Shown piece after piece: positions 1-64,000 of a stretch of 64,000 nucleotides of DNA. Source of the DNA: Corallium rubrum (lineage: Eukaryota; Cnidaria; Anthozoa; Scleralcyonacea; Coralliidae); the NCBI GenBank assembly GCA_964035015.1, contig OZ036000.1, forward strand, positions 8,602,759 through 8,666,758, written 5' to 3'. The notes under the pieces were generated by a model. It searched no databases. It saw only the letters and a list, made by a program, of their open reading frames with translations, and had not been told where the DNA came from. The first letter of the stretch is position 1, and the number at the start of each line of letters is the position of its first letter. The translations under genes and the position numbers were made by a program.

Positions 1-2200
1 CATCTACATCTACACCTCCACATCTACACCTCCACATCTACATCTACACCAACACCATCCACACCATCCACATCCGCATCTACACCTCCACATCTACATC
101 TCTACATCTACACCTCCACATCTACACATCCACATCTACATCTCTACATCTACACCTCCACATCTCTACATCTACACCTCCACATCTACATCTCTACATC
201 TACACCTCCACATCTCTACATCTACACCTCCACATCTACACCTCCACATGTACATCTCTACATCTACACCTCCACATCTCTACATCTACACCTCCACATG
301 TACATCTCTACATCTACACCTCCACATCTACACCATCCAGATCTACACCTCCACATCTACACCATCCACCTCAACACCTCCACATCTACACCTCCATATC
401 TGCACCTCCACATCTACACCTCCACATCTACACCTCCACATCAACACCTCCACATCTGCACCTCCACATCTACACTTCCACATCTGCACCTCCACATCTC
501 TACATCTCTACCTCCACATGTACATCTCTACATCTACACCTCCACATCTACATCTCTACATCTACACCTCCACATGTACATCTCTTCATCTACACCTCCA
601 CATGTACATCTCTACATCTACACCTCCACATCTACACCATCCAGATCTACACCTCCACATCTACACCATCCACCTCAACACCTCCACATCTACACCTCCG
701 CATCTGCATCTCCACATCTACACCTCCACATCTGCACCTCCACATCTGCACCTCCACATCTGCACCTCCACATCTGCACCTCCACATCTACACTTCCACA
801 TCTGCACCTCCACATCTACACCTCCACATCTGCACCTCCACATCTGCATCTTCACATCTGCATCTCCACATCTACACCTCCACATCTACACCTCCACATC
901 TACATCTCCACATCTACACCTCCACATCTGCACCTCCACATCTGCATCTTCACATCTACATCTCCACATCTACACCTCCACATCTGCACCTCCACATCTA
1001 CATCTCCACATCTACACCTCCACATCTACACCTCCACATCTACACCTCCACATCTACACCTCCACATCTGCACCTCCACATCTACACTTCCACAGCTACA
1101 CCTCCACATCGACACCTCCACATCTACACCTCCACATCTACATCTCCATGTCTACACCTCCACATCTACACCTCCACACCTCCACATCTACACCTCCACA
1201 TCTACACCTCCACATCTACACCTCCACAACTGCACCTCCACATCTGCACCTCCACATCTACACCTCCACATCTGCACCTCCACATCTGCACCTCCACATC
1301 TACACCTCCACATCTACACCTCCACATCTGCACCTCCACATCTACACCTCCACATCTGCATCTTCACGTCTACACCTCCACATCTACACCTCCGCATCTA
1401 CACCATCCACCTCAACACCTCCACATCTACACCTCCACATCTACACCTCCACACCTCCACATCTGCACCTCCACATCTACACCTCCACATCAACACCTCC
1501 ACATCAACACCTCCACATCTGCACCTCCACATCTGCACCTCCACATCTACACCTCCACATCTACACCTCCACATCAACACCTCCACATCTGCACCTCCAC
1601 ATCTGCACCTCCACATCTACACCATCCAGATCTACACCTCCACATCTACACCATCCCAGGGACATAGCCAGGGGGAGAGCCTCCACACCTCTCCAGATCT
1701 ACACCTCCACATCTACACCATCCACATCTACACCTCCGCATCTACACCTCCCCAGATCTACACCTCCACCATCCACACCTCCGCATTTACACCTTCAGAT
1801 CTACACCTACAGATATACACCTACACCTCTCCAGATCTACATCTCCACATCAACAACACCACATCTACACCTCCACATCGACACCTCCACTCCCCAGTCT
1901 ATACCTGCACATCTACACCATCCACATCTACACCTGCGTCTACACCATCCACATTTACACCTGCGTCTACACCTCCACATCTCTCCAGATCTACACCTGC
2001 CCATCTACACATCCACATCTACACCTCCACCTCTACACCATCCACACCTACACCTTCAGATCTACACCTTCACCTCTCCAGATCTACACCTCCACATCTA
2101 CATCTCGACATCTGCATTTCTACATCTACATCTACACCTCCACCTCTCCAGATCTACACCTACACCTCTCCACATCTACACCTGCATCTACATCTATAGC
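1..2200. repeat. 15-bp minisatellite, CTACACCTCCACATC type
   Basis: About 2.2 kb of diverged head-to-tail copies of a 15-bp unit (CTACACCTCCACATC, with CTGCACCTC, CATCTCTA and CACCATCCA variants), degenerating after about 1.65 kb. It continues off the left edge. Because 15 is a multiple of 3, all + frames stay open for hundreds of codons, giving meaningless His/Thr/Ser/Pro-rich ORFs. It lies just upstream of the first visible DMGDH exon, so it is probably inside a DMGDH intron. Confidence 0.95.
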
Positions 2201-2352
2201 CACTCTTACATCTTCATAGTGTCTGGTCATAGCTCTTTCGTTCTAGCTCTTGATTGACCTAAACTGCCTGGTGCCGAGACTATGTGTATTTAGACGAATC
2301 ATTTTGTAACATTATGTTAACATGTATTTATCACGCCAAACTGTTATTTTAG

Positions 2353-2607
2353 AAATTAGTTGCCAAAGGAGCGGAAATGGGTGTACACGCTGGGTGGGAA
2401 CAACCCAACTGGTTTTCCAAACCTGGTGATGGTGGTTATGAACCAAGCTTCCGTCGAACAAACTGGTTTGAACCTGTTGGCAAAGAGTGTGCCCTTGTTC
2501 TCAATAACGTTGGAGTCATTGACCTGACGCCTTTTGGAAAATTTGAAATTACTGGCTCCCAAGCAACAGAGTTTTTAGACTACATGGTCGCTAATAAACT
2601 GCCAAAG
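2353..2607 (+). CDS. DMGDH: DMGDH exon a
   Basis: 85 codons after a TTATTTTAG acceptor, donor AAG/GTTTGC, phase 0 at both ends. Encodes [20 protein letters not shown] onward to YMVANKLPK; the W-E-x-P-x-W-F signature opens the folate-binding domain. The in-frame ATG at 2377 is an internal methionine, not a start. Confidence 0.92.
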
Positions 2608-3721
2608 GTTTGCACGTTACATCATAAGTCTCAAAAGTAGTATACAATTAAACATCTCTATAACGGCCACTAAAGGGACAGAGTTTACTGGTGTTGTAGA
2701 GAAGTGGCTGTTGTAACGAAGTAGCCGTTGTAGGCAGGTGGCGGTTGTAGAGAGATAGCCGTTGTAGAGGTGGCTGTTGTGGGTAGGAGGTAGCTGGGCG
2801 TTGTAGGGAAGTGGCTGCTGTAAGGGGGTGACCGTTGTAGGCAGGTAGCCGTTGTAGGGAGTTGGCCGTTGTAGACAATTGGGTGTCGTATGGAGGTGGA
2901 TGATGTAAGGAGTTGGCCGTTGTAGAGAGGTGTCCATTGTAGAGAGGTGTCCGTTGTAGAGAGATGTCCGTTGTAGAGAGGTGTCCGTTGTAGAGAGGTG
3001 TCCGTTGTAGAGAGGTGTCCGTTGTAGAGAATTGGGTGTTGTAGAGAGGTGGCCGTTATAGAGAGGTGACCGTTGTAGAGATGTGGGCGTTGTAGAGAAC
3101 TGGGGGCGTTGTGGGGAAGTGGCCGTTGTAGAGAGGTGACCGTTGTTGTAGAGGTGGCCGTTGTAGGGAGGTGGCCGTAGCACAGAGGGTGCCGTTGTAG
3201 GGAGGTTCAACTGTACACCCTTGAACCATGTCCGTGGTTGCCATGGAGTAGCAACAAACCCAGTAACAGCGTTTTTAGCCATGTATCTTTGACACGTTTG
3301 AACCCTGACGCTGATTTAATGTCTCCATCAGGTGGGATCAACGAATATTAGTCATTTAATTACGCCTCGAGGGCGAGTATTTGCAGAACTTACTATCACA
3401 ACACTGGCACCCAACCACTATTTAGTCGTTACTGGTTCTGGTTCGGAGTATCACGATCTCAGGTAATATGTAGAAATTTGACAACGTTATAATTAAAATT
3501 ATTGAGAGCTATTTCCTAGAATACTTCAATGAGAAGAAATGTATTAACTACAGTGTAGGCAGTGCTTCCACTTTTTATTTGCATAGCCCAGTCACTATGG
3601 GGGAGGGTTTAGATAAACAAGAGAAACAAAGAACTTTTGCAAAGAAGGTTAATAATATCTGACCCCTCCCCCCATGGTGACAGGCCCGTGGAAGGAAATT
3701 TCCTTGCAAAGTGGATGATGA

Positions 3722-3755
<34 letters not shown>

Positions 3756-6700
3756 GATGGTGATGGTGATGGTGATGATGATGGTCATGGCGATAATGGT
3801 GGAGTGATGGTCATGATAGTGACGGTGATCAGGAGAACGGTAGTAATGGTGGTGATAGTGATGATTGTGCCGGTGATGATAGTATAATGGTGATGATGGT
3901 AGTGGTGTTGATTATCACGATGGTGGTGTGGTGGTGATGATGATGGTGGTGGTGATGATGATCGTGATGATGGATGGTATAATGGTGATGATGGTAGTGG
4001 TGTTGACTGTCACGATGGTGGTCCACTGGTGTGGGATGATGGTGGTGGTGATGATGATCGTGATGATGGTATAATGGTGATGATGGCAGTGGTGTTGATT
4101 GTCACGATGGTAGTCCACTGGTGTGGTGGTGGTGATGATGGTAGTGGTGTTGATTATCACGATGGTGGTGCACTGGTGTGGTGGTGCACTGGTGTGGTGG
4201 TGATGGTGGTGGTGATGATGATCGTGATGATGGTATAATGGTGATGATGGTAGTGGTGTTGATTGTCACGATGGTGGTGCACTGGTGTGGTGGTGATGAT
4301 GGTGGTGGTGATGATCGTGATGATGGTAAAGGTAATAATGATGATGGTAGCCATGCTGATGGTGGTGATAATAGTAATGATGGTGATGGCAATCCACTTA
4401 TAGAAAATGGTCATGACGGTAAGGAGGAGATCACCAACACTCAAGCTTTAAACAATTGATAGATGACACCTGTCTGTCTTTTAGGTGGCTGAATGATTAT
4501 GCAAGAAATTACTCAGACGTGACTATAACCAATATAACAGATGATTACGGTACACTGGGCATTGCAGGTCCTCGTTCACGAGATGTGCTCAGTAAGCTAA
4601 CAGACACGGATATGAGCCACAAGAATTTTAAATTTCTAACGGTAAAAGATATGGAAATTGGAGGAATTCCTGTAAAAGCTCTGCGTCTATCCTATACAGG
4701 TGAGCCGTGGAGTTTACAGCTCGCAGTTTGGTTATCGTAAATATTTACCGGATCTGGTAACTCACTACACTATACTAACTTCATTATACTGGATAACTAT
4801 ATCGGTTATATATAAACTGTTCTCCCTAGAGGTCCACTAAGGGCCATCCCTAATTGCTCCAGTGTTACTATAGGAGGAAACTGGAGCAAACTAAACTAAC
4901 TTCATTTATACTAGATACCCCAATTAGTCATAATCTGTTCTCCCTGGAGGTCCAGTAAGGGCCATCCCTAATTGGGCCAAGAAACCAGAGTATCTGGAGA
5001 AAACTTGTGTGGTGTTTGGCACAGAGTCTAACTGGAAGTACTCTTCTCAGATTCGGCCAAGGTGAAATTTTAATCTGATAACTGCACCGAACAGGAGTCC
5101 AACCCGAGTTGTCGACGTGAAAGGCATGTACGCTAGTAACCACTGTGCCACCAACCCACATACTAATTAATTCTCAGGAAAAATCCTTAACACAAGACGT
5201 GAATTGAATGCGTAACCTTCTGAAATGTATTTTCGGCAAGTATAGTCAAGCTGTTGTTGCTAATCCCCTATACCACATTTTTGAATTTCTTGCTAATTGT
5301 GTTTATTATTATTTGTATGAGTTTATATGTATGTATGTTAAACAATATACGGTAACTATTAAACAATATTTAGCCACACCATAACGTTTATTCTTTTTTC
5401 ATCCACACAGGCGAGCTTGGCTGGGAAATATATTGCAAAATGGACGACCTTAGTCCACTCTACGACGCTTTAATAGAAGCTGGCGAAGAATATGGCATTG
5501 GAGATTTTGGAACGTACGCCATGACCAGCTTAAGGGTAGAGAAAGGATTCAGAGCTTGGGGTTCAGAGGTACGGGCTTTTTTTTTACTCAGCTTTAAGAC
5601 TAGAGAGAGGACTTAGAGCTTGGGGATGAGCCGTTGGATTCAGAGATTAGGGACTTTAAGATTCAGACAACGGACTACGGCTACGGTAGAAAGTTTAACA
5701 GTGGTATTATTAAATGGTGGTGTATTTATACATTCAAATTTCAAGATTATCGCACGGACTCGCCATGTTCTTAAATTCCTGAAGAGATATACACTTGTTC
5801 AATCTATGCTAGTCGCGAGAGTAAGGTTAAGCTTTCCCAAGGCTTCTGTAGTGATTCACGTTCCGCATTGTCTTTACAACGTAAAAATGCTTTTTCTACG
5901 TTGCCAACAGAGTCACGACGGCATGCAAATTACTCTTGCGACCGTCATTTGCAAAAGCTCTTTGTATATGACATAAAAATCTATTGTTCAAACACGTTGC
6001 CGTAGTCGTATAGTCGTTGTGTTTTCTTAAAGTCCCTATTGAGGATCAGAGGGGTGATATATCAGTATAAGGAGATGTGATATGGAAGAAAGTGTATATG
6101 AGAGGGTAATAAATAACTGCTGTAAGTTATAATTCAGTTGTTATTATTTATTTATTTATTATCTTTACAACCATGCAAGAATGCAAATATACAGTACATA
6201 AAGAGTGCAAAACTTAAACATGATTGAAGGAATGATTAACAGGACACGAGTCCCATGTGAAGACCAACCCAACAAAAAAATTACCTAATAAACGTTAAGT
6301 AAACACACGATAAAAAGACAACAACAAATACACAAATTACATAAGAATAAAGATTTAAGAGCAACGACATTTAGAACAGAAACTTTTCCAGGTGCGCAGT
6401 CTATTAACATCGAAATTGGAATCTAACTTAGAAGGGTAGTGAATGTAAAGTTCATGTTTAAAAATGGAAACAGAAGTATTATTATATATACGAACTATCG
6501 GAGAGAGATTGTTCCAGAGAAAGACAATCCTGTTGAAAAAAGAATTTCTAAAAAGAGAAGTCCTACAAGGATTGGCTTGAAGCAAGTTGTTTTGACTTGA
6601 ACGAGTGCGAGACGAGCGGATAGAAGAAAAAGTAACAAAACGGGAGGTATCTAGATCGTAGAGACCTTGTTTACACTTAAAAAAGAAGAGAAGATCCTTA

Positions 6701-9700
6701 ATTTCAGGCCAAAGATATAGGCAATAAGTTAAGCTTTTTGAGACGGTCGGAGTATTCAGAGATTGCGGTTCAGAGAGTGAGAAGGAGGTGCGATGTGGAA
6801 GAACGTGTATATATACGAGAGGAAAATAGGAACTGTATTAGAAAATTCAGGGCTCGTTCTTCGTGTACCGGATACAGAATACGTCACAGCTACATTTTGT
6901 ACCAGACGCAAAGTTTTGGAATCAGTTGAATTGCTCCGTTCTTTTAAACAGGGCTCCTGTCTAAATATTGTTTAAAAATAAATAAATAAAATTTAAAAAT
7001 CGCTAAATTTTGCATTAAACATGAATTGAAGTATTCCTTGAAAAATTAAGCGAATATTTTTTTGAAAACCAAAGCAATCCAACTGATTCCAAACTTCTGT
7101 GTTCGGTACACGAAGTAGAAGCCGAATTCGAATTCGGGCTCTTAAGGATCAGAGAGGTGTTAAGGGACGTGATGTGGAAGAACATTGAGGATCAGAGGGG
7201 TGATAAGGAGATGTTATATCGAAGAAAGTGTGCAACTGTACACGAGAGGGTAATAAAAACTATATAATTCTAACTTTGAGGATCAGAGAGGTGATATGGA
7301 AGAAAGTGTATATGAGACGATAATAATAACTAGATTAGAATTCAGAACTCCTGTTCATCTTGCTTTTATTATAATTTAGATGAACATGGACACGAATCCA
7401 TTCGAAGCAGGACTTGGATTTTTCATCAAACTTGATAAGGTGGGTACAATCATAGTCTATTTAAGAAATGGCTCATGGTTTAGCGTGCTCCCTCGAGTTA
7501 TGGATGCACGCGGGAAATTGGGAGAGCACGAAAAAATCGTAAGAGTTGGTCGAGGCGTAGCCGCGACCAACTCTAGATTTTTTAGTGCTCTCCAAATTTC
7601 CCAAGTACATCCATAACTCGATGGAGCACACTAAACCATGAGCCATTTCTTTTATAACATAGCATTAAATCCTTTCACAAGCCGGCGAATCGTTTTGGTT
7701 GTTGTGTTTTTCTACTTTCGTAGCCAAGTCTCTTTTGTTCACTAAAATCCAACCAAAGGACAGTTTAAACTCGGTTAATCAGACCCAGTTTATGCCTTCT
7801 GGGTCGTTGTTCTTTATTACTCAATAAAATTAAATGGCTCTGTATTTTGAACTCAATTTAAACTCAGTTTTGTTTTGAAATTTTCTCCCGCGCTTTTTTT
7901 GCCGTGCTCCATCGAGTTATGGAGCACGCACGACAGCCAATCAAAACTGTTGCTATATAAAAGCTATGTTATAATAAGAGATGGTCTGGAAACTCAGCAA
8001 AACTCTTTGTTCTATCTTTTTATTCCCATGTTTATGCAAACTTCTGCACGGTGAGAACTATGTATTTGTGGTATAATGAAGCAGTCATCCAATAGCAGCG
8101 TTCAGGTTCAATCGCTCAACCGTGTTATTATTACTCTGGCTACCTGTAGTAGGCCGAGGTGTTCTTGCACATTATTGGTAGATTTTGTGATTGCTGCAAT
8201 AACACTACAATCAGCATATTTTACCCAAACAACGCCTGACCCAGGCGTCTTGTTGAAATATTAGAGAGCTTAAGCATATTAGGCGTTTTTGAGACACGGA
8301 CGGTGACCGGAAGAACAGGAATATAATACAGAACTACTGAACCGCGTATTCTTTGAAAAGACTTCTTTACCCAAAACAAAGGCTATAAATAATAATCACA
8401 TATCTAAACCGTTAGCTCATAAGCTCAAATTTTATCTTTATGTAAAAATACAGATCCTTTATTTTATATTGTAATGTAATGAAATTATCCCCTTAAAATA
8501 CAAGCTTTCTACTTTAAAAGCATGTATATTGTAGTTAAACAACGATGACAGGCCTCAACGTTCTAGAAGTTCCCGTTGTCGCAAGAACGTCAAAATGCTC
8601 TCAATGACGTCTTGTGTAGAACCTCGTGTAGAACGACGGCGTTCACTTTGCTCTTGGGATTTTACATTGCTCATTATAATTGTTTTGAATGAAAAATGCT
8701 ATTGAATTCAATCGCCGTCCGTGGCTCTAAAACGCCTGTATGCTTAAGCTCTCTATTAATTAGGGAAAAACAAAAGGTTTGTGCACGGTGAAAACCGCCT
8801 CAACATCAAATCACAGCTAATAGGCGTTAGGAAGTTTGCCGAGTTTCCAGACCATATGTTGATTGACTCTCGTACAATCTGGATGTTGTGCGTTATCAAA
8901 AGTCAATGTATCATAAGATCGTGCATATAGTCTAACTTTATAAAAATCTTTTATAGCCGACTGATTTCATTGGCAAGGAAGCCTTGAAGAAGATCAAGGA
9001 AGATGGTTTGACTCGAAAGTGTGTTTGCCTCACTGTTGACACCAGTGATGTAGACCCTGAAGGAGATGAAACAGTTTGGCAGAACGGAAAGGTACCTTAC
9101 TCCTATTTCTAATATTGATCATAACATTTATTTACCCAAAAATCATTTTAAAATCATAAAAATGCGGCCCCAAGCAATGTTATATTATTAGTCATTATCC
9201 TTCAATGAACCGGACTGTGTTCCGAATCGCATTAAATCTGAAACTCCGAACCGTCTATACTACTTCAGCGGTTGCCAGATTATGTTTTCCCGCCATTTTG
9301 TATCGCACTCCATATTTTGTATCCATAGCGTAGGTTTTAGAGAACCCGAGCACTTAGTTGAGACAGAGTTGGAAAAAGTATTCAACCTTCCTCTGGATGA
9401 GTTTTTAAGTTTAGATAACCTTCCTCAAAATATATAGCGAGAATTTTGTGTTTTGCAACGTTCATAAAACTGCGTGACTTTTACAGTACCTTGGTTTTCT
9501 AGGTTTTCCTATATAGGTAAGCTTTGGCACACTACAATAGCTACTAATAACTGACCGCTGCCTACTAACTACCCTCGACTGCTGTGAAGATACAGACATC
9601 ACAGCAGACATCAGCGTACATGTCTCACACATGTAACTGCTGCCACTGCCAGTGCTGCATAATTGTTGGTTAGCCAATGTTTTGCTGGTCAGTTGTAACT

Positions 9701-10817
9701 TTCTCAGATTACCAAATGTGTTGTTTCACGTGTTTTCACTTTAAACCTTCCTCACTAAAGTAAACCTTCCTCCGGGTGGTACCCGCATACCAGCAGCATT
9801 TTTCCAACTCTGAGTTGAGATGTTGTTTTAATGAACAGAGGAGCATGGTAGAAGCATTCACAGAAAATTTTAAGACAATCTGATGTATAGTTTTCACGTT
9901 ATTCACTCCACATTTTGCCATGGCTAGTTCTTGGAGAAAATGTGAGCTTTCAGTAGCAATGCCTTATGACGTTATACGCAAATAGACAACTATGCTTAAG
10001 AACAATGGATTTGAGCATTAATGGTCCATTTGCGTACTTCGTATAATTATATCTTACTAGATGTTTTGGTGTGTAGTATCGCTGTATATTTTTACGAGTT
10101 GTGCCGCCTGCGAGTCAAAATACAAACGAGTAAAAATATACAGCGATACTACACACCAAAACATCTTATAAGAGATTTATTATACAACTGCTCTCATCAA
10201 CAAATTTTTATGGAAAAAGAAAACTCTAAAAAGACCAGAGAAGTAGCGTGACTTGCACCAAGACAAAATAATAAGCATACATGAAGTAGTCCCCCGTGTG
10301 ATAAATTTGATTGGCTATCCAAAAAACTAACTATCCAAATATCGCTGTATATTTGTACTTATTTTTAGCGTTATTTGCACAGTTTTTAATGCAGTTATAT
10401 AATTAGGCATTGTTACTGAGGACCCAAATTTATCCAAAAATAAACTATCCATGACAAACTTTGAGAGTTAATAGCGCGAAGAATATACACTAGATACTCG
10501 AAATTTTCCGTGAATGCTCCTACCATGCTCTTTTCATCAAAACAACAAAATTGCCGAGGAATTTTTCACTTCAAGTCACTGACCCCAACACCACTTTCTT
10601 GTAGGTTGTTGGTGTCACCACATCCGGGTGTTTTGGTTGGCAAGTGAAAAAGAGCGTTGCATACGCATTACTTCCCGTCGAGCTTTGCGACAAAGGAACT
10701 GAAGTGGAGGTCGAGTTACTTGGCGAAAAGCGTTTAGCTCGGGTGGAAAATGATCCTCTGGTCGACATAGAAATAGTTCGTCACAGAAAAGCGTTAAAAG
10801 CTGCCAAAAAGACATGA
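2353..10817 (+). CDS. DMGDH: Dimethylglycine dehydrogenase, 3' half (7 exons)
   Basis: Mitochondrial matrix flavoenzyme of choline/betaine breakdown that demethylates dimethylglycine to sarcosine, passing electrons to ETF and the one-carbon unit to tetrahydrofolate. Visible CDS joins 2353-2607, 3332-3462, 4485-4699, 5411-5568, 7380-7439, 8957-9091 and 10605-10817: 1167 nt, 388 residues plus TGA, with all phases compatible and GT-AG junctions. This covers the C-terminal folate-binding (GcvT-like) half and the GcvT C-terminal barrel of a protein of about 860 residues. The FAD-binding N-terminal half must lie to the left of the window. Diagnostic segments are [58 protein letters not shown] and [18 protein letters not shown]. 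The last favours DMGDH over the related sarcosine dehydrogenase and PDP regulatory subunit. I see no frameshift or stop, so it looks functional. Introns are swollen by minisatellites, a LINE fragment and nested TIR elements. Confidence 0.93.
2640..3230. repeat. 18-bp minisatellite in DMGDH intron
   Basis: Diverged tandem copies of an 18-bp unit, TGTCCGTTGTAGAGAGGT, clearest at 2930-3030 and looser on both sides. Fills most of the 724-bp intron between the first two visible DMGDH exons. Confidence 0.9.
3332..3462 (+). CDS. DMGDH: DMGDH exon b
   Basis: 131 nt between acceptor CTCCATCAG and donor CAG/GTAATA; ends in phase 2 so that AG plus G of the next exon makes Arg. Encodes [20 protein letters not shown] and on to GSGSEYHDL. 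Confidence 0.93.
3700..4425. repeat. GAT/GGT-rich compound repeat in DMGDH intron
   Basis: A (GAT)n and (GGT)n trinucleotide core passes into a longer-period repeat. Recurrent blocks contain GATCGTGATGATGG, GTATAATGGTGATGATGG and GTCACGATGGTGGT-CACTGGTGTGG, seen near 3957, 4050 and 4216. The strand yields His- or Asp/Gly-rich spurious ORFs. Confidence 0.9.
4485..4699 (+). CDS. DMGDH: DMGDH exon c
   Basis: 215 nt, acceptor CTTTTAG, donor ACAG/GTGAGC, ends in phase 1. Encodes [20 protein letters not shown] and on to ALRLSYTG. It holds the [12 protein letters not shown] loop of the GcvT fold. Confidence 0.94.
5411..5568 (+). CDS. DMGDH: DMGDH exon d
   Basis: 158 nt, acceptor CCACACAG, donor GAG/GTACGG. 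Encodes [20 protein letters not shown], then the family signature [20 protein letters not shown] short copy of its 3' end (TTAGAGCTTGGGGATGAG) recurs about 40 bp downstream in the intron. Confidence 0.94.
6030..7345. repeat. About 80-bp GAGGATCAGAGGGGTGAT repeat copies
   Basis: Copies of a unit with GAGGATCAGAGGGGTGAT followed by GATATGGAAGAAAGTGTATA and GAGAGGGTAATAA occur near 6040, 7145, 7187 and 7275, with a diverged one near 6750-6830. The cluster is split by the LINE fragment at 6128-6740. Confidence 0.7.
6128..6740 (-). mobile_element. 5'-truncated non-LTR retrotransposon (LINE) tail
   Basis: On the minus strand an open frame from about 6735 to the stop at 6355-6357 reads [20 protein letters not shown], then [42 protein letters not shown], and ends [11 protein letters not shown]. 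The order [11 protein letters not shown] / FFNR-xx-WN-xLP / C-x-C near the end is typical of the region downstream of the reverse transcriptase domain in CR1/L2/RTE-like LINEs. Nothing upstream of that tail is present, so the copy is 5'-truncated and dead. Its 3' end abuts an (AATA)n-like tract (6130-6160 on +), as expected for a LINE tail. It sits antisense within DMGDH intron d. Confidence 0.75.
7380..7439 (+). CDS. DMGDH: DMGDH exon e (60 nt)
   Basis: Twenty codons, [20 protein letters not shown], flanked by acceptor ATAATTTAG and donor AAG/GTGGGT, phase 0 at both ends. Recognised by the conserved MNxDTNPxEAGLxxFxKL block. Confidence 0.93.
7463..7650. repeat. Long inverted repeat (about 90-bp arms)
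   Basis: AGAAATGGCTCATGGTTTAG at 7463 is matched in inverse by the sequence ending at 7650. The arms continue inward through GAGTTATGGATG and the GGAAATTGGGAGAGCAC region to a short centre rich in GGTCGAGGCGTAGCCGCGACC. A third partial copy (GTGCTCCATCGAGTTATGG) lies near 7903. Confidence 0.85.
7979..8870. mobile_element. Diverged member of the 7-bp-TSD TIR family, with nested element
   Basis: The ends (GAGATGGTCTGGAAACTCAG at 7980; GAGTTTCCAGACCATATG near 8840) and internal stretches match the elements at 28316 and 36021. The copy is interrupted around 8131-8757 by another inverted-repeat element and its outer TIR bases have decayed. Confidence 0.75.
8262..8757. mobile_element. Nested TIR element (GAGAGCTTAAGC ends)
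   Basis: Inverted arms: GAGAGCTTAAGCATATTAGG at 8265 and the matching inverse ending CTTAAGCTCTC near 8754. TATTA flanks both sides and may be a target duplication. Contained in the 7979-8870 element. No coding frame. Confidence 0.7.
8957..9091 (+). CDS. DMGDH: DMGDH exon f
   Basis: 45 codons, acceptor TTTTATAG, donor AAG/GTACCT, phase 0 at both ends. Encodes [20 protein letters not shown], then [19 protein letters not shown]. The DVDPEG-E-W-NGK block is the best discriminator for DMGDH. Confidence 0.94.
10059..10166. repeat. Inverted repeat, about 40-bp arms
   Basis: AGATGTTTTGGTGTGTAGTA at 10059 returns in inverse ending at 10166, separated by about 25 bp. Stem continues through ATCGCTGTATATTTTTAC. 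In DMGDH intron f. Confidence 0.85.
10605..10817 (+). CDS. DMGDH: DMGDH terminal exon g
   Basis: 71 codons including TGA at 10815-10817; acceptor TTTCTTGTAG. Encodes [20 protein letters not shown] then [15 protein letters not shown], the GcvT C-terminal barrel. Lys-rich C-terminus (KALKAAKKT). Confidence 0.94.
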   Translation, partial: VVGVTTSGCFGWQVKKSVAYALLPVELCDKGTEVEVELLGEKRLARVENDPLVDIEIVRHRKALKAAKKT

Positions 10818-10919
10818 GTGGAGGGACACATATTCAAATCAATTTGTAGGTTAAATTAAAGAATAATCAATGTATATGCTCCAGCCGGCTGGGAAATTAA
10901 TTAGAAACCTAGGGGAAGA

Positions 10920-10925
10920 AATAAA
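10920..10925 (+). terminator. AATAAA poly(A) signal of DMGDH
   Basis: Canonical AATAAA about 100 nt after the DMGDH stop codon, followed by a T-rich stretch. It is the natural 3' end signal. Confidence 0.6.
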
Positions 10926-10961
10926 TATGAAATTTTTTTTTGCTTTGTTGATTGAATTTGT

Positions 10962-11487
10962 TCAGGAAAAGTAGGTGTAATTATTTTCATTTCGCCTTGT
11001 TTCCTCTCTTGTCCCTTCCTTAGTGTCCTTGGAATCCTCATCCGTCTCCTTTAAGGTGCTGTTACACGATGCGATTTTTCTTGCAACTTGCAACAAATTT
11101 ACCCATGAAAAAAAACAACTCGCGAGTTGCAAGAAGGGTGTTGCAGGTTCAGCAACTTGCGAACTTTGTTGCAAGTTGCAGCAAAAAGTAGAATCCATCC
11201 AACTTTTCTTGCAACTTGCAACACGGCAAAAATAACAAAATCGCAAGTTGTTAACCTGCAACAAAAACCGCATGGTGTAACGCTAGCTTTATATGATCCT
11301 CCGTTTCTTCAATGTCCTCTCCTGCCTATTATCTAGGTTATCCTTAGTGTTCTGGAAGTCCTCGTCCGTCTCCTTTAGATTATCCTCAAGGTCCTCCTGT
11401 CTTTTCTAGGTTATCCTTAAGTGTCCTTGTAGTTCTCGTCCATATATTCTAGATAATCCTTAAGGTCCTATCCCTTCTAGATTATCC
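10962..11487 (-). pseudogene. Decayed repeat tail of the acidic protein gene
   Basis: Minus-strand repeat units homologous to the 11488-12585 ORF continue past its stop, but with frame changes and stops (for example EDNLKETDEDFQNTKDNL in a shifted frame near 11340-11400). The last unit, at 10962-11057, reads LKETDEDSKDTKEGTREETR then RNENNYTYFS and a stop, probably the original C-terminus. A TIR element (11058-11283) is inserted into one unit. So the current 365-residue product is a truncated form of a longer ancestral protein. Confidence 0.65.
11058..11283. mobile_element. TIR element (GTTACACGATGCG) inside repeat tail
   Basis: Ends GTTACACGATGCGATTTTT and AACCGCATGGTGTAAC are inverted imperfect copies. 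The interior is dominated by TTGCAACTTGCAACA motifs in both orientations, so the whole 226 bp can fold back. It splits a repeat unit of the acidic-protein gene. Related TTGCAAGTTG-rich palindromes occur at 31545-31727 and 36475-36625. Confidence 0.8.
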
Positions 11488-12585
11488 TCAGGCTCTAAGG
11501 TCCTCTCTTGGCCCTTCTAGGTTATCCTTAGTGTGCGCGAAGTCCTCATCCGTCTCCTTTAGATTATCCTGAAGGTCATCTTTTGCCCCTTCTAGATTAT
11601 CCTTAGTGTGCGCGAAGTCCTCATCCGTCTCCTTTAGATTATCCTGAAGGCCATCTTTTGCCCCTTCTAGATTATCTTTAGTGTCCTCGAAGTCCTCGTC
11701 CGTCTCCTTTAGATTATCCTCACTTTCGTCAAGGCTCTCTCTTGTCTCTTCCAGATTACCCTTGGTGTCCTTGAAGTCTGCCTTCTCTAGATTATCCTCT
11801 TCAAGGTCCTCTCCTGTCCCTTCTAAGTTATCCTCAATGTCCTTGAGGTCCTCATCTGTCTCCTTTAGATTATCCACGGCCCTGTCCTCAGCATCTTTTA
11901 GGTACCAGCTCGCTTCGTCAACATTATCCCCAGCACTCTCCTGGCTATCCTTAGTGTCCTTGAAGTCCTCATCCGTCTCCTTTATATTATCCATAGTCCT
12001 GTCATCAGCATCTGTTAAGCCCCTACTCACCTCGTCTGCATCACCCCCAGCCCTCTCCTGGCTATCCTTATTTTTCTCCATTGTCTTGTGACTATCAGCA
12101 GCGTCCTCAAGACTCACACTTATCCCTTCTAGACTTTGCCCAGCTCCGTTTAAAACTTCCACTTCTGTAAGACCATCTTTTCCCAATGCGACTCCAGGAT
12201 CCAGTTTCTGAACCATCAACCAAGCATCCTCATTCTCGACATTCTCTAAACTAAGTTGGTGTTGTGGCACAACTTCTATGTTTCTAGCAGTTTCAGTCCG
12301 CTCGGTACTCTCCGTTACTAATTCTTCGTTCCCAGAAGTCCCAATTGTCCTAACATGTTCCTCATCACCTTCAGTACCCGTCTTATCACTTCGTACAGCC
12401 GTTGTATCTTCCGATGTGTCTCCTTTCTCGCTTTGTGTATTTTTATTTAAGTTTGTAGATTCAACTTGATCTCGCTCTGATTTACTTCTCCCTTCTTTCT
12501 TTATTTTGCTATCCACATTGTGCTCTTTCCTGTTAACGACGTAGGTCGGTTCATCTGGAGTTTCCTGCTCGAGCCTGTCTTCCAT
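11488..12585 (-). CDS. Acidic repetitive protein, 365 aa, unknown function
   Basis: I do not recognise a family. ATG at 12583-12585, stop at 11488-11490, intronless as seen. The N-terminal third is polar and low-complexity (many E, T, S, K). A central segment has NEDAWLMVQKLDPGVALGKD. From about residue 185 there are 20-25-residue acidic repeats built around DNLKETDEDFKDTKDNLEGA, at least eight copies, predicted to be charged helix or coiled coil and reminiscent in composition of LEA-like proteins (composition only). No signal peptide or membrane segment. Convergent with DMGDH, whose stop is about 670 bp away. Because the repeat DNA also keeps the antisense frame open for 136 codons, an open frame is weaker evidence than usual. 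The nonrepetitive N-terminus and conserved reading frame argue for a real gene. It may have an upstream 5' exon, as AAAACAG and TTTTAAG sites lie just before the ATG. Confidence 0.55.
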   Translation of the reverse strand: MEDRLEQETPDEPTYVVNRKEHNVDSKIKKEGRSKSERDQVESTNLNKNTQSEKGDTSEDTTAVRSDKTGTEGDEEHVRTIGTSGNEELVTESTERTETARNIEVVPQHQLSLENVENEDAWLMVQKLDPGVALGKDGLTEVEVLNGAGQSLEGISVSLEDAADSHKTMEKNKDSQERAGGDADEVSRGLTDADDRTMDNIKETDEDFKDTKDSQESAGDNVDEASWYLKDAEDRAVDNLKETDEDLKDIEDNLEGTGEDLEEDNLEKADFKDTKGNLEETRESLDESEDNLKETDEDFEDTKDNLEGAKDGLQDNLKETDEDFAHTKDNLEGAKDDLQDNLKETDEDFAHTKDNLEGPREDLRA

Positions 12586-12837
12586 GTCTTGACGAAGATT
12601 GAAAGTTGCTTAAAACAGACAAATAAATGAAAGAAACAATTAATTAACAGTATAGCATCATCTAAATCTTTTTTAAAAGTCTCACCCAACGCGTTGCACA
12701 ACACCAGACTCAGATATTGTACAGAAACTCAATCATTTACTGTACCTTCCTTTGAAACGAAAAAAACTTTTCTTGACGTATAGCTTTTCTTTCTGTTAGT
12801 GCGCTCAATCTGATGACCTACTGCAAAACAACGATAA

Positions 12838-13511
12838 CAGGAGCGCAACTAGGGGAGGTTCCACCCCCTGCCCTTTTTGTGAGACCTCTAATACTAGGTT
12901 AGACACTAGATAACCAAATAATTAATCGTCTGTTGTAGTACGCAATACAATTCTCCGCAATGCCAAATCTGGCGAGACTCAGAGGCTTCTAGTTCGGCTT
13001 CAATATCGTACCAGTTTGTAATACGCTACACCAAGTTTTCCCTAAAAACAACCGCTTTTCTGAATTTGTGGGCTCAGCTTTCGAATCTCATGACGAAAAT
13101 GAACCAATCATAGAGATAGAGCTGGATTTTGGCAACCTGTAGGGCCTGTAGGGTATGTTGGTGTGATAACTTCTTCATTTTTACAGTAAAATTTCAACTA
13201 TACTCGCTGTAGAATTAGATGAAAAAGTTCGCTCAAATTGCTGCAAATGGTGTTTCCGAGGTTCTAGATTCCAAAAATTTCCGGAGGAGGACCCCCGGAC
13301 CTCCCTACAAATGTGGTCACTAATTGCTTCTACTGTCCCCCTCCCACATTTTGACACCTTGCTACGGCACTGATTGTTGTTGTGGTTGTTGAGTGTTCTT
13401 GAAGAAGCATAACGAGGATATCTAGTATCCCAAATTGTTTAGAATACTGAACGACTTTGCCCTTTTTTTGCGTTCAACCCCAGCCCTCGAAATTTTCTAG
13501 TTGCGCCCCTG
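12838..13511. mobile_element. TIR element with CAGGRGCGCAACTAG ends
   Basis: CAGGAGCGCAACTAG at 12838 and its inverse CTAGTTGCGCCCCTG ending at 13511, flanked on both sides by GATAA (possible 5-bp target duplication). Interior of 674 bp shows no coding frame. Confidence 0.75.
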
Positions 13512-14158
13512 GATAATCCCGTCTTGTCCTGGCACAAGTTTAAAATAATTCTGTCACTTTGGAGTCAGAAAAAAATGTCTGACAACATTGGGTGTAAAAT
13601 ACTATGCTGATGCACGAGGAATGGTTTGCTGAATCAAAATATCAGTATTTTCAGAGAAAATGGAGGTAAAAGTTTCCTTAGCTAGTTTATATAAATTCTT
13701 CCTCCGATATCCAAACTACCGACACGGTCCTGATTTCCTTTGTGTTTTCCGGATGAAGTATTAATGAGTATTAATGTGTTGAAAAAGTAGTAAACCAAGG
13801 GAAAGCCTAACAGAACGTCTGCTCGCAAGCTAGGCATAGCCGAGCTTTTTTAATCAATTTCGAGGTGTTTTGATATCAGATCAAACACAAGTTTCTTTTT
13901 TCACAGATCAAGTAAAAGAAATGATTTGAAGGAAACACTGTTATTTGGTTTTATTGTTGGAATAATATGCCCCTCTCTTCAAATTTCCTGCTCACTCATT
14001 TAAGATCCCCAAATTTTGGAAGACTCGAGATTTGTTGTATAAAACAAATTCTTTCCATTTTGGCCGTTTGTTGCCCATTCATAGAGACTTCGGTCCTTTC
14101 ATCTCATACGGTATGCGGTCGCTTGATAGACTCGTACCTGCGGTGCCTATACTAAGCC
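13512..14158. other. Unannotated spacer
   Basis: No exon, repeat array or TIR structure recognised. Short ORFs only. Confidence 0.4.
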
Positions 14159-14632
14159 GGGCCTGTTTATATGATCCCGGTGTACCGGGATGTCCCGGTT
14201 GCTCAGGATGAATTTCATCCCGGCTTTATATGGAGTAAACAAAGTGCTCGTCCCGGTTGACTGGGATGAACTTCATCCCGGGTCAAAAAGCGCGGGAATT
14301 TAAAGAAATGGACAAAAAAGCAAAATCTCACCCTAATTCTACTATGTTAGAAGTTATTTCACTTTTATTCAGTGTTTTGTCTTTAGACCTGACCGTTTGG
14401 ACGAAATTCTGACCGTAATATTCAAAGTTACAAGCATTGTAGTTCAGTAAACTTCATCCCGGTGTAATGGGATGTCGCGTTTATATGGGGAAAAATCTGT
14501 CCCGGTGTACCGAGATCCCGTTTGCTTCAACCGAGATCCCGGTACACCGCGAACATAACAGTAAATTATCTACAAGCCGAGATCCTGGTACACCGGGACG
14601 TCCCGGTACACTGGGATCATATAAACAGGCCC
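14159..14632. mobile_element. TIR element with GGGCCTGTTTATATGATC ends
   Basis: A 474-bp foldback unit. GGGCCTGTTTATATGATC at 14159 is matched in inverse ending at 14632, and the arms carry many CCCGGTGTACCGGGA-type palindromes. The motif CTTCATCCCGG recurs in the interior. A diverged relative (CCCGGTCGCAATTGTCCCG) lies near 51160-51340. Confidence 0.85.
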
Positions 14633-14993
14633 TAAGAAGGTTTCCGATTGGCCTAGATAACGTGGCTCAAGCAAACACCCTAACCCTAATCAGTAACGGG
14701 CATGGAAGAGAGCAATTGCGGTGCCTGGAAGTTAGCTGCGCAGCTAACTTTCGGCAGCTTTATATTCTGCCTGCGAGTTCGTTCGTGAGGAATCAATAGC
14801 AAGCGACATTTTTTGGCGCAACATTTTTAACGCGATGTTTTTAACGCCACAGAATGACCGCTTTTTAGCATTGTGTCTGGTTGACAATGTGATCAGCCAA
14901 TCTGAAAACTCGTTCATATTTGGCTGGTCTTTACCGACAGACGAAGTTGGTTAGCTAAGCAGGCTAGGTTAGGACTAATAAGGTTAGGACTGG

Positions 14994-15222
14994 CGAGTTT
15001 CAGGGTGTTGCGCGTGCATCATTTTTCAAAAAAAACTGGCAAGCTCCATTCAAAGTAAACATACTGTTTAAAATAAGCAAAATGTAGATACAGTTTCTGG
15101 ATATAAAACATTGTTATTCTGCTGCTGTTGGCTCGCTAGCAAGTCTGTTTGCCATTGCTTACTTTGTGGGGAGCCCGCCAATTCCTTTCCAAAACGATGC
15201 GCACGCAACACCCTGAAACTCG
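14994..15222. mobile_element. Short TIR element (CGAGTTTCAGGGTGTTGCG ends)
   Basis: CGAGTTTCAGGGTGTTGCG at 14994 recurs in inverse ending at 15222. 229 bp and non-coding, so MITE-like. Confidence 0.75.
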
Positions 15223-15371
15223 TCTATTGAGAAGGTAATGAAATAAAAAATGTAAAGATATTATGAGTGGTATTGTATATACACGTAATGCATGTGGTAC
15301 ATTTGCAAGCTTGTTGTATTAATGTAACAGATATCAAGTAATAAAATTTGTAATTAATTATTAAAATTCTT

Positions 15372-15454
15372 TTAGAATAGTGCTGGACCGCTGGTTTCAT
15401 CTGAGAAGATTTGTAATATATCTTCCTTTTCTAAAATTTCATCTTCATGGATCT
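15372..15454 (-). CDS. KXD1: KXD1 exon 4 (C-terminus)
   Basis: 83 nt; acceptor AACTTAGATAG, reading EIHEDEILEKEDILQIFSDE then TSGPALF and TAA. The alternative acceptor 4 nt upstream (ACTTAG) would run into a stop, which fixes the choice. Part of this exon lies in the palindrome at 15401-15660. Confidence 0.75.
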
Positions 15455-18400
15455 CTATCTAAGTTATATAGAGATCAGTGACTTTTGCACTGTTAAAGAC
15501 TTAAAGTTGACGGAAGTGACGACTATGCAGGAATCTGTACAGTGGTTTTTATATAGACAAATTCCTGCATAGACAACACTTCTGTCAACTAGCTTTAACA
15601 GCAAAAAAGTCCATGAAGATGAAATTTTAGAAAAGGAAGATATATTACAAATCTTCTCAGGTTTCAAATATCCTACTTTTACAAATACGTAAAATCCCCA
15701 ATCATGATATGGGCACCTGAAGGGATGACAGTAGTGCTGTGCAAACTCCGGTTTTTCAGCTCCGGCTGCTTTACAGCTCAAATATCCGGCTCCGGCTTCT
15801 ATAGTAAGTTTGTTGACAACTGACAGCAGAGCTCCGGCCTCCGGCGCTCCGGCGCACAGCACTAGATGACAGCCATTTATCATCAATGTATTGCACATAC
15901 CTTCAAACGCTTCAGGGTGTTGCTTCTTTAGTTTGCCTTTGAGACGTCTAAAATGAACAGATTTACATGTATATTTCATTATTAAAATCTAATACTGTAT
16001 AACACTACAGCACCCTAGAACCAGGGTACTGTGTTGCTGCTCAACTGTTTAAATTTTTAAATTAAGTTAAACACTTAATTAAACACTTTATAAAAAAATA
16101 AAGACAAAAAAAAAACAGTATTATTTTCTTTTTTATAAATAAAAAAAAATAATAGTTTTTTTTTTTGTCTTTATCTTTTATTAACAATATTTTTTTAGCA
16201 ATTGTTCCAAAAGCCAAAGGCTTAACTAGGGAATTCTTGCTACATTGTTATTTCACTAAAAAAACGATATTGGATAACAGATGGTCAAATACAATTTAGA
16301 TTAAGAGAAACACTTACAGTTAACAATGAAGTCTTGAACATATAAGAACAAATTCACATTAATTTGAAAGGAAACGTCAGGATTTCCATATAAAATCCAT
16401 GTCTGTACGCAAGACTGTCTAGATCTAGCAGCATTTGACCATTTTGTACCAATTACAGTCAAACTGGGTGTTCTCTTGCGAGCTACATTGCAATACAGTA
16501 TTAATAGACGAACCAGGCGGAAAGCGTAATCTTGTCAGGAATATTAAAGCCCAGCATATAATTTTAAAAAGCCCCATATTGAAAGAGACATGAGTTATTT
16601 CAAATTTTTTATTAAAACTAACGTTTCGTTGCTAATCCTGCAACATCTTGTTGTTTTTAAACCTATTAGATGCCTTTCAAGTTTTTTCCGTTTTAAAGAT
16701 CAAATTCCTTTTGCTTTAAGATCACGCGTAGTTTATAAATTTAAGTGTCATGACTGTGAGTCATTGTATGTTGGTGAAACCATTCGCCATTTACACACGC
16801 GTGCTTCTGAACACATGGGAGTTTCGGCTTACACGGGAAAGCCTCTTTCTTTGAGTTCCTGGTCTGGAGTTTTAGCACACCACAAAAAAACCGGCCACCC
16901 TGTTTCTTTAACAGATTTTTCTATTCTAAGCTCTTCTTCTTCCAATTTTGAACTCCTTCTTAGAGAAAGTCTGCTTATTAATAAGTTAAATCCTTCACTC
17001 AATGCCAAAATCAGTTCTCTTCCTTTAAACTTATTTTGATTTATACACACGTTTTTCTTTATATTTTTCTATACTTGTCTTGACACATAACTGAAAACAT
17101 TCTATCATACCTGTTACTTCACACTGTAATTTATTAACTGTCACTTCCACCCCTCTCTCAGTTACTCATTTCCTGTTATTGTAAATATATTAGCATATAA
17201 GTCGAGATAACCTTGTAAATAATTATTCACTCTGAAGATGTTGCAGGATTAGCAACGAAACGTTAGTTTTAATAAAAAATTTGAAATAACTCATGTCTCT
17301 TTCAATATGGGGCTTTTTAAAATTATATGCTGGGCTTTAATATTCCTGCAATACAGTATTCTCACGCAATATTGCAAATGCAATGTTGATTGACAAGTTG
17401 CTGTGAGCAATTTGCTGCAAACGTTTTGGGATTCGGGAATATTTATTTCTGAAATTCAACATTTCTTTACTTAAACTACCATTTGCATTGCTGAAAATAT
17501 TATCTACCCACCAACAGCACTATTTTAAACATAAATTAGTATTTATACTCAAAAGAAAGACAAACCTTTAAAGGAATCTACTGATGAATCTTCACTAGAC
17601 ATTTTCAAATTGCTCAATATTGACAATCAACATTGCAATATTGTGGCACGATATTGCAAAGTAGCATCACAGAATAGTAATACAACCACAAGTCCAACTC
17701 GAGTGAAAACTTGTCTGCATTTCTTCAATGCACAGGCGCGATATTTTACACCATCCTACACCATCCTGGCAAGTTCCCCCAGCTGGAGTTTTAAGTTTAA
17801 CCTTCTTTTGAAGGTCCAAACTGCCAGGGGAACTTGCCAGGATGGTGTGGGATGGCGTAGGATGGTGAGGAATCAAGTTGCGCGAGGCGACATGTGCGAG
17901 GATATAAACTTCAAAGGTTCCGACGCGAGTTGGACTTCTCGCTGTATTACTATTCTGTGGTAGCATGCAAGAGAACATCCAGTTTCACTGTAACTGTGCT
18001 TCAGAGGCAAAAAGATTGATATGAAGAGCAGCATATCGGTTACAGTTAAAAAAGAAATGTAGAACACTCTTTTGCAGAGTATTTACTTATGCTTATTAGG
18101 CCAAATAAAAGAAATGTTGTGGTTCCGGCTACCCAACCCGACCCTAGTTTAGCTCCACCAACCCTGCATATTTTTGTTTCGTTCCCCGCAGGAACGAAAC
18201 TGTTACTGTATTAGCTTTCCATTGACATCACAAAAGAAACTGTCATCACAGATGAAAATCGTCCAATCGTAGTGCAGTGTTGTTGACATAACTGTGATCT
18301 TATCCAATGAAATCAAAATTCCGCATAAAAAATTTTGTTGGAGGCGTGGTTAAACGCCAAAACGAAGTGAAAATATTGCTGATCTAGAGTAATTTGAAGA

Positions 18401-21400
18401 CGTAAACAATCCCGTGCGAAGAGCGAATCATCAATCTTGTGCTGTAGAAAGTAGGAACTTTCCCCTCGTTGAACTCGAGAATGCATTCGTTATGTATGGC
18501 AACTGCGCGTTCCAAAAGGTCAGTCGCACTGTTTCACGCGTGTCTAATAATTTTAAAATATAGCTATTTTATGAACAATGTCAATAGTTTGAGGTTAGAA
18601 GTTCGTTATCATTCATTTGTGGCCCATCTAAATGGATTATTCTGATTCGAGAATTAAACTATGACCTATGACGACGAAAATGATGATAGTCCGTTATTGA
18701 CCTAATTTATATTGATCCTTTTGGCCTTGGAAATTTATGGATTTGCTATTGGCGATTATTCAATAAATACCGCGGTGTCAAAAAAATCAGCTGCATGAAA
18801 TTTAAATTTAAATGCGACGTGCTAGCGTCTCGCAATTTTCCCGAGAAAGCAATTATTTTGGTAACGTTTTATTTTCCTCCTATAGACGGTCAGAAGAGTA
18901 TTGCTACTGAATAGAAGATTTACGTTGCCAAAATAATTGCGTTCTCACGAAAATCGCGGGACCGCTAGCACGTCACATTTAAATTCAGTCGAATTTATGC
19001 GACTGCGAATAACCTGAAATAATCAATAGAGCCTGCCCTCTGGACTGCGGAGGAGAGAGTAATCCGTCATGATCAGACGGTACAACGTCTGAAATGTGTG
19101 TTCGTTTTATTAGACGAAGCTTAAATTATTTTTTGTAGTTTTATTATAATCTTCTCGCTTCAGCATATTTCTAGTTTGTTTATATGCAAAACAAAAATCG
19201 TCTAAATTAAATTTGTCGTATGAAACGCAGGCGCATAGTAAAAATTGTCGCGCCAGTCTACATGGGGGAAATAATTAGTTGAGCTAAAATTCGTCACTGC
19301 TTTTGAAACAGACCCTCATAAACGACTGACCGGAACGAAACAGCTATTTCTTTTAAGAAATAGTTTCTTGTTGCCAGTGATTTTTAGGTACTCATTCCCA
19401 GAAGATGAAAATGGTGGGGATTGTGGCTTGCCATACACCCTCATGCCTCTCTCCTCCACAGAGGCTTCGCGTGTTTGTGTTGATACTGAGTAGCAATGTT
19501 GCTACTTCGTGTTAGACCTCAGTATCAACACAAACATGCGAAGCCTCTGCGGAGGAGAGCCCTCAAAAGCCCTCATGCATATTTGCTGCGAGCACTGGTG
19601 AGCAGCCCACTATTCTTGACACAGATCTTGATTATCGCGATTTTTGTTTGTCACGATGATTTTGAGCGCGCGTATGTCCAGCGGTGTCAGAGCCATTCGA
19701 GGTAGGTACTTCATGTTAGGGTACATATAGTGGTTATATATATATTTAATATATATATGCTTATGACATATAGTGGTGTAACATATTCTTAGTTATTTTT
19801 AGCATATTATTTAAGTTATAGTTGGTTTAGTTATTGACATTTCCGTTATTGGTTGCACTCATTGTTCCTTAATTGTTATTCTGAGCTACATGTTATTACA
19901 CACCTCGCATTACACCTGTTTATTAAACCATAATATTAAACCTGTGAGGCATTGGTGTTATAATAAAATTATTTTTGTTGTTCTGAAGTCATTAATCTTA
20001 CTGTACCAATTATGCATTTATTATGATCTTGAAAAGTTTCACTGAATTGGCTGTTGAGCGTTTAAAGACCCATTTCCACTCAGAAAAATTTCCGTCGGAC
20101 AAGAAAATTTCTTTTGTCTTAAAGCCATAAGTTGTGCCTGAAAGTCACAGAAAAATTGTCTGTCTGAGGAAAATTTTCCCAAGTTGAAATGGGCCTTTGC
20201 AGTTTTCCTGGCAGTGGGCCAAAACACTCTCAACACCCTCAGGACTCCCCAAAAATATGTGTGTATATATGGAACTCGTTGTTTTAATAATATATTAGTG
20301 TATTATGATGTACTGTTGCCCAGTATTTACTCGCATCATTTCACTTACAATTTGTAATTCTAGTTAAAGTATTTATTGACAAATGTATGCAGAATCTAAT
20401 GGGGATAAATAAACATAAATACGGAGAGGAAGGGAAAGAAAAGAAAAGAAGAGAAGAGAAGAGAAGAGAAGAGAAGAGAAGAGAAGAGGAAAGGAAAGGA
20501 AAGGAAAGGAAAGGAAAGGAAAGAAAAGAAAAGAAGAAAAAAAAGCAAAAAATAAAACAAGAAAAAAAACCAGAACCCCCCCCCCCCCAACCTACCACCC
20601 TATTTTTTTCAAGATGTAACCAGAACAACACATTTTTTATTTAGCCTTACCTTATTCTAACAGTATTTACATTACCTTATTCTTAGAAATACATTTGTCA
20701 AGTCTTTCTTCAAATCCACCAGCAATCTTGTATGTTGAACAAACATGTGTTGTAAGACATCATATTTTGAGGAAGAGAAGTCATTGAATTTTCCAAGTAA
20801 TTCATTGGTTTTCACAAAGCTCTTTAGACTAGTATAAGTGCAACAAAATTACATATTAAATAATTTAAACAAAATTACATATTAAATAAAAAGGTAGATC
20901 CGTTGATGTACTGCCAATAAAAGTGTGTAGCACAACAACCATGTGACAAAAATACACCATTGAAATAGATTTACAGTCAAACCAAATATTCTTTCCCACG
21001 CGACCTTGCAATATTGATAGCAAAATTGCAATATTGTAGCAACATTGCACTTATAGGAATACAGTAGCATGTTGCTAAAAATTCACATTTTAAATATCGA
21101 ACTTCACATAATATGAAGTTCTATTGAAAGTCAGAACAACTAACTTTAAGTAAATTTCATGTTATGTGAAGTTTGATATTTAAAATGCGAATATTTAGCA
21201 ACTTGCCAAGGAGTCACTGTGTTTTGTTAGCAAGTCAACGTTGCAATGTTGCTGTCAATATTACAAGGTCATGTGGTAAGGAAATAAATACAGTTAACAG
21301 GTAGGGTGAGGCGGTTTTTATAAAAAAACAAAAACCGAAAACCACCCAAGAAAAACTGAAAAATCCGAGTGAACCGATTTTTTTAAAACGCGTTCGAAAC

Positions 21401-22553
21401 CATAGTTAAAAAAAATGCATGACGCCACTCGTGCAAGATTTCAGTTTCAAAAACAATTGTATTGATTATAATATCCTAACTACGAATTACAAAGAAACAT
21501 GCAGTACATAAGATAAATTTTACATTCAGGGGAATCATCCAGTTTTTTGGCTTTCTTGAAGAAATGCCAAACAGCACTTTGACTCATTTTGGCAGAGAAA
21601 TGTTACCAGTAACCAACAGTTTCGGACAGCGTAACAAAGTATTCCAAGTTTCAATGAACGGTTACTTAAAAAGGCAAAGCTGAAAGAGCATGAGTCAGAA
21701 AATATATGCGATATAACATTGAAAGCGAAAATTGGCTAATTATTCATGTTACGCTCCGACTGTTTATGAGTCTACACCAATTTTACTCTAGACCTGTCTT
21801 CGCACAGGTCCACCTTCATTTGAGCCAATCAAAATTCATCTTCATTTGATCTGCTTATGCGTTCAAGCTCGTGCGAATCTGAATTGAAGCTTTTCAGTAA
21901 TTTCCATTCTTATATTGGAGATCATACCTGGCAATAAACGTATGGTATTTCGAAGATGCAAATCTCTTCAGTCGTTTTCCATCAATTCCATGCATGTGTA
22001 AACACAACAAAAACCCGTGTAAGTATGGTTCGATTTTATTGAAACACCGATTTTTCTTTCGATTTTTTTGGTTTTTCTCCAAAAGCAACATCGGTTAAAT
22101 CGGTTTTCAAAAAACATTGGGTTTTTTCGGTTTATCGATTAACCGCCTCACCCTATTAACAGGGAACATCTTCCTGGAACATCTTCCTGTGGTTTTCTGA
22201 TTTGTATTCTGTAACCTGCTTGTTTCGGGCTGCAAGCAGGCTCACCCCCCCCCCCCCCCGTTTTCCTACTTCCGATGGCTATATTCACTTTGCATTTTAT
22301 ATTAAAACAGTTGACTTGAATATAAACTTATCAAAATTAACAGTTATATTGTACGCTACCTTCTATTTTGAACCGACACAATTCGCTCGATATCTTCCTC
22401 CTTCATAGCGTTTTGCATTGTGGCGCCGACATCGAGGCCATAATTTGAGCTCTTCCTTTCACTTTTGACGGCGCTTTTCTTCTCGTTTACAACACCTTTC
22501 GTCTTTCCAGACGCCTTGGGCGAATTACGTTTACTTTTACTCTTAGAAGACAT
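15372..22553 (-). CDS. KXD1: KxDL motif-containing protein 1 (BORC subunit), complete, 4 exons
   Basis: KXD1 is a small coiled-coil subunit of the BLOC-one-related complex on the lysosome surface, which recruits ARL8 and drives kinesin-dependent lysosome positioning. CDS joins 22553-22360, 20828-20676, 15947-15901 and 15454-15372 on the minus strand: 158 residues, close to the vertebrate length of about 176. All junctions are GT-AG and in phase. The N-terminus (MSSKSKSKRNSPKASGKTKG) is Lys/Ser-rich and not conserved. From residue about 50 the core reads EEDIERIVSVQNR-SLKSF-VKTNELLGKFNDFSS, then HTRLLVDLKKDLTNVFLRIR, containing the KxDL motif KKDL, then RLKGKLKKQHPEAFE. These match the family's EKTNEML-FN, HTRTLVEMKRDL and LKGKL-xxQHPEAF blocks. 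The C-terminus is acidic, ending ETSGPALF. Introns carry a Penelope-like element and hAT-type insertions. The penultimate intron is fused to a palindrome that copies part of the last exon. Confidence 0.88.
15401..15660. repeat. Palindrome copying KXD1 exon 4
   Basis: A 51-bp stretch at 15401-15451, inside KXD1 exon 4, recurs perfectly inverted at 15610-15660. The DNA between them forms a second, imperfect hairpin (ACTTTTGCACTGTTAAAG against CTTTAACAGCAAAAAAGT, then GCAGGAAT/ATTCCTGC). Confidence 0.9.
15732..15864. mobile_element. 133-bp hAT-type MITE with 8-bp TSD
   Basis: Ends TAGTGCTGTGC and GCACAGCACTA are inverted copies, flanked on both sides by GATGACAG (15724-15731 and 15865-15872), an exact 8-bp target duplication as made by hAT transposases. 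Interior is CTCCGG-rich. In KXD1 intron 3. Confidence 0.92.
15901..15947 (-). CDS. KXD1: KXD1 exon 3 (47 nt)
   Basis: Acceptor TTCATTTTAG, donor GAAG/GTATGT. Encodes RLKGKLKKQHPEAFE, the conserved LKGKL-xxQHPEAF block; entry phase 2, exit phase 1. Confidence 0.9.
16503..17348 (+). mobile_element. EN-only Penelope-like element with 12-bp TSD
   Basis: 846-bp insertion flanked by CAATACAGTATT on both sides (16491-16502 and 17349-17360). A perfect 114-bp inverted repeat (16536-16649 and 17235-17348) brackets an ORF with a GIY-YIG-type endonuclease domain. There is no reverse transcriptase. The right arm carries CTGAAGA...GAAA, resembling a hammerhead ribozyme core. Inverted terminal copies and an EN domain fit a Penelope-like retroelement deleted for RT. 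Confidence 0.8.
16590..17039 (+). CDS. GIY-YIG endonuclease domain of Penelope-like element
   Basis: 149 residues from ATG 16590; the first 20 or so codons are read from the inverted terminal repeat, so the natural start is uncertain. The recognisable part begins LSSFFRFKDQIPFALRSRVV, then KFKCHDCESLYVGETIRHLH with the YVG half of the GIY-YIG core and an Arg/His-rich helix (TRASEHM), and later HHKKTGHPVSL and RESLLINKLNPSLN containing the conserved Glu and Asn-Pro-x-Leu-N. This is the layout of the endonuclease at the C-terminus of Penelope-like reverse transcriptases. The frame is intact although RT is gone. It lies antisense in KXD1 intron 2. Activity cannot be judged from sequence. Confidence 0.8.
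   Translation: MSYFKFFIKTNVSLLILQHLVVFKPIRCLSSFFRFKDQIPFALRSRVVYKFKCHDCESLYVGETIRHLHTRASEHMGVSAYTGKPLSLSSWSGVLAHHKKTGHPVSLTDFSILSSSSSNFELLLRESLLINKLNPSLNAKISSLPLNLF
17663..17964. repeat. Long inverted repeat (MITE-like)
   Basis: GCATCACAGAATAGTAATAC near 17663 returns inverted at 17944-17964. Inner arms include ACACCATCCT-GGCAAGTTCCCC and its inverse. Non-coding. Confidence 0.8.
18802..18986. repeat. Inverted repeat, about 65-bp arms
   Basis: AAATGCGACGTGCTAGCG and GCAATTATTTTGGTAACG at the left are matched in inverse by CGTTGCCAAAATAATTGC and CGCTAGCACGTCACATTT. Non-coding foldback within a 17.97-20.3 kb stretch of KXD1 intron 2 that holds no exon I can see. Confidence 0.85.
19449..19559. 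repeat. Inverted repeat, about 45-bp arms
   Basis: CTCTCCTCCACAGAGGCTTC at 19449 pairs with the sequence ending GGAGGAGAG at 19559. Stem continues through GTGTTTGTGTTGATACTGAG. Confidence 0.85.
20430..20590. repeat. Purine tract (AGAGA/GGAAA) and poly-C
   Basis: Strand-asymmetric GAAGAGAAGA and GGAAAGGAAA microsatellite followed by AAAAGAAAAGAA and an 11-base C run. Near the acceptor side of KXD1 intron 2. Confidence 0.9.
20676..20828 (-). CDS. KXD1: KXD1 exon 2 (KxDL core)
   Basis: 153 nt; acceptor TTATACTAG, donor ATAAG/GTAATG. Encodes LKSFVKTNELLGKFNDFSSS, KYDVLQHMFVQHTRLLVDL and KKDLTNVFLRI. A heptad-like coiled coil with the family-defining KxDL. Confidence 0.92.
21002..21270. repeat. 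Nested inverted repeats in KXD1 intron 1
   Basis: Outer GACCTTGCAATATTGA matches TCAATATTACAAGGTC at the other end. An inner stem is formed by TTTTAAATATCGAACTTCAC and its inverse near 21160-21185. MITE-like, non-coding. Confidence 0.8.
21302..22155. mobile_element. hAT-type element, 854 bp, 8-bp TSD
   Basis: TAGGGTGAGGCGGTT at 21302 and AACCGCCTCACCCTA ending 22155 are inverted; TTAACAGG flanks both sides (21294-21301, 22156-22163). The TIR start and 8-bp target duplication are hAT hallmarks. The interior has only short ORFs, so it is non-autonomous. In KXD1 intron 1. Confidence 0.92.
22360..22553 (-). CDS. KXD1: KXD1 exon 1 (start)
   Basis: ATG at 22551-22553 opens 64 codons plus 2 nt, donor AGAAG/GTAGCG. 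A further ATG 16 codons upstream in frame belongs to a less plausible start with an unconserved leader. The last residues, MKEEDIERIVSVQNR, align with the family's N-terminal segment before KTNE. Confidence 0.85.
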
Positions 22554-22684
22554 GATATTGAAACATATAGCTGGTTGTAATTTGAAAATAATTGACAACA
22601 AAACTTCGGTACTGGCTGGGACAACAGGTGGGAAAATTGTCTGAGCATGCGCGAAAACCGTGATATAAACAAGCTGCGGGGGAC

Positions 22685-22710
22685 TGGGACGGCAATATGG
22701 CGGCTTTTAA
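22685..22710 (-). promoter_or_regulatory. GCCGCCATATTG (YY1-like) motif upstream of KXD1
   Basis: On the minus strand AAAGCCGCCATATTGCC lies about 140 nt upstream of the KXD1 ATG. GCCGCCAT is the YY1 core often found in TATA-less promoters. Suggestive only. Confidence 0.3.
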
Positions 22711-24292
22711 TCTGTAAATAATCCGAAGAGTTTTTTAGTAATTCTACTTCTTTTTAGATATTTTATTAATTAAGAAACATACTATATATGTTCTACCATA
22801 CAATAAAAAAGAGAAAAACCCATAATAAATAGTTTTTGATAAATAGTTTTTTATATTATAAATAATTTTTGGTTATAATACACATAATATTAAAGCTCAG
22901 GGAAGTACAAGTTGGCAGTTGCTCTTGTTTTATAAACTCAGTAATACAATTTATAACTAGCTTGTGTCTGGCCTTTTGGTGGTTATGTCAAAGGTTCAGT
23001 AGAAAATGAAAAGAACAGTTCACAGCAAAAATAAGGAGTTATTGTCACATCTTCATATCACTGCCAATTTAAATTACAACAAACTTTGATAAGCAACAAG
23101 ACTATATACAAACATTTAAACATAGGTACATGTAGCAGAATATATGTAAGTTAAATAAACTTGAATCCTTTCAGTATCTTCACTCAACGTAGTTGGTCAA
23201 CCTATTTTGAACACACTTATTTAAATCTAGCAATTTCAAAATAAGCATGTACATGTATATAAATATATACAGCATATTAAACACTTCACTCTTTTAACTT
23301 TTTCTTTAGCCATTAATATAGCTAATATAGTATCTAAAAAAAGAAAAAGAACACTTAAAGATTTGCATGATAACAAATGCAATATTATTTTTGGTAGCAG
23401 TTATCAGTTCAATCCAAATCCAAAATGGCGGTTTCAAGTGACTCAAATTCAAAGCGTGAAATTCATGTGTTTACGATTTTTTGAAGCTCAGAAACTGGTA
23501 CAATCTTAACAATTAGGATCAAAAGCATACTTTGAAAGACAAAAAATTTGGTGGCATTAAATTTATTGGCTTTCATCACTTTTTATAGCTGTCAAAATTG
23601 TGTACCGAAAACGAGCAAAGTTTAGAGTTCGCCTAGGCTTCGGAAATGCAGTTGATTCTTAAACAGACTGGTTTTAGTCATACTGCAAGAACCTGTAAGC
23701 AGTTGTCAAGTTTCATTTAGACGATTAACAAAAAATATACGGTAATTCAAGCACATTTCCTAAGCCGACTGTTATCGCAATTTCCTATGGACAGGCGAAA
23801 GGGCACAAGATTCAGTTCGTTTTCGATTTTTCTGGACGTTGTCATTTATTTCAGTGGATGGAGCAAAGAACAATGGATAGTTTAAGAGAATAAAATTTGG
23901 GTGGCAAAGGGCTAAATTTTTAACTATGGCTCGTTCAAAATCACTGATTTTAACTGTTTTTAGGATATTAAGCAACTAGGCGATAAATTTACACCGTCAA
24001 GTGGGCTTCAATATTAACAATTCACACAGTATTTTTAAAGATAAACATATGATCTAGATAATTCAACTCACCTTTTAGTAGTATTTTGCTGTTTATACAG
24101 TTTGTCGACACAAACAAAATGCACATCGAACCTGTTGGCTGGGACCATGCTGGGACTCGCCAGACGAGCTGATGACTTCGTGCCCCATCGGTAAAAGATC
24201 GGATATTATCGCCACATGCCGGAAAATATTTTGCGAAAGTCTCGCGCGCGTCCCTGAGTTGCTCGCGCGCTTGCGCTATTGATTACGTGTCG
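22711..24292. other. Intergenic spacer with CpG-rich end
   Basis: No exon with recognisable homology. 24150-24310 is CpG-rich (TCGCGCGCG, GCTCGCGCGCTTGCG). On the minus strand CTACTAAAAG/GTGAGT at 24072 is a good splice donor, so a non-coding first exon of a leftward transcript is possible. Confidence 0.35.
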
Positions 24293-24452
24293 TTTTCACG
24301 CACGTGATCGGTAGCCCCGTTAGGGTGGTGATAAAACAATACGAAATGTTTGAATAAGAATAGAGTTAAATTCCCATAGGATAAAGGTTGTGCACCAACA
24401 TGGCCAACATTTCATTGTTTCTGTGCACCAATATGGCCGCCGTGACGTCAGT
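24293..24452. repeat. Dispersed repeat copy, shared with 48890-49065
   Basis: TTTTCACGCACGTGATCGGT, AGAATAGAGTTAAATTCCCA, TAGGATAAAGGTTGTGCACC and two CACCAA-ATGGCC motifs occur in the same order at 48890-49065, which has intact TIRs. This copy has lost them. Confidence 0.85.
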
Positions 24453-25004
24453 CAGTCTGAGAAAGAAGAGGAACAAGCGGCTAAACTAAAGAAATATTGG
24501 AGAGAGGGGGAAAGGGAGCTAGGGGAAGGGAGGGGGAAGGTAATTAAGGGGAGACGGAGGAAAGAAAGGCACGTGGAGAGATGGCTCTGCCGGCTCTGGG
24601 TACGAGATTGAGCAATCTGTTGAAAACTCCGCCGGACTATAGTCCTTAATGGCAGACTCGTCATTCGTCGACACAGTCTGTGCATAGTTGAATGCCCGGA
24701 AATATTTTTTGATTCGAACTTTCATTTGTTGTTATGATCTTGTTGATATGATAATGTTGTTATTGTATTACCGTAATTAAAGTTTCGAAAGTATTAAAAA
24801 ACGATCCCCCGAAAGTAACAGTAAAATTGGACGGCTCTTTTCAGTAAATCCCGGTAATAGCGACCCCCCCCCGAAAGTAGTAATATACACAAATAAATTC
24901 TGTTTTAGCAACAATTGTTCATAGTAATTTGCGTTTTTTATATAGGAAGTAGAGCGTGTACTGGTGTAAAAGATAACATTTTAGCACCCTTAAATCAGGC
25001 ACGT

Positions 25005-25085
25005 AGCTGGGGGGGGGGGGGGGGGGCGGGGGGGCCCCCCCCCCCCCCCCACCCCCAAAGATTCTTTCTTCCCCCCCCCCCCAAC
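25005..25085. repeat. Adjacent poly-G and poly-C runs
   Basis: About 18 G, then GG-rich, then about 18 C, then another C run around 25072. It makes a G:C foldback and mimics glycine/proline ORFs. CACGTAGCTGGGG and CCCCAACCAG at the ends hint at the remnant of a TIR element. Confidence 0.85.
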
Positions 25086-25420
25086 CAGAGACTGATGACC
25101 AAAACAATCCGCAGCGTGAGTGAATAAGTATATTGCAGTGTGAACGCTACCATGTACAGACTGGGGGGAGGGGGGTAGCGTGATTGTCCTGCATGACTCA
25201 ACTTTTGTACTTTTTACTTGCCCCCCAAAAATAAAACTTGCACTCCCAGACTTCTTAGACCCCATTTACACGATGCCGGTACAATTTGAAAACGGAACAA
25301 AATCATGCCGTTTAGGCCTTGCGTTTACACGATACCAGTACAAAAATAACAAGAAATGTTATACGCTGTATTTGCATAGCGGCATGATTTGGTCTTAATC
25401 TAGCTATATTTCCCCCTGAA

Positions 25421-25778
25421 CAGGGGCGTAGGAAGCAGGGGGCCGGGGGGGCCCAATATTTCATAAGGGGGGCCGGAATAGCTTTCGGCCCCCCCAAAAA
25501 TAATTGAATTTAAAAAAAATTGCAGTTATAAGTGCGACTTCAATTGCGCTGATCGGCCAATTAATAATCCATCCTGACTCATGGATAGCATAGACTCACA
25601 AATCATAATGAAAGAATTAATGAAAGGCCCTAACGAAAGAGGTAGAGAAGACTCTGAAAATGCCATTTCCGACGATCTAGAGACTCTAAATTTTCAAAAT
25701 TTTAACGCTCGGCGCCAACCATGGTGGCGCCTCGTGGGAGTCGGCCCCCCTAACTTTATCAAGCTTCCTACGCCCCTG
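25421..25778. mobile_element. hAT-type MITE (CAGGGGCGTAGGAAGC), copy 1
   Basis: TIRs CAGGGGCGTAGGAAGC and GCTTCCTACGCCCCTG, flanked on both sides by CCCCCTGAA (8-9 bp). Inside: poly-G/C tracts and GCGACTTCAATTGCGCTGATC. About 358 bp, non-coding, same family as 28761-29155. Confidence 0.9.
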
Positions 25779-26284
25779 CCCCCTGAACAAGTCATGCATG
25801 CAGACGGGAAAGGTACGTGCCTGCCCTAAATTAACGACCCCCCCCCCCCCCCCTCAAAGTAGCGACCATAAAGGCTGTTATGAATGCGTAATTTATTATC
25901 TCATGTGCATCAAATAAATTCCCAAACGCAGCCAGGTGAAGAATCAAACATAGTTTAACGCTACTCTGGATCGGAGTGTCGAAACGTTGCCACGTTGGGT
26001 CATGCCAATTGAACAGTAACTTTTTAAGCTACTTTCAAAACACTTTTAAGCCACATCGCATGTTGAGGAAGGCCTTGTTGAGGACCGAAGTCGTACTAGT
26101 TACTGCTTTCATATTTGTGGCCGATATCGCCAGCGGAATTGCCGGCGGAAATTTTTGAAATCTCATGCTTTCTAGAATACTATTTTATTAATAACTAGAA
26201 GTTACTACCGCAAGTGAAGTGCTGCCTCGAAAGGGACAAAAACCTTTAGCCTACTCCACAGGCAAATATCTGCAGTCTGTGACC

Positions 26285-26800
26285 AATGTGACACCCCTCT
26301 TGCCCACTCCACCCAAGATTACCCACACCACCCAAGATTGCTCACACCACTCAAAACTGCCCCCTCTACCCAAGATTACCCACACCACCCAAGATTGCCC
26401 ACTCCACCCAAGATTTCCCACTTCACAAGATTTCCCACTTCACCTGAGATTGCCCACTCCACCCGATATTACCCACTCCACCCAAGATTGCCCACTCCAC
26501 CCAAGATTGCCCACTCCACCCAAAATTGCCCACTCCACCCAAAATTGCCCACTCCACCCAAAATTGCCAACTCCACCCAAGATTGCCGACTCCACCCAAG
26601 ACTGCTGACTCCACCCAAGATTGCCCACTCCAACCAAGATTGCTCACTCCACCCGAGATTGCCCACTCCACCCAAGATTGTCCACTCCACCCAAAATTGC
26701 CCACTCCACCCAAGATTGTCCACTCCACCCAAAATTGCCCACTCCACCAAAGATTGCCCACTCCACCTAAGATTACCCATTCCATCCAATTTTTTCTCAC
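26285..26800. repeat. 19-bp minisatellite CCCACTCCACCCAAGATTG
   Basis: About 25 copies, with AAAATTG and GATATTACC variants. The period is not divisible by 3, so all frames cycle through the same PTPPKIAHST-like pseudo-peptide. Absent from unit B of the duplication. Confidence 0.95.
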
Positions 26801-27278
26801 CTCTTCACCATAAGAGCCCACAGAGTTGCCTTTCGAAGAAGACTGGGAAGTCCAAAAATGTAATATTAATTACAAAAAAAAATGGATTACAATGTGCTTA
26901 CAAATAGCTGCATAGGTTGCAAATTTACAAAATGGATAATACTATATTTACAATAAAAATTTAATTATGTAAGACAAGTGTAATGATCATAATTTAAAAG
27001 TTCAAAAAAGAGTCACAACGACATACATGTATTTAAAACTCGAATCATACTTGGAAAAAAGCTTTTCTTAAAACGATCAGTTCTACATTTGAACGAGCAT
27101 TTATTCTTTTTATGCTAATTTTCGATAATGTAAGCACTGTATTTTGATACTAACAAGTTGAATTAAGGTAAGTCTACGGCCCTGATATTTATTTACTAAT
27201 AAAAACTTTGGCGAAATGTCAACGTAGTTTGTCTTACATACATTCCAAGCATACCACAGTTCTGAATTGATCAATATA

Positions 27279-27822
27279 CAGGGTGTATAAAAAAAAGGCT
27301 ACCCTTAGAAAATATAATTAACATTCTTTTCAAATAACCTATTGTATATTGACAGCCCTGGACACCTCTGAAGTCACGGATGCGTAAAAACAAATGGTTT
27401 TATACACCTGGGAAATTAAGATAACTTGAAGTGTATGCATGGTGAAAGTATTAACTATTCAGTAACAGCTTTCCTTCTTGTTTAACTGATGTGCTGATGA
27501 ATTTATAACGAAGCACTAAACCTTGTATACTTTGTGACTGGGTATAAGTTACTACAATAAATACGCGTTCCTCTGTGGTCAGTTGAACCATTTTTAATCG
27601 AACTGATATGAATATAATTAACATTTTTATTTCAGTTATGCTCCTTCATTACTTCATACGTTTAGAAGTTATCGTAATTTCCCAGGTGTATACGACCATT
27701 TGTTTTTTACGCATCCGTGACTTCAGAGGTGTCCAGGGCTGTCAACTGGAATATACAATAGGTTATTTGAAAAGAATGTTAATTATATTTTCTAAGGGTA
27801 GCCTTTTTTTTGATACACCCTG
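27279..27822. mobile_element. TA-target TIR element, 544 bp (Tc1/mariner-type)
   Basis: Ends CAGGGTGTATAAAAAAAAGG and TTTTTTTTGATACACCCTG; inverted arms extend about 140 bp. Flanked by TA on both sides. Unit B at 33688-33700 has the uninterrupted site with one TA fewer, which proves the boundaries and the 2-bp duplication. No transposase ORF. Confidence 0.93.
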
Positions 27823-28315
27823 TATATGGTCAGGTCGGTCCTTATAGATGAATCTAATAAGTTATACTGTTGCTTTGATTGTCACCCGGTGCTGAGATTG
27901 TATATCGATTTGTGTAATGGAATATTTAGGGTCGAGAATGAACCCTTTCATGGCAAAAAGTTTGACGATTGATGAAACCAGTACTAGTGCAAAATTCAAA
28001 TTTTTCTGCACTTTGCTATACAATGCACCACATGGAGCTTTCAAGACTACCCTGCGAAGCGACTTTCTTTTGTTCGAATTCAATAGATTTCTGATTAATT
28101 CCAGCTCAGAGCTCATGAGACAAAAGAAATAGTCGCTTCGCGCGGCGAAAATATGCGCCTAGTGGAGAACTGCCTTAACAATGCGATATCACCGCCAACC
28201 TGAAATGAACAAGATCTCGTATTCTCACTGTTTATATCAACCAAAATTATCGTTAGTCTTCTTCTAAACTCCGTGGTTATGAAATGAAACGATCGTTAAA
28301 AGACATCTTATTAAT

Positions 28316-28615
28316 CATAGTCAATCGAGATATGGTCTGGAAACTCAGCTAAAGTCTTTGGTCTGTCTTTTTGTTCGCCTTTATGCATTTTTGTGCACGG
28401 TGCACGGTCACTGAACATATTGTATTTTAGTATAATGAACGAGTTGTCCAATAGCAACGTTTCAGTTCAATCACTCAACCGTGCTATTTAAATATTAATA
28501 AACCTAAAACAAAGGATGTGCACGGTGTAAGGTACGGTTCAACATAAAATCACAGCTCATTATTAGGTGCTTTGAAGTTTGCCGAGTTTCCAAGACCATA
28601 TCTCGATTGACTATG
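28316..28615. mobile_element. TIR element with 7-bp TSD, copy 1 (300 bp)
   Basis: Ends CATAGTCAATCGAGATATGG and CCATATCTCGATTGACTATG. TATTAAT flanks both sides (28309-28315, 28616-28622). Unit B has a single TATTAAT in the empty site (around 34161). Internal GTGCACGGTGCACGGT and CTCAACCGTGCTATTTAAA. Non-coding. Confidence 0.93.
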
Positions 28616-28760
28616 TATTAATAAAGCCGTATATACGTCAAAAATGTACTGGCCAAATGATATCATATCAATAGTTCTCCGGCGCTGTCTGAGTACTTGA
28701 AACAATGGCGTTTGCACTAGACGAACTGATAAAAATAGCCGTCCTTGTTACTACTCAAAT

Positions 28761-29155
28761 CAGGGGCGTAGGAAACAGGGGGCCGGGGGGGGGGGGGGGG
28801 GCGGCCCCCCCAATATTTTGTAAAGGGGGGCCGGAATAGCTTTTGGCCCCCCCAAAAAATAATAGAATTTAAAAAAATTGCATTATAAGTGCGACTTCGA
28901 TTGTAGGCTCGATTTCCAGCCTTAAGGCTGGAAACCGAGCCTACTTCGATTGCGGTGATCGGCCAATTAATAATAATCCATCCTGACTGACAAATTAAAA
29001 TGAAAGAATTAATGAAAGGGCCTAACGAAAGAGGTAGAGGAGACTCTGAAAATGCCATTTCCGACGATCTAGAGACTCCAAATTTTCAAAAAATTTCCGC
29101 TTGGCGCTTCGTGGGAGTCCGCCCCCCTAAGTTTAGCAAGCTTCCTACGCCCCTG
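28761..29155. mobile_element. hAT-type MITE (CAGGGGCGTAGGAA), copy 2
   Basis: Same family as 25421-25778; flanked by an exact 8-bp ACTCAAAT (28753-28760, 29156-29163). It contains a 15-base G run, and an extra internal inverted segment AGGCTCGATTTCCAGCCTTA not in copy 1. Confidence 0.92.
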
Positions 29156-29159
29156 ACTC

Positions 29160-29600
29160 AAATCAGTAGAGCGAAACATGGACGATGTTTTCATCGCTTC
29201 CGAAGCGGAGCTATCATTTCCTTCAAATTATGAAGCTTAACCAACTACTAGAAACCTCACCCCCATACCCCCCGGAAACCCTAAACCTAATCACACACCC
29301 CGGAAACCCTAAACCTAACCACAACCCTCCGGAAAAATGACCTTTATGTGTTCAAGTTTAACATCCCGCTTGTGGGATGGTTTTATTAGATGGTTAAGCT
29401 TCATAATTTGAAACCGATGATACCTCCGAAGCGACAGTTTCATTAACCACAGATCAATCACGAGGTGTATTTTTATGTACCACGTGATAAGTTACGACTT
29501 AACGATTGGATGTTTATCACGTGGTACATGAGAATACACCTCGTGATTGCTTTGAAATATGATCTGCGGTTAATAAAACTGACACTTCTCTACTGATTTG
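29160..29600. mobile_element. Nested inverted-repeat element upstream of MFSD6-like copy 1
   Basis: AAATCAGTAGAG at 29160 and CTCTACTGATTT near 29590 are inverted. Inside, AAATTATGAAGCTTAACC matches GGTTAAGCTTCATAATTT (29220/29390), and ATCACGAGGTGTATTTT matches in inverse at 29530-29550. Absent from unit B. Confidence 0.75.
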
Positions 29601-29811
29601 CGTAGTTACTTATTAGAATCGCAAAACTAATACCTTCTACAATGCTAAATTGTATGTCACGCATCAATTCCAAAGACCCGCTCAACCGTTTTCTGTTCAT
29701 CATTTCTGTTCAAAAGAACATTTAACACCAGCTAGAGTGGTCGATAGTCTTAACTACGCGCGTCGCGTACTCCATAACTCCAAGTATCAGGGCATACTGA
29801 TAGAAAGAAAG

Positions 29812-31072
29812 ATGTGCTCTCTGTCTGGGACAGCTTTGCCTCTTAAGTGGAGTTATTTCTTTACTCTGGCAAGTATGGCTGTTTTTGAAGAATATTCTCC
29901 ATTGTATTTCAAACAACTTGGCTTCAGGGCTTCGCAGATAGGATTCACATCACTCATGGGGATTCCGTTGTTATTTGTACCTCTAATTGGACTTTTGGGA
30001 GACAGTTTCCGCGCGAGAAAATTGCTTTTAGTTATTTTACTACTGATATTTATTACAGTATATCTAGCACCTCTCCTGCCAATAATCATTCCATTTGAGA
30101 AATGCAACGAAGCGTCCAAACGTAGTTTGTCACCAAATGACACAAGCGTTTACTGGAAAGAAAGTATCTACTTTAAAAATACCACCCGAGGATCCAAGCT
30201 GGTTAACAAGTCAGATTTGAGTCTTTGGCGATTCTCAGTGCCCAGTGTGCATGTTAACGTTGGAATCCATTCAATGAACCGGAACGCAACGGAAAGCAAA
30301 TCAATGAACAAAGAAAAATATTTATCTTGGACGAGTTCGATTTTCATTTATATTGTCGTGGTTAGAGGAATATACGAAATTCTGAAAAGATCAGTTTTAC
30401 TAATGTACAATGTCTCGACGATGAGTTATCTAAAGAATGATAGGGCAGGGTATGGTAGTGTCTTCTGCTGGGGTCATATTGGAGGCATGTTTCTCTTCCT
30501 CGCTGTGGGTATTACAGTCACATTTACAACGCTGACGTACTGCACAAGTGTGTCGCATGGTTATTATGTGGTGTATTTTTGGTCGAGCTTTGCAGTGTTC
30601 ATGGCACTACCAGTTCTACCTTGGATAACCTTCGAATACTTTGAGCATCGAGTGGTCAATTGGTCTGATGTCAGAAGCGTTATCTTCGAATGTCATTATC
30701 TGGTTGTACTCTTCGTGGCTGCCACCCTTGGCTGTTGTTTTTCATTTCAACAATATTGGGAGTGCTGGTACATCGCTGAACTTTCAGGCGGCCCTGTTAT
30801 CATGATGGTTACAGGTTTACTACGTCGGCCTATTTTAGCAGTGTCGTTTCTGTCCTCACGATTTATTATTGATAAACTAGGAGATCTTCAGACTATGGCA
30901 CTGGGATTATTCGTAGGTGCTGTTTCCTTGTTAGCGTTGTCGTTTATACGAACTCCCTGGCTTGTTTTTGTCATTGATATTCCACTGTCGACAGCATATG
31001 CTATTTCGCTGTCGGCTTCAATCATCCATTTTTCAAAGGCTGGTTCGAAAGCTTCTTCTGCAGTAATTATTG
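29812..31072 (+). CDS. MFSD6-like copy 1, exon 1
   Basis: 420 codons plus 1 nt. Donor ATTATTG/GTAAGA; without splicing the frame would stop 3 codons later. Encodes helices 1 to about 10. Confidence 0.9.
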
Positions 31073-32451
31073 GTAAGAAATAAACCATATAATATAACAA
31101 TCTGAGTCGGGGTAAAACGTAGTTCATTTGAGCATGAGGCTGAAGCAGCGGGCAGCCGTAGTAAACATAACATGTCTGATTTCAGAAACTTTTTAATGTT
31201 TAGGTATTATATAAGGATATGAAAAAATTTGCTCACCAATTACCCTTGACAATAATCCTAAATGTAGTGTCTAAAAATAATGAACTCAAAACATGAAAAA
31301 AACAAAACAGTCCCAGCCTATGTTATCTTCCCGTTATGCTTTAATGGGCACGGTGTAATTTGCATAGGGGCCCAAACTGAAGGGGGAAACTAATTTGCAT
31401 GTGGGCCTAAATGAAACAACGATTTGGTCTATAAGTCAGTTGCACGATCAGTTGCGCACGCATCATTTTGGTGAATACTAAAATTGCAACAGTTTTCTTC
31501 ACAACAACAGTTTTCTTCACAACAACGTTGCGTTGCAAGTTGAAAAGCGTTGTTGCACGTATTACCACCCAACTAGTTAAACATTGTCACGCAACAATGA
31601 TTTTGTTGCAAGTTGAAGAAATTTGTTGGAAAAAAGTAACATGCTCTTTCAAGTTTCAACTTGAAACAAAATCGTACTTGCGTGACAATGTTTAAGGTGG
31701 GTGGTAATACGTGCAACGCAACAATGTTGCAGCCGAATTTGTTGCTCCCATTACTTCACCTTTATTCTATGCAAATATTTTTGCATAACTCCGGTGCAAG
31801 TGCAATCGAGCATTTTATTCATTCAAACATGTGCAAGTATTGTGAGCTACAATCATTGACAAAATTAGTTGAAACAACTCAGGTGAATCATGCCATGTTA
31901 ATTGCTAAGCCTCTTTTTTGCATAAATTGCTATCCCCTTGTCCCTTCTTTTCAATGTTGATACTCTGAACATTTAAAAGTAATGACAGGTGACTGAGTGC
32001 AAATTGGACGCGTTTTGAGTTCCACAACATTGAAGCGGGGGAAAGGGGGGACATGAAACCGTTTCATGTTAACTTTGTTTCAAGAATTATGTCAATGATT
32101 GTAGCCTGCTTAGCGGGATCGATGACTCGTTTTCTTGAACATTTCTAATAACCCGATGGCCGAGGAATGCAGTCGCTGAGTGTCCTCTTGGTATTGCTAT
32201 TATTATCGTTATGATTATTATTTCTCTATTTTAAAGGATTGGTGGACGCAACGTTTTGCTTTGGAAAAGAAGCTGGTTCGACATGTATGGGCGCACTTTT
32301 TACTGTAATTGGACCAAAAGCATGTCTGCGTTACTACGCTCTTGGATTTTCTGTTGTTTTTATGTTTTTTATTGCCTACTTAATATTTAGACGCAAACAT
32401 CTTGACCAATACAAAAAGCTTCCCGACATCGACAGTGATGACGAGATATAG
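29812..32451 (+). CDS. MFSD6-like major facilitator transporter, copy 1
   Basis: Predicted 12-helix membrane carrier of the MFS_1-like (MFSD6/MFSD6L) group; substrates of the family are not established. CDS joins 29812-31072 and 32237-32451: 491 residues. ATG 29812 starts MCSLSGTALPLKWSYFFTLA. The upstream extension to 29650 opens with TTG and has in-frame indels between the paralogs, so I exclude it. Helix 1 runs into FEEYSPLYFKQLGFRASQIG and the loop DSFRARK (MFS motif A-like). A long extracellular loop after helix 3 has several N-glycosylation sites (NDTS, NTT, NKS, NAT). The C-terminal exon gives CFGKEAGSTCMGALFTVIGP, the last helices and an acidic tail PDIDSDDEI. Shorter than vertebrate MFSD6 (about 790 residues), closer to MFSD6L-like forms. 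No stops or frameshifts, and about 98% identical to copy 2. Confidence 0.88.
31545..31727. repeat. TTGCAAGTTG-rich palindrome in copy 1 intron
   Basis: GTTGCACGTATTACCACCCA and its inverse TGGGTGGTAATACGTGCAAC bracket 183 bp, with AAACATTGTCACGCAA and TTGCGTGACAATGTTT inside. Also present in unit B, where a piggyBac-type element split it. Confidence 0.85.
32237..32451 (+). CDS. MFSD6-like copy 1, exon 2
   Basis: 215 nt after acceptor TATTTTAAAG; completes Gly across the junction, then LVDATFCFGKEAGSTCMGAL and on to the acidic C-terminus, TAG... stop at 32449-32451. Confidence 0.9.
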
Positions 32452-32520
32452 AGTCGTACGATAATTGCTGATATTGCTGGGTGATGATTATTATATAATT
32501 GCATATTGCCGGGTGATGAT

Positions 32521-32555
<35 letters not shown>

Positions 32556-32621
32556 AGTGAGTTTTGGTTCACAAAATGTTAGAGAGTGCTCAATACGATA
32601 TAGATAGAGCAAAATACAAAG

Positions 32622-32753
32622 CATGAAGTATAGTTACCTTAAAGTCTTCGCTACCAGAGGTTTCACCATAAACGGGATCATCAGGCGACTCTGATGATCC
32701 CATTTAGGGTGAAACCTCTGGTAGCGAAGACTTTAAGGTAACTATACTTCATG
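32622..32753. repeat. Palindrome beside (TA)n, copy 1
   Basis: CATGAAGTATAGTTACCTTA and its inverse end a 132-bp near-perfect hairpin with centre ATCAGGCGACTCTGAT. One arm reads CTGATGATCCCATTTAGGGT then GAAACC, resembling a hammerhead core. It follows a (TA)n tract (32521-32548) and the spacer GTGCTCAATACGATATAGAT. Confidence 0.9.
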
Positions 32754-32999
32754 GATTGTCAAAACGTTGCCACGTTGGGTCATGCCAATTGAACAGTAAC
32801 TTCTTAAGCTACGTTCAAAAAACTTTTAAGCCACATTGCATGTTGAGGACCTCCTTGAGGACCGATAAAAGTCGTACTAGTTACTGCTTTCATATTTGTG
32901 GCATATCGCCAGTGGAATTGCCGGCGGAAATTTTTGAAATCTCATGCTTTATAGAATACTATTTTATTAATAATAATAATAGTTATTTCATGATTGAGT

Positions 33000-33260
33000 C
33001 GGTTTTCTTTGATGTACCACGGGCTGTATATAGCATACAGCCCTTGAACACCAATTAGAAAAGAAATGAAGAAAAAAACTAGGAAAATCTTTGTCCAAGG
33101 TAGAAAAAAAGACATATCTTTGTTGGAAAACCTCCTCGATCATGAAATAAGTAAAAAAAAAACCTCGAATGTCGGGATGTATGCGATATACAGCCCTCGG
33201 ACGCTTCGCATCCTCGGGGCTGTATATAGCATACATCCCTCGTTCTCGGGCTTTATCTCG
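33000..33260. repeat. Unit B-specific segment with CTGTATATAGCATAC motifs
   Basis: GGGCTGTATATAGCATACAG near 33024 and GCTGTATATAGCATACATCC near 33220, with ATTTCATGATTGAG/CTCGATCATGAAAT in inverse. It looks like a decayed inverted-repeat insertion absent from unit A. Confidence 0.55.
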
Positions 33261-34433
33261 TACTTAAGGTAATTTAATGGCACATCATCGCAAAAAAAAT
33301 GAATTACAATGTGCTTACAAATAACTGCATAGGTTGCAAATTTACAAAATGGATAATACTATATTTACAATAAAAATTTAATTATGTAAGACAAGTGTAA
33401 TGATCATAATTTAAAAGTTCAAAAAAGAGTCACAACGACATACATGTATTTAAAACTCGAATCATACTTGGAAAAAAGCTTTTCTTAAAACGATCAGTTC
33501 TACGTTTGAACGAGCATTTATTCTTTTTATGCTAATTTTCGATAATGTAAGCACTGTATTTTGATACTAACAAGTTGACTTAAGGTAAGTCTACGGCCCT
33601 GATATTTATTTACTAATAAAAACTTTGGCGAACTGTCAACGTTTGTCTTACATACATTCCAAGCATACCACAGTTCTGAATTGATCAATATATATGGTCA
33701 GGTTGATCCTTATAGATGAATCTAATAAGTTATACTGTTGCTTTGATTGTCACCTGGTGCTGAGATTGTATATCGATTTGTGTAATGGAATGTTTAGGGT
33801 CGAGAATGAACCCTTTCATGGCAAAAAGTGTGACGATTGATGAAACCAGTACTATTGCAAGATTCAAATTTTTCTGCACTTTGCTATAAGTACAATGCAC
33901 CACATGGAGCTTTCAAGACTACCCTGCGAAGCGACTTTCTTTTGTTCGAATTCAATAGATTTCTGATTAATTCCAGCTCAGAGCTCATGAGACAAAAGAA
34001 ATAGTCGCTTCGCGCGGCGAAAATATGCGCCTAGTGGAGAACCGCCTTAAGGTTGCGAATAAAGAATGCGATATTCTCACTGTTTATATCAACCAAAATT
34101 ATCGTTAGTCTTCTTCTAAACTCCGTTGGTATGAAATGAAACGATCGTTAAAAGACATCTTATTAATAAAGCCGTGTATACGTCAAAAATGTACTGGCCA
34201 ACTGATATGACATCAGTCTGAGTACTTGAAACAATGGCGTTTGCACTAGACGAACTGATAAAAATAGCCGTCCTTGTTATGCTAAATTGTATCAATTCCA
34301 AAGACCCGCTCAACCGTTTTCTGTTCATCATTTCTGTTCAAAAGAACATTTAACACCAGCTAGAGTGGTCGATAGTCTTAACTACACGCGTCGCGTACTC
34401 CATAACTCCAAGTATCAGTGCATAGAAAGAAAG

Positions 34434-35694
34434 ATGTGCTCTCTGTCTGGGACAGCTTTGCCTCTTAAGTGGAGTTATTTCTTTACTCTGGCAAGTATGG
34501 CTGTTTTTGAAGAATATTCTCCATTGTATTTCAAACAACTTGGCTTCAGGGCTTCGCAGATAGGATTCACATCACTCATGGGGATTCCGTTGCTATTTGT
34601 ACCTCTAATTGGACTTTTGGGAGACAGTTTCCGCGCGAGGAAATTGCTTTTAGTTATTTTACTACTGATATTTATTACAGTATATCTAGCACCTCTCCTG
34701 CCAATAATCATTCCATTTGAGAAATGCAACGAAGCGTCCAAACGTAGTTTGTCACCAAATGACACAAGCGTTTACTGGAAAGAAAGTATCTACTTTAAAA
34801 ATACCACCCGAGGATCCAAGCTGGTTAACAAGTCAGATTTGAGTCTTTGGCGATTCTCAGTGCCCAGTGTTCATGTTAACGTCGGAATCCATTCAATGAA
34901 CCGGAACGCAACGGAAAGCAAATCAATGAACAAAGAAAAATATTTATCTTGGACGAGTTCGATTTTCATTTATATTGTCGTGGTTAGAGGAGTATACGAA
35001 ATTCTGAAAAGATCAGTTTTACTAATGTACAATGTCTCGACGATGAGTTATCTAAAGAATGATAAGGCAGGGTATGGTAGTGTCTTCTGCTGGGGTCATA
35101 TTGGAGGCATTTTTCTCTTCCTCGCTGTGGGTATTACAGTCACATCTACAACGCTGACGTACTGCACAAGTGTGTCGCATGGTTATTATGTGGTGTATTT
35201 TTGGTCGAGCTTTGCAGTGTTCATGGCACTACCAGTTCTACCTTGGATAACCTTCGAATACTTTGAGCATCGAGTGGTCAATTGGTCTGATGTCAGAAGC
35301 GTTATCTTCGAATGTCATTATCTGGTTGTGCTCTTCGTGGCTGCCACCCTTGGCTGTTGTTTTTCATTTCAACAATATTGGGAGTACTGGTACATCGCTG
35401 AACTTTCAGGCGGCCCTGTTATCATGATGATTGCAGGTTTACTACGTCGGCCTATTTTAGCAGTGTCGTTTCTGTACTCACGATTTATTATAGATAAACT
35501 AGGAGATCTTCAGACCATGGCACTGGGATTATTCGTAGGTGCTGTTTCCTTGTTAGCGTTGTCGTTTATACGAACTCCCTGGCTTGTTTTTGTCATTGAT
35601 ATTCCACTGTCGACAGCATATGCTATTTCGCTGTCGGCTTCAATCATCCATTTTTCAAAGGCTGGTTCGAAAGCTTCTTCTGCAGTAATTATTG
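34434..35694 (+). CDS. MFSD6-like copy 2, exon 1
   Basis: Same length and donor (ATTATTG/GTAAGA) as copy 1. Confidence 0.9.
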
Positions 35695-37980
35695 GTAAGA
35701 AATAAACCATATTGCGCATACAATCTGAATCGGGATAAAAAGTAGTTCATTTGAGCATGAGGCTGAAGCAGCGGGCAGCTGTAGTAAACATAACATTTCT
35801 GATTTCAGAAACTTTTTAATGTTTAGGTATTATATAAGGATATGAAAAAATTTGCTCATCGATTATCCTTGACAATAATCCTAAACGTAGTGTCTAAAAA
35901 CTGTAATGAACTCAAAACATGAAAAAAACAGTCCCAGCCTATGTTATCTTCCCATTATGCTTTAATGGACACGATGTAATTTGCATAGGGGACCAAACTG
36001 AACGGGAAACTAATTTGCATCATAGTCAATCGAGATATGGTCTGGAATCTCAGCTAAAGTCTTTGGTCTATCTTTTTATTCGCCTTTATGCATTTCATTG
36101 TGCACGGTGCACGGTCACTGAACAGTCTGAACACATTGTATTTTAGTAAAATGAACGAATTGTCCAATAGCAACGTTTCAGTTCAATCACTCAACCGTGC
36201 TATTTAAATATTAATAAACCAAAAATAAAGGATGTGCACGGTGTAAGGTACGGTTCAACATAAAATCACAGCTCATTATAGGCGCTTTGAAGTTTCCCGA
36301 GTTTCCAGACCATATCTGGATTGACTATGTTTGCATGTGGGCCTAAATGAAACAACGATTTGGTCTATAAGTCAGTTGCACGATCGTTGCGCGCGCATCA
36401 TTTTGGCGAATACTAAAATTGCAACAGTTTTCTTCGACTCTCAACGCAACTTTGTTGCGTTGCAAGTTGAAAAGCGTTGTTGCACGTATTACCACCCATC
36501 TTAAACACTGTCACGCAACAATGATTTGGTTCGGTAAGTTGAAGAAATATGTTGGAAAAAAGTAGAGTCCAGTTCTACTTGCTGCAACATGCTCTTTCAA
36601 CTTGAAACAAAATCATACTTGCGTGACAATGCATGTTTAACCCTATCCAGACTGGGCTTTTTTTTGTCTTCTGGGACTGGGGGGGGGGGGGGGGAGTGCC
36701 CGCGGTCAATATCTCCTGAACCATTTGGTGTATTCCGACGAAACTTTGTGGTGGATGGTATGCCTTGTTCAAGTATGTGTTACACTTATGTTGTCATGGC
36801 GACAAATTATGACGTCATTATGACGTCATTAATTGCAAAAACCCAGGATTTCTAAAATTTCCAAATTTTTATTCCCTATTGTTTTGTTAACATAAAAAAG
36901 GTAGTATATCAAAAAAAATAGTTTCTCTTTATTAAAAAGTGCTTACTCTTATTGTAACTATTATAAAAGCAAACATAATAAAAATTGTCGGCTGAAATTT
37001 TGTGTTGGTAGGTGTTCACGACTCCGCTGTAACTTTTTTTTGGCGTAATATTTTTTCACCAAATTTTCCACACATAAAGCCCATACATATTTAGGAAAAG
37101 TCATAAAATTTCAGAACCATACCTGTACTGGTTTAGGAGATATTAATTTTTAAATTCAGCGCGGGCACTTTCCGCCCCCCCCCCCCCCCCAAGTCTGGAT
37201 AGGGTTAAGGTGGGTGGGTGGGTGGTAATACGTGCAACGCAACAATGTTGCAGCAATTTGTTGCTCGTATTACTTCACCTTTATTCTACGCAAATATTTT
37301 TGCATAACTCCGGTGCAAGTGCAATCGAGCATTTTATTCATTCAAACATGTGCCAGTATTGTGAGCTACAATCATTGACAAAATTAGTTGAAACGACTCG
37401 GGTGAATCATACCATGTTAATTGCTAAGCCTCTTTTTTGCATACATTGCTATCTCCCCGTATCCCCCCGTCCCCCCTTTTCAATGTTGATACTCTGAACA
37501 TTGAAAAGTAATGACAGGTGACTGAGTGCAAATTGGACACGTTTTGAGTTCCACAACATTGAAGCGGGGGAAAGGGGGGACATGAAACCATTTCATGTTA
37601 ACTTTGTTTCAAGAATTATGTCAATGATTGTAGCCTGGTTAGCGGGATCGATGACTCGTTTTCTTGAACATTTCTAATACCCCGATGGCCGAGGAATGCG
37701 GTCGCTGAGTGTACTCTTGATATTGCTATTATTATCGTTATGATTATTATTTCTCTATTTTAAAGGATTGGTGGACGCAACTTTTTGCTTTGGAAAAGAA
37801 GCTGGTTCGACATGTATGGGCGCACTTTTTACTGTAATTGGAGCAAAAGCATGTCTGCGTTACTACGCTCTTGGATTTTCTGTTGTTTTTATGTTTTTTA
37901 TTGCCTACTTAATATTTAGACGCAAACATCTTGACCAATACGAAAAGCTTCCCGACATTGACAGTGACGACGAGAAATAG
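34434..37980 (+). CDS. MFSD6-like major facilitator transporter, copy 2
   Basis: Tandem paralog of the gene at 29812. CDS joins 34434-35694 and 37766-37980: 491 residues, same exon structure and phase. About a dozen substitutions separate the proteins, including Arg/Lys (KNDRAG/KNDKAG), Met/Ile (HIGGM/HIGGI), Phe/Ser in a helix (TVTFTT/TVTSTT), Cys/Tyr (QYWECW/QYWEYW), Val-Thr/Ile-Ala (IMMVTG/IMMIAG), Ser/Tyr (SFLSS/SFLYS), Pro/Ala (VIGPK/VIGAK) and Lys/Glu plus Ile/Lys in the cytoplasmic tail. Both copies are intact, so the duplication is recent or both are maintained. Function as for copy 1 (inferred transporter, substrate unknown). Its intron contains two insertions absent from copy 1. The promoter-proximal DNA differs: copy 1 has about 900 bp of inserted repeats upstream, copy 2 none. 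Confidence 0.88.
36021..36329. mobile_element. TIR element with 7-bp TSD, copy 2 (309 bp)
   Basis: Ends CATAGTCAATCGAGATATGG and CATATCTGGATTGACTATG. TTTGCAT flanks both sides (36014-36020, 36330-36336). Unit A shows the unoccupied single TTTGCAT at 31394-31400. Same family as 28316-28615. Confidence 0.93.
36641..37204. mobile_element. piggyBac-type TTAA element, 564 bp
   Basis: Ends CCCTATCCAGACTGGGC and AAGTCTGGATAGGG; TTAA on both sides. Unit A has a single TTAA at 31692-31695. G run near the left end and C run near the right end. No ORF of note. TTAA plus CCC start fit piggyBac (Kolobok also uses TTAA). Confidence 0.9.
37766..37980 (+). CDS. MFSD6-like copy 2, exon 2
   Basis: 215 nt after acceptor TATTTTAAAG; ends DQYEKLPDIDSDDEK. 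Confidence 0.9.
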
Positions 37981-38051
37981 AGTCGTACGATAATTGCTGA
38001 TATTGCCGGGTGATGCATGATGATTATATAATTGCATATTGCCGGGTGATG

Positions 38052-38055
<4 letters not shown>

Positions 38056-38117
<62 letters not shown>
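38056..38117. repeat. (TA)n microsatellite
   Basis: About 30 TA units, twice as long as the homologous tract at 32521-32548 in unit A. Confidence 0.97.
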
Positions 38118-38124
<7 letters not shown>

Positions 38125-38189
38125 AGTGAGTTTTGGTTCACAAAATGTTAGAGTGTGCTCAATACCATATAGATAGAGCAAAATACAAA

Positions 38190-38321
38190 CATGAAGTATA
38201 GTTACCTTAAAGTCTTCGCTACCAGAGGTTTCACCCTAAACGGGATCATCAGGCGACTCTGATGATCCCATTTAGGGTGAAACCTCTGGTAGCGAAGACT
38301 TTAAGGTAACTATACTTCATG
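38190..38321. repeat. Palindrome beside (TA)n, copy 2
   Basis: Duplicate of 32622-32753, more perfectly paired (one loop-proximal base differs). Flanked by (TA)n on both sides (38056-38117 and 38329-38344). Confidence 0.92.
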
Positions 38322-38435
38322 CTTTTATATATATATATATATATGCGCGTGTGATGTGTGGTTTAAAGATTTGTAATCCAGGCATAATGTGTTTGAATTT
38401 GTGTTCTCTGGATTTAAGTTTTTTAAAGTTTGAGC

Positions 38436-38869
38436 TTTCAATTCGGTCCTTCGAGTCTTCGTCAGAAATAAGGTGGTTAGAGTTTGGGTTCTTCGTTTAT
38501 ATTATTTGAATTTTGTTGTGATATGCGATCCGAGCGTCTGATTGGTTTGTTGTTTTTGGTAGATTTTTGATTGGTTGGTGTTCCCAGTAGTTGGTTCTGA
38601 TTGGTTATTACTTTATAGGAGATTGAATAGTGAGTGTGTTTTAGTTGATGGTAGATAGTAGGTATTTCAATGTGTCTTGAACTCACGGGCATGTCTTGTT
38701 GAGGCTTGGCCAAGAACTTTCGTTTGAAAAACCGGAGTATCAAAAGACTGGTAGAGCTGTTGAATGAACTGGTTTGTACATAATTGCACGAACTAAAGAC
38801 TTCACTCGAACGAGGCGACTTACAGCGCAGAAAAGTCAAGCAAAATTCTAAAGAACACAAAAGATGCAA
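38436..38869 (-). mobile_element. Probable Penelope-like element 3' fragment
   Basis: A minus-strand ORF (38869-38477) ends KPIRRSDRISQQNSNNINEE-PKL. Eleven bases after its stop comes CTGACGAAGACTCGAAGGAC then CGAATTGAAAGC, the same CTGAnGA...GAAA arrangement seen at the end of the GIY-YIG element. Upstream coding sequence has no recognisable RT or endonuclease motif, so the assignment rests on this 3' signature and is tentative. Confidence 0.4.
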
Positions 38870-39226
38870 ATTTATACCTCAATTTACTGTAGAGAAAGCT
38901 TCCCGTTGGGTTCCCTCGAATTGCAGCCGGTACTTTCTCGCAGAACGAAGCAAACCTCGAAATTCCAACAAATGCGGGTACCATGAGTGGTGTAGCCAAT
39001 TCCAACAAATGCGGGTACCATGACTGGGGGGTGTACCACCCTCAGTTCCCTCCTCACATTACTGACCATCTAAATTTTACGATCAATTTACAAACCAATT
39101 TTTCATCACTTCGTCTCACACCTATACGTGCATATATTATATAAATCACATTTTCACACTACAGAATGTTTTACCAACCGGTTTTCAAAAAATTTGGGAG
39201 TGTTGCACCCTGCCCCCCTTCCCATA

Positions 39227-39258
<32 letters not shown>

Positions 39259-39345
39259 ACACGTACCCCCTGGGTATCACCCACTTTCCGTAAAGACCTA
39301 CCTAATATAAAGAGATTTTCTGTGGTTGGCTATAAGTAACCGACA

Positions 39346-39410
39346 GACAGACACAGACAGACAGACACAGACAGACAGACACAGACAGACAGACAGACAG
39401 ACAGACACTT
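39346..39410. repeat. (ACAG)n microsatellite
   Basis: CAGACAGACACAGACAGACA-type tract interrupted by ACAC steps. Confidence 0.95.
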
Positions 39411-39569
39411 GGCTTCAGCTCTTAGCACATGCATGTACAGGGTAACTACAGATCTAAGTGAATTCGATAGAAGAAACCCCTCCCCCCCAAAAAACCCCAA
39501 CAAACAAACAAAAAAAACCCAAATCCCTCGCTCTTCTGAATTAAAGTGATCTTGGTCACCCATGAATGT

Positions 39570-39740
39570 AGACCTTATTCTTAGAATTATTTTGTGTATA
39601 TAAATCAGCCCTTATGACCTCATTTTAAAGTAAAAATTTTTTTGAATTTCCCACATGAAAACAAGTTGAAAAGGGCTAATTTAAATGTACAGTACATATT
39701 ATATAAATTGGCAGCCATTTTTGAATAACTATAATATAGC
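39570..39740. mobile_element. Short TIR element (GACCTTATTC), copy 1
   Basis: GACCTTATTCTTAGAATTAT at the left, AGCCATTTTTGAATAA at the right; shares AAATCAGCCCTTATGACCTC and GAATTTCCCACATGAAAAC with the insertion at 55888-56069. Confidence 0.75.
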
Positions 39741-41750
39741 AAATATACTGTGGAATTATACACAGTATTCCTATTTAAATTTATGCTATTAAGTAAACCG
39801 CCTTAACCCAGTTCACCACTGTGGTGGCCATTTAGTATTTACTCTAGCTAACACCAGATGATTTTACTCGTCAAGGGAAAAGGTCTGGTGGTGAAAGGGT
39901 TAAATATACAAGCTCTACCAAAACATTAGGAGAAAAATGATCTTTTAGACAAATATCCAATCCCTGAATACTAAAAAATTTAAATTGTAAATCTTAGAAA
40001 TACTGTAATATTATTGAATTATTTTATATGGAATTATCATTTGTTTACAACAGTAAGTCTCAGCCACAATTACGTACACAAAACTGGTTTAAAGGAATAA
40101 ATTTCAATTGGTCAGTCTGTATAGTAATTGTTGGTATATTTGAGAATAACAATTATGAATGAGGTATAGTTGATCAAATAACAATGAATTCTTAGTGGAA
40201 AGTAGGTAATACTTTGCAAGTACTGTAACGTGAAGTAAATAATTAATTTGTAAGTTATAATCATCACTATTTTTTTGAAGAATCTAAAGTAAATATGTCA
40301 CATCTGACAAGTCAACTTTGACAGCTTCACCAAAGAGGCCATGTGGAGATGGATATAACAGTTTTGCTAAATATAACTATTTATAAATGAACTCAACAGT
40401 ATTATTGGTTGCTCAACCTGCTAAAAGCTTGTGACTGCAAAAAAACAGCATTCATGTTATATTTAAAACGAAATTGTATGATCACTAATGCAAGGAATTA
40501 AGTTTGCCCTAGCTGAAATGTCAACAAAGCTATAATATGTGCAGTCTACAAAAGACAAAGTTTTCACTGTACAATTACCCATTATGTTTTTGGTAAATTA
40601 GTTCTAGTTAATGGTAAATTAGTTATATTTTCTTCAGTCACAAAATATTTTCATGTCTTCATGCAGCACTTAGTTGTTACTGTAATACAGAAAATGTTCT
40701 ACCAGGTTTTCACCTCTCATATAGATGGGTTTAGCTATCCTGATGTCCTATTATACTATTGTAGCCAATCAGAGAGTGTAATTTTCAAAAGAAAAAATAC
40801 ACGTACAAGAGCAACTGCAGAATATAATACAATATTTTAACCCTCTTGTATGCTATCCTGACCCACTATAAGCAGGACTACTCTGAAGTGAGATTATCAG
40901 CCATATCACCTAATCCAAACAAAAATCCTAACCCTAACCAGCTTGCCTAGCTTATACACTTACTGCCTATAGTTTCATCAAAATTCAAAAAATAGCATGA
41001 CATCTACATCTTTTAGTTTAGCAAATATATACTATACTAATTGTAATACCAGTGATTAATCAGCTCCAAATAACTGCCTTGAAATTAATTATAATAACTT
41101 GACCATATTAGGTAATATTATTTGCTGCAATATACTGCTGATAAATGTAATGATGTATATATCTTAATTACACAGTTTGGCCAAGTTACTGCACCTACAG
41201 TAAATCACTAAATAGAAAATATTACACAGAATTATAAAGCAATGCTTTAAATCACTTATTACAAAATATGCCTTAGCTTTGGGAATCAGCAAATAATTAG
41301 TTGATTTGCTGTTGACAAGCAGTTGCAATATTTTGCTTATATAAACTTTGTCCAATATTTATTATGTTGTAATTGTTTTAAATCTTTGTGCTTGGTCATT
41401 GCAGTCAACTTGACAAATCTTGTGTGTCTACAACTCTGGTAAAAATAGGACTATAAGGATTATAGACCTTATATATACAGCTATACAGCATATGGAAATT
41501 TTTCATTGATAAACATCTGAACATTGTTCTTAAAAGTACATAGAATTCAAAAACCATGACAACTACAGTACATCTTTGTTTTGTATATTGTTATGTTAAA
41601 TTACACCTATTTTCAAAGTTCAAACCTTATTTTATAAACTAATAGTTTATATTTATATTCAAACATATTGAGAGACTGGAGATATAAACAAGGCGTAACT
41701 GTCAGCTTGGGGTATATAAACGTTTATGAAAATTTAGATAATTTGCAACG
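39741..41750. other. AT-rich intergenic spacer
   Basis: No gene recognised over 2 kb. A 40-bp segment, TTTACTCTAGCTAACACCAG then ATGATTTTACTCGTCAA (39838-39880), recurs near 45628-45665 and is probably a dispersed repeat. Confidence 0.45.
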
Positions 41751-42672
41751 GAGTTTATATACACCATAAATTACCACGCTTGACTCCCAAGAAATTCAAT
41801 TCAACGCCATCGTTATTAATAAGAGTCTTGTTTCTGCCATTAATTAAGCGGATTATGTTCCTTGGATGCCAATAACTTATGCGGAGATGGGGGCGTATTA
41901 AAGAAAATAAAAGACCGATATTTAAAAAAACTAAAGCCACAGAACGAGCTGTGTTTCGTGAACGGCCAAAACCATTGCGTGCCAAAGTAACAAAGTCATT
42001 GAAATTGAAATTAGAAAGAGCCATTAGAACAATGTGTGACAGTGTATATATTATCGGAGTGGACCTTCTCGCCGCCCTGTGGAACTTAATGACGGAATTA
42101 ACACTTTTTAAGGAAGCATTAAATTGTCGGTATTTGTAAAGTGTATGGGCGCCAATAAATTCGGTCACGAACTGTATTCAAATTAAAAACATAAAATATT
42201 TAAAAGAGAACTACAGACTGAATAACTAATTCTAAAATGTGTTCAAAAATTCAACCAAGATTCAAAACGAAAATAAAGCAGCATATGACACAAAGTACGA
42301 CCGATGATAAACAAGCTTTGGATTGGCAGTGACCAACATACCTTTAAAATATTTTTACTTCGGGAAAGAATCTATTATTATTTCGTATGTACATTTAGTA
42401 TAATCTTGACAGTTGGTAATCGTCATTCTGAACGTATAATCTTGGTTTTATCGAATGGGTAACTAAGCCGTTTCAATTCAATTTGAAATAATTTCACTGT
42501 GTGTCTTTTGTATAAAGCAGGTAGGCAATATTCAGATGGGAAGTCGGACAGCAAACAATCTTGAAATACGATTCGCTCTGAATTCAAAATCCTGCAAATA
42601 CAGTTTGACGTCGGTTCAGTGAATTCGAAATACCAGAAGACAACTAACATAGTTCCTTTCGACTCTCCATTA

Positions 42673-43242
42673 CTATAAGTTACCATTCTCCATTAAATTA
42701 TTAAGACCATCAGCGACTTCTTTCAATACATCCTCATAAGCGTCACTTTGAAAGAGCTTATCGAGTAGTTCGCCATTTGAAAAATAATCAAATACATGGT
42801 CTACCCTACCGTGCGACTTCTGCGTCAGGTGCGACGATATAAGTTTGTGGAGTGACTTCTTCGCTTCGTCCAAGGAATGCTTGAGGAAAGGGCGATCGTA
42901 GGAAAAGTCCACCTCGTGAAAGCTAACGATAGTCATTGCTGTTGTCCTGAATTGACTGCGGAACGTCTGGGCGGTCTTGATGTCCTCGTCGTTGAACTGT
43001 TTGTTTCTATATAACACTCCAATTTTTACGGCTATTTTGATCAGATCCTTCAACAACTTCTCCGCTTCTTTCTTACTCCCGGTGTCTCGCTTCGCAATGA
43101 TGTACAATTGATCAAACAGTCCACTGGTCGTGTCGTCCACAAACACTTTCGCCATGTTCTTGTTGCTCACAATTTTACCCAGCACCTTCTTTTGAGCTTG
43201 GATGGCGAAATTCTTCGAATTAAAATGTCCCGACTCGGCCAT
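42673..43242 (-). CDS. TNFAIP8: TNFAIP8/TIPE family protein
   Basis: 189 residues, the normal family length, in one exon. TIPE proteins carry a hydrophobic lipid-binding cavity and act as phosphoinositide-transfer and signalling proteins in cell survival, migration and inflammation. ATG 43240-43242 gives MAESGHFNSKNFAIQAQKKV; the longer frame upstream to 43323 is unconserved and crosses a good acceptor (TTATTCTTCAG at about 43254), so a 5'UTR exon lies upstream. Conserved segments seen: FNSKNxAxQAQKKxLGK, KKEAEKLLKDLIKIAVKIGV, LYRNKQFN, TAMTIVSFHEVDFSYDRPFL, and the signature SHGRVDHVFDYFS. Which vertebrate paralog (TNFAIP8, L1, L2, L3) it corresponds to cannot be decided; invertebrates usually have one ancestral gene. 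The 3'UTR probably covers part of 41.8-42.67 kb. Confidence 0.95.
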   Translation of the reverse strand: MAESGHFNSKNFAIQAQKKVLGKIVSNKNMAKVFVDDTTSGLFDQLYIIAKRDTGSKKEAEKLLKDLIKIAVKIGVLYRNKQFNDEDIKTAQTFRSQFRTTAMTIVSFHEVDFSYDRPFLKHSLDEAKKSLHKLISSHLTQKSHGRVDHVFDYFSNGELLDKLFQSDAYEDVLKEVADGLNNLMENGNL

Positions 43243-43329
43243 CTTATCTTTTCCTGAAGAATAAACGGCCCCAGTGTTAATAAGGAAATATGAAAGTGAG
43301 ACAGCAGGCGCACGGTGGGGCAACTCGTT

Positions 43330-44560
43330 GTTATTTCACAAGTCGTTTAAACAGCCTTCTGTCACTCACTGGGCGGGTGGTTTACACAACGAAGTTCATA
43401 CAGTATTAACAACCTACCTTTTGTATAAAAAACTAAACAGGTCTTCCCTCGGAGCCCTTGGATTTTTTACTTCAAAAGCGCCAATTGCAACAACCTTTAT
43501 ATACAACTAAATATTGCGGAACTAGCCTGTGTATATATATAATGACTCTATGTGGGCAGTAACAGACAGCGAGAGATCCACCACGCCACGCTGACCTTCA
43601 GTATAAACAGCGGGGAAGGATTTTCCGTTGAGGTAAAGTGCGATATATTGGCCTGAGAGGGCAGGCAGCTAATGCAGAGCGCAAAACTTCACTTTAACTC
43701 CGGCCTTCAAACTGCTGAAATTGACATCGCATATTAAGTCACATGACCATAATAATTTCTGTTTGAAACTTTAAATATATCTAAACGCCGGTAGGTGGTA
43801 ATCAACCAGATGTGCGGCCCTTGTGAGAAAGGCTTTTTTCCAAGGCCGGACAAATTATAAATGTAAGATAATTAAATTTCAAAATGGCCAAAAAAAAAAC
43901 AACGACGGGTGGAGATTAATAATGGAGGTGTTTTATAGTGAAGTGGGAAAAAACCCTATGGCCTTTTAATGTCCGTGTATTTAAAAGCTCCCTGATAATT
44001 ACTATCTGAGGAAGATGATGAAGTGAGAGCTCTTGTGAAATACACCTGCTTACGTGCTTTGTTGCCAAGGGAACAGTGGTAGGAACAAAGATTAATATAA
44101 AAAAAGTCAATGTGCAGCTTGGCGAAGACTTTTGAAAGGCTTGCTTGCTAATTGAAAGCATTTTTGCGATATTTAAATCTACAGATGGGAAATAATATAT
44201 ATTGAAAGAACTTGTGTTGTAAAATAGAACCCATGTAACACAAATAAAATGCGAAAACATTGGTAAATTAATGTGGCGATAAGGTGCGTTTCAGGGCGCT
44301 ATACTACTCCAACGCGTCTCATTCCATTCAATGATTACGGTGGACAAATAGTTGTCATTTTAGCTTTCGAAGCCGAAATCTATTAATCCTATAGTCTATC
44401 CCGTAGAATTATAAAGACAATTTACTGACATATTAGGATTATGAAAATAATCTTCGGCGATAAAAACTACAGATTCTCGAAGACATTGATATTATCATAT
44501 ATCTTGCCAATTTGCTTTTCACAAAACAAGTCAATCTGTATTTCTGCTGTAACTGTAAGT
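43330..44560. other. Upstream region of TNFAIP8 gene
   Basis: No coding exon recognised. It should contain the 5'UTR exon and promoter, but I cannot place them. Confidence 0.4.
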
Positions 44561-44563
44561 GAT

Positions 44564-44567
<4 letters not shown>

Positions 44568-44631
<64 letters not shown>
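44568..44631. repeat. (TA)n microsatellite
   Basis: Over 30 TA units followed by ACACACAAATATATA and the palindrome at 44645. Confidence 0.97.
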
Positions 44632-44637
<6 letters not shown>

Positions 44638-44644
44638 AATATAT

Positions 44645-44766
44645 ATACAATAAGCTAGTGGGCTTACCTCAAATCTTGATGGGCGCTACTGTCAATTTCA
44701 AGCTGGCGTCTTCAGGCGATCTGACAGTAGCGACCATCAAGATTTGAGGTAAGCCCACTTATTGTA
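44645..44766. repeat. Palindrome between two (TA)n tracts, copy 3
   Basis: ATACAATAAGCTAGTGGGCT pairs with AAGTGGGCTTACC... inverse at the other end. Same plan as the palindromes at 32622 and 38190, including TCTTCAGGCGATCTGACAG at the centre and the spacer GCTCTATCTTTACGGTATTG (inverse orientation) on its far side. Confidence 0.85.
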
Positions 44767-44832
44767 TTTTCGCTCTATCTTTACGGTATTGAGCACTTTT
44801 CGACATTTCTCGAACAACACTTGTTTGTTTGA

Positions 44833-44834
<2 letters not shown>

Positions 44835-44920
<86 letters not shown>
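44835..44920. repeat. (TA)n microsatellite
   Basis: About 42 TA units. Confidence 0.97.
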
Positions 44921-44922
<2 letters not shown>

Positions 44923-45037
44923 TTAAAAGCTTCTAGGACCAGGGTTAAGTCACGTTGGCCTGAAAAACAGAGAAAAATCTTCTCGACGTTTCGAGCGAAG
45001 GCCCTTCGTCAGGAGAAATTAGTAAACAACTCACATA

Positions 45038-45045
<8 letters not shown>
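44921..45045 (-). mobile_element. Retroelement 3' end with hammerhead-like core
   Basis: On the minus strand: CTGACGAAGGGCCTTCGCTC then GAAACGTCGAG (45012-44982). CTGACGA, a GGGC/GCTC stem and GAAA fit a hammerhead core with one extra A. (TA)n flanks both sides. Probably a 5'-truncated Penelope-like insertion. Confidence 0.45.
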
Positions 45046-45082
<37 letters not shown>

Positions 45083-46255
45083 CTGAAAAGTCGCCATTAA
45101 ATGTCGAAAAAGTCGAAGTAAATGCTGAATGATTCAAGAAAAACTAAAGATTTTCTTGCTTTATACTACGTTAAAATGATTTTTGAGAGAATTTCCGTAC
45201 TTTTTTTTAAATTTCTTAAAGAGAAATATGAACACATACAATATACTATAAATAATAAATATTTAATGTCGCCGAGATGCAATTCGGAAAAGCGATGTGA
45301 TTTAACAGGAAATTATTTATATATAAAGAAATATTATTTCGTATTACTGTAGAAAATTAAAAGCTGGAAAACTGTACAGAAACGGCCAAAATCAGTTTAG
45401 AACAGGAATTTGTGAATATAATATGTTCGCCGTATTTGTCTGGGACTGGGAGAACTTAATATTTACGTTTCATAAAACAATGTATTGTATTTATAACTAA
45501 AGAACACACACACTTTACTTCTGCGTTTGAATTTCTGATTACTGCATAGCGTGGTTAATTAATATGTACAGTATATACACAAATCGTGTAGACGCAGTGA
45601 CGCCCGCTTAAATTTAGTATTTTACTCTGGCTAACGCCAGACGATTTTACTCGTCAAGCCGGAAGACCCCTATAGTAGTCAGAAACTGCGTGCGGCGATT
45701 CTCTCCTGAAATACACACAATGTTTACGGCAATATTAGTCAAAAGTACTAAGTTTGTGTTAAAATACGGCAACCGGTTTTCCAAGTTTGTATAATAAATA
45801 CAACAATAATAACTGTAGAACTAGTGTGAGGTTGGGACTCTGGGCACGGGACTCAAACCACTACCTTCCAAATGCTATGTTTATAAAATAATTAACATGT
45901 ACACTACGCGAGCCCTGATTGGTCAATTGCTGTGTTTGGATCGGAGTTCCATGAACACGGAAAATTCCCGCCAAAACGATTTTTTGAAAATGTTGGACAG
46001 TATATCATATTCACTTGTAATTATTTTATAAAATAAATACCAAATGGTTTTTTCCGTGTTTGGAGACTCTTATCCAAACATTTGGGAAATTGCGAGACTG
46101 GAGAAAAGCCTAACAAAACACGAGCCGTAGGCGAGTGTTTTTGGATCAGAGTTAATAGTTCCGAAACACATTTTCTAAAAAGTTTCATGAACCAGCGCGT
46201 GGTTTTCACTTATTTTGGAAATTTACAAATTAAATTATTATAATCAGGGAAACTT

Positions 46256-46684
46256 AAGCCCTGTTTACACGGCTAAAATTTAAGCACACTTAAGTTAAGC
46301 GCGCTTAAAATGCGCCACCTTGGTTAAAACACGTATATTTTTGGTTTTGGAAGCTTCCTATGGGTAGCGTGCGTTAAAGAACAACGGAAGACATCGGTAC
46401 ACGAGAAAGAGTAATAACTAAAAGAAAGAAAGAAAGAAACAAAGAATAGCGAGATGGACGCATCTATAGCAGGGCAAAAAATGCATTTTATCGTATTAAT
46501 AACACTGTATTTAATAATAGCAAGCGTTTTTTCAATCCCGTTGCGTTTACACGGCCAAGTTAAGCGCGATTAACTGGTCGTGCAAACTAATCGCGATTAA
46601 TAATTTACGCCGATCTGTTTACACGGACATTAAGTCAGATGTGGCTCAGATCCCGCCTAAATTTTGGCCGTGTAAACAGGGCTT
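46256..46684. mobile_element. TIR element (AAGCCCTGTTTACACGGC)
   Basis: 429 bp with AAGCCCTGTTTACACGGC and GCCGTGTAAACAGGGCTT ends. GTTTACACGG recurs twice inside, with TTAAGCGCG motifs. No ORF. Confidence 0.85.
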
Positions 46685-46689
46685 TGGTT

Positions 46690-47173
46690 TCTGAAACAAA
46701 GCTTTGGAAACTTTTCAACATACACGGGAAACTTTTGTTTCTGAAACCGTATTTCGGTAACTTGTTTCGGAAAATTTCTCTATATAGTGTATTCCGTTAA
46801 CGTTGATCAGCAAAGCGAGGGATGACGATGCGGGCGTGCATGGGATGTAAATTAAATCATCGGCCCACAGGGAATGTTGGAACCATCGTATTGTCCGCCC
46901 ATGCATGTGGGTGCACGGATATAGATAAACGTCGGTATTTCGTTGCCAAAAACATCGGCAGTTTACCAATTTTCCACATTGCTCTATCCAAAACACGTAC
47001 TGCCTACGCAGCACTCTACTTTTTATGTGGGTGAATATTAACTTTGGTACTGCTAAGCTTGTCTTTTGTGGCTATATCATTACTCACAAGAAACGGTTCC
47101 AAAATGGTTGAGGTTGGAGTGCAACATGTCTGTAACCTGAAACAATGTTTCCAAAGTATGTTGAAAAGTTTCC
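46690..47173. repeat. Inverted-repeat element with GGAAACTTTTCAACATAC ends
   Basis: GGAAACTTTTCAACATAC near 46706 and GTATGTTGAAAAGTTTCC near 47156 are inverted; both arms also carry TTTCTGAAAC/CCTGAAAC motifs. Interior has small overlapping ORFs on both strands that I do not recognise. Confidence 0.65.
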
Positions 47174-47211
47174 GAATTCAAATTTCCATGAACAGGGAAA
47201 CTGTTATTGCT

Positions 47212-47738
47212 ATATAGCTAGAGTTTCACTGGATGCAACGATGACTGTTACTAGTACCAAGCGGGCAATAATTGAGAACTTATTGCCTGCTCGGTCAATA
47301 AGTTTTCAATTGTTGCCCGCTAAAACTTTGAACTCTTCACGGCATCCTATAAACAAAAGCTTGTTTGGTACGAAAAAAAGGATATTTATAGGGCTTCAAA
47401 GCATGTGTGAAGACTAACTGGAGAAATATATTGCTGTTTTTTGTTCATACTCATGTTTACTCATTTGTTTGGTTGAAGTGAAATTATGGAGCCAGGCGAA
47501 ATGTTTTGGTAAGTCTTTCAGTTTGTCTTTTGTGTACTTTCCCTTGATAAACGTCGAAATTATTCAGTGAAACTCAAGCTATATAACAAAACACTTAATG
47601 TCTGATCCCTCGGGAAACAGTTAGTTTTGTTTTCCCTCGAGTCTCGATGTTTCCCTCGACTTCGTCTCGGGAAATATCAAGACTCTCGGGAAAACAAAAC
47701 TAACTGTTTCCCTCGAGAGCAGACATTACAGTAAGTGT
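47212..47738. repeat. Two adjacent or nested inverted repeats
   Basis: TATATAGCTAGAGTTTCACT at 47211 is matched by AGTGAAACTCAAGCTATATA near 47565. A tighter palindrome, 47592-47738, has arms CACTTAATGTCTG with CCTCGGGAAACAGTTAGTTT and the exact inverse. Confidence 0.8.
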
Positions 47739-48311
47739 ATATTATTTTACCCGTGAGGGGGTATAGCACCGATCAGAAGGAAAATTGAAAAGTCTTGTTA
47801 AAGCCCTGTTAGTTGCAACCTCTCTCGCAATACCGTTGCATCGTGTAAAAGCGGCTTAAAGGTAATTCGTTGCCCAACAACACTTCCTTGAATAATTTCA
47901 TGACCCGACGTCATGAGCACAACATCACATCCCACAAGTCTAGCCACATGTTATGGTTTAACTCCCGTTGAGATTAGTTTAATATGCTTGATGCTGGCGT
48001 TAGGATTTCAATCAATGTTAAGTAATTAAGAAGTGGGATGTGGATTGAGGTGTAGTTGGCCATATTTGCACGATTTTGGTCTTCTCTTTTATATATACTG
48101 TATATAGTTCGTTTCTGGGAATCCCAGGCATATAATATAGTAAGAAGTGATTCCCATTCTGATAATTCTTCAAACAAATTTCTTTTGGGTGTGGTAACAT
48201 AGTTTATTGTATAGATGCGAGTGTTTTATTAGAAAATATGCAGTGTCGTATTTATTTTTACCTCTTCTTGCATTGAATCTATATAATAAAACGAAAATTA
48301 CACGCTGGCTT

Positions 48312-48417
48312 GAAGATATGAATTTTATCTTCTCGTGGTAAAAACGATATTTTACTCATTCGCTATGCTCATTCGTAAAATATTGTTTTCACACTCGAAG
48401 ATAAAATCCATATCTTC
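48312..48417. repeat. Inverted repeat, about 45-bp arms
   Basis: GAAGATATGAATTTTATCTTC at the left against GAAGATAAAATCCATATCTTC at the right; the stem continues through AAACGATATTTTAC. Confidence 0.85.
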
Positions 48418-48491
48418 GCACCACCGTAATATCCTCTATATATTATTTTTTTGCATTAAAATACTGTTCTCGTTGCTCAATTCTGACGCGA

Positions 48492-49117
48492 AGGGGGTGT
48501 TTACATGGGGTCAACCTGAACTTGGACCGCCCTGAATTTTGCATTTCGGTTTTTGTGTACATGAGGCCGGCCTTGAAATTATATAGGATTAGTTTCGCTG
48601 CTGCTTCAAGATTCGTGCCAATTTTTTTCCAGCTCGTGACGGCCAGAGAAGCATAATTATTTGACATAGAGTTAACACCAATCTTACTTCAGCTCATAGG
48701 CTGGCCTCAAAACTTCAGTTCGGTCTAGCAGCCGACCTGAGATTAGGCCGGCGTGAACTGAGACTATGTGCATACGGTAACGTTTCCGAGCGTTTTCGTA
48801 TTGTTTCAAGTAATGAACTGATTGTTCTCGATTCCCTTGAGAACCGTGTGCACATAGCCTCAATCTTAGGCAAGACTCATGAAAACGATCTATTCTTGGT
48901 TTTCACTCACGTGATCGCTGGCCCCCGTTGGGGTGGTGAAACAATACAAAATATTTGAAGAATAGAGTTAAATTCCCATAGGATAAAGATTGTGCACCAA
49001 CATGGCCGCCATTTCATTTTTCCTGTGCACCAACATGGTGAACGTCAGATGAAAACCAAGAATAGTAAAAACACTACAACCGACCCAAAATCAGTCCGAC
49101 CTATGTCAACACCCCCT
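48492..49117. mobile_element. TIR element (AGGGGGTGTTTACATGGGGT)
   Basis: Ends AGGGGGTGTTTACATGGGGT and GACCTATGTCAACACCCCCT. The interior contains the 48890-49065 element as a nested insertion. Confidence 0.75.
48890..49065. mobile_element. 176-bp MITE (CTATTCTTGGTTTTCA), nested
   Basis: Perfect 16-bp TIRs CTATTCTTGGTTTTCA and TGAAAACCAAGAATAG. Inside are CACGTGATCGC and two TGTGCACCAACATGG copies. Homologous to 24293-24452. Confidence 0.88.
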
Positions 49118-49499
49118 AACCAAAAAAGCTTCAAAGTTTTCGTATAGAGCCCCACCGAATTTTAACTTAGTTTTATGGCTCAGCACCTTTTTATTTCCCC
49201 ATCCTCTGGGTAGGATAAAGGCTTCTAAAAATCAATAACATTTCATAAAATTAAGGTTTTTTTAAACATTGCCTATATATGGTTTGGAATTTATCGAATA
49301 TTGGCATATTGCAAAATTCTGGCAACCATACATAACTTCTAAAGTATATTTGGTAAACTTGTGTCTGTAATATACCAAATACTTCCCATTGTTATTCTGC
49401 ATTGTTACATTATATATACAGAACTCGTGGCTAGCTCAACATCTTGGCAACGGCAGCTCTGTGCAGAAGAGGTGGTAAGCACCGGATAGGATTGAACAG

Positions 49500-49850
49500 T
49501 TACAATCCGAAATTCGAAATTTTTGGATCCAAATCTAAAACTCTTACATCAGAAATTCTTCCATTCAAATCCAAAATTCTTAGATCCAAATCCGGGAATC
49601 TTAGATCCAAACCCGAAACTGTTACACCCGAATCCGGAATTTTTAGATCCAAATCCAAAATTCTTAGATCCAAATTGGAAATTCTTAGATCCAAATCCGA
49701 AATTCTTAGATCCGAACCGGAATTCGTAGATCCGAATCAAAATTCTTAGATCCAAACCCGAAATTCTTAAATCTGAATCCGATCCAAAATTCTGAGATCC
49801 AAATCCAAAATTGTGAGATCCAAATCCAACATTCTTACATCCGGATCCGA
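49500..49850. repeat. Minisatellite, AGATCCAAATCCAAAATTCTT type
   Basis: About 15 diverged copies of a unit of about 21-23 bp (AATTCTTAGATCCAAATCC), each containing GATCCAAATCC or GATCCGAATC. Gives spurious Pro/Asn or Asp/Leu-rich ORFs. Confidence 0.9.
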
Positions 49851-49859
49851 TATTCTTTT

Positions 49860-51060
49860 TTTAGATGAGTTGGATTCAATCCGGTCCAAGGCATTTCGAC
49901 ACAATCCGACAAACTCGACGATAAAATGCAAGTAAAATCTTGTCATAGACCCTGTCCACATGTATACGGATTTTTTTGAAAACGCAACTTTTTTTTTTAC
50001 GGATTGGTCTCGTTGATCCGTCCACACGAACGTAAGCGATGAAGCGATTATTGACCGAGCGTGAGGTCTGTACTAGTGAAATATCGGACCGATGTTTTTT
50101 TAGTATGTTTGGCCATAAATGTTGTGAACGTTCTGTGAAAACTCGACCCATCTTTCTTGGGAACTAAACGAAAATGGCAGACATTTTCCCATTTTTAAAG
50201 TACTTTCCGTTGAGCTAGAATCCTGAACTTTCTACCCCAAATAGTGTTTTTCAATTGCTTTTGTTTGACATATTGCTCAAGATCGTACGTTAAGTAGTTG
50301 AATAAAAAATCATCTGAAATTCTAATACTTGTGAGAAGTAAATGTTATATTATTATTACAAACAATGTTGCGAACGTTTTGGACATTTTAAAAACTTTCA
50401 CAAAACGTGGAAACTCGAACTATACATCAAATGAAAGCTTATAAAATTTCTAACAGCATACCTGCACGATATATTTCAAAAATGAGTAGTTCTGAAATTA
50501 TAATCCATCTTGTTGCATAATTTAAATTTTAAAAGCGGATAAAAAAAAGGTTGTATTTTCAAACAAAAACGGATAGGTGTGGACAAGGTCCTAGACAGTC
50601 CTACCAACAGCAGAAAATAAAAAAAAATAAAAACAAGACTTCATTTTTAGTGATTTTCAATTATTTCAAATTCGGTAATTATGATCCGATCCGACTGCCG
50701 AATAACTTTTTCAATCCCATCCGATATTATTATTATTGATCCAAATCGGATGGCGTAAAGTAAAACCCACAAACTTGACCCATATCTGGAAGTCTGAGCG
50801 ACCAAACAAAAATACATTTTGTTTTTTAAAGTGAGACGAAAACAAAAAAAATTATGTATCTAAAAAAATATGCACGAAAACATCTTAAGCCACTTGAAGA
50901 TATAGGACAATTATTCTATGATAAAACAATGTTTTTGATTCCAGCTGGGCAGCTGCCCTACGCCAACAGTTCTATATGTAATACTGTAAGAGAAGTAACA
51001 GATATGTTAGTTTGGGTAGGACAATTGAGTGTGAATGCATCTCCGAGCCATTTTATTCAG
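49860..51060. other. Spacer without recognised genes
   Basis: Scattered fragments of CCGATCCGA and GTCCACAC... motifs suggest decayed repeats (ACGGATTTTTTTGAAAACGC near 49967, AAACAAAAACGGATAG near 50560 in inverse sense). No exon. Confidence 0.4.
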
Positions 51061-51068
51061 GAAAAAAT

Positions 51069-51143
51069 GAGTTCGCAAGCGGGGTTTGAACCCACAACCT
51101 TCTGATCGCCGGAGAGACGCTCTAACCATTGAGCTACTGGGAC
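51069..51143 (-). repeat. tRNA-derived SINE head, minus strand
   Basis: On the minus strand GTCCCAGTAGCTCAATGGTT then AGAGCG, a 7-base loop, AGAAGGTTGTGGGTTCAAACC. D-arm and T-arm consensus (A and B boxes) are recognisable, but the anticodon stem is imperfect and the 3' acceptor is not complementary, so this is SINE-like rather than a tRNA gene. Confidence 0.65.
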
Positions 51144-51363
51144 TCAGGACATTCGTCGGGACGTTAACCGGGATCGCATCGCTACTATATTTCCTCTATT
51201 TATCTCATTTCGTTTATATGAAGAATGTGTTTACCGGGACGTTTTTGTCCAGTCCCGCCTAACCAGGATCCCGGCTTAATTCAGAGGGACAATTTTCGCC
51301 ATATAAATGCTGTCCCGGTCGCAATTGTCCCGCCTGAAAATATTCTCATGAACGATTTGAACG

Positions 51364-51546
51364 TAGGTTGAGTTCGATGTATGACATTATATACTGCTAT
51401 GTGCAAGTATGGCTCGAAGAAGTTTACACTCAACTTTCATATCCGAACTAGTATATCGATCTCTCTTCTCTTAACATGTATTACGACATTAACAGCTCTC
51501 ATCATATTTGCACATAGCAGTATGCCATACATCGAACTGAACCTCC
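51364..51546. repeat. Inverted repeat between the two tRNA-like heads
   Basis: AGGTTGAGTTCGATGTATGA and ATACTGCTATGTGCAA are matched in inverse by TTGCACATAGCAGTAT and CATCGAACTGAACCT. Confidence 0.8.
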
Positions 51547-51564
51547 TGTACGTTAAATCATCTG

Positions 51565-51655
51565 AATCCCAGTAGTTCAGTAGTAAGAGCATCTCACTGT
51601 CGATCAGAAGGTTGTGGGTTCGAGTCCCGCTTGGAAACCCAAAATTGTTTCTGAA
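51565..51655 (+). repeat. tRNA-derived SINE head, plus strand
   Basis: TCCCAGTAGTTCAGTAGTAA, GAGC, loop containing GTC, then GGTTGTGGGTTCGAGTCC with a perfect B box (GGTTCGAGTCC). Followed by TTCTGAATAAAATGG, which mirrors CCATTTTATTCAG next to the minus-strand copy. Confidence 0.65.
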
Positions 51656-51659
51656 TAAA

Positions 51660-52755
51660 ATGGTCAGAGAACATTTACATAAGTTAGGCCGTGTTTACAT
51701 GAAGTGTATTGAGTGTTCTAGTCAAATCTCTGCAATATCAATTGTGTCAGGAAATAAACTGTAAACAGTGTATTCAATCTACTGAGTGTATGCATTTTGA
51801 GTATCTGTGTGACGTTTGCGTGTTTTGAGTATTGTATATGACGTTTTTTAACCTTTAGAGTCTGAAAAATCTTCCCCCAAAAGCCAGGAAATGGCATTTC
51901 AGCGACTCTCGATTTTATTTTGATTTCGGCTCCCCCCTTTCAAAATCCTCCCTGAGTCAATCCACGCAGTAGAGTGGATTGACTTGAGATTCAAGCATGA
52001 ATCGGCTTGAATGTCTCCAATCTGATTCATCTAAGTCACACTTCGCTAAAATTTCCGTGGGTTGATATATATTGTTAATTTTATCGTGTTGAATTTAGGA
52101 ACAAAATTAAATTTTAAAAATCGCCGTCAAATTTTCATGGCGTATCTAGTTAACAACATCTAAAAATTTCGGGGGGAAATATCAAAAATTTTTGTGAAAA
52201 AAATTGACCGAAAAATTATTACATTTAATAAGTCATCTCATTTTTCGGTTGTAAACTGAAAACATTTCGAAATTTCAATTTTTTTTAAACAGATAAAGAA
52301 TGATATATTGTTGCAAAATTGACTGATAATTTTTTTCTTCATATTTTGGCATTTCTTTTCTACGATTGCTCTGATATACTTTAAAAAGATTTTAAAACGA
52401 TAAGTATAACGCCCGTTCACAGCTTGCCATATGGCTATCTCACTACTTCCACAGATTTTCAGATTAGTTTCATATGTGAATGACATGTCAAAGATACATA
52501 CAATTACATATTTCCTAATGCATCACCACTGGTTTTTCAATGGGCGTCAAACAGATACAATCTTAATCTGTCAGGATTATATAGCCAGATGTTGCAGCAA
52601 AGAACTGATTATGGTGGCTCTCTAGTTTTTATCATAGTCTACGGTTATTTCTGTCTATAAAATAAATATTACTAATATTATATCTCAACTGTAAATTGTC
52701 CAGTCAGAGAGCTTGATTTGTACCACGTGATCAGTTAATTTATCGTAGCATTGCC
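51660..52755. other. Spacer without recognised genes
   Basis: Begins with GTGTTTACATGAAGTGTATT-type motif; otherwise AT-rich DNA without exon or array. Confidence 0.4.
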
Positions 52756-53784
52756 CGCCACAGCGGGGTATAACCCATAGAAATATTATACCTAGAATGC
52801 GTGCTCCTATCTCTCGTCAGTCAAAAAATTGTCGCCACAAAATGGCGGATTTATAAGGGCAAAAGGAACTCGCCCCAGGACTTTTTAACAGTTTTCAACA
52901 CGGCAGCGGTTGGTGATGTTGTGGAGTGATGGTGTATCTTAGCACTGAATTTCTTTGTTTTTTGTACCGGAACTTGCTGGATTGGTGAATTTTATAAAGA
53001 TGAAGTGCAATATCCTTCGCCAAAACATTTCGAACATTAAACTCTGGATGTAGACATGCAGCGACGATAGCGGCCTTTTAATACGAATGGTTTTAGTGTT
53101 TTTACTGTTTTACATTATATTTGAATGATTCCCACTTGCCAATCTGTATGTGATTTATACTGAATGTGGAGGATTAATCCAGGAGACAGTAAGTGTTTTT
53201 TTTCTTTTTTTTATCCAATCTAATAAGGATTTCTAGCTTGTGATTTTTGAAATATAAAATATGTTTATGCACATGTCATACTTTTTATACATCAGTCTTT
53301 TCGACATTTATTTATATTGACATATTAAATCCGTGTTTTTTTAAAGATTTTCTCCTAGTTTCCATTAAGTATTTGATTATTTTATTTTATTTTAAACGGG
53401 CTTTGATGCAGACAATTTCTGAGTTTCAAGTTTAGCACTTTTTGTTGCTTTTTGTAATTGTGGTGAATTGATCGAAATATAATTTTGAACTTATAGTTTT
53501 TAATACTTTTAATGAAACAAGTGTCTTGAAAATTGTTTTATTTTATGCTAATGTGTATGTGGCTGATTTCTTGTCATGCATGTATCCAATTTATCCCTAT
53601 GAAACGTCCTCCAATTCTTTACTTTGAGAGGCGATCATTGTTGTAATCCCACCCCTTTGCAAAATTCAAAATGGCGGATCTATAAGGGCAAAATAAAATT
53701 TAATTTGGACCCCTGTCACGTGACAGAGCACGCATTCTAGGTCTATTATTTCTATGGTATAACCTCGAATACCCCGCTGTGGCG
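52756..53784. mobile_element. TIR element (CGCCACAGCGGGGTATAACC), 1029 bp
   Basis: CGCCACAGCGGGGTA and TACCCCGCTGTGGCG at the ends; both arms continue with an AGAATGCGTGCTC / GAGCACGCATTCT match. A direct repeat AATGGCGGATYTATAAGGGC occurs just inside each end (52842, 53672). A splice-donor-like ACAGTAAGTG lies at 53188. No coding exon. Confidence 0.75.
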
Positions 53785-53955
53785 AAAATAAGGATTCAGG
53801 GAACACAAAGAAAGCAACAAACAATGCATCCAGAAGCCTTCAGACGACAACAGAATGGAAACAGACAATGAAAAGCGATCAAAAGTTAAGCTAAGCGAAC
53901 TTTATTAACATTATTTAAGGTTTTTTTGGAAAGGTTAATATGTTTCGATATAATA

Positions 53956-54070
53956 TATCATTTATAGACCCTTCGCTCGGGGAATTCGATGAAATATTAC
54001 CCGTCGGGATATATCATACCTCGGGGTAATATTTCATCGAATTCCCCTCGCTCCAGGTCTATAAATGATA
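53956..54070. repeat. Near-perfect palindrome, about 50-bp arms
   Basis: TATCATTTATAGACCCTTCG and the inverse CTCCAGGTCTATAAATGATA; stems continue through GGGGAATTCGATGAAATATT. Confidence 0.92.
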
Positions 54071-54323
54071 ATTATTCTGCATGTATACTGAACTGCAAAA
54101 GGAGCACCACAATTATGAAGTATTTGTTAAACAGTGCTATAAATATCTGCTTCTCCATGATAATAGCCTGTGCACAGCCTGAAATATCCCTGTATTACAG
54201 TCTGTGAAAACTCACGCGATAGCTTGTCGAACCCCCGCGAAGCTACCCAGATCTGAGTAGTAGATTCTGATTGGCCAAAGCAACATCAGCTTCACTTCCT
54301 CTCAAGAAATGATAAATTCAACA

Positions 54324-55694
54324 TGGCCGAAAGTCCAAACTGTGAAACTGCATTCGGGAAAGCGACCAAAAGAAGTGTGTACATAACGTTTTTGCAATTA
54401 CAGCATTATTCGACAAACAAAAAGAGGCTTTACAGAGCTTCTTTTCAAAGCGTGATACACGTCATACTCCCAAAACTGTTATGGGAAATCACTGATATTT
54501 CAGTCTATACCGATCATGGCAGATATTATCTACAAGAGAGCAAGAGGCAGCAGCATAATGCTTGTTATATCTCCCCTAAAATCTCTTATGGAAGATCAAG
54601 TACGTGGATTAAAGAAGCTTAACATTTCCGCAGTGTGTGTAAAAGAATGACCAATGGCGAGTTTACCCATGTTTATGGCTTGGCTCGCTCGAGTGCTTGC
54701 TGACAATACATCAACATCAACATGGAGAGGTATTCTCTCAAGTAAGACATTTAAAGACTTCCTGGAGTGTGTTGCGGTCGATGAGACACATTGTATTAGC
54801 CAGTGGTAAGTAATTTTGTAAATATTATTGGGTCACCTATTTAAGTATAAATAACTTTCACATTTACAGTATATAACATAAATGCTCTGATAACTTACTG
54901 TGCGAAATATTTACATGTAAGTTTGAGAGAATTATTCAACATATTAATATACATATATCCCTATAAAAGTATATTCACTACAAAACGATTGCCTCTTGCG
55001 TTTCATATTTAGTTTGTTTTAGTCTCAGTGGGTCATCTCATGAAATATCATCTGGCCTCTGTTAGCAACTAGGCATTAATAGGATAATAGTATCCCTATT
55101 TGAACCCCCCTCTTTTAATATTAATATAGGGATAAAAATAATTGTCTGTAACTTCAGTGAAATGAGGTCTCTCATTCCTGAGAGTGTCCACTTAATTGTT
55201 GTAACGGCGACAGCTACAAAACAGTCTCACCTTGCAATATATATATGACTTATATATGAGCTTAAGGTTATGTAAACAAACTGCAATAGTATCTGAGAGC
55301 TCCCAATAGATCCAATATTTTCTACTGTGTTCAGTACATTAATAAAGACATTCCATTCCATTTATTATTTACTGATATCATAAAGGAAATCGAAACCAAT
55401 CACGTGACAGCTAAGAGGCCAATCATATTATCAGACAAGGAAACAATGTGGGCCTTTATACGGGGTACTCGAAGTCACTCTTAGAAGCAAATTTTAAAAG
55501 GGTCATCTCACAAGCCCACAAGGTGTCTTGTTGAAGTGTGTCATGCTGGAACCCTAAATTCTGTTAAAAAGCACATTTCGAAGAATCTGTCAAAAAGTGA
55601 TGGACACATCAGAATTCTAATCTCTACTATTACCTTTGGGATAGGTATAAATTGCCAGGATGTATCATACACTTTGGTTCATCAAATAGCATAG
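54324..55694 (+). pseudogene. RecQ-like DNA helicase pseudogene
   Basis: RecQ enzymes are 3'-5' DNA-unwinding ATPases. In + orientation, exon 54324-54805 starts MAESPNCETAFGKATKRSVY, then loses frame inside the Walker A region (VILP in one frame, YGKSLIFQ in the next). It recovers IMLVISPLKSLMEDQVRGLK (motif Ia), hits stops, and ends VAVDETHCISQW (DEAH-box of RecQ, here DETH) at donor CAGTG/GTAAGT. After the intron, 55539-55694 reads CHAGTLNSVKKHISKNLSKS then RILISTITFGIGINC (motif V), followed by a frameshifted IIHFG. Several stops and frameshifts make it dead. The frameshift in motif I is shared by both palindrome arms, so it predates the inversion duplication. The helicase C-terminus is absent. 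Confidence 0.8.
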
Positions 55695-55887
55695 AGTGTT
55701 ATGTGTATAAAGAACAAAGAATGACTTCAAATACCCTGTATAAAAGCCCACATTGTTTCCTTGTCTGACAATATATGATTGTCCTTCTTAGCTGTCATGT
55801 GATTGGTTTCAATTTCCTTTATGATAATAAATGGAATGGGAATGCCTTTATTAATGTCCTGAACAGAGTAGAAAATATTGGATCTGT

Positions 55888-56069
55888 ACACCTTATTCAA
55901 AAATGGCCACCAAATTAGAATTCTTTTATGTGCATATAAATTAGCCCTTATGACCTCGTTTCAAAGTAAGAATTCTTTTGAATTTCCCACATGAAAACGA
56001 GTTCATAAAGGCTAATTTATATGTATATAAAAGAATTTTAATTCTGCAGCCATTTTTGAATAAGGTCTA
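55888..56069. mobile_element. Short TIR element (ACCTTATTC), copy 2
   Basis: ACCTTATTCAAAAATGGC and GCCATTTTTGAATAAGGT bracket about 180 bp with TAGCCCTTATGACCTCG. The left palindrome arm is uninterrupted here (around 55305). Same family as 39570-39740; TA flanks suggest a TA target. Confidence 0.85.
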
Positions 56070-56553
56070 TTGGGGGCTCTCAGATACTATTGCAGTTTGT
56101 TTACATAGCCTTAAGCTGTCATATATTGCAAGGTGAGACTGTTTTATAGCTGTTGCTGTTACAACAATTAAGTGGACACTCTCAGGAATGAGAGACCTCA
56201 TTTCACTGAGGTTACAGACAATTATTTTTATCCCTATATTAATATTAAAAGAGGGGGGTTCAAATAGGGATACTATTATCCTATTAATGCCTAGTTGCTA
56301 ACAGAGGCTAGATGATATTTTGTGAGATGGATCCACTGAGACTAAAACAAACTAAATATGAAACGCAGGACTAGAGGCAATCGTTTTGTAGTGAATATAC
56401 TTTTATAGGGATATATGTATATTAATATGTTGAATAATTCTCTCAAACTTAAATATTTCGCACAGTTATCAGAGCATTTATGTTATATACTGTAAATGTG
56501 AAAGTTATTTATACTTAAATAGGTGACCCAATAATATTTACAAAATTACTTAC

Positions 56554-57036
56554 CACTGGCTAATACAATGTGTCTCATCGACTGCAACACACTCCAGGAA
56601 GTCTTTAAATGTCCTACTTGAGAGAATACCTCTCCATGTTGATGTTGATATATTGTCAGCAAGCACTCGAGCGAGTCAAGCCATAAACATGGGTAAACTC
56701 GCCATTGATCATTCTTTTACACACACTGCAGAAATGTTAAGCTTCTTTAATCCACGTATTTGATCTTCCATAAGAGATTTTAGGGGAGATATAACGAGCA
56801 TTATGCTGCTGCCTCTTGCACTCTTGTAGATAATATCTGCCATGATCGGTATAGACTGAAATATAAGTGATTTTCCATAACAGTTTTGGGAGTATGGCGT
56901 GTATCACGCTTTGAAAAGAAGCTCTGTAAAGCCTCTTTTTGTTTGTCGAATAATGCTGTAATTGCAAACACGTTATGTACACACTTCTTTTGGTCGCTTT
57001 CTCGAATGCAGTTTCACAGTTTGGACTTTCGGCCAT
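56554..57036 (-). pseudogene. RecQ-like pseudogene, inverted first-exon copy
   Basis: Right-arm mirror of the 54324-54805 exon: MAESPNCETAFEKATKRSVY, the same motif I frameshift, LKSLMEDQ in the shifted frame and DETHCISQW. It lacks the motif V exon because that lies only in the spacer. Confidence 0.8.
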
Positions 57037-57172
57037 GTTGAATTTATCATTTCTTGAGAGGAAGTGAAGCTGATGTTGCTTTGGCCAATCAGAATCTACT
57101 ACTCAGATCTGGGTAGCTTCGCGGGGGTTCGACAAGCTATCGCGTGAGTTTTCACAGACTGTAATACAGGGA

Positions 57173-57339
57173 CAGCCTAGACCTAGGCCTTCTATTTCCT
57201 ATTTTGGGAGTTATAAATTTGAAGCCGGGATGGCCGAGGGGACTGGGGAGAGATGAACTCTGCCTACGTCATGAAGCGAATTTAGTTCCCAGTCCCATAG
57301 GCCACAGCTCAGCCAACGGAAAAGCCTATGTCTAGGCTG
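57173..57339. mobile_element. 167-bp TIR element with 9-bp TSD
   Basis: CAGCCTAGACC and GTCTAGGCTG ends; ATACAGGGA on both sides (57164-57172, 57340-57348). The left palindrome arm shows the empty site (one TATCCCTGTAT at about 54184). A 9-bp duplication suits Mutator-like elements. Contains GCCGGGATGGCCGAGGGG, reminiscent of a tRNA-Leu/Ser 5' half. Confidence 0.85.
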
Positions 57340-57729
57340 ATACAGGGATATTTCAGGCTGTGCACAGGCTACATGATAATGGCGTTTGAAATTTGTCAAA
57401 TTTTCACGATTTTCGTCTATTCTCCAGATTTCTTCCGTCAAAATTTCTACAAAACGTCATCTGGTCAGTTGTTTGCACATAGAACACTACAGCAAAATAT
57501 TAGGGAAACTTGTCAAGATAGATTTTTCGCTACTTATTGAATTAAAAAATGTTCTGTCTTATGAAATTTTTTTAAAAACTAACGTATCATGTTGTTCAAG
57601 GTTTCCCTATTTCTTTATGCGCAAAATTTTAAAGAATTTCACCAAAGCAAATGTGTGATATTTGAGCATTTGTATCGCTCGAACGGCTGCTGACGTGACA
57701 GAATATCAACTCGACAAGATTGCCATTTA

Positions 57730-58090
57730 CGCAACACCGCTGCCAAACGTTTGCGCATGCGTGAATTCGCTGAGTAAACAATGAAAGAGAAGTGGGAACT
57801 AGCCGAGGCGACAACAACCAGACAGTGAAGACTAAGTAAGACTCGACTATTCATTTGTGTTTTTAAAAAAGGGTAAAGAAAATTACGAAGGGGTAAATTC
57901 AGAATATGTTACAATATTGACAAGGAAGTCATGCACAAATTACCTACCTTATCTTTTTGGTAGTATGCTTATAATTTTAACTTTTGTGTCGGACTTTCGG
58001 CCCAGTCCAAATATTTCAGTGTTTTCCCGCTCTTTTTCCGAGGACGAGCTTGGACGTGGCACATGCGCAAAACGTTTGGCAGCGGTGTTC
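57730..58090. repeat. Inverted motif pair ACCGCTGCCAAACGTTTGCG
   Basis: ACCGCTGCCAAACGTTTGCG near 57737 and the inverse near 58070 bracket about 350 bp. Possibly the ends of a decayed TIR element. Confidence 0.5.
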
Positions 58091-58185
58091 ATTTACGCAT
58101 GTGCCGACGCCATACTCGTTACCAGTCCCTTCTTAAAATTACCGTAAGTGCTTTTCCTAATCGTGTCCTGTAAGCAGAGCCAGCC

Positions 58186-58310
58186 TCGTTTGAGAGCACG
58201 GGTGGCGTGTGCTGTTAGCGCGCTGCCTCTCACCAAAAAGTTAAGCCTGGTTAGACGGGGTTAGTACTTGGATGCGTGACCGTCCGGGAATGACCCCGTT
58301 GTCGAACTTA
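58186..58310 (+). repeat. 5S rRNA-derived sequence (SINE3-like or pseudogene)
   Basis: GTTAAGCCTGGTTAGACGGG, GTTAGTACTTGGATGCGTGA and CCGTCCGGGAATGACC follow the 3' half of animal 5S rRNA (internal control region and helix IV-V), with substitutions. The upstream part is diverged (GAGCACGGGTGGCGTGTGC). It is followed by unrelated sequence up to a (TA)n tract, as in a 5S-promoter SINE. Not a functional 5S gene. Confidence 0.7.
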
Positions 58311-58379
58311 GAACTCATGGAAGTAGAGTTTAGTTCATCTCTCCTGTGCTTCGAGGGTTTTTCGCCATATTTTAACATT

Positions 58380-58380
58380 A

Positions 58381-58449
<69 letters not shown>
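58380..58449. repeat. (TA)n microsatellite
   Basis: About 35 TA units directly after the 5S-derived element. Confidence 0.97.
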
Positions 58450-58452
<3 letters not shown>

Positions 58453-58919
58453 TAACATATACATGCATAAAATAACTACGGTTAACTGATAAATATTTGA
58501 TATACAGAAAACATTACATAAGAAAGAAAATCAATAAGAAAATCAATGGCCTGCATCGCAACAAAAGAATACGGTTTCACTTGTGAACTTTTTAATATAT
58601 CATTAATTTATTTCGTCGGCTGTTAAAACCCTTATTTGTGCATTTCTTTTTTTTTCCCAATTTTGTCAGAAAATTTGACTTGGTTTTCGAAGTACACGAA
58701 AAGTAGTATAAAACACTTCTGTTTTTATTAATTAGTTTTCGCTTTTTAGACTACAAAAATGTATAAATGTTATACATTACAAAAGGTATGATCGATCTGA
58801 AATACCAATGAGACTTTAACATGTTCACTGCGGACGACATTAAATAAATGATAAAGCAAAAATTAAGTTCGTCATATTTGAAAAAAACACATTTAAAGAA
58901 CATTGGCAACAAAAATTAA

Positions 58920-59325
58920 GTTTGTCTAATTTGAAGAACTCATAAAATTGTAATGAAGTTCTTTTATAATTTTTTCGTATCTTTCTTCATTTTCAAGATA
59001 TTTCAATTTGTTTAATATGTAAATGAGATGGTCTCTGACGTCAGGAGCAGGGTACAGTATTCTCACACATAGCAAAATCAGTTATATCTCGAAATTCGTT
59101 CAAAGAAATCACTTGAAACTGTGCACATAAAAACGCCTTGTGACACTGAACATTTCATAACCGATATTGCTTTGTGTAAAAATACTGTACACTGCTCCTG
59201 ACGTCAGAGCCCATCTCATTTACATATTAAACAAATTGAAATATCTTGCAAACGAAGAAAGACACGAAAAAGTTGTAAAAGATCTTCTATTACAATTTCA
59301 CGAGTTCTTTCAAATTAAACAAACT
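58920..59325. repeat. Long inverted repeat, about 150-bp arms
   Basis: AAGTTTGTCTAATTTGAAGA... left arm and CTTTCAAATTAAACAAAC right arm; the stem includes GATATTTCAATTTGTTTAAT and GTAAATGAGATGG with CTGACGTCAG near the loop. MITE-like; diverged arms. Confidence 0.85.
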
Positions 59326-59678
59326 ATTGCCAATACCCTGTCAAATGTATGTTTGTGTCGTTTCCTTGCTTCGTTGTGGAGATATTTCAGCTTCCCTAAT
59401 ATGCAAATTAAACATCTTGCACAATGAGTTATCCGAAAAATTTATATATCTTTGCTATTATCAAATAGAATCACTTAAAAATTCTACATGTTTGGTGTCT
59501 TTTCCGATAACTCGTTATGCACATGTGACGTCAAGATGTTTCGCATACAAACCGAAATATCTCAAAAACGAAGCAGGGAAAAGATGTTATTTTTGTCATT
59601 TTAAGCGTAGGCACTTTAAGGAATGGGCAATTCAGCTATATTGAGATTAGGGATGTAAATACTTGAAAATTCCAAGGT

Positions 59679-59752
59679 TTAGTTGTAAAATGCGTCGATT
59701 TTCTCCGCATACATCTTGTTTATAATTGGTCTCCTCATCTTCATAGTGGGAC
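59679..59752 (-). CDS. ACSBG: ACSBG terminal exon
   Basis: 74 nt, acceptor CTTGTTTAG. Completes Gly then PTMKMRRPIINKMYAEKIDA, FYN and TAA (59681-59679). Confidence 0.87.
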
Positions 59753-62700
59753 CTAAACAAGTATAGAAATGTTGAATCAGTACCTGGTTTTGGTTCACTG
59801 TTACTGAGCAAATTAATTTAGTCTTGGATCAAGTACGTCGCAAGGGTGTCAAAACAAGACTCACCAAGTTCTCCGCCAGGAATGGAAAAATCATGTTCGA
59901 GAATGCACCATTTCTGAATCTGAAAAACAAAGAAGAAATTAAGAACAAACAGTCTAAAACAGACTAGAAACTAGAGTAGGAGTAGGAGTAGGAGGAGTAG
60001 AGTAGAGTAGGAGTAGAGTAGGAGTAGAGTAGGAGTAGAGTAGGAGTAGAGTAGGAGTAGAGTAGGAGTAGAGTAGGAGTAGAGTAGGAGTAGAGTAGGA
60101 GTAGAGTAGGAGTAGAGTAGGAGTAGAGTAGGAGTAGAGTAGGAGTAGAGTAGGAGTAGAGTAGGAGTAGAGTAGGAGTAGAGTAGGAGTAGAGTAGGAG
60201 TAGAGTAGGAGTAGAGTAGGAGTAGAGTAGGAGTAGAGTAGGAGTAGGAGTAGAGTAGGAGTAGAGTAGGAGTAGGAGTAGAGTAGGAGTAGGAGTAGAG
60301 TAGGAGTAGAGTAGAGTAGAGTAGAGTAGAGTAGGAGTAAAGTAGAGTAGAGTAGAGTAGAGTAGAGTAGAGTAGAGTAGAGTAGAGTAGAGTAGAGTAG
60401 AGTAGAGTAGAGTAGAGTAGAGTAGAGTAGAGTAGAGTAGAGTAGAGTAGAGTAGAGTAGAGTAGAGTAGAGTAGAGTAGAGTAGAGTAGAGTAGAGTAG
60501 AGTAGAGTAGAGTAGAGTAGAGTAGAGTAGAGTAGAGTAGAGTAGGAGTAGAGTAGGAGTAGAGTAGAGTAGAGAGTAGGAGTAGAGTAGGAGTAGAGTA
60601 GGAGTAGAGTAGGAGTAGAGTAGGAGTAGAGTAGGAGTAGGAGTAGGAGTAGAGTAGGAGTAGAGTAGGAGTAGAGTAGGAGTAGAGTAGGAGTAGAGTA
60701 GGAGTAGAGTAGAGTAGAGTAGAGTAGGAGTAGAGTAGAGTAGAGTAGGAGTAGAGTAGAGTAGAGTAGGAGTAGAGTAGAGTAGAGTAGGAGTAGAGTA
60801 GAGTAGAGTAGGAGTAGAGTAGGAGTAGAGTAGGAGTAGAGTAGGAGTAGAGTAGGAGTAGAGTAGAGTAGAGTAGGAGTAGAGTAGGAGTAGAGTAGAG
60901 TAGAGTAGGAGTAGAGTAGAGTAGAGTAGAGTAGAGTAGGAGTAGAGTAGGAGTAGAGTAGGAGTAGAGTAGGAGTAGAGTAGGAGTAGAGTAGGAGTAG
61001 AGTAGGAGTAGAGTAGGAGTAGAGTAGGAGTAGAGTAGAGTAGAGTAGGAGTAGAGTAGGAGTAGAGTAGGAGTAGAGTAGGAGTAGAGTAGGAGTAGAG
61101 TAGGAGTAGAGTAGGAGTAGAGTAGGAGTAGAGTAGGAGTAGAGTAGGAGTAGAGTAGAGTAGAGTAGGAGTAGAGTAGGAGTAGAGTAGGAGTAGAGTA
61201 GGAGTAGAGTAGAGTAGAGTAGAGTAGAGTAGAGTAGAGTAGGAGTAGAGTAGGAGTAGAGTAGGAGTAGAGTAGAGAGTAGAGTAGAGTAGAGTAGAGT
61301 AGAGTAGAGTAGAGTAGGAGTAGAGTAGAGTAGAGTAGAGTAGAGAGTAGAGTAGAGTAGGAGTAGGAGAGTAGAGTAGGAGTAGAGTAGGAGTAGAGTA
61401 GGAGTAGAGTAGGAGTAGAGTAGGAGTAGAGTAGGAGTAGAGTAGGAGTAGAGTAGGAGTAGAGTAGGAGTAGAGTAGGAGTAGAGTAGGAGTAGAGTAG
61501 GAGTAGAGTAGGAGTAGAGTAGGAGTAGAGTAGGAGTAGAGTAGGAGTAGAGTAGGAGTAGAGTAGGAGTAGAGTAGGAGTAGAGTAGAGTAGGAGTAGA
61601 GTAGGAGTAGAGTAGGAGTAGAGTAGGAGTAGAGTAGGAGTAGAGTAGGAGTAGGAGTAGAGTAGGAGTAGAGTAGGAGTAGAGTAGGAGTAGAGTAGGA
61701 GTAGAGTAGGAGTAGAGTAGAGTAGAGTAGGAGTAGAGTAGGAGTAGAGTAGGAGTAGAGTAGAGTAGGAGTAGGAGTAGGAGTAGAGTAGGAGTAGAGT
61801 AGGAGTAGAGTAGGAGTAGAGTAGGAGTAGAGTAGGAGTAGAGTAGGAGTAGAGTAGGAGTAGAGTAGAGTAGAGTAGGAGTAGAGTAGGAGTAGAGTAG
61901 GAGTAGAGTAGGAGTAGAGTAGGAGTAGGAGTAGAGTAGGAGTAGAGTAGGAGTAGAGTAGGAGTAGAGTAGGAGTAGGAGTAGGAGTAGAGTAGGAGTA
62001 GAGTAGGAGTAGGAGTAGGAGTAGGAGTAGGAGTAGAGTAGGAGTAGAGTAGAGTAGAGTAGAGTAGAGTAGGAGTAGAGTAGGAGTAGAGTAGGAGTAG
62101 AGTAGGAGTAGAGTAGAGTAGAGTAGAGTAGAGTAGAGTAGGAGTAGAGTAGGAGTAGAGTAGGAGTAGAGTAGGAGTAGAGTAGGAGTAGAGTAGGAGT
62201 AGAGTAGGAGTAGAGTAGAGTAGAGTAGGAGTAGAGTAGGAGTAGAGTAGGAGTAGAGTAGGAGTAGGAGTAGGAGTAGAGTAGGAGTAGAGTAGAGTAG
62301 AGTAGGAGTAGAGTAGAGTAGAGTAGAGTAGAGTAGAGAGTAGTAGAGTAGAGTAGAGTAGAGTAGGAGTAGGAGTAGAGTAGGAGTAGAGTAGGAGTAG
62401 AGTAGGAGTAGAGTAGAGAGTAGGAGTAGGAGTAGAGTAGGAGTAGAGTAGGAGTAGGAGTAGGAGTAGAGTAGAGTAGAGTAGGAGTAGGAGTAGGAGT
62501 AGAGTAGGAGTAGAGTAGGAGTAGGAGTAGGAGTAGAGTAGGAGGAGTAGGAGTAGGAGTAGGAGTAGAGTAGAGTAGAGTAGGAGTAGGAGTAGGAGTA
62601 GAGTAGGAGTAGAGTAGAGTAGAGTAGAGTAGGAGTAGGAGTAGGAGTAGAGTAGAGTAGAGTAGAGTAGGAGTAGGAGTAGAGTAGGAGTAGAGTAGGA

Positions 62701-63874
62701 GTAGAGTAGGAGTAGAGTAGGAGTAGAGTAGGAGTAGAGTAGAGTAGAGTAGGAGTAGGAGTAGGAGTAGAGTAGGAGTAGAGTAGAGTAGGAGTAGGAG
62801 TAGGAGTAGGAGTAGAGTAGAGTAGAGTAGAGTAGGAGTAGGAGTAGGAGTAGAGTAGGAGTAGAGTAGGAGTAGAGTAGGAGTAGAGTAGGAGTAGAGT
62901 AGGAGTAGAGTAGGAGTAGAGTAGGAGTAGAGTAGGAGTAGGAGTAGGAGTAGGAGTAGGAGTAGGAGTAGGAGTAGGAGTAGGAGTAGGAGTAGGAGTA
63001 GGAGTAGGAGTAGGAGTAGGAGTGGAGTAGGAGTAGGAGTAGGAGTGGAGTAGGAGTGGAGTAGGAGTAGGAGTAGGAGTGGAGTAGGAGTGGAGTAGGA
63101 GTGGAGTAGGAGTGGAGTAGGAGTGGAGTAGGAGTGGAGTAGGGAGGGAGTAGGAGTGGAGTAGGAGTGGAGTAGGAGTGGAGTAGGAGTGGAGTAGGAG
63201 TGGAGTAGGAGGAGTAGGAGTGGAGTAGGAGTGGAGTAGGAGTGGAGTAGGAGTGGAGTAGGAGTGAGTAGGAGTGGAGTAGGAGTGGAGTAGGAGTGGA
63301 GTAGGAGTGGAGTAGGAGTGGAGTAGGAGTGGAGTAGGAGTGGAGTAGGAGTGGAGTAGGAGTGGAGTAGGAGTGGAGTAGGAGTGGAGTAGGAGTGGAG
63401 TAGGAGTGGAGTAGGAATGGAGTAGGAGTGGAGTAGGAGTGGAGTAGGAGTGGAGTAGGAGTGGAGTAGGAGTGGAGTAGAGTGGATTGGAGTGGAGTGG
63501 AGTGGAGTGGAGTGGAGTGGAGTGGAGTGGAGTGGAGTGGAGTGGAGTGGAGTAGAGTAGAGTAGAGTAGAGTAGAGTAGAGTAGAGTAGAGTAGAGTAG
63601 ATAGAGTAGAGTAGAGTAGGAGTGGAGTAGGAGTAAGGGTAGAGTAGAGTAGAGTGGACTACATGTGCTAATTCAACCGTACCTTCTGAGCTCGTGAGAT
63701 AGCCTTCTCGTTGTACCGATTGATACCATCCTGAATGGCCTTCATCAGTTTCTCGTCTTTATTTTCAAGAACCTCAGACACAGTTTTTACCACCGAGCCA
63801 TGTTTTTTACAAAAGTCCACAGCCGCTTCAGTAAGCTTGTCAGTTGGTTCTCCTGTATCAAGATTCATAACGAC
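59679..63874 (-). CDS. ACSBG: Long-chain acyl-CoA synthetase, bubblegum type, 3' end
   Basis: ATP-dependent ligase that activates long- and very-long-chain fatty acids to acyl-CoA (ANL superfamily). Only the last three exons are here: 63874-63683, 59919-59865 and 59752-59679, giving 106 residues plus stop in continuous frame. They encode VVMNLDTGEPTDKLTEAAVD, then ALLxx-type segment KAIQDGINRYNEKAISRAQK, then IQKWCILEHDFSIPGGELGP-TMKMRR and a C-terminus AEKIDAFYN. The motif W-x-x-L-x-x-DFS-x-x-GGELGPT-K-x-R is the C-terminal lid with its catalytic Lys region, as in ACSBG1/2. Two of the exons are under 80 nt. The penultimate intron (3763 bp) is nearly all satellite. The N-terminal AMP-binding part lies beyond the right edge. 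Intact as far as seen. Confidence 0.87.
59865..59919 (-). CDS. ACSBG: ACSBG penultimate exon (55 nt)
   Basis: Acceptor TTGTTTTTCAG, donor CTTG/GTGAGT; encodes IQKWCILEHDFSIPGGEL plus 1 nt. Confidence 0.9.
59974..63657. repeat. 3.7-kb GAGTA/GGAGTA satellite in ACSBG intron
   Basis: Almost uninterrupted mosaic of 5-mer GAGTA and 6-mer GGAGTA. The dominant period is 11 bp (GGAGTAGAGTA); pure GAGTA runs occur at 60300-60545. GGAGTG replaces GGAGTA from about 63020, giving GGAGTGGAGTA, and a GAGTG run sits near 63490-63550. Purine-rich on the + strand. Confidence 0.98.
63683..63874 (-). CDS. ACSBG: ACSBG third-last exon
   Basis: 64 codons, acceptor TTCTGTTTTCAG, donor AGAAG/GTACGG, phase 0 both sides. 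Encodes VVMNLDTGEPTDKLTEAAVD through INRYNEKAISRAQK. Confidence 0.88.
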
Positions 63875-64000
63875 CTGAAAACAGAAAAAATGTGAAAGTG
63901 CGAAAAAATTGACAGACGAATACAAATTAGGAACTACTCTGAATTATATCGCAAGCGTGACTGGAGAAGGGAGATGGTATGGTAATGACTACGAGATATA

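Follow-up and report, generated by a model that had tools for sequence, protein, structure and literature searches.

A probable tandem duplication of an MFS_1_like transporter gene in Corallium rubrum, with a palindrome at its right edge and DNA transposon insertions in both units

Introduction

Two adjacent and slightly divergent gene copies in an assembled sequence may be the product of a duplication or two alleles placed end to end by the assembly, and the insertions by which they differ are read differently in each case. We address this question for a pair of transporter genes in a 64,000-nucleotide stretch of Corallium rubrum DNA (contig OZ036000.1, hereafter the window). The window is animal-like, with an intron-bearing gene in two copies, a TNFAIP8-family protein and several DNA transposon relics. 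An earlier note, made from the sequence alone, had described two tandem units of about 6 kb with near-identical genes, in which every insertion faces a clean empty site at the matching position of its partner. Here we examine the units, their borders and their insertions, and weigh how the pair may have arisen.

Results

Self-comparison and base-level alignment of the window reveal two adjacent, collinear units lying head to tail in the same orientation, which bears out the description of two tandem units of about 6 kb with near-identical genes:

25973..32753, plus strand: duplication unit A, 6,781 bp
32754..38321, plus strand: duplication unit B, 5,568 bp, adjoining unit A without N or spacer

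The left edge of unit A is ambiguous by a few bases (approximately 25963-25973, by eye), and the right edge is common to both units as far as ...CTTCATG, after which the sequences diverge. N is absent across the whole window, hence there is no assembly gap at the A/B junction, where microhomology amounts to 1-2 bases at most (by eye). The alignments show six differences above 100 bp between the units, four of them clean.

Both units carry a gene of two exons encoding 491 amino acids, with the frame intact and free of internal stops. The exon borders are predicted from GT-AG signals and the open frame:

29812..31072, plus strand: exon 1 of the A gene (MFS_1_like, PF12832)
32237..32451, plus strand: exon 2 of the A gene, through the stop codon
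34434..35694, plus strand: exon 1 of the B gene (MFS_1_like, PF12832)
37766..37980, plus strand: exon 2 of the B gene, through the stop codon

Exon 1 matches the Pfam family MFS_1_like (PF12832) at E 1e-23 and 84.4 bits in A and at E 1.9e-23 and 83.6 bits in B (cut-off 25.2), while the exon 1 protein gave no match to solved structures up to E 10 and nothing in NCBIfam. MFSD6-like, the name given in the earlier note, seems a fair one for these predicted transporters. The motifs AATAAA, ATTAAA and AGTAAA are absent from the A stop codon to the end of unit A and from the B stop codon to 39500.

The two genes are distinguished by 21 of 1,476 coding bases, 1.4% rather than the roughly 2% reported before, and by 11 of 491 residues. 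Alignment of the units and Ks had been proposed as a check on the duplication: the units align, and dS over the full coding sequence is 0.030 (bootstrap 0.014-0.050). The corresponding dN is 0.0098 (0.0044-0.0161), and dN equals or exceeds dS in 0.8% of 1,000 bootstraps. At noncoding positions 73 of 2,304 sites differ (3.2%, over ten blocks with 10 columns removed on each side of gaps); twelve unmasked blocks with coding sequence included give 144 of 4,230 (3.4%). The mismatches are clustered when coding and noncoding sites are pooled, with a longest identical run of 230 (P 0.043) and a length-weighted run statistic matched in 0 of 1,000 shuffles. Gene conversion or small rearrangements could have caused this clustering.

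The four clean differences are insertions flanked by target duplications, given here without strand:

27279..27822: 544-bp element in A, TA target duplication at 27277-27278, B site empty; Tc1/mariner-like MITE by structure
28316..28615: 300-bp element in A with inverted ends, 7-bp target duplication TATTAAT at 28309-28315, B site empty
36021..36329: 309-bp element in B, 7-bp target duplication TTTGCAT at 36014-36020, A site empty
36641..37204: 564-bp element in B with ends CCCTATCCAGACT, TTAA target duplication at 36637-36640, A site empty; piggyBac-like MITE by structure

All four duplicated targets (TA 27277, TATTAAT 28309, TTTGCAT 36014 and TTAA 36637) are present where the earlier note had placed them. 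The two insertions in A lie upstream of the gene and the two in B within the intron. We assessed the empty sites by joining the 60 + 60 bases that flank each insertion and matching them to the other unit, where all four joined flanks find a match with the target present once. The alignments are gap-free at the TA site (112 columns, 98.2%) and at the TATTAAT site (108 columns, 94.4%), and contain 2 gap bases at the TTTGCAT site (122 columns, 94.3%). At the TTAA site (106 columns, 85.8%) there are 14 gap bases because small length differences adjoin TTAA.

The two other large differences involve the following features:

28751..29605: 855-bp Harbinger-like block in A, TTA target duplication, inverted ends CTACTCAAATCAGTAGAG / CTACGCAAATCAGTAGAG
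28761..29155: 395-bp hAT-like element nested in the Harbinger-like block, 8-bp target duplication ACTCAAAT
26196..26874: A-only stretch of 679 bp, containing a 19-bp minisatellite at 26300-26789

Unit B is without the Harbinger-like block and without 34 further flanking bases. The joined flanks of the block fail to match B across the site, and we rejected it as a fifth clean insertion; both an insertion in A and a deletion in B are possible. The place of the A-only stretch is held in B by an unrelated 317-bp stretch (32975-33291). The claim of a clean empty site for every insertion thus stands for the four named elements and fails for these two differences.

We assigned the elements to families by their target duplications and ends. 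The TA element has the TA target duplication and inverted ends of a Tc1/mariner MITE, with inverted arms of approximately 150 bp that align with 146 matches, 3 mismatches and 3 gaps. The TTAA element is piggyBac-like, with a TTAA target duplication and inverted ends beginning CCC, the end motif of the piggyBac family. The nested element at 28761-29155 shows the marks of hAT elements, an 8-bp target duplication (ACTCAAAT) and ends CAGGGGCG. Just left of unit A, the segment 25421-25778 is approximately 71% alike to this nested element and is flanked by 9-bp direct repeats CCCCCTGAA; as these are one base over the hAT length, the hAT assignment is structural and not firm. The block around the nested element is PIF/Harbinger-like, with a TTA target duplication and with inverted ends that differ at one base (by eye, the left one being followed across the nested element); PIF/Harbinger elements are described with TTA/TAA target duplications and inverted ends of 14-25 bp (PMC2213677).

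The two elements with 7-bp targets belong to one family, aligning with 288 matches, 11 mismatches and 5 gaps, and both begin CA. Their inverted ends and 7-bp targets agree with the 7-8 bp target duplications of the P superfamily, and they may be called P-superfamily-like by target length only; for Galileo, target duplications of 7 bp and in some cases 8 bp have been reported (PMC4168063). Since this pair is one family, the four insertions represent three families: several families are present as had been claimed, yet the insertions are not all unrelated. Elsewhere in the window, approximately at 7977-8868, lies an older and longer relative of the 7-bp-target family, with two end pieces 71-82% alike to the copies in A and B and short reading frames only (longest 69 aa).

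From the empty sites each event can be polarised as an insertion, with the exception of the TTAA element, as precise excision of a piggyBac element from TTAA also yields an empty site. If the units separated at the duplication, their divergence sets an upper bound, and only that, on the age of the insertions. Between the two 7-bp-target elements 11 of 299 sites differ (3.7%), about as much as between the units (3.2-3.4%); the elements are therefore not fresh copies of each other, and nothing here points to a very recent burst. In the TA element the two arms disagree at 3 of 149 sites and are set apart by 3 gaps as well, no more than the units differ, which is in keeping with insertion after the duplication. 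Recent transposon activity, as suggested before, is possible but does not follow: the divergence of the units (3.2% noncoding, dS 0.030) gives an upper bound and no more, and the 7-bp pair is 3.7% apart. Moreover, placing the insertions "since the duplication" presumes that both units derive from one chromosome; had the duplication joined two different alleles, some insertions could be earlier.

At their shared right edge both units end in a near-perfect palindrome:

32622..32753: near-perfect palindrome of 132 bp that closes unit A on the right, with the end of its paired arms at the junction base
38190..38321: its 132-bp counterpart closing unit B on the right, which differs from the A copy at 1 position

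With mismatches tolerated, the palindrome arms lengthen by 6 bases in A and by 17 in B, so that the to-the-base coincidence is limited to the well-paired part. Folded as single-stranded DNA, the segment 32620-32770 reaches -69.7 kcal/mol against a mean of -12.2 in 200 shuffles (z -22.5). The window contains six near-perfect palindromes with arms of at least 30 and spacers of at most 8; all but the two 132-bp copies consist of TA microsatellite. Assuming one ancestral palindrome per ~50 kb, we put the probability of finding either of two breakpoints within 1 base of the end of such a palindrome at ~2.4e-4; it climbs to ~3.6e-3 with all 15 palindromes having arms of at least 12, and both figures are rough, after-the-fact and from a single window.

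For the flanks we compared 373 bp on the left, 429 bp on the right, the last 404 bp of the unit and its first 328 bp. The left flank (373 bp) matches neither the last 404 bp of the unit nor the 429-bp right flank, the right flank has no match to the 328-bp unit start, and right flank and unit end match in (TA)n only. For the stretches compared we reject unequal crossing-over between flanking repeats, as (TA)n is all that the right flank and the unit end have in common. Taken with the palindrome end at the shared right edge, this suggests a palindrome-associated, non-homologous duplication.

Several further features of the window lie outside the units. Between 54187 and 57172 there is an inverted repeat with 1.1-kb arms (54187-55310 / 56066-57172, ~95% alike) and, inside it, a second inverted pair (55308-55482 / 55717-55885); each 1.1-kb arm has a matching 121-aa frame, of which one gave nothing in Pfam and the other a weak, below-cut-off AbpA-like match (E 0.053). 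The window begins with an array of approximately 158 copies of a 14-bp unit ACATCTACACCTCC (6-2173), and a 3.7-kb array of an 11-bp unit TAGAGTAGGAG occupies 59972-63655, where strand asymmetry is extreme (GC skew 0.92 in 60001-64000). The TNFAIP8-family protein is encoded at 42673-43335 on the minus strand (Pfam, E 5.2e-69). A 163-aa frame at 16548-17039 matches GIY-YIG somewhat under the cut-off (E 0.00046; 20.9 bits against a cut-off of 22.6) and may be the end of a Penelope-like element. With arrays omitted there are 55 reading frames of at least 90 aa, and Pfam was given sets of 9, 9 and 5 frames: in one set of 9 none matched up to E 0.1, and in the other set of 9 two did, B exon 1 and a frame with a weak match under the cut-off. 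Rfam at gathering scores found two tRNA matches in opposite orientation (51071-51143, minus strand; 51566-51638, plus strand) and nothing else; ARAGORN calls the second only, as tRNA-Asp.

Discussion

This locus is best read as a tandem duplication into which non-autonomous DNA transposons later inserted. In its full form, a head-to-tail duplication with its breakpoint at the palindrome end, followed by the insertion of four or more such transposons from three families, we consider this account probable. About 5-6 kb with one complete MFS_1_like gene would have been copied head to tail and joined without long homology, the right breakpoint falling at the palindrome end, either where a hairpin or cruciform was broken at its base or where a template switch followed the copying of the palindrome. 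The copies would then have diverged by ~3% at neutral sites, with both genes kept intact under purifying selection, and the transposons would have entered later, two in A and two in B. The two units, the assembled junction, the target duplications with their empty sites, the intact frames and the edge palindrome are read directly; from them we infer that the units are not alleles, in what order the events occurred and that the palindrome had a role.

An unlikely alternative, though the one to be taken most seriously, is a false (heterotype) duplication, in which the assembly joined two alleles end to end and the insertions are allelic polymorphisms. The divergence found here (1.4% coding and 3.2% noncoding) lies within the range of alleles in highly variable animals. 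The right-edge hairpin and TA microsatellite would be where the contig broke, and a palindrome followed by (TA)n is indeed a plausible contig end. False duplicates are most often, and not always, separated by a gap, and some are reported to be joined by sequence that lacks read support, through incorrect gap filling (PMC9516828). The window, however, is free of N, and the two contig ends would overlap by 1-2 bases at most, leaving the assembler little to join. A junction without a gap thus favours a real duplication.

The join could also be real and yet unite two alleles, if the duplication arose between the homologues of a heterozygote and some of the differences predate it. The patchy divergence between the units speaks for this, as does the fact that insertions of one family differ about as much as the units (3.7% vs 3.2-3.4%); within the window, moreover, unit divergence alone dates the duplication. 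We hold this account improbable, as it requires one more step than a duplication from a single chromatid. Far less probable still is that the unit as a whole is mobile, a segment of rolling-circle type that ends in a palindrome in the style of Helitron or Helentron, and that the pair is a product of its transposition. Head-to-tail units that adjoin exactly and end in a palindrome would suit such an origin, but by eye neither matching ends nor an insertion-site signature is seen at 25973 or 38321, and among eight in-unit reading frames compared with Pfam the gene exon is the sole match at E <=0.1. CTRR at the 3' end is a Helitron mark, and the 3' end here does not read CTRR.

Returning to the tandem duplication, what part did the palindrome play? 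Palindromes are usually tied to inverted duplications and to translocations with the breakpoint at the centre. When a hairpin is opened at its tip, as in human palindromic AT-rich repeats, the breakpoint falls at the palindrome centre, whereas here it lies at the palindrome end, which counts against a role for the palindrome. The literature on palindromes and tandem duplication includes reviews of palindromes and work on deletions and amplifications; one paper, on template switching in gene amplification (PMC11790251), may bear on the mechanism of the duplication. Cruciforms are described in a review as cleaved at the base, leaving hairpin-capped ends, and replication forks as stalling at hairpins (PMC7999016). 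We raise, tentatively and with considerable doubt, the possibility that the 132-bp palindrome drove the duplication, its hairpin or cruciform leading to a break or a template switch at its end and from there to a direct tandem gene copy.

If the junction is real, the locus allows one to ask, on a concrete example, whether the borders of direct gene duplications are set by sequences that form hairpins. Each unit also serves as the pre-insertion sequence of the other, so that no repeat library is needed to read the exact ends and targets of three transposon families.

Young tandem gene duplication followed by MITE insertion is a known kind of event, and this locus resembles it in its adjacent intact copies, low dS and noncoding insertion differences. 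We regard it as an ordinary case of young tandem duplication, with transposons inserted in both units; it differs in that the breakpoint lies at the end of a 132-bp palindrome and no flanking repeat was seen, and what is new here is that the right edge of both units coincides with that palindrome end. False heterotype duplications, as reported in PMC9516828, are alike in that neighbouring gene copies differ slightly, to the degree that alleles do, whereas here no assembly gap lies between the copies. The 7-bp-target elements share with Galileo and other P-superfamily elements the 7-bp target duplication and inverted ends (PMC4168063); the likeness is structural only, as transposase or THAP sequence was not recognised in them. 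The empty-site approach is itself already established: related-to-empty sites (RESites) served as evidence of transposon mobility for PIF/Harbinger elements in Medicago, where element-free paralogous copies show a single target and so delimit the insertion (PMC2213677). The present locus differs from that use of RESites in that one tandem pair gives four reciprocal empty sites, two per unit.
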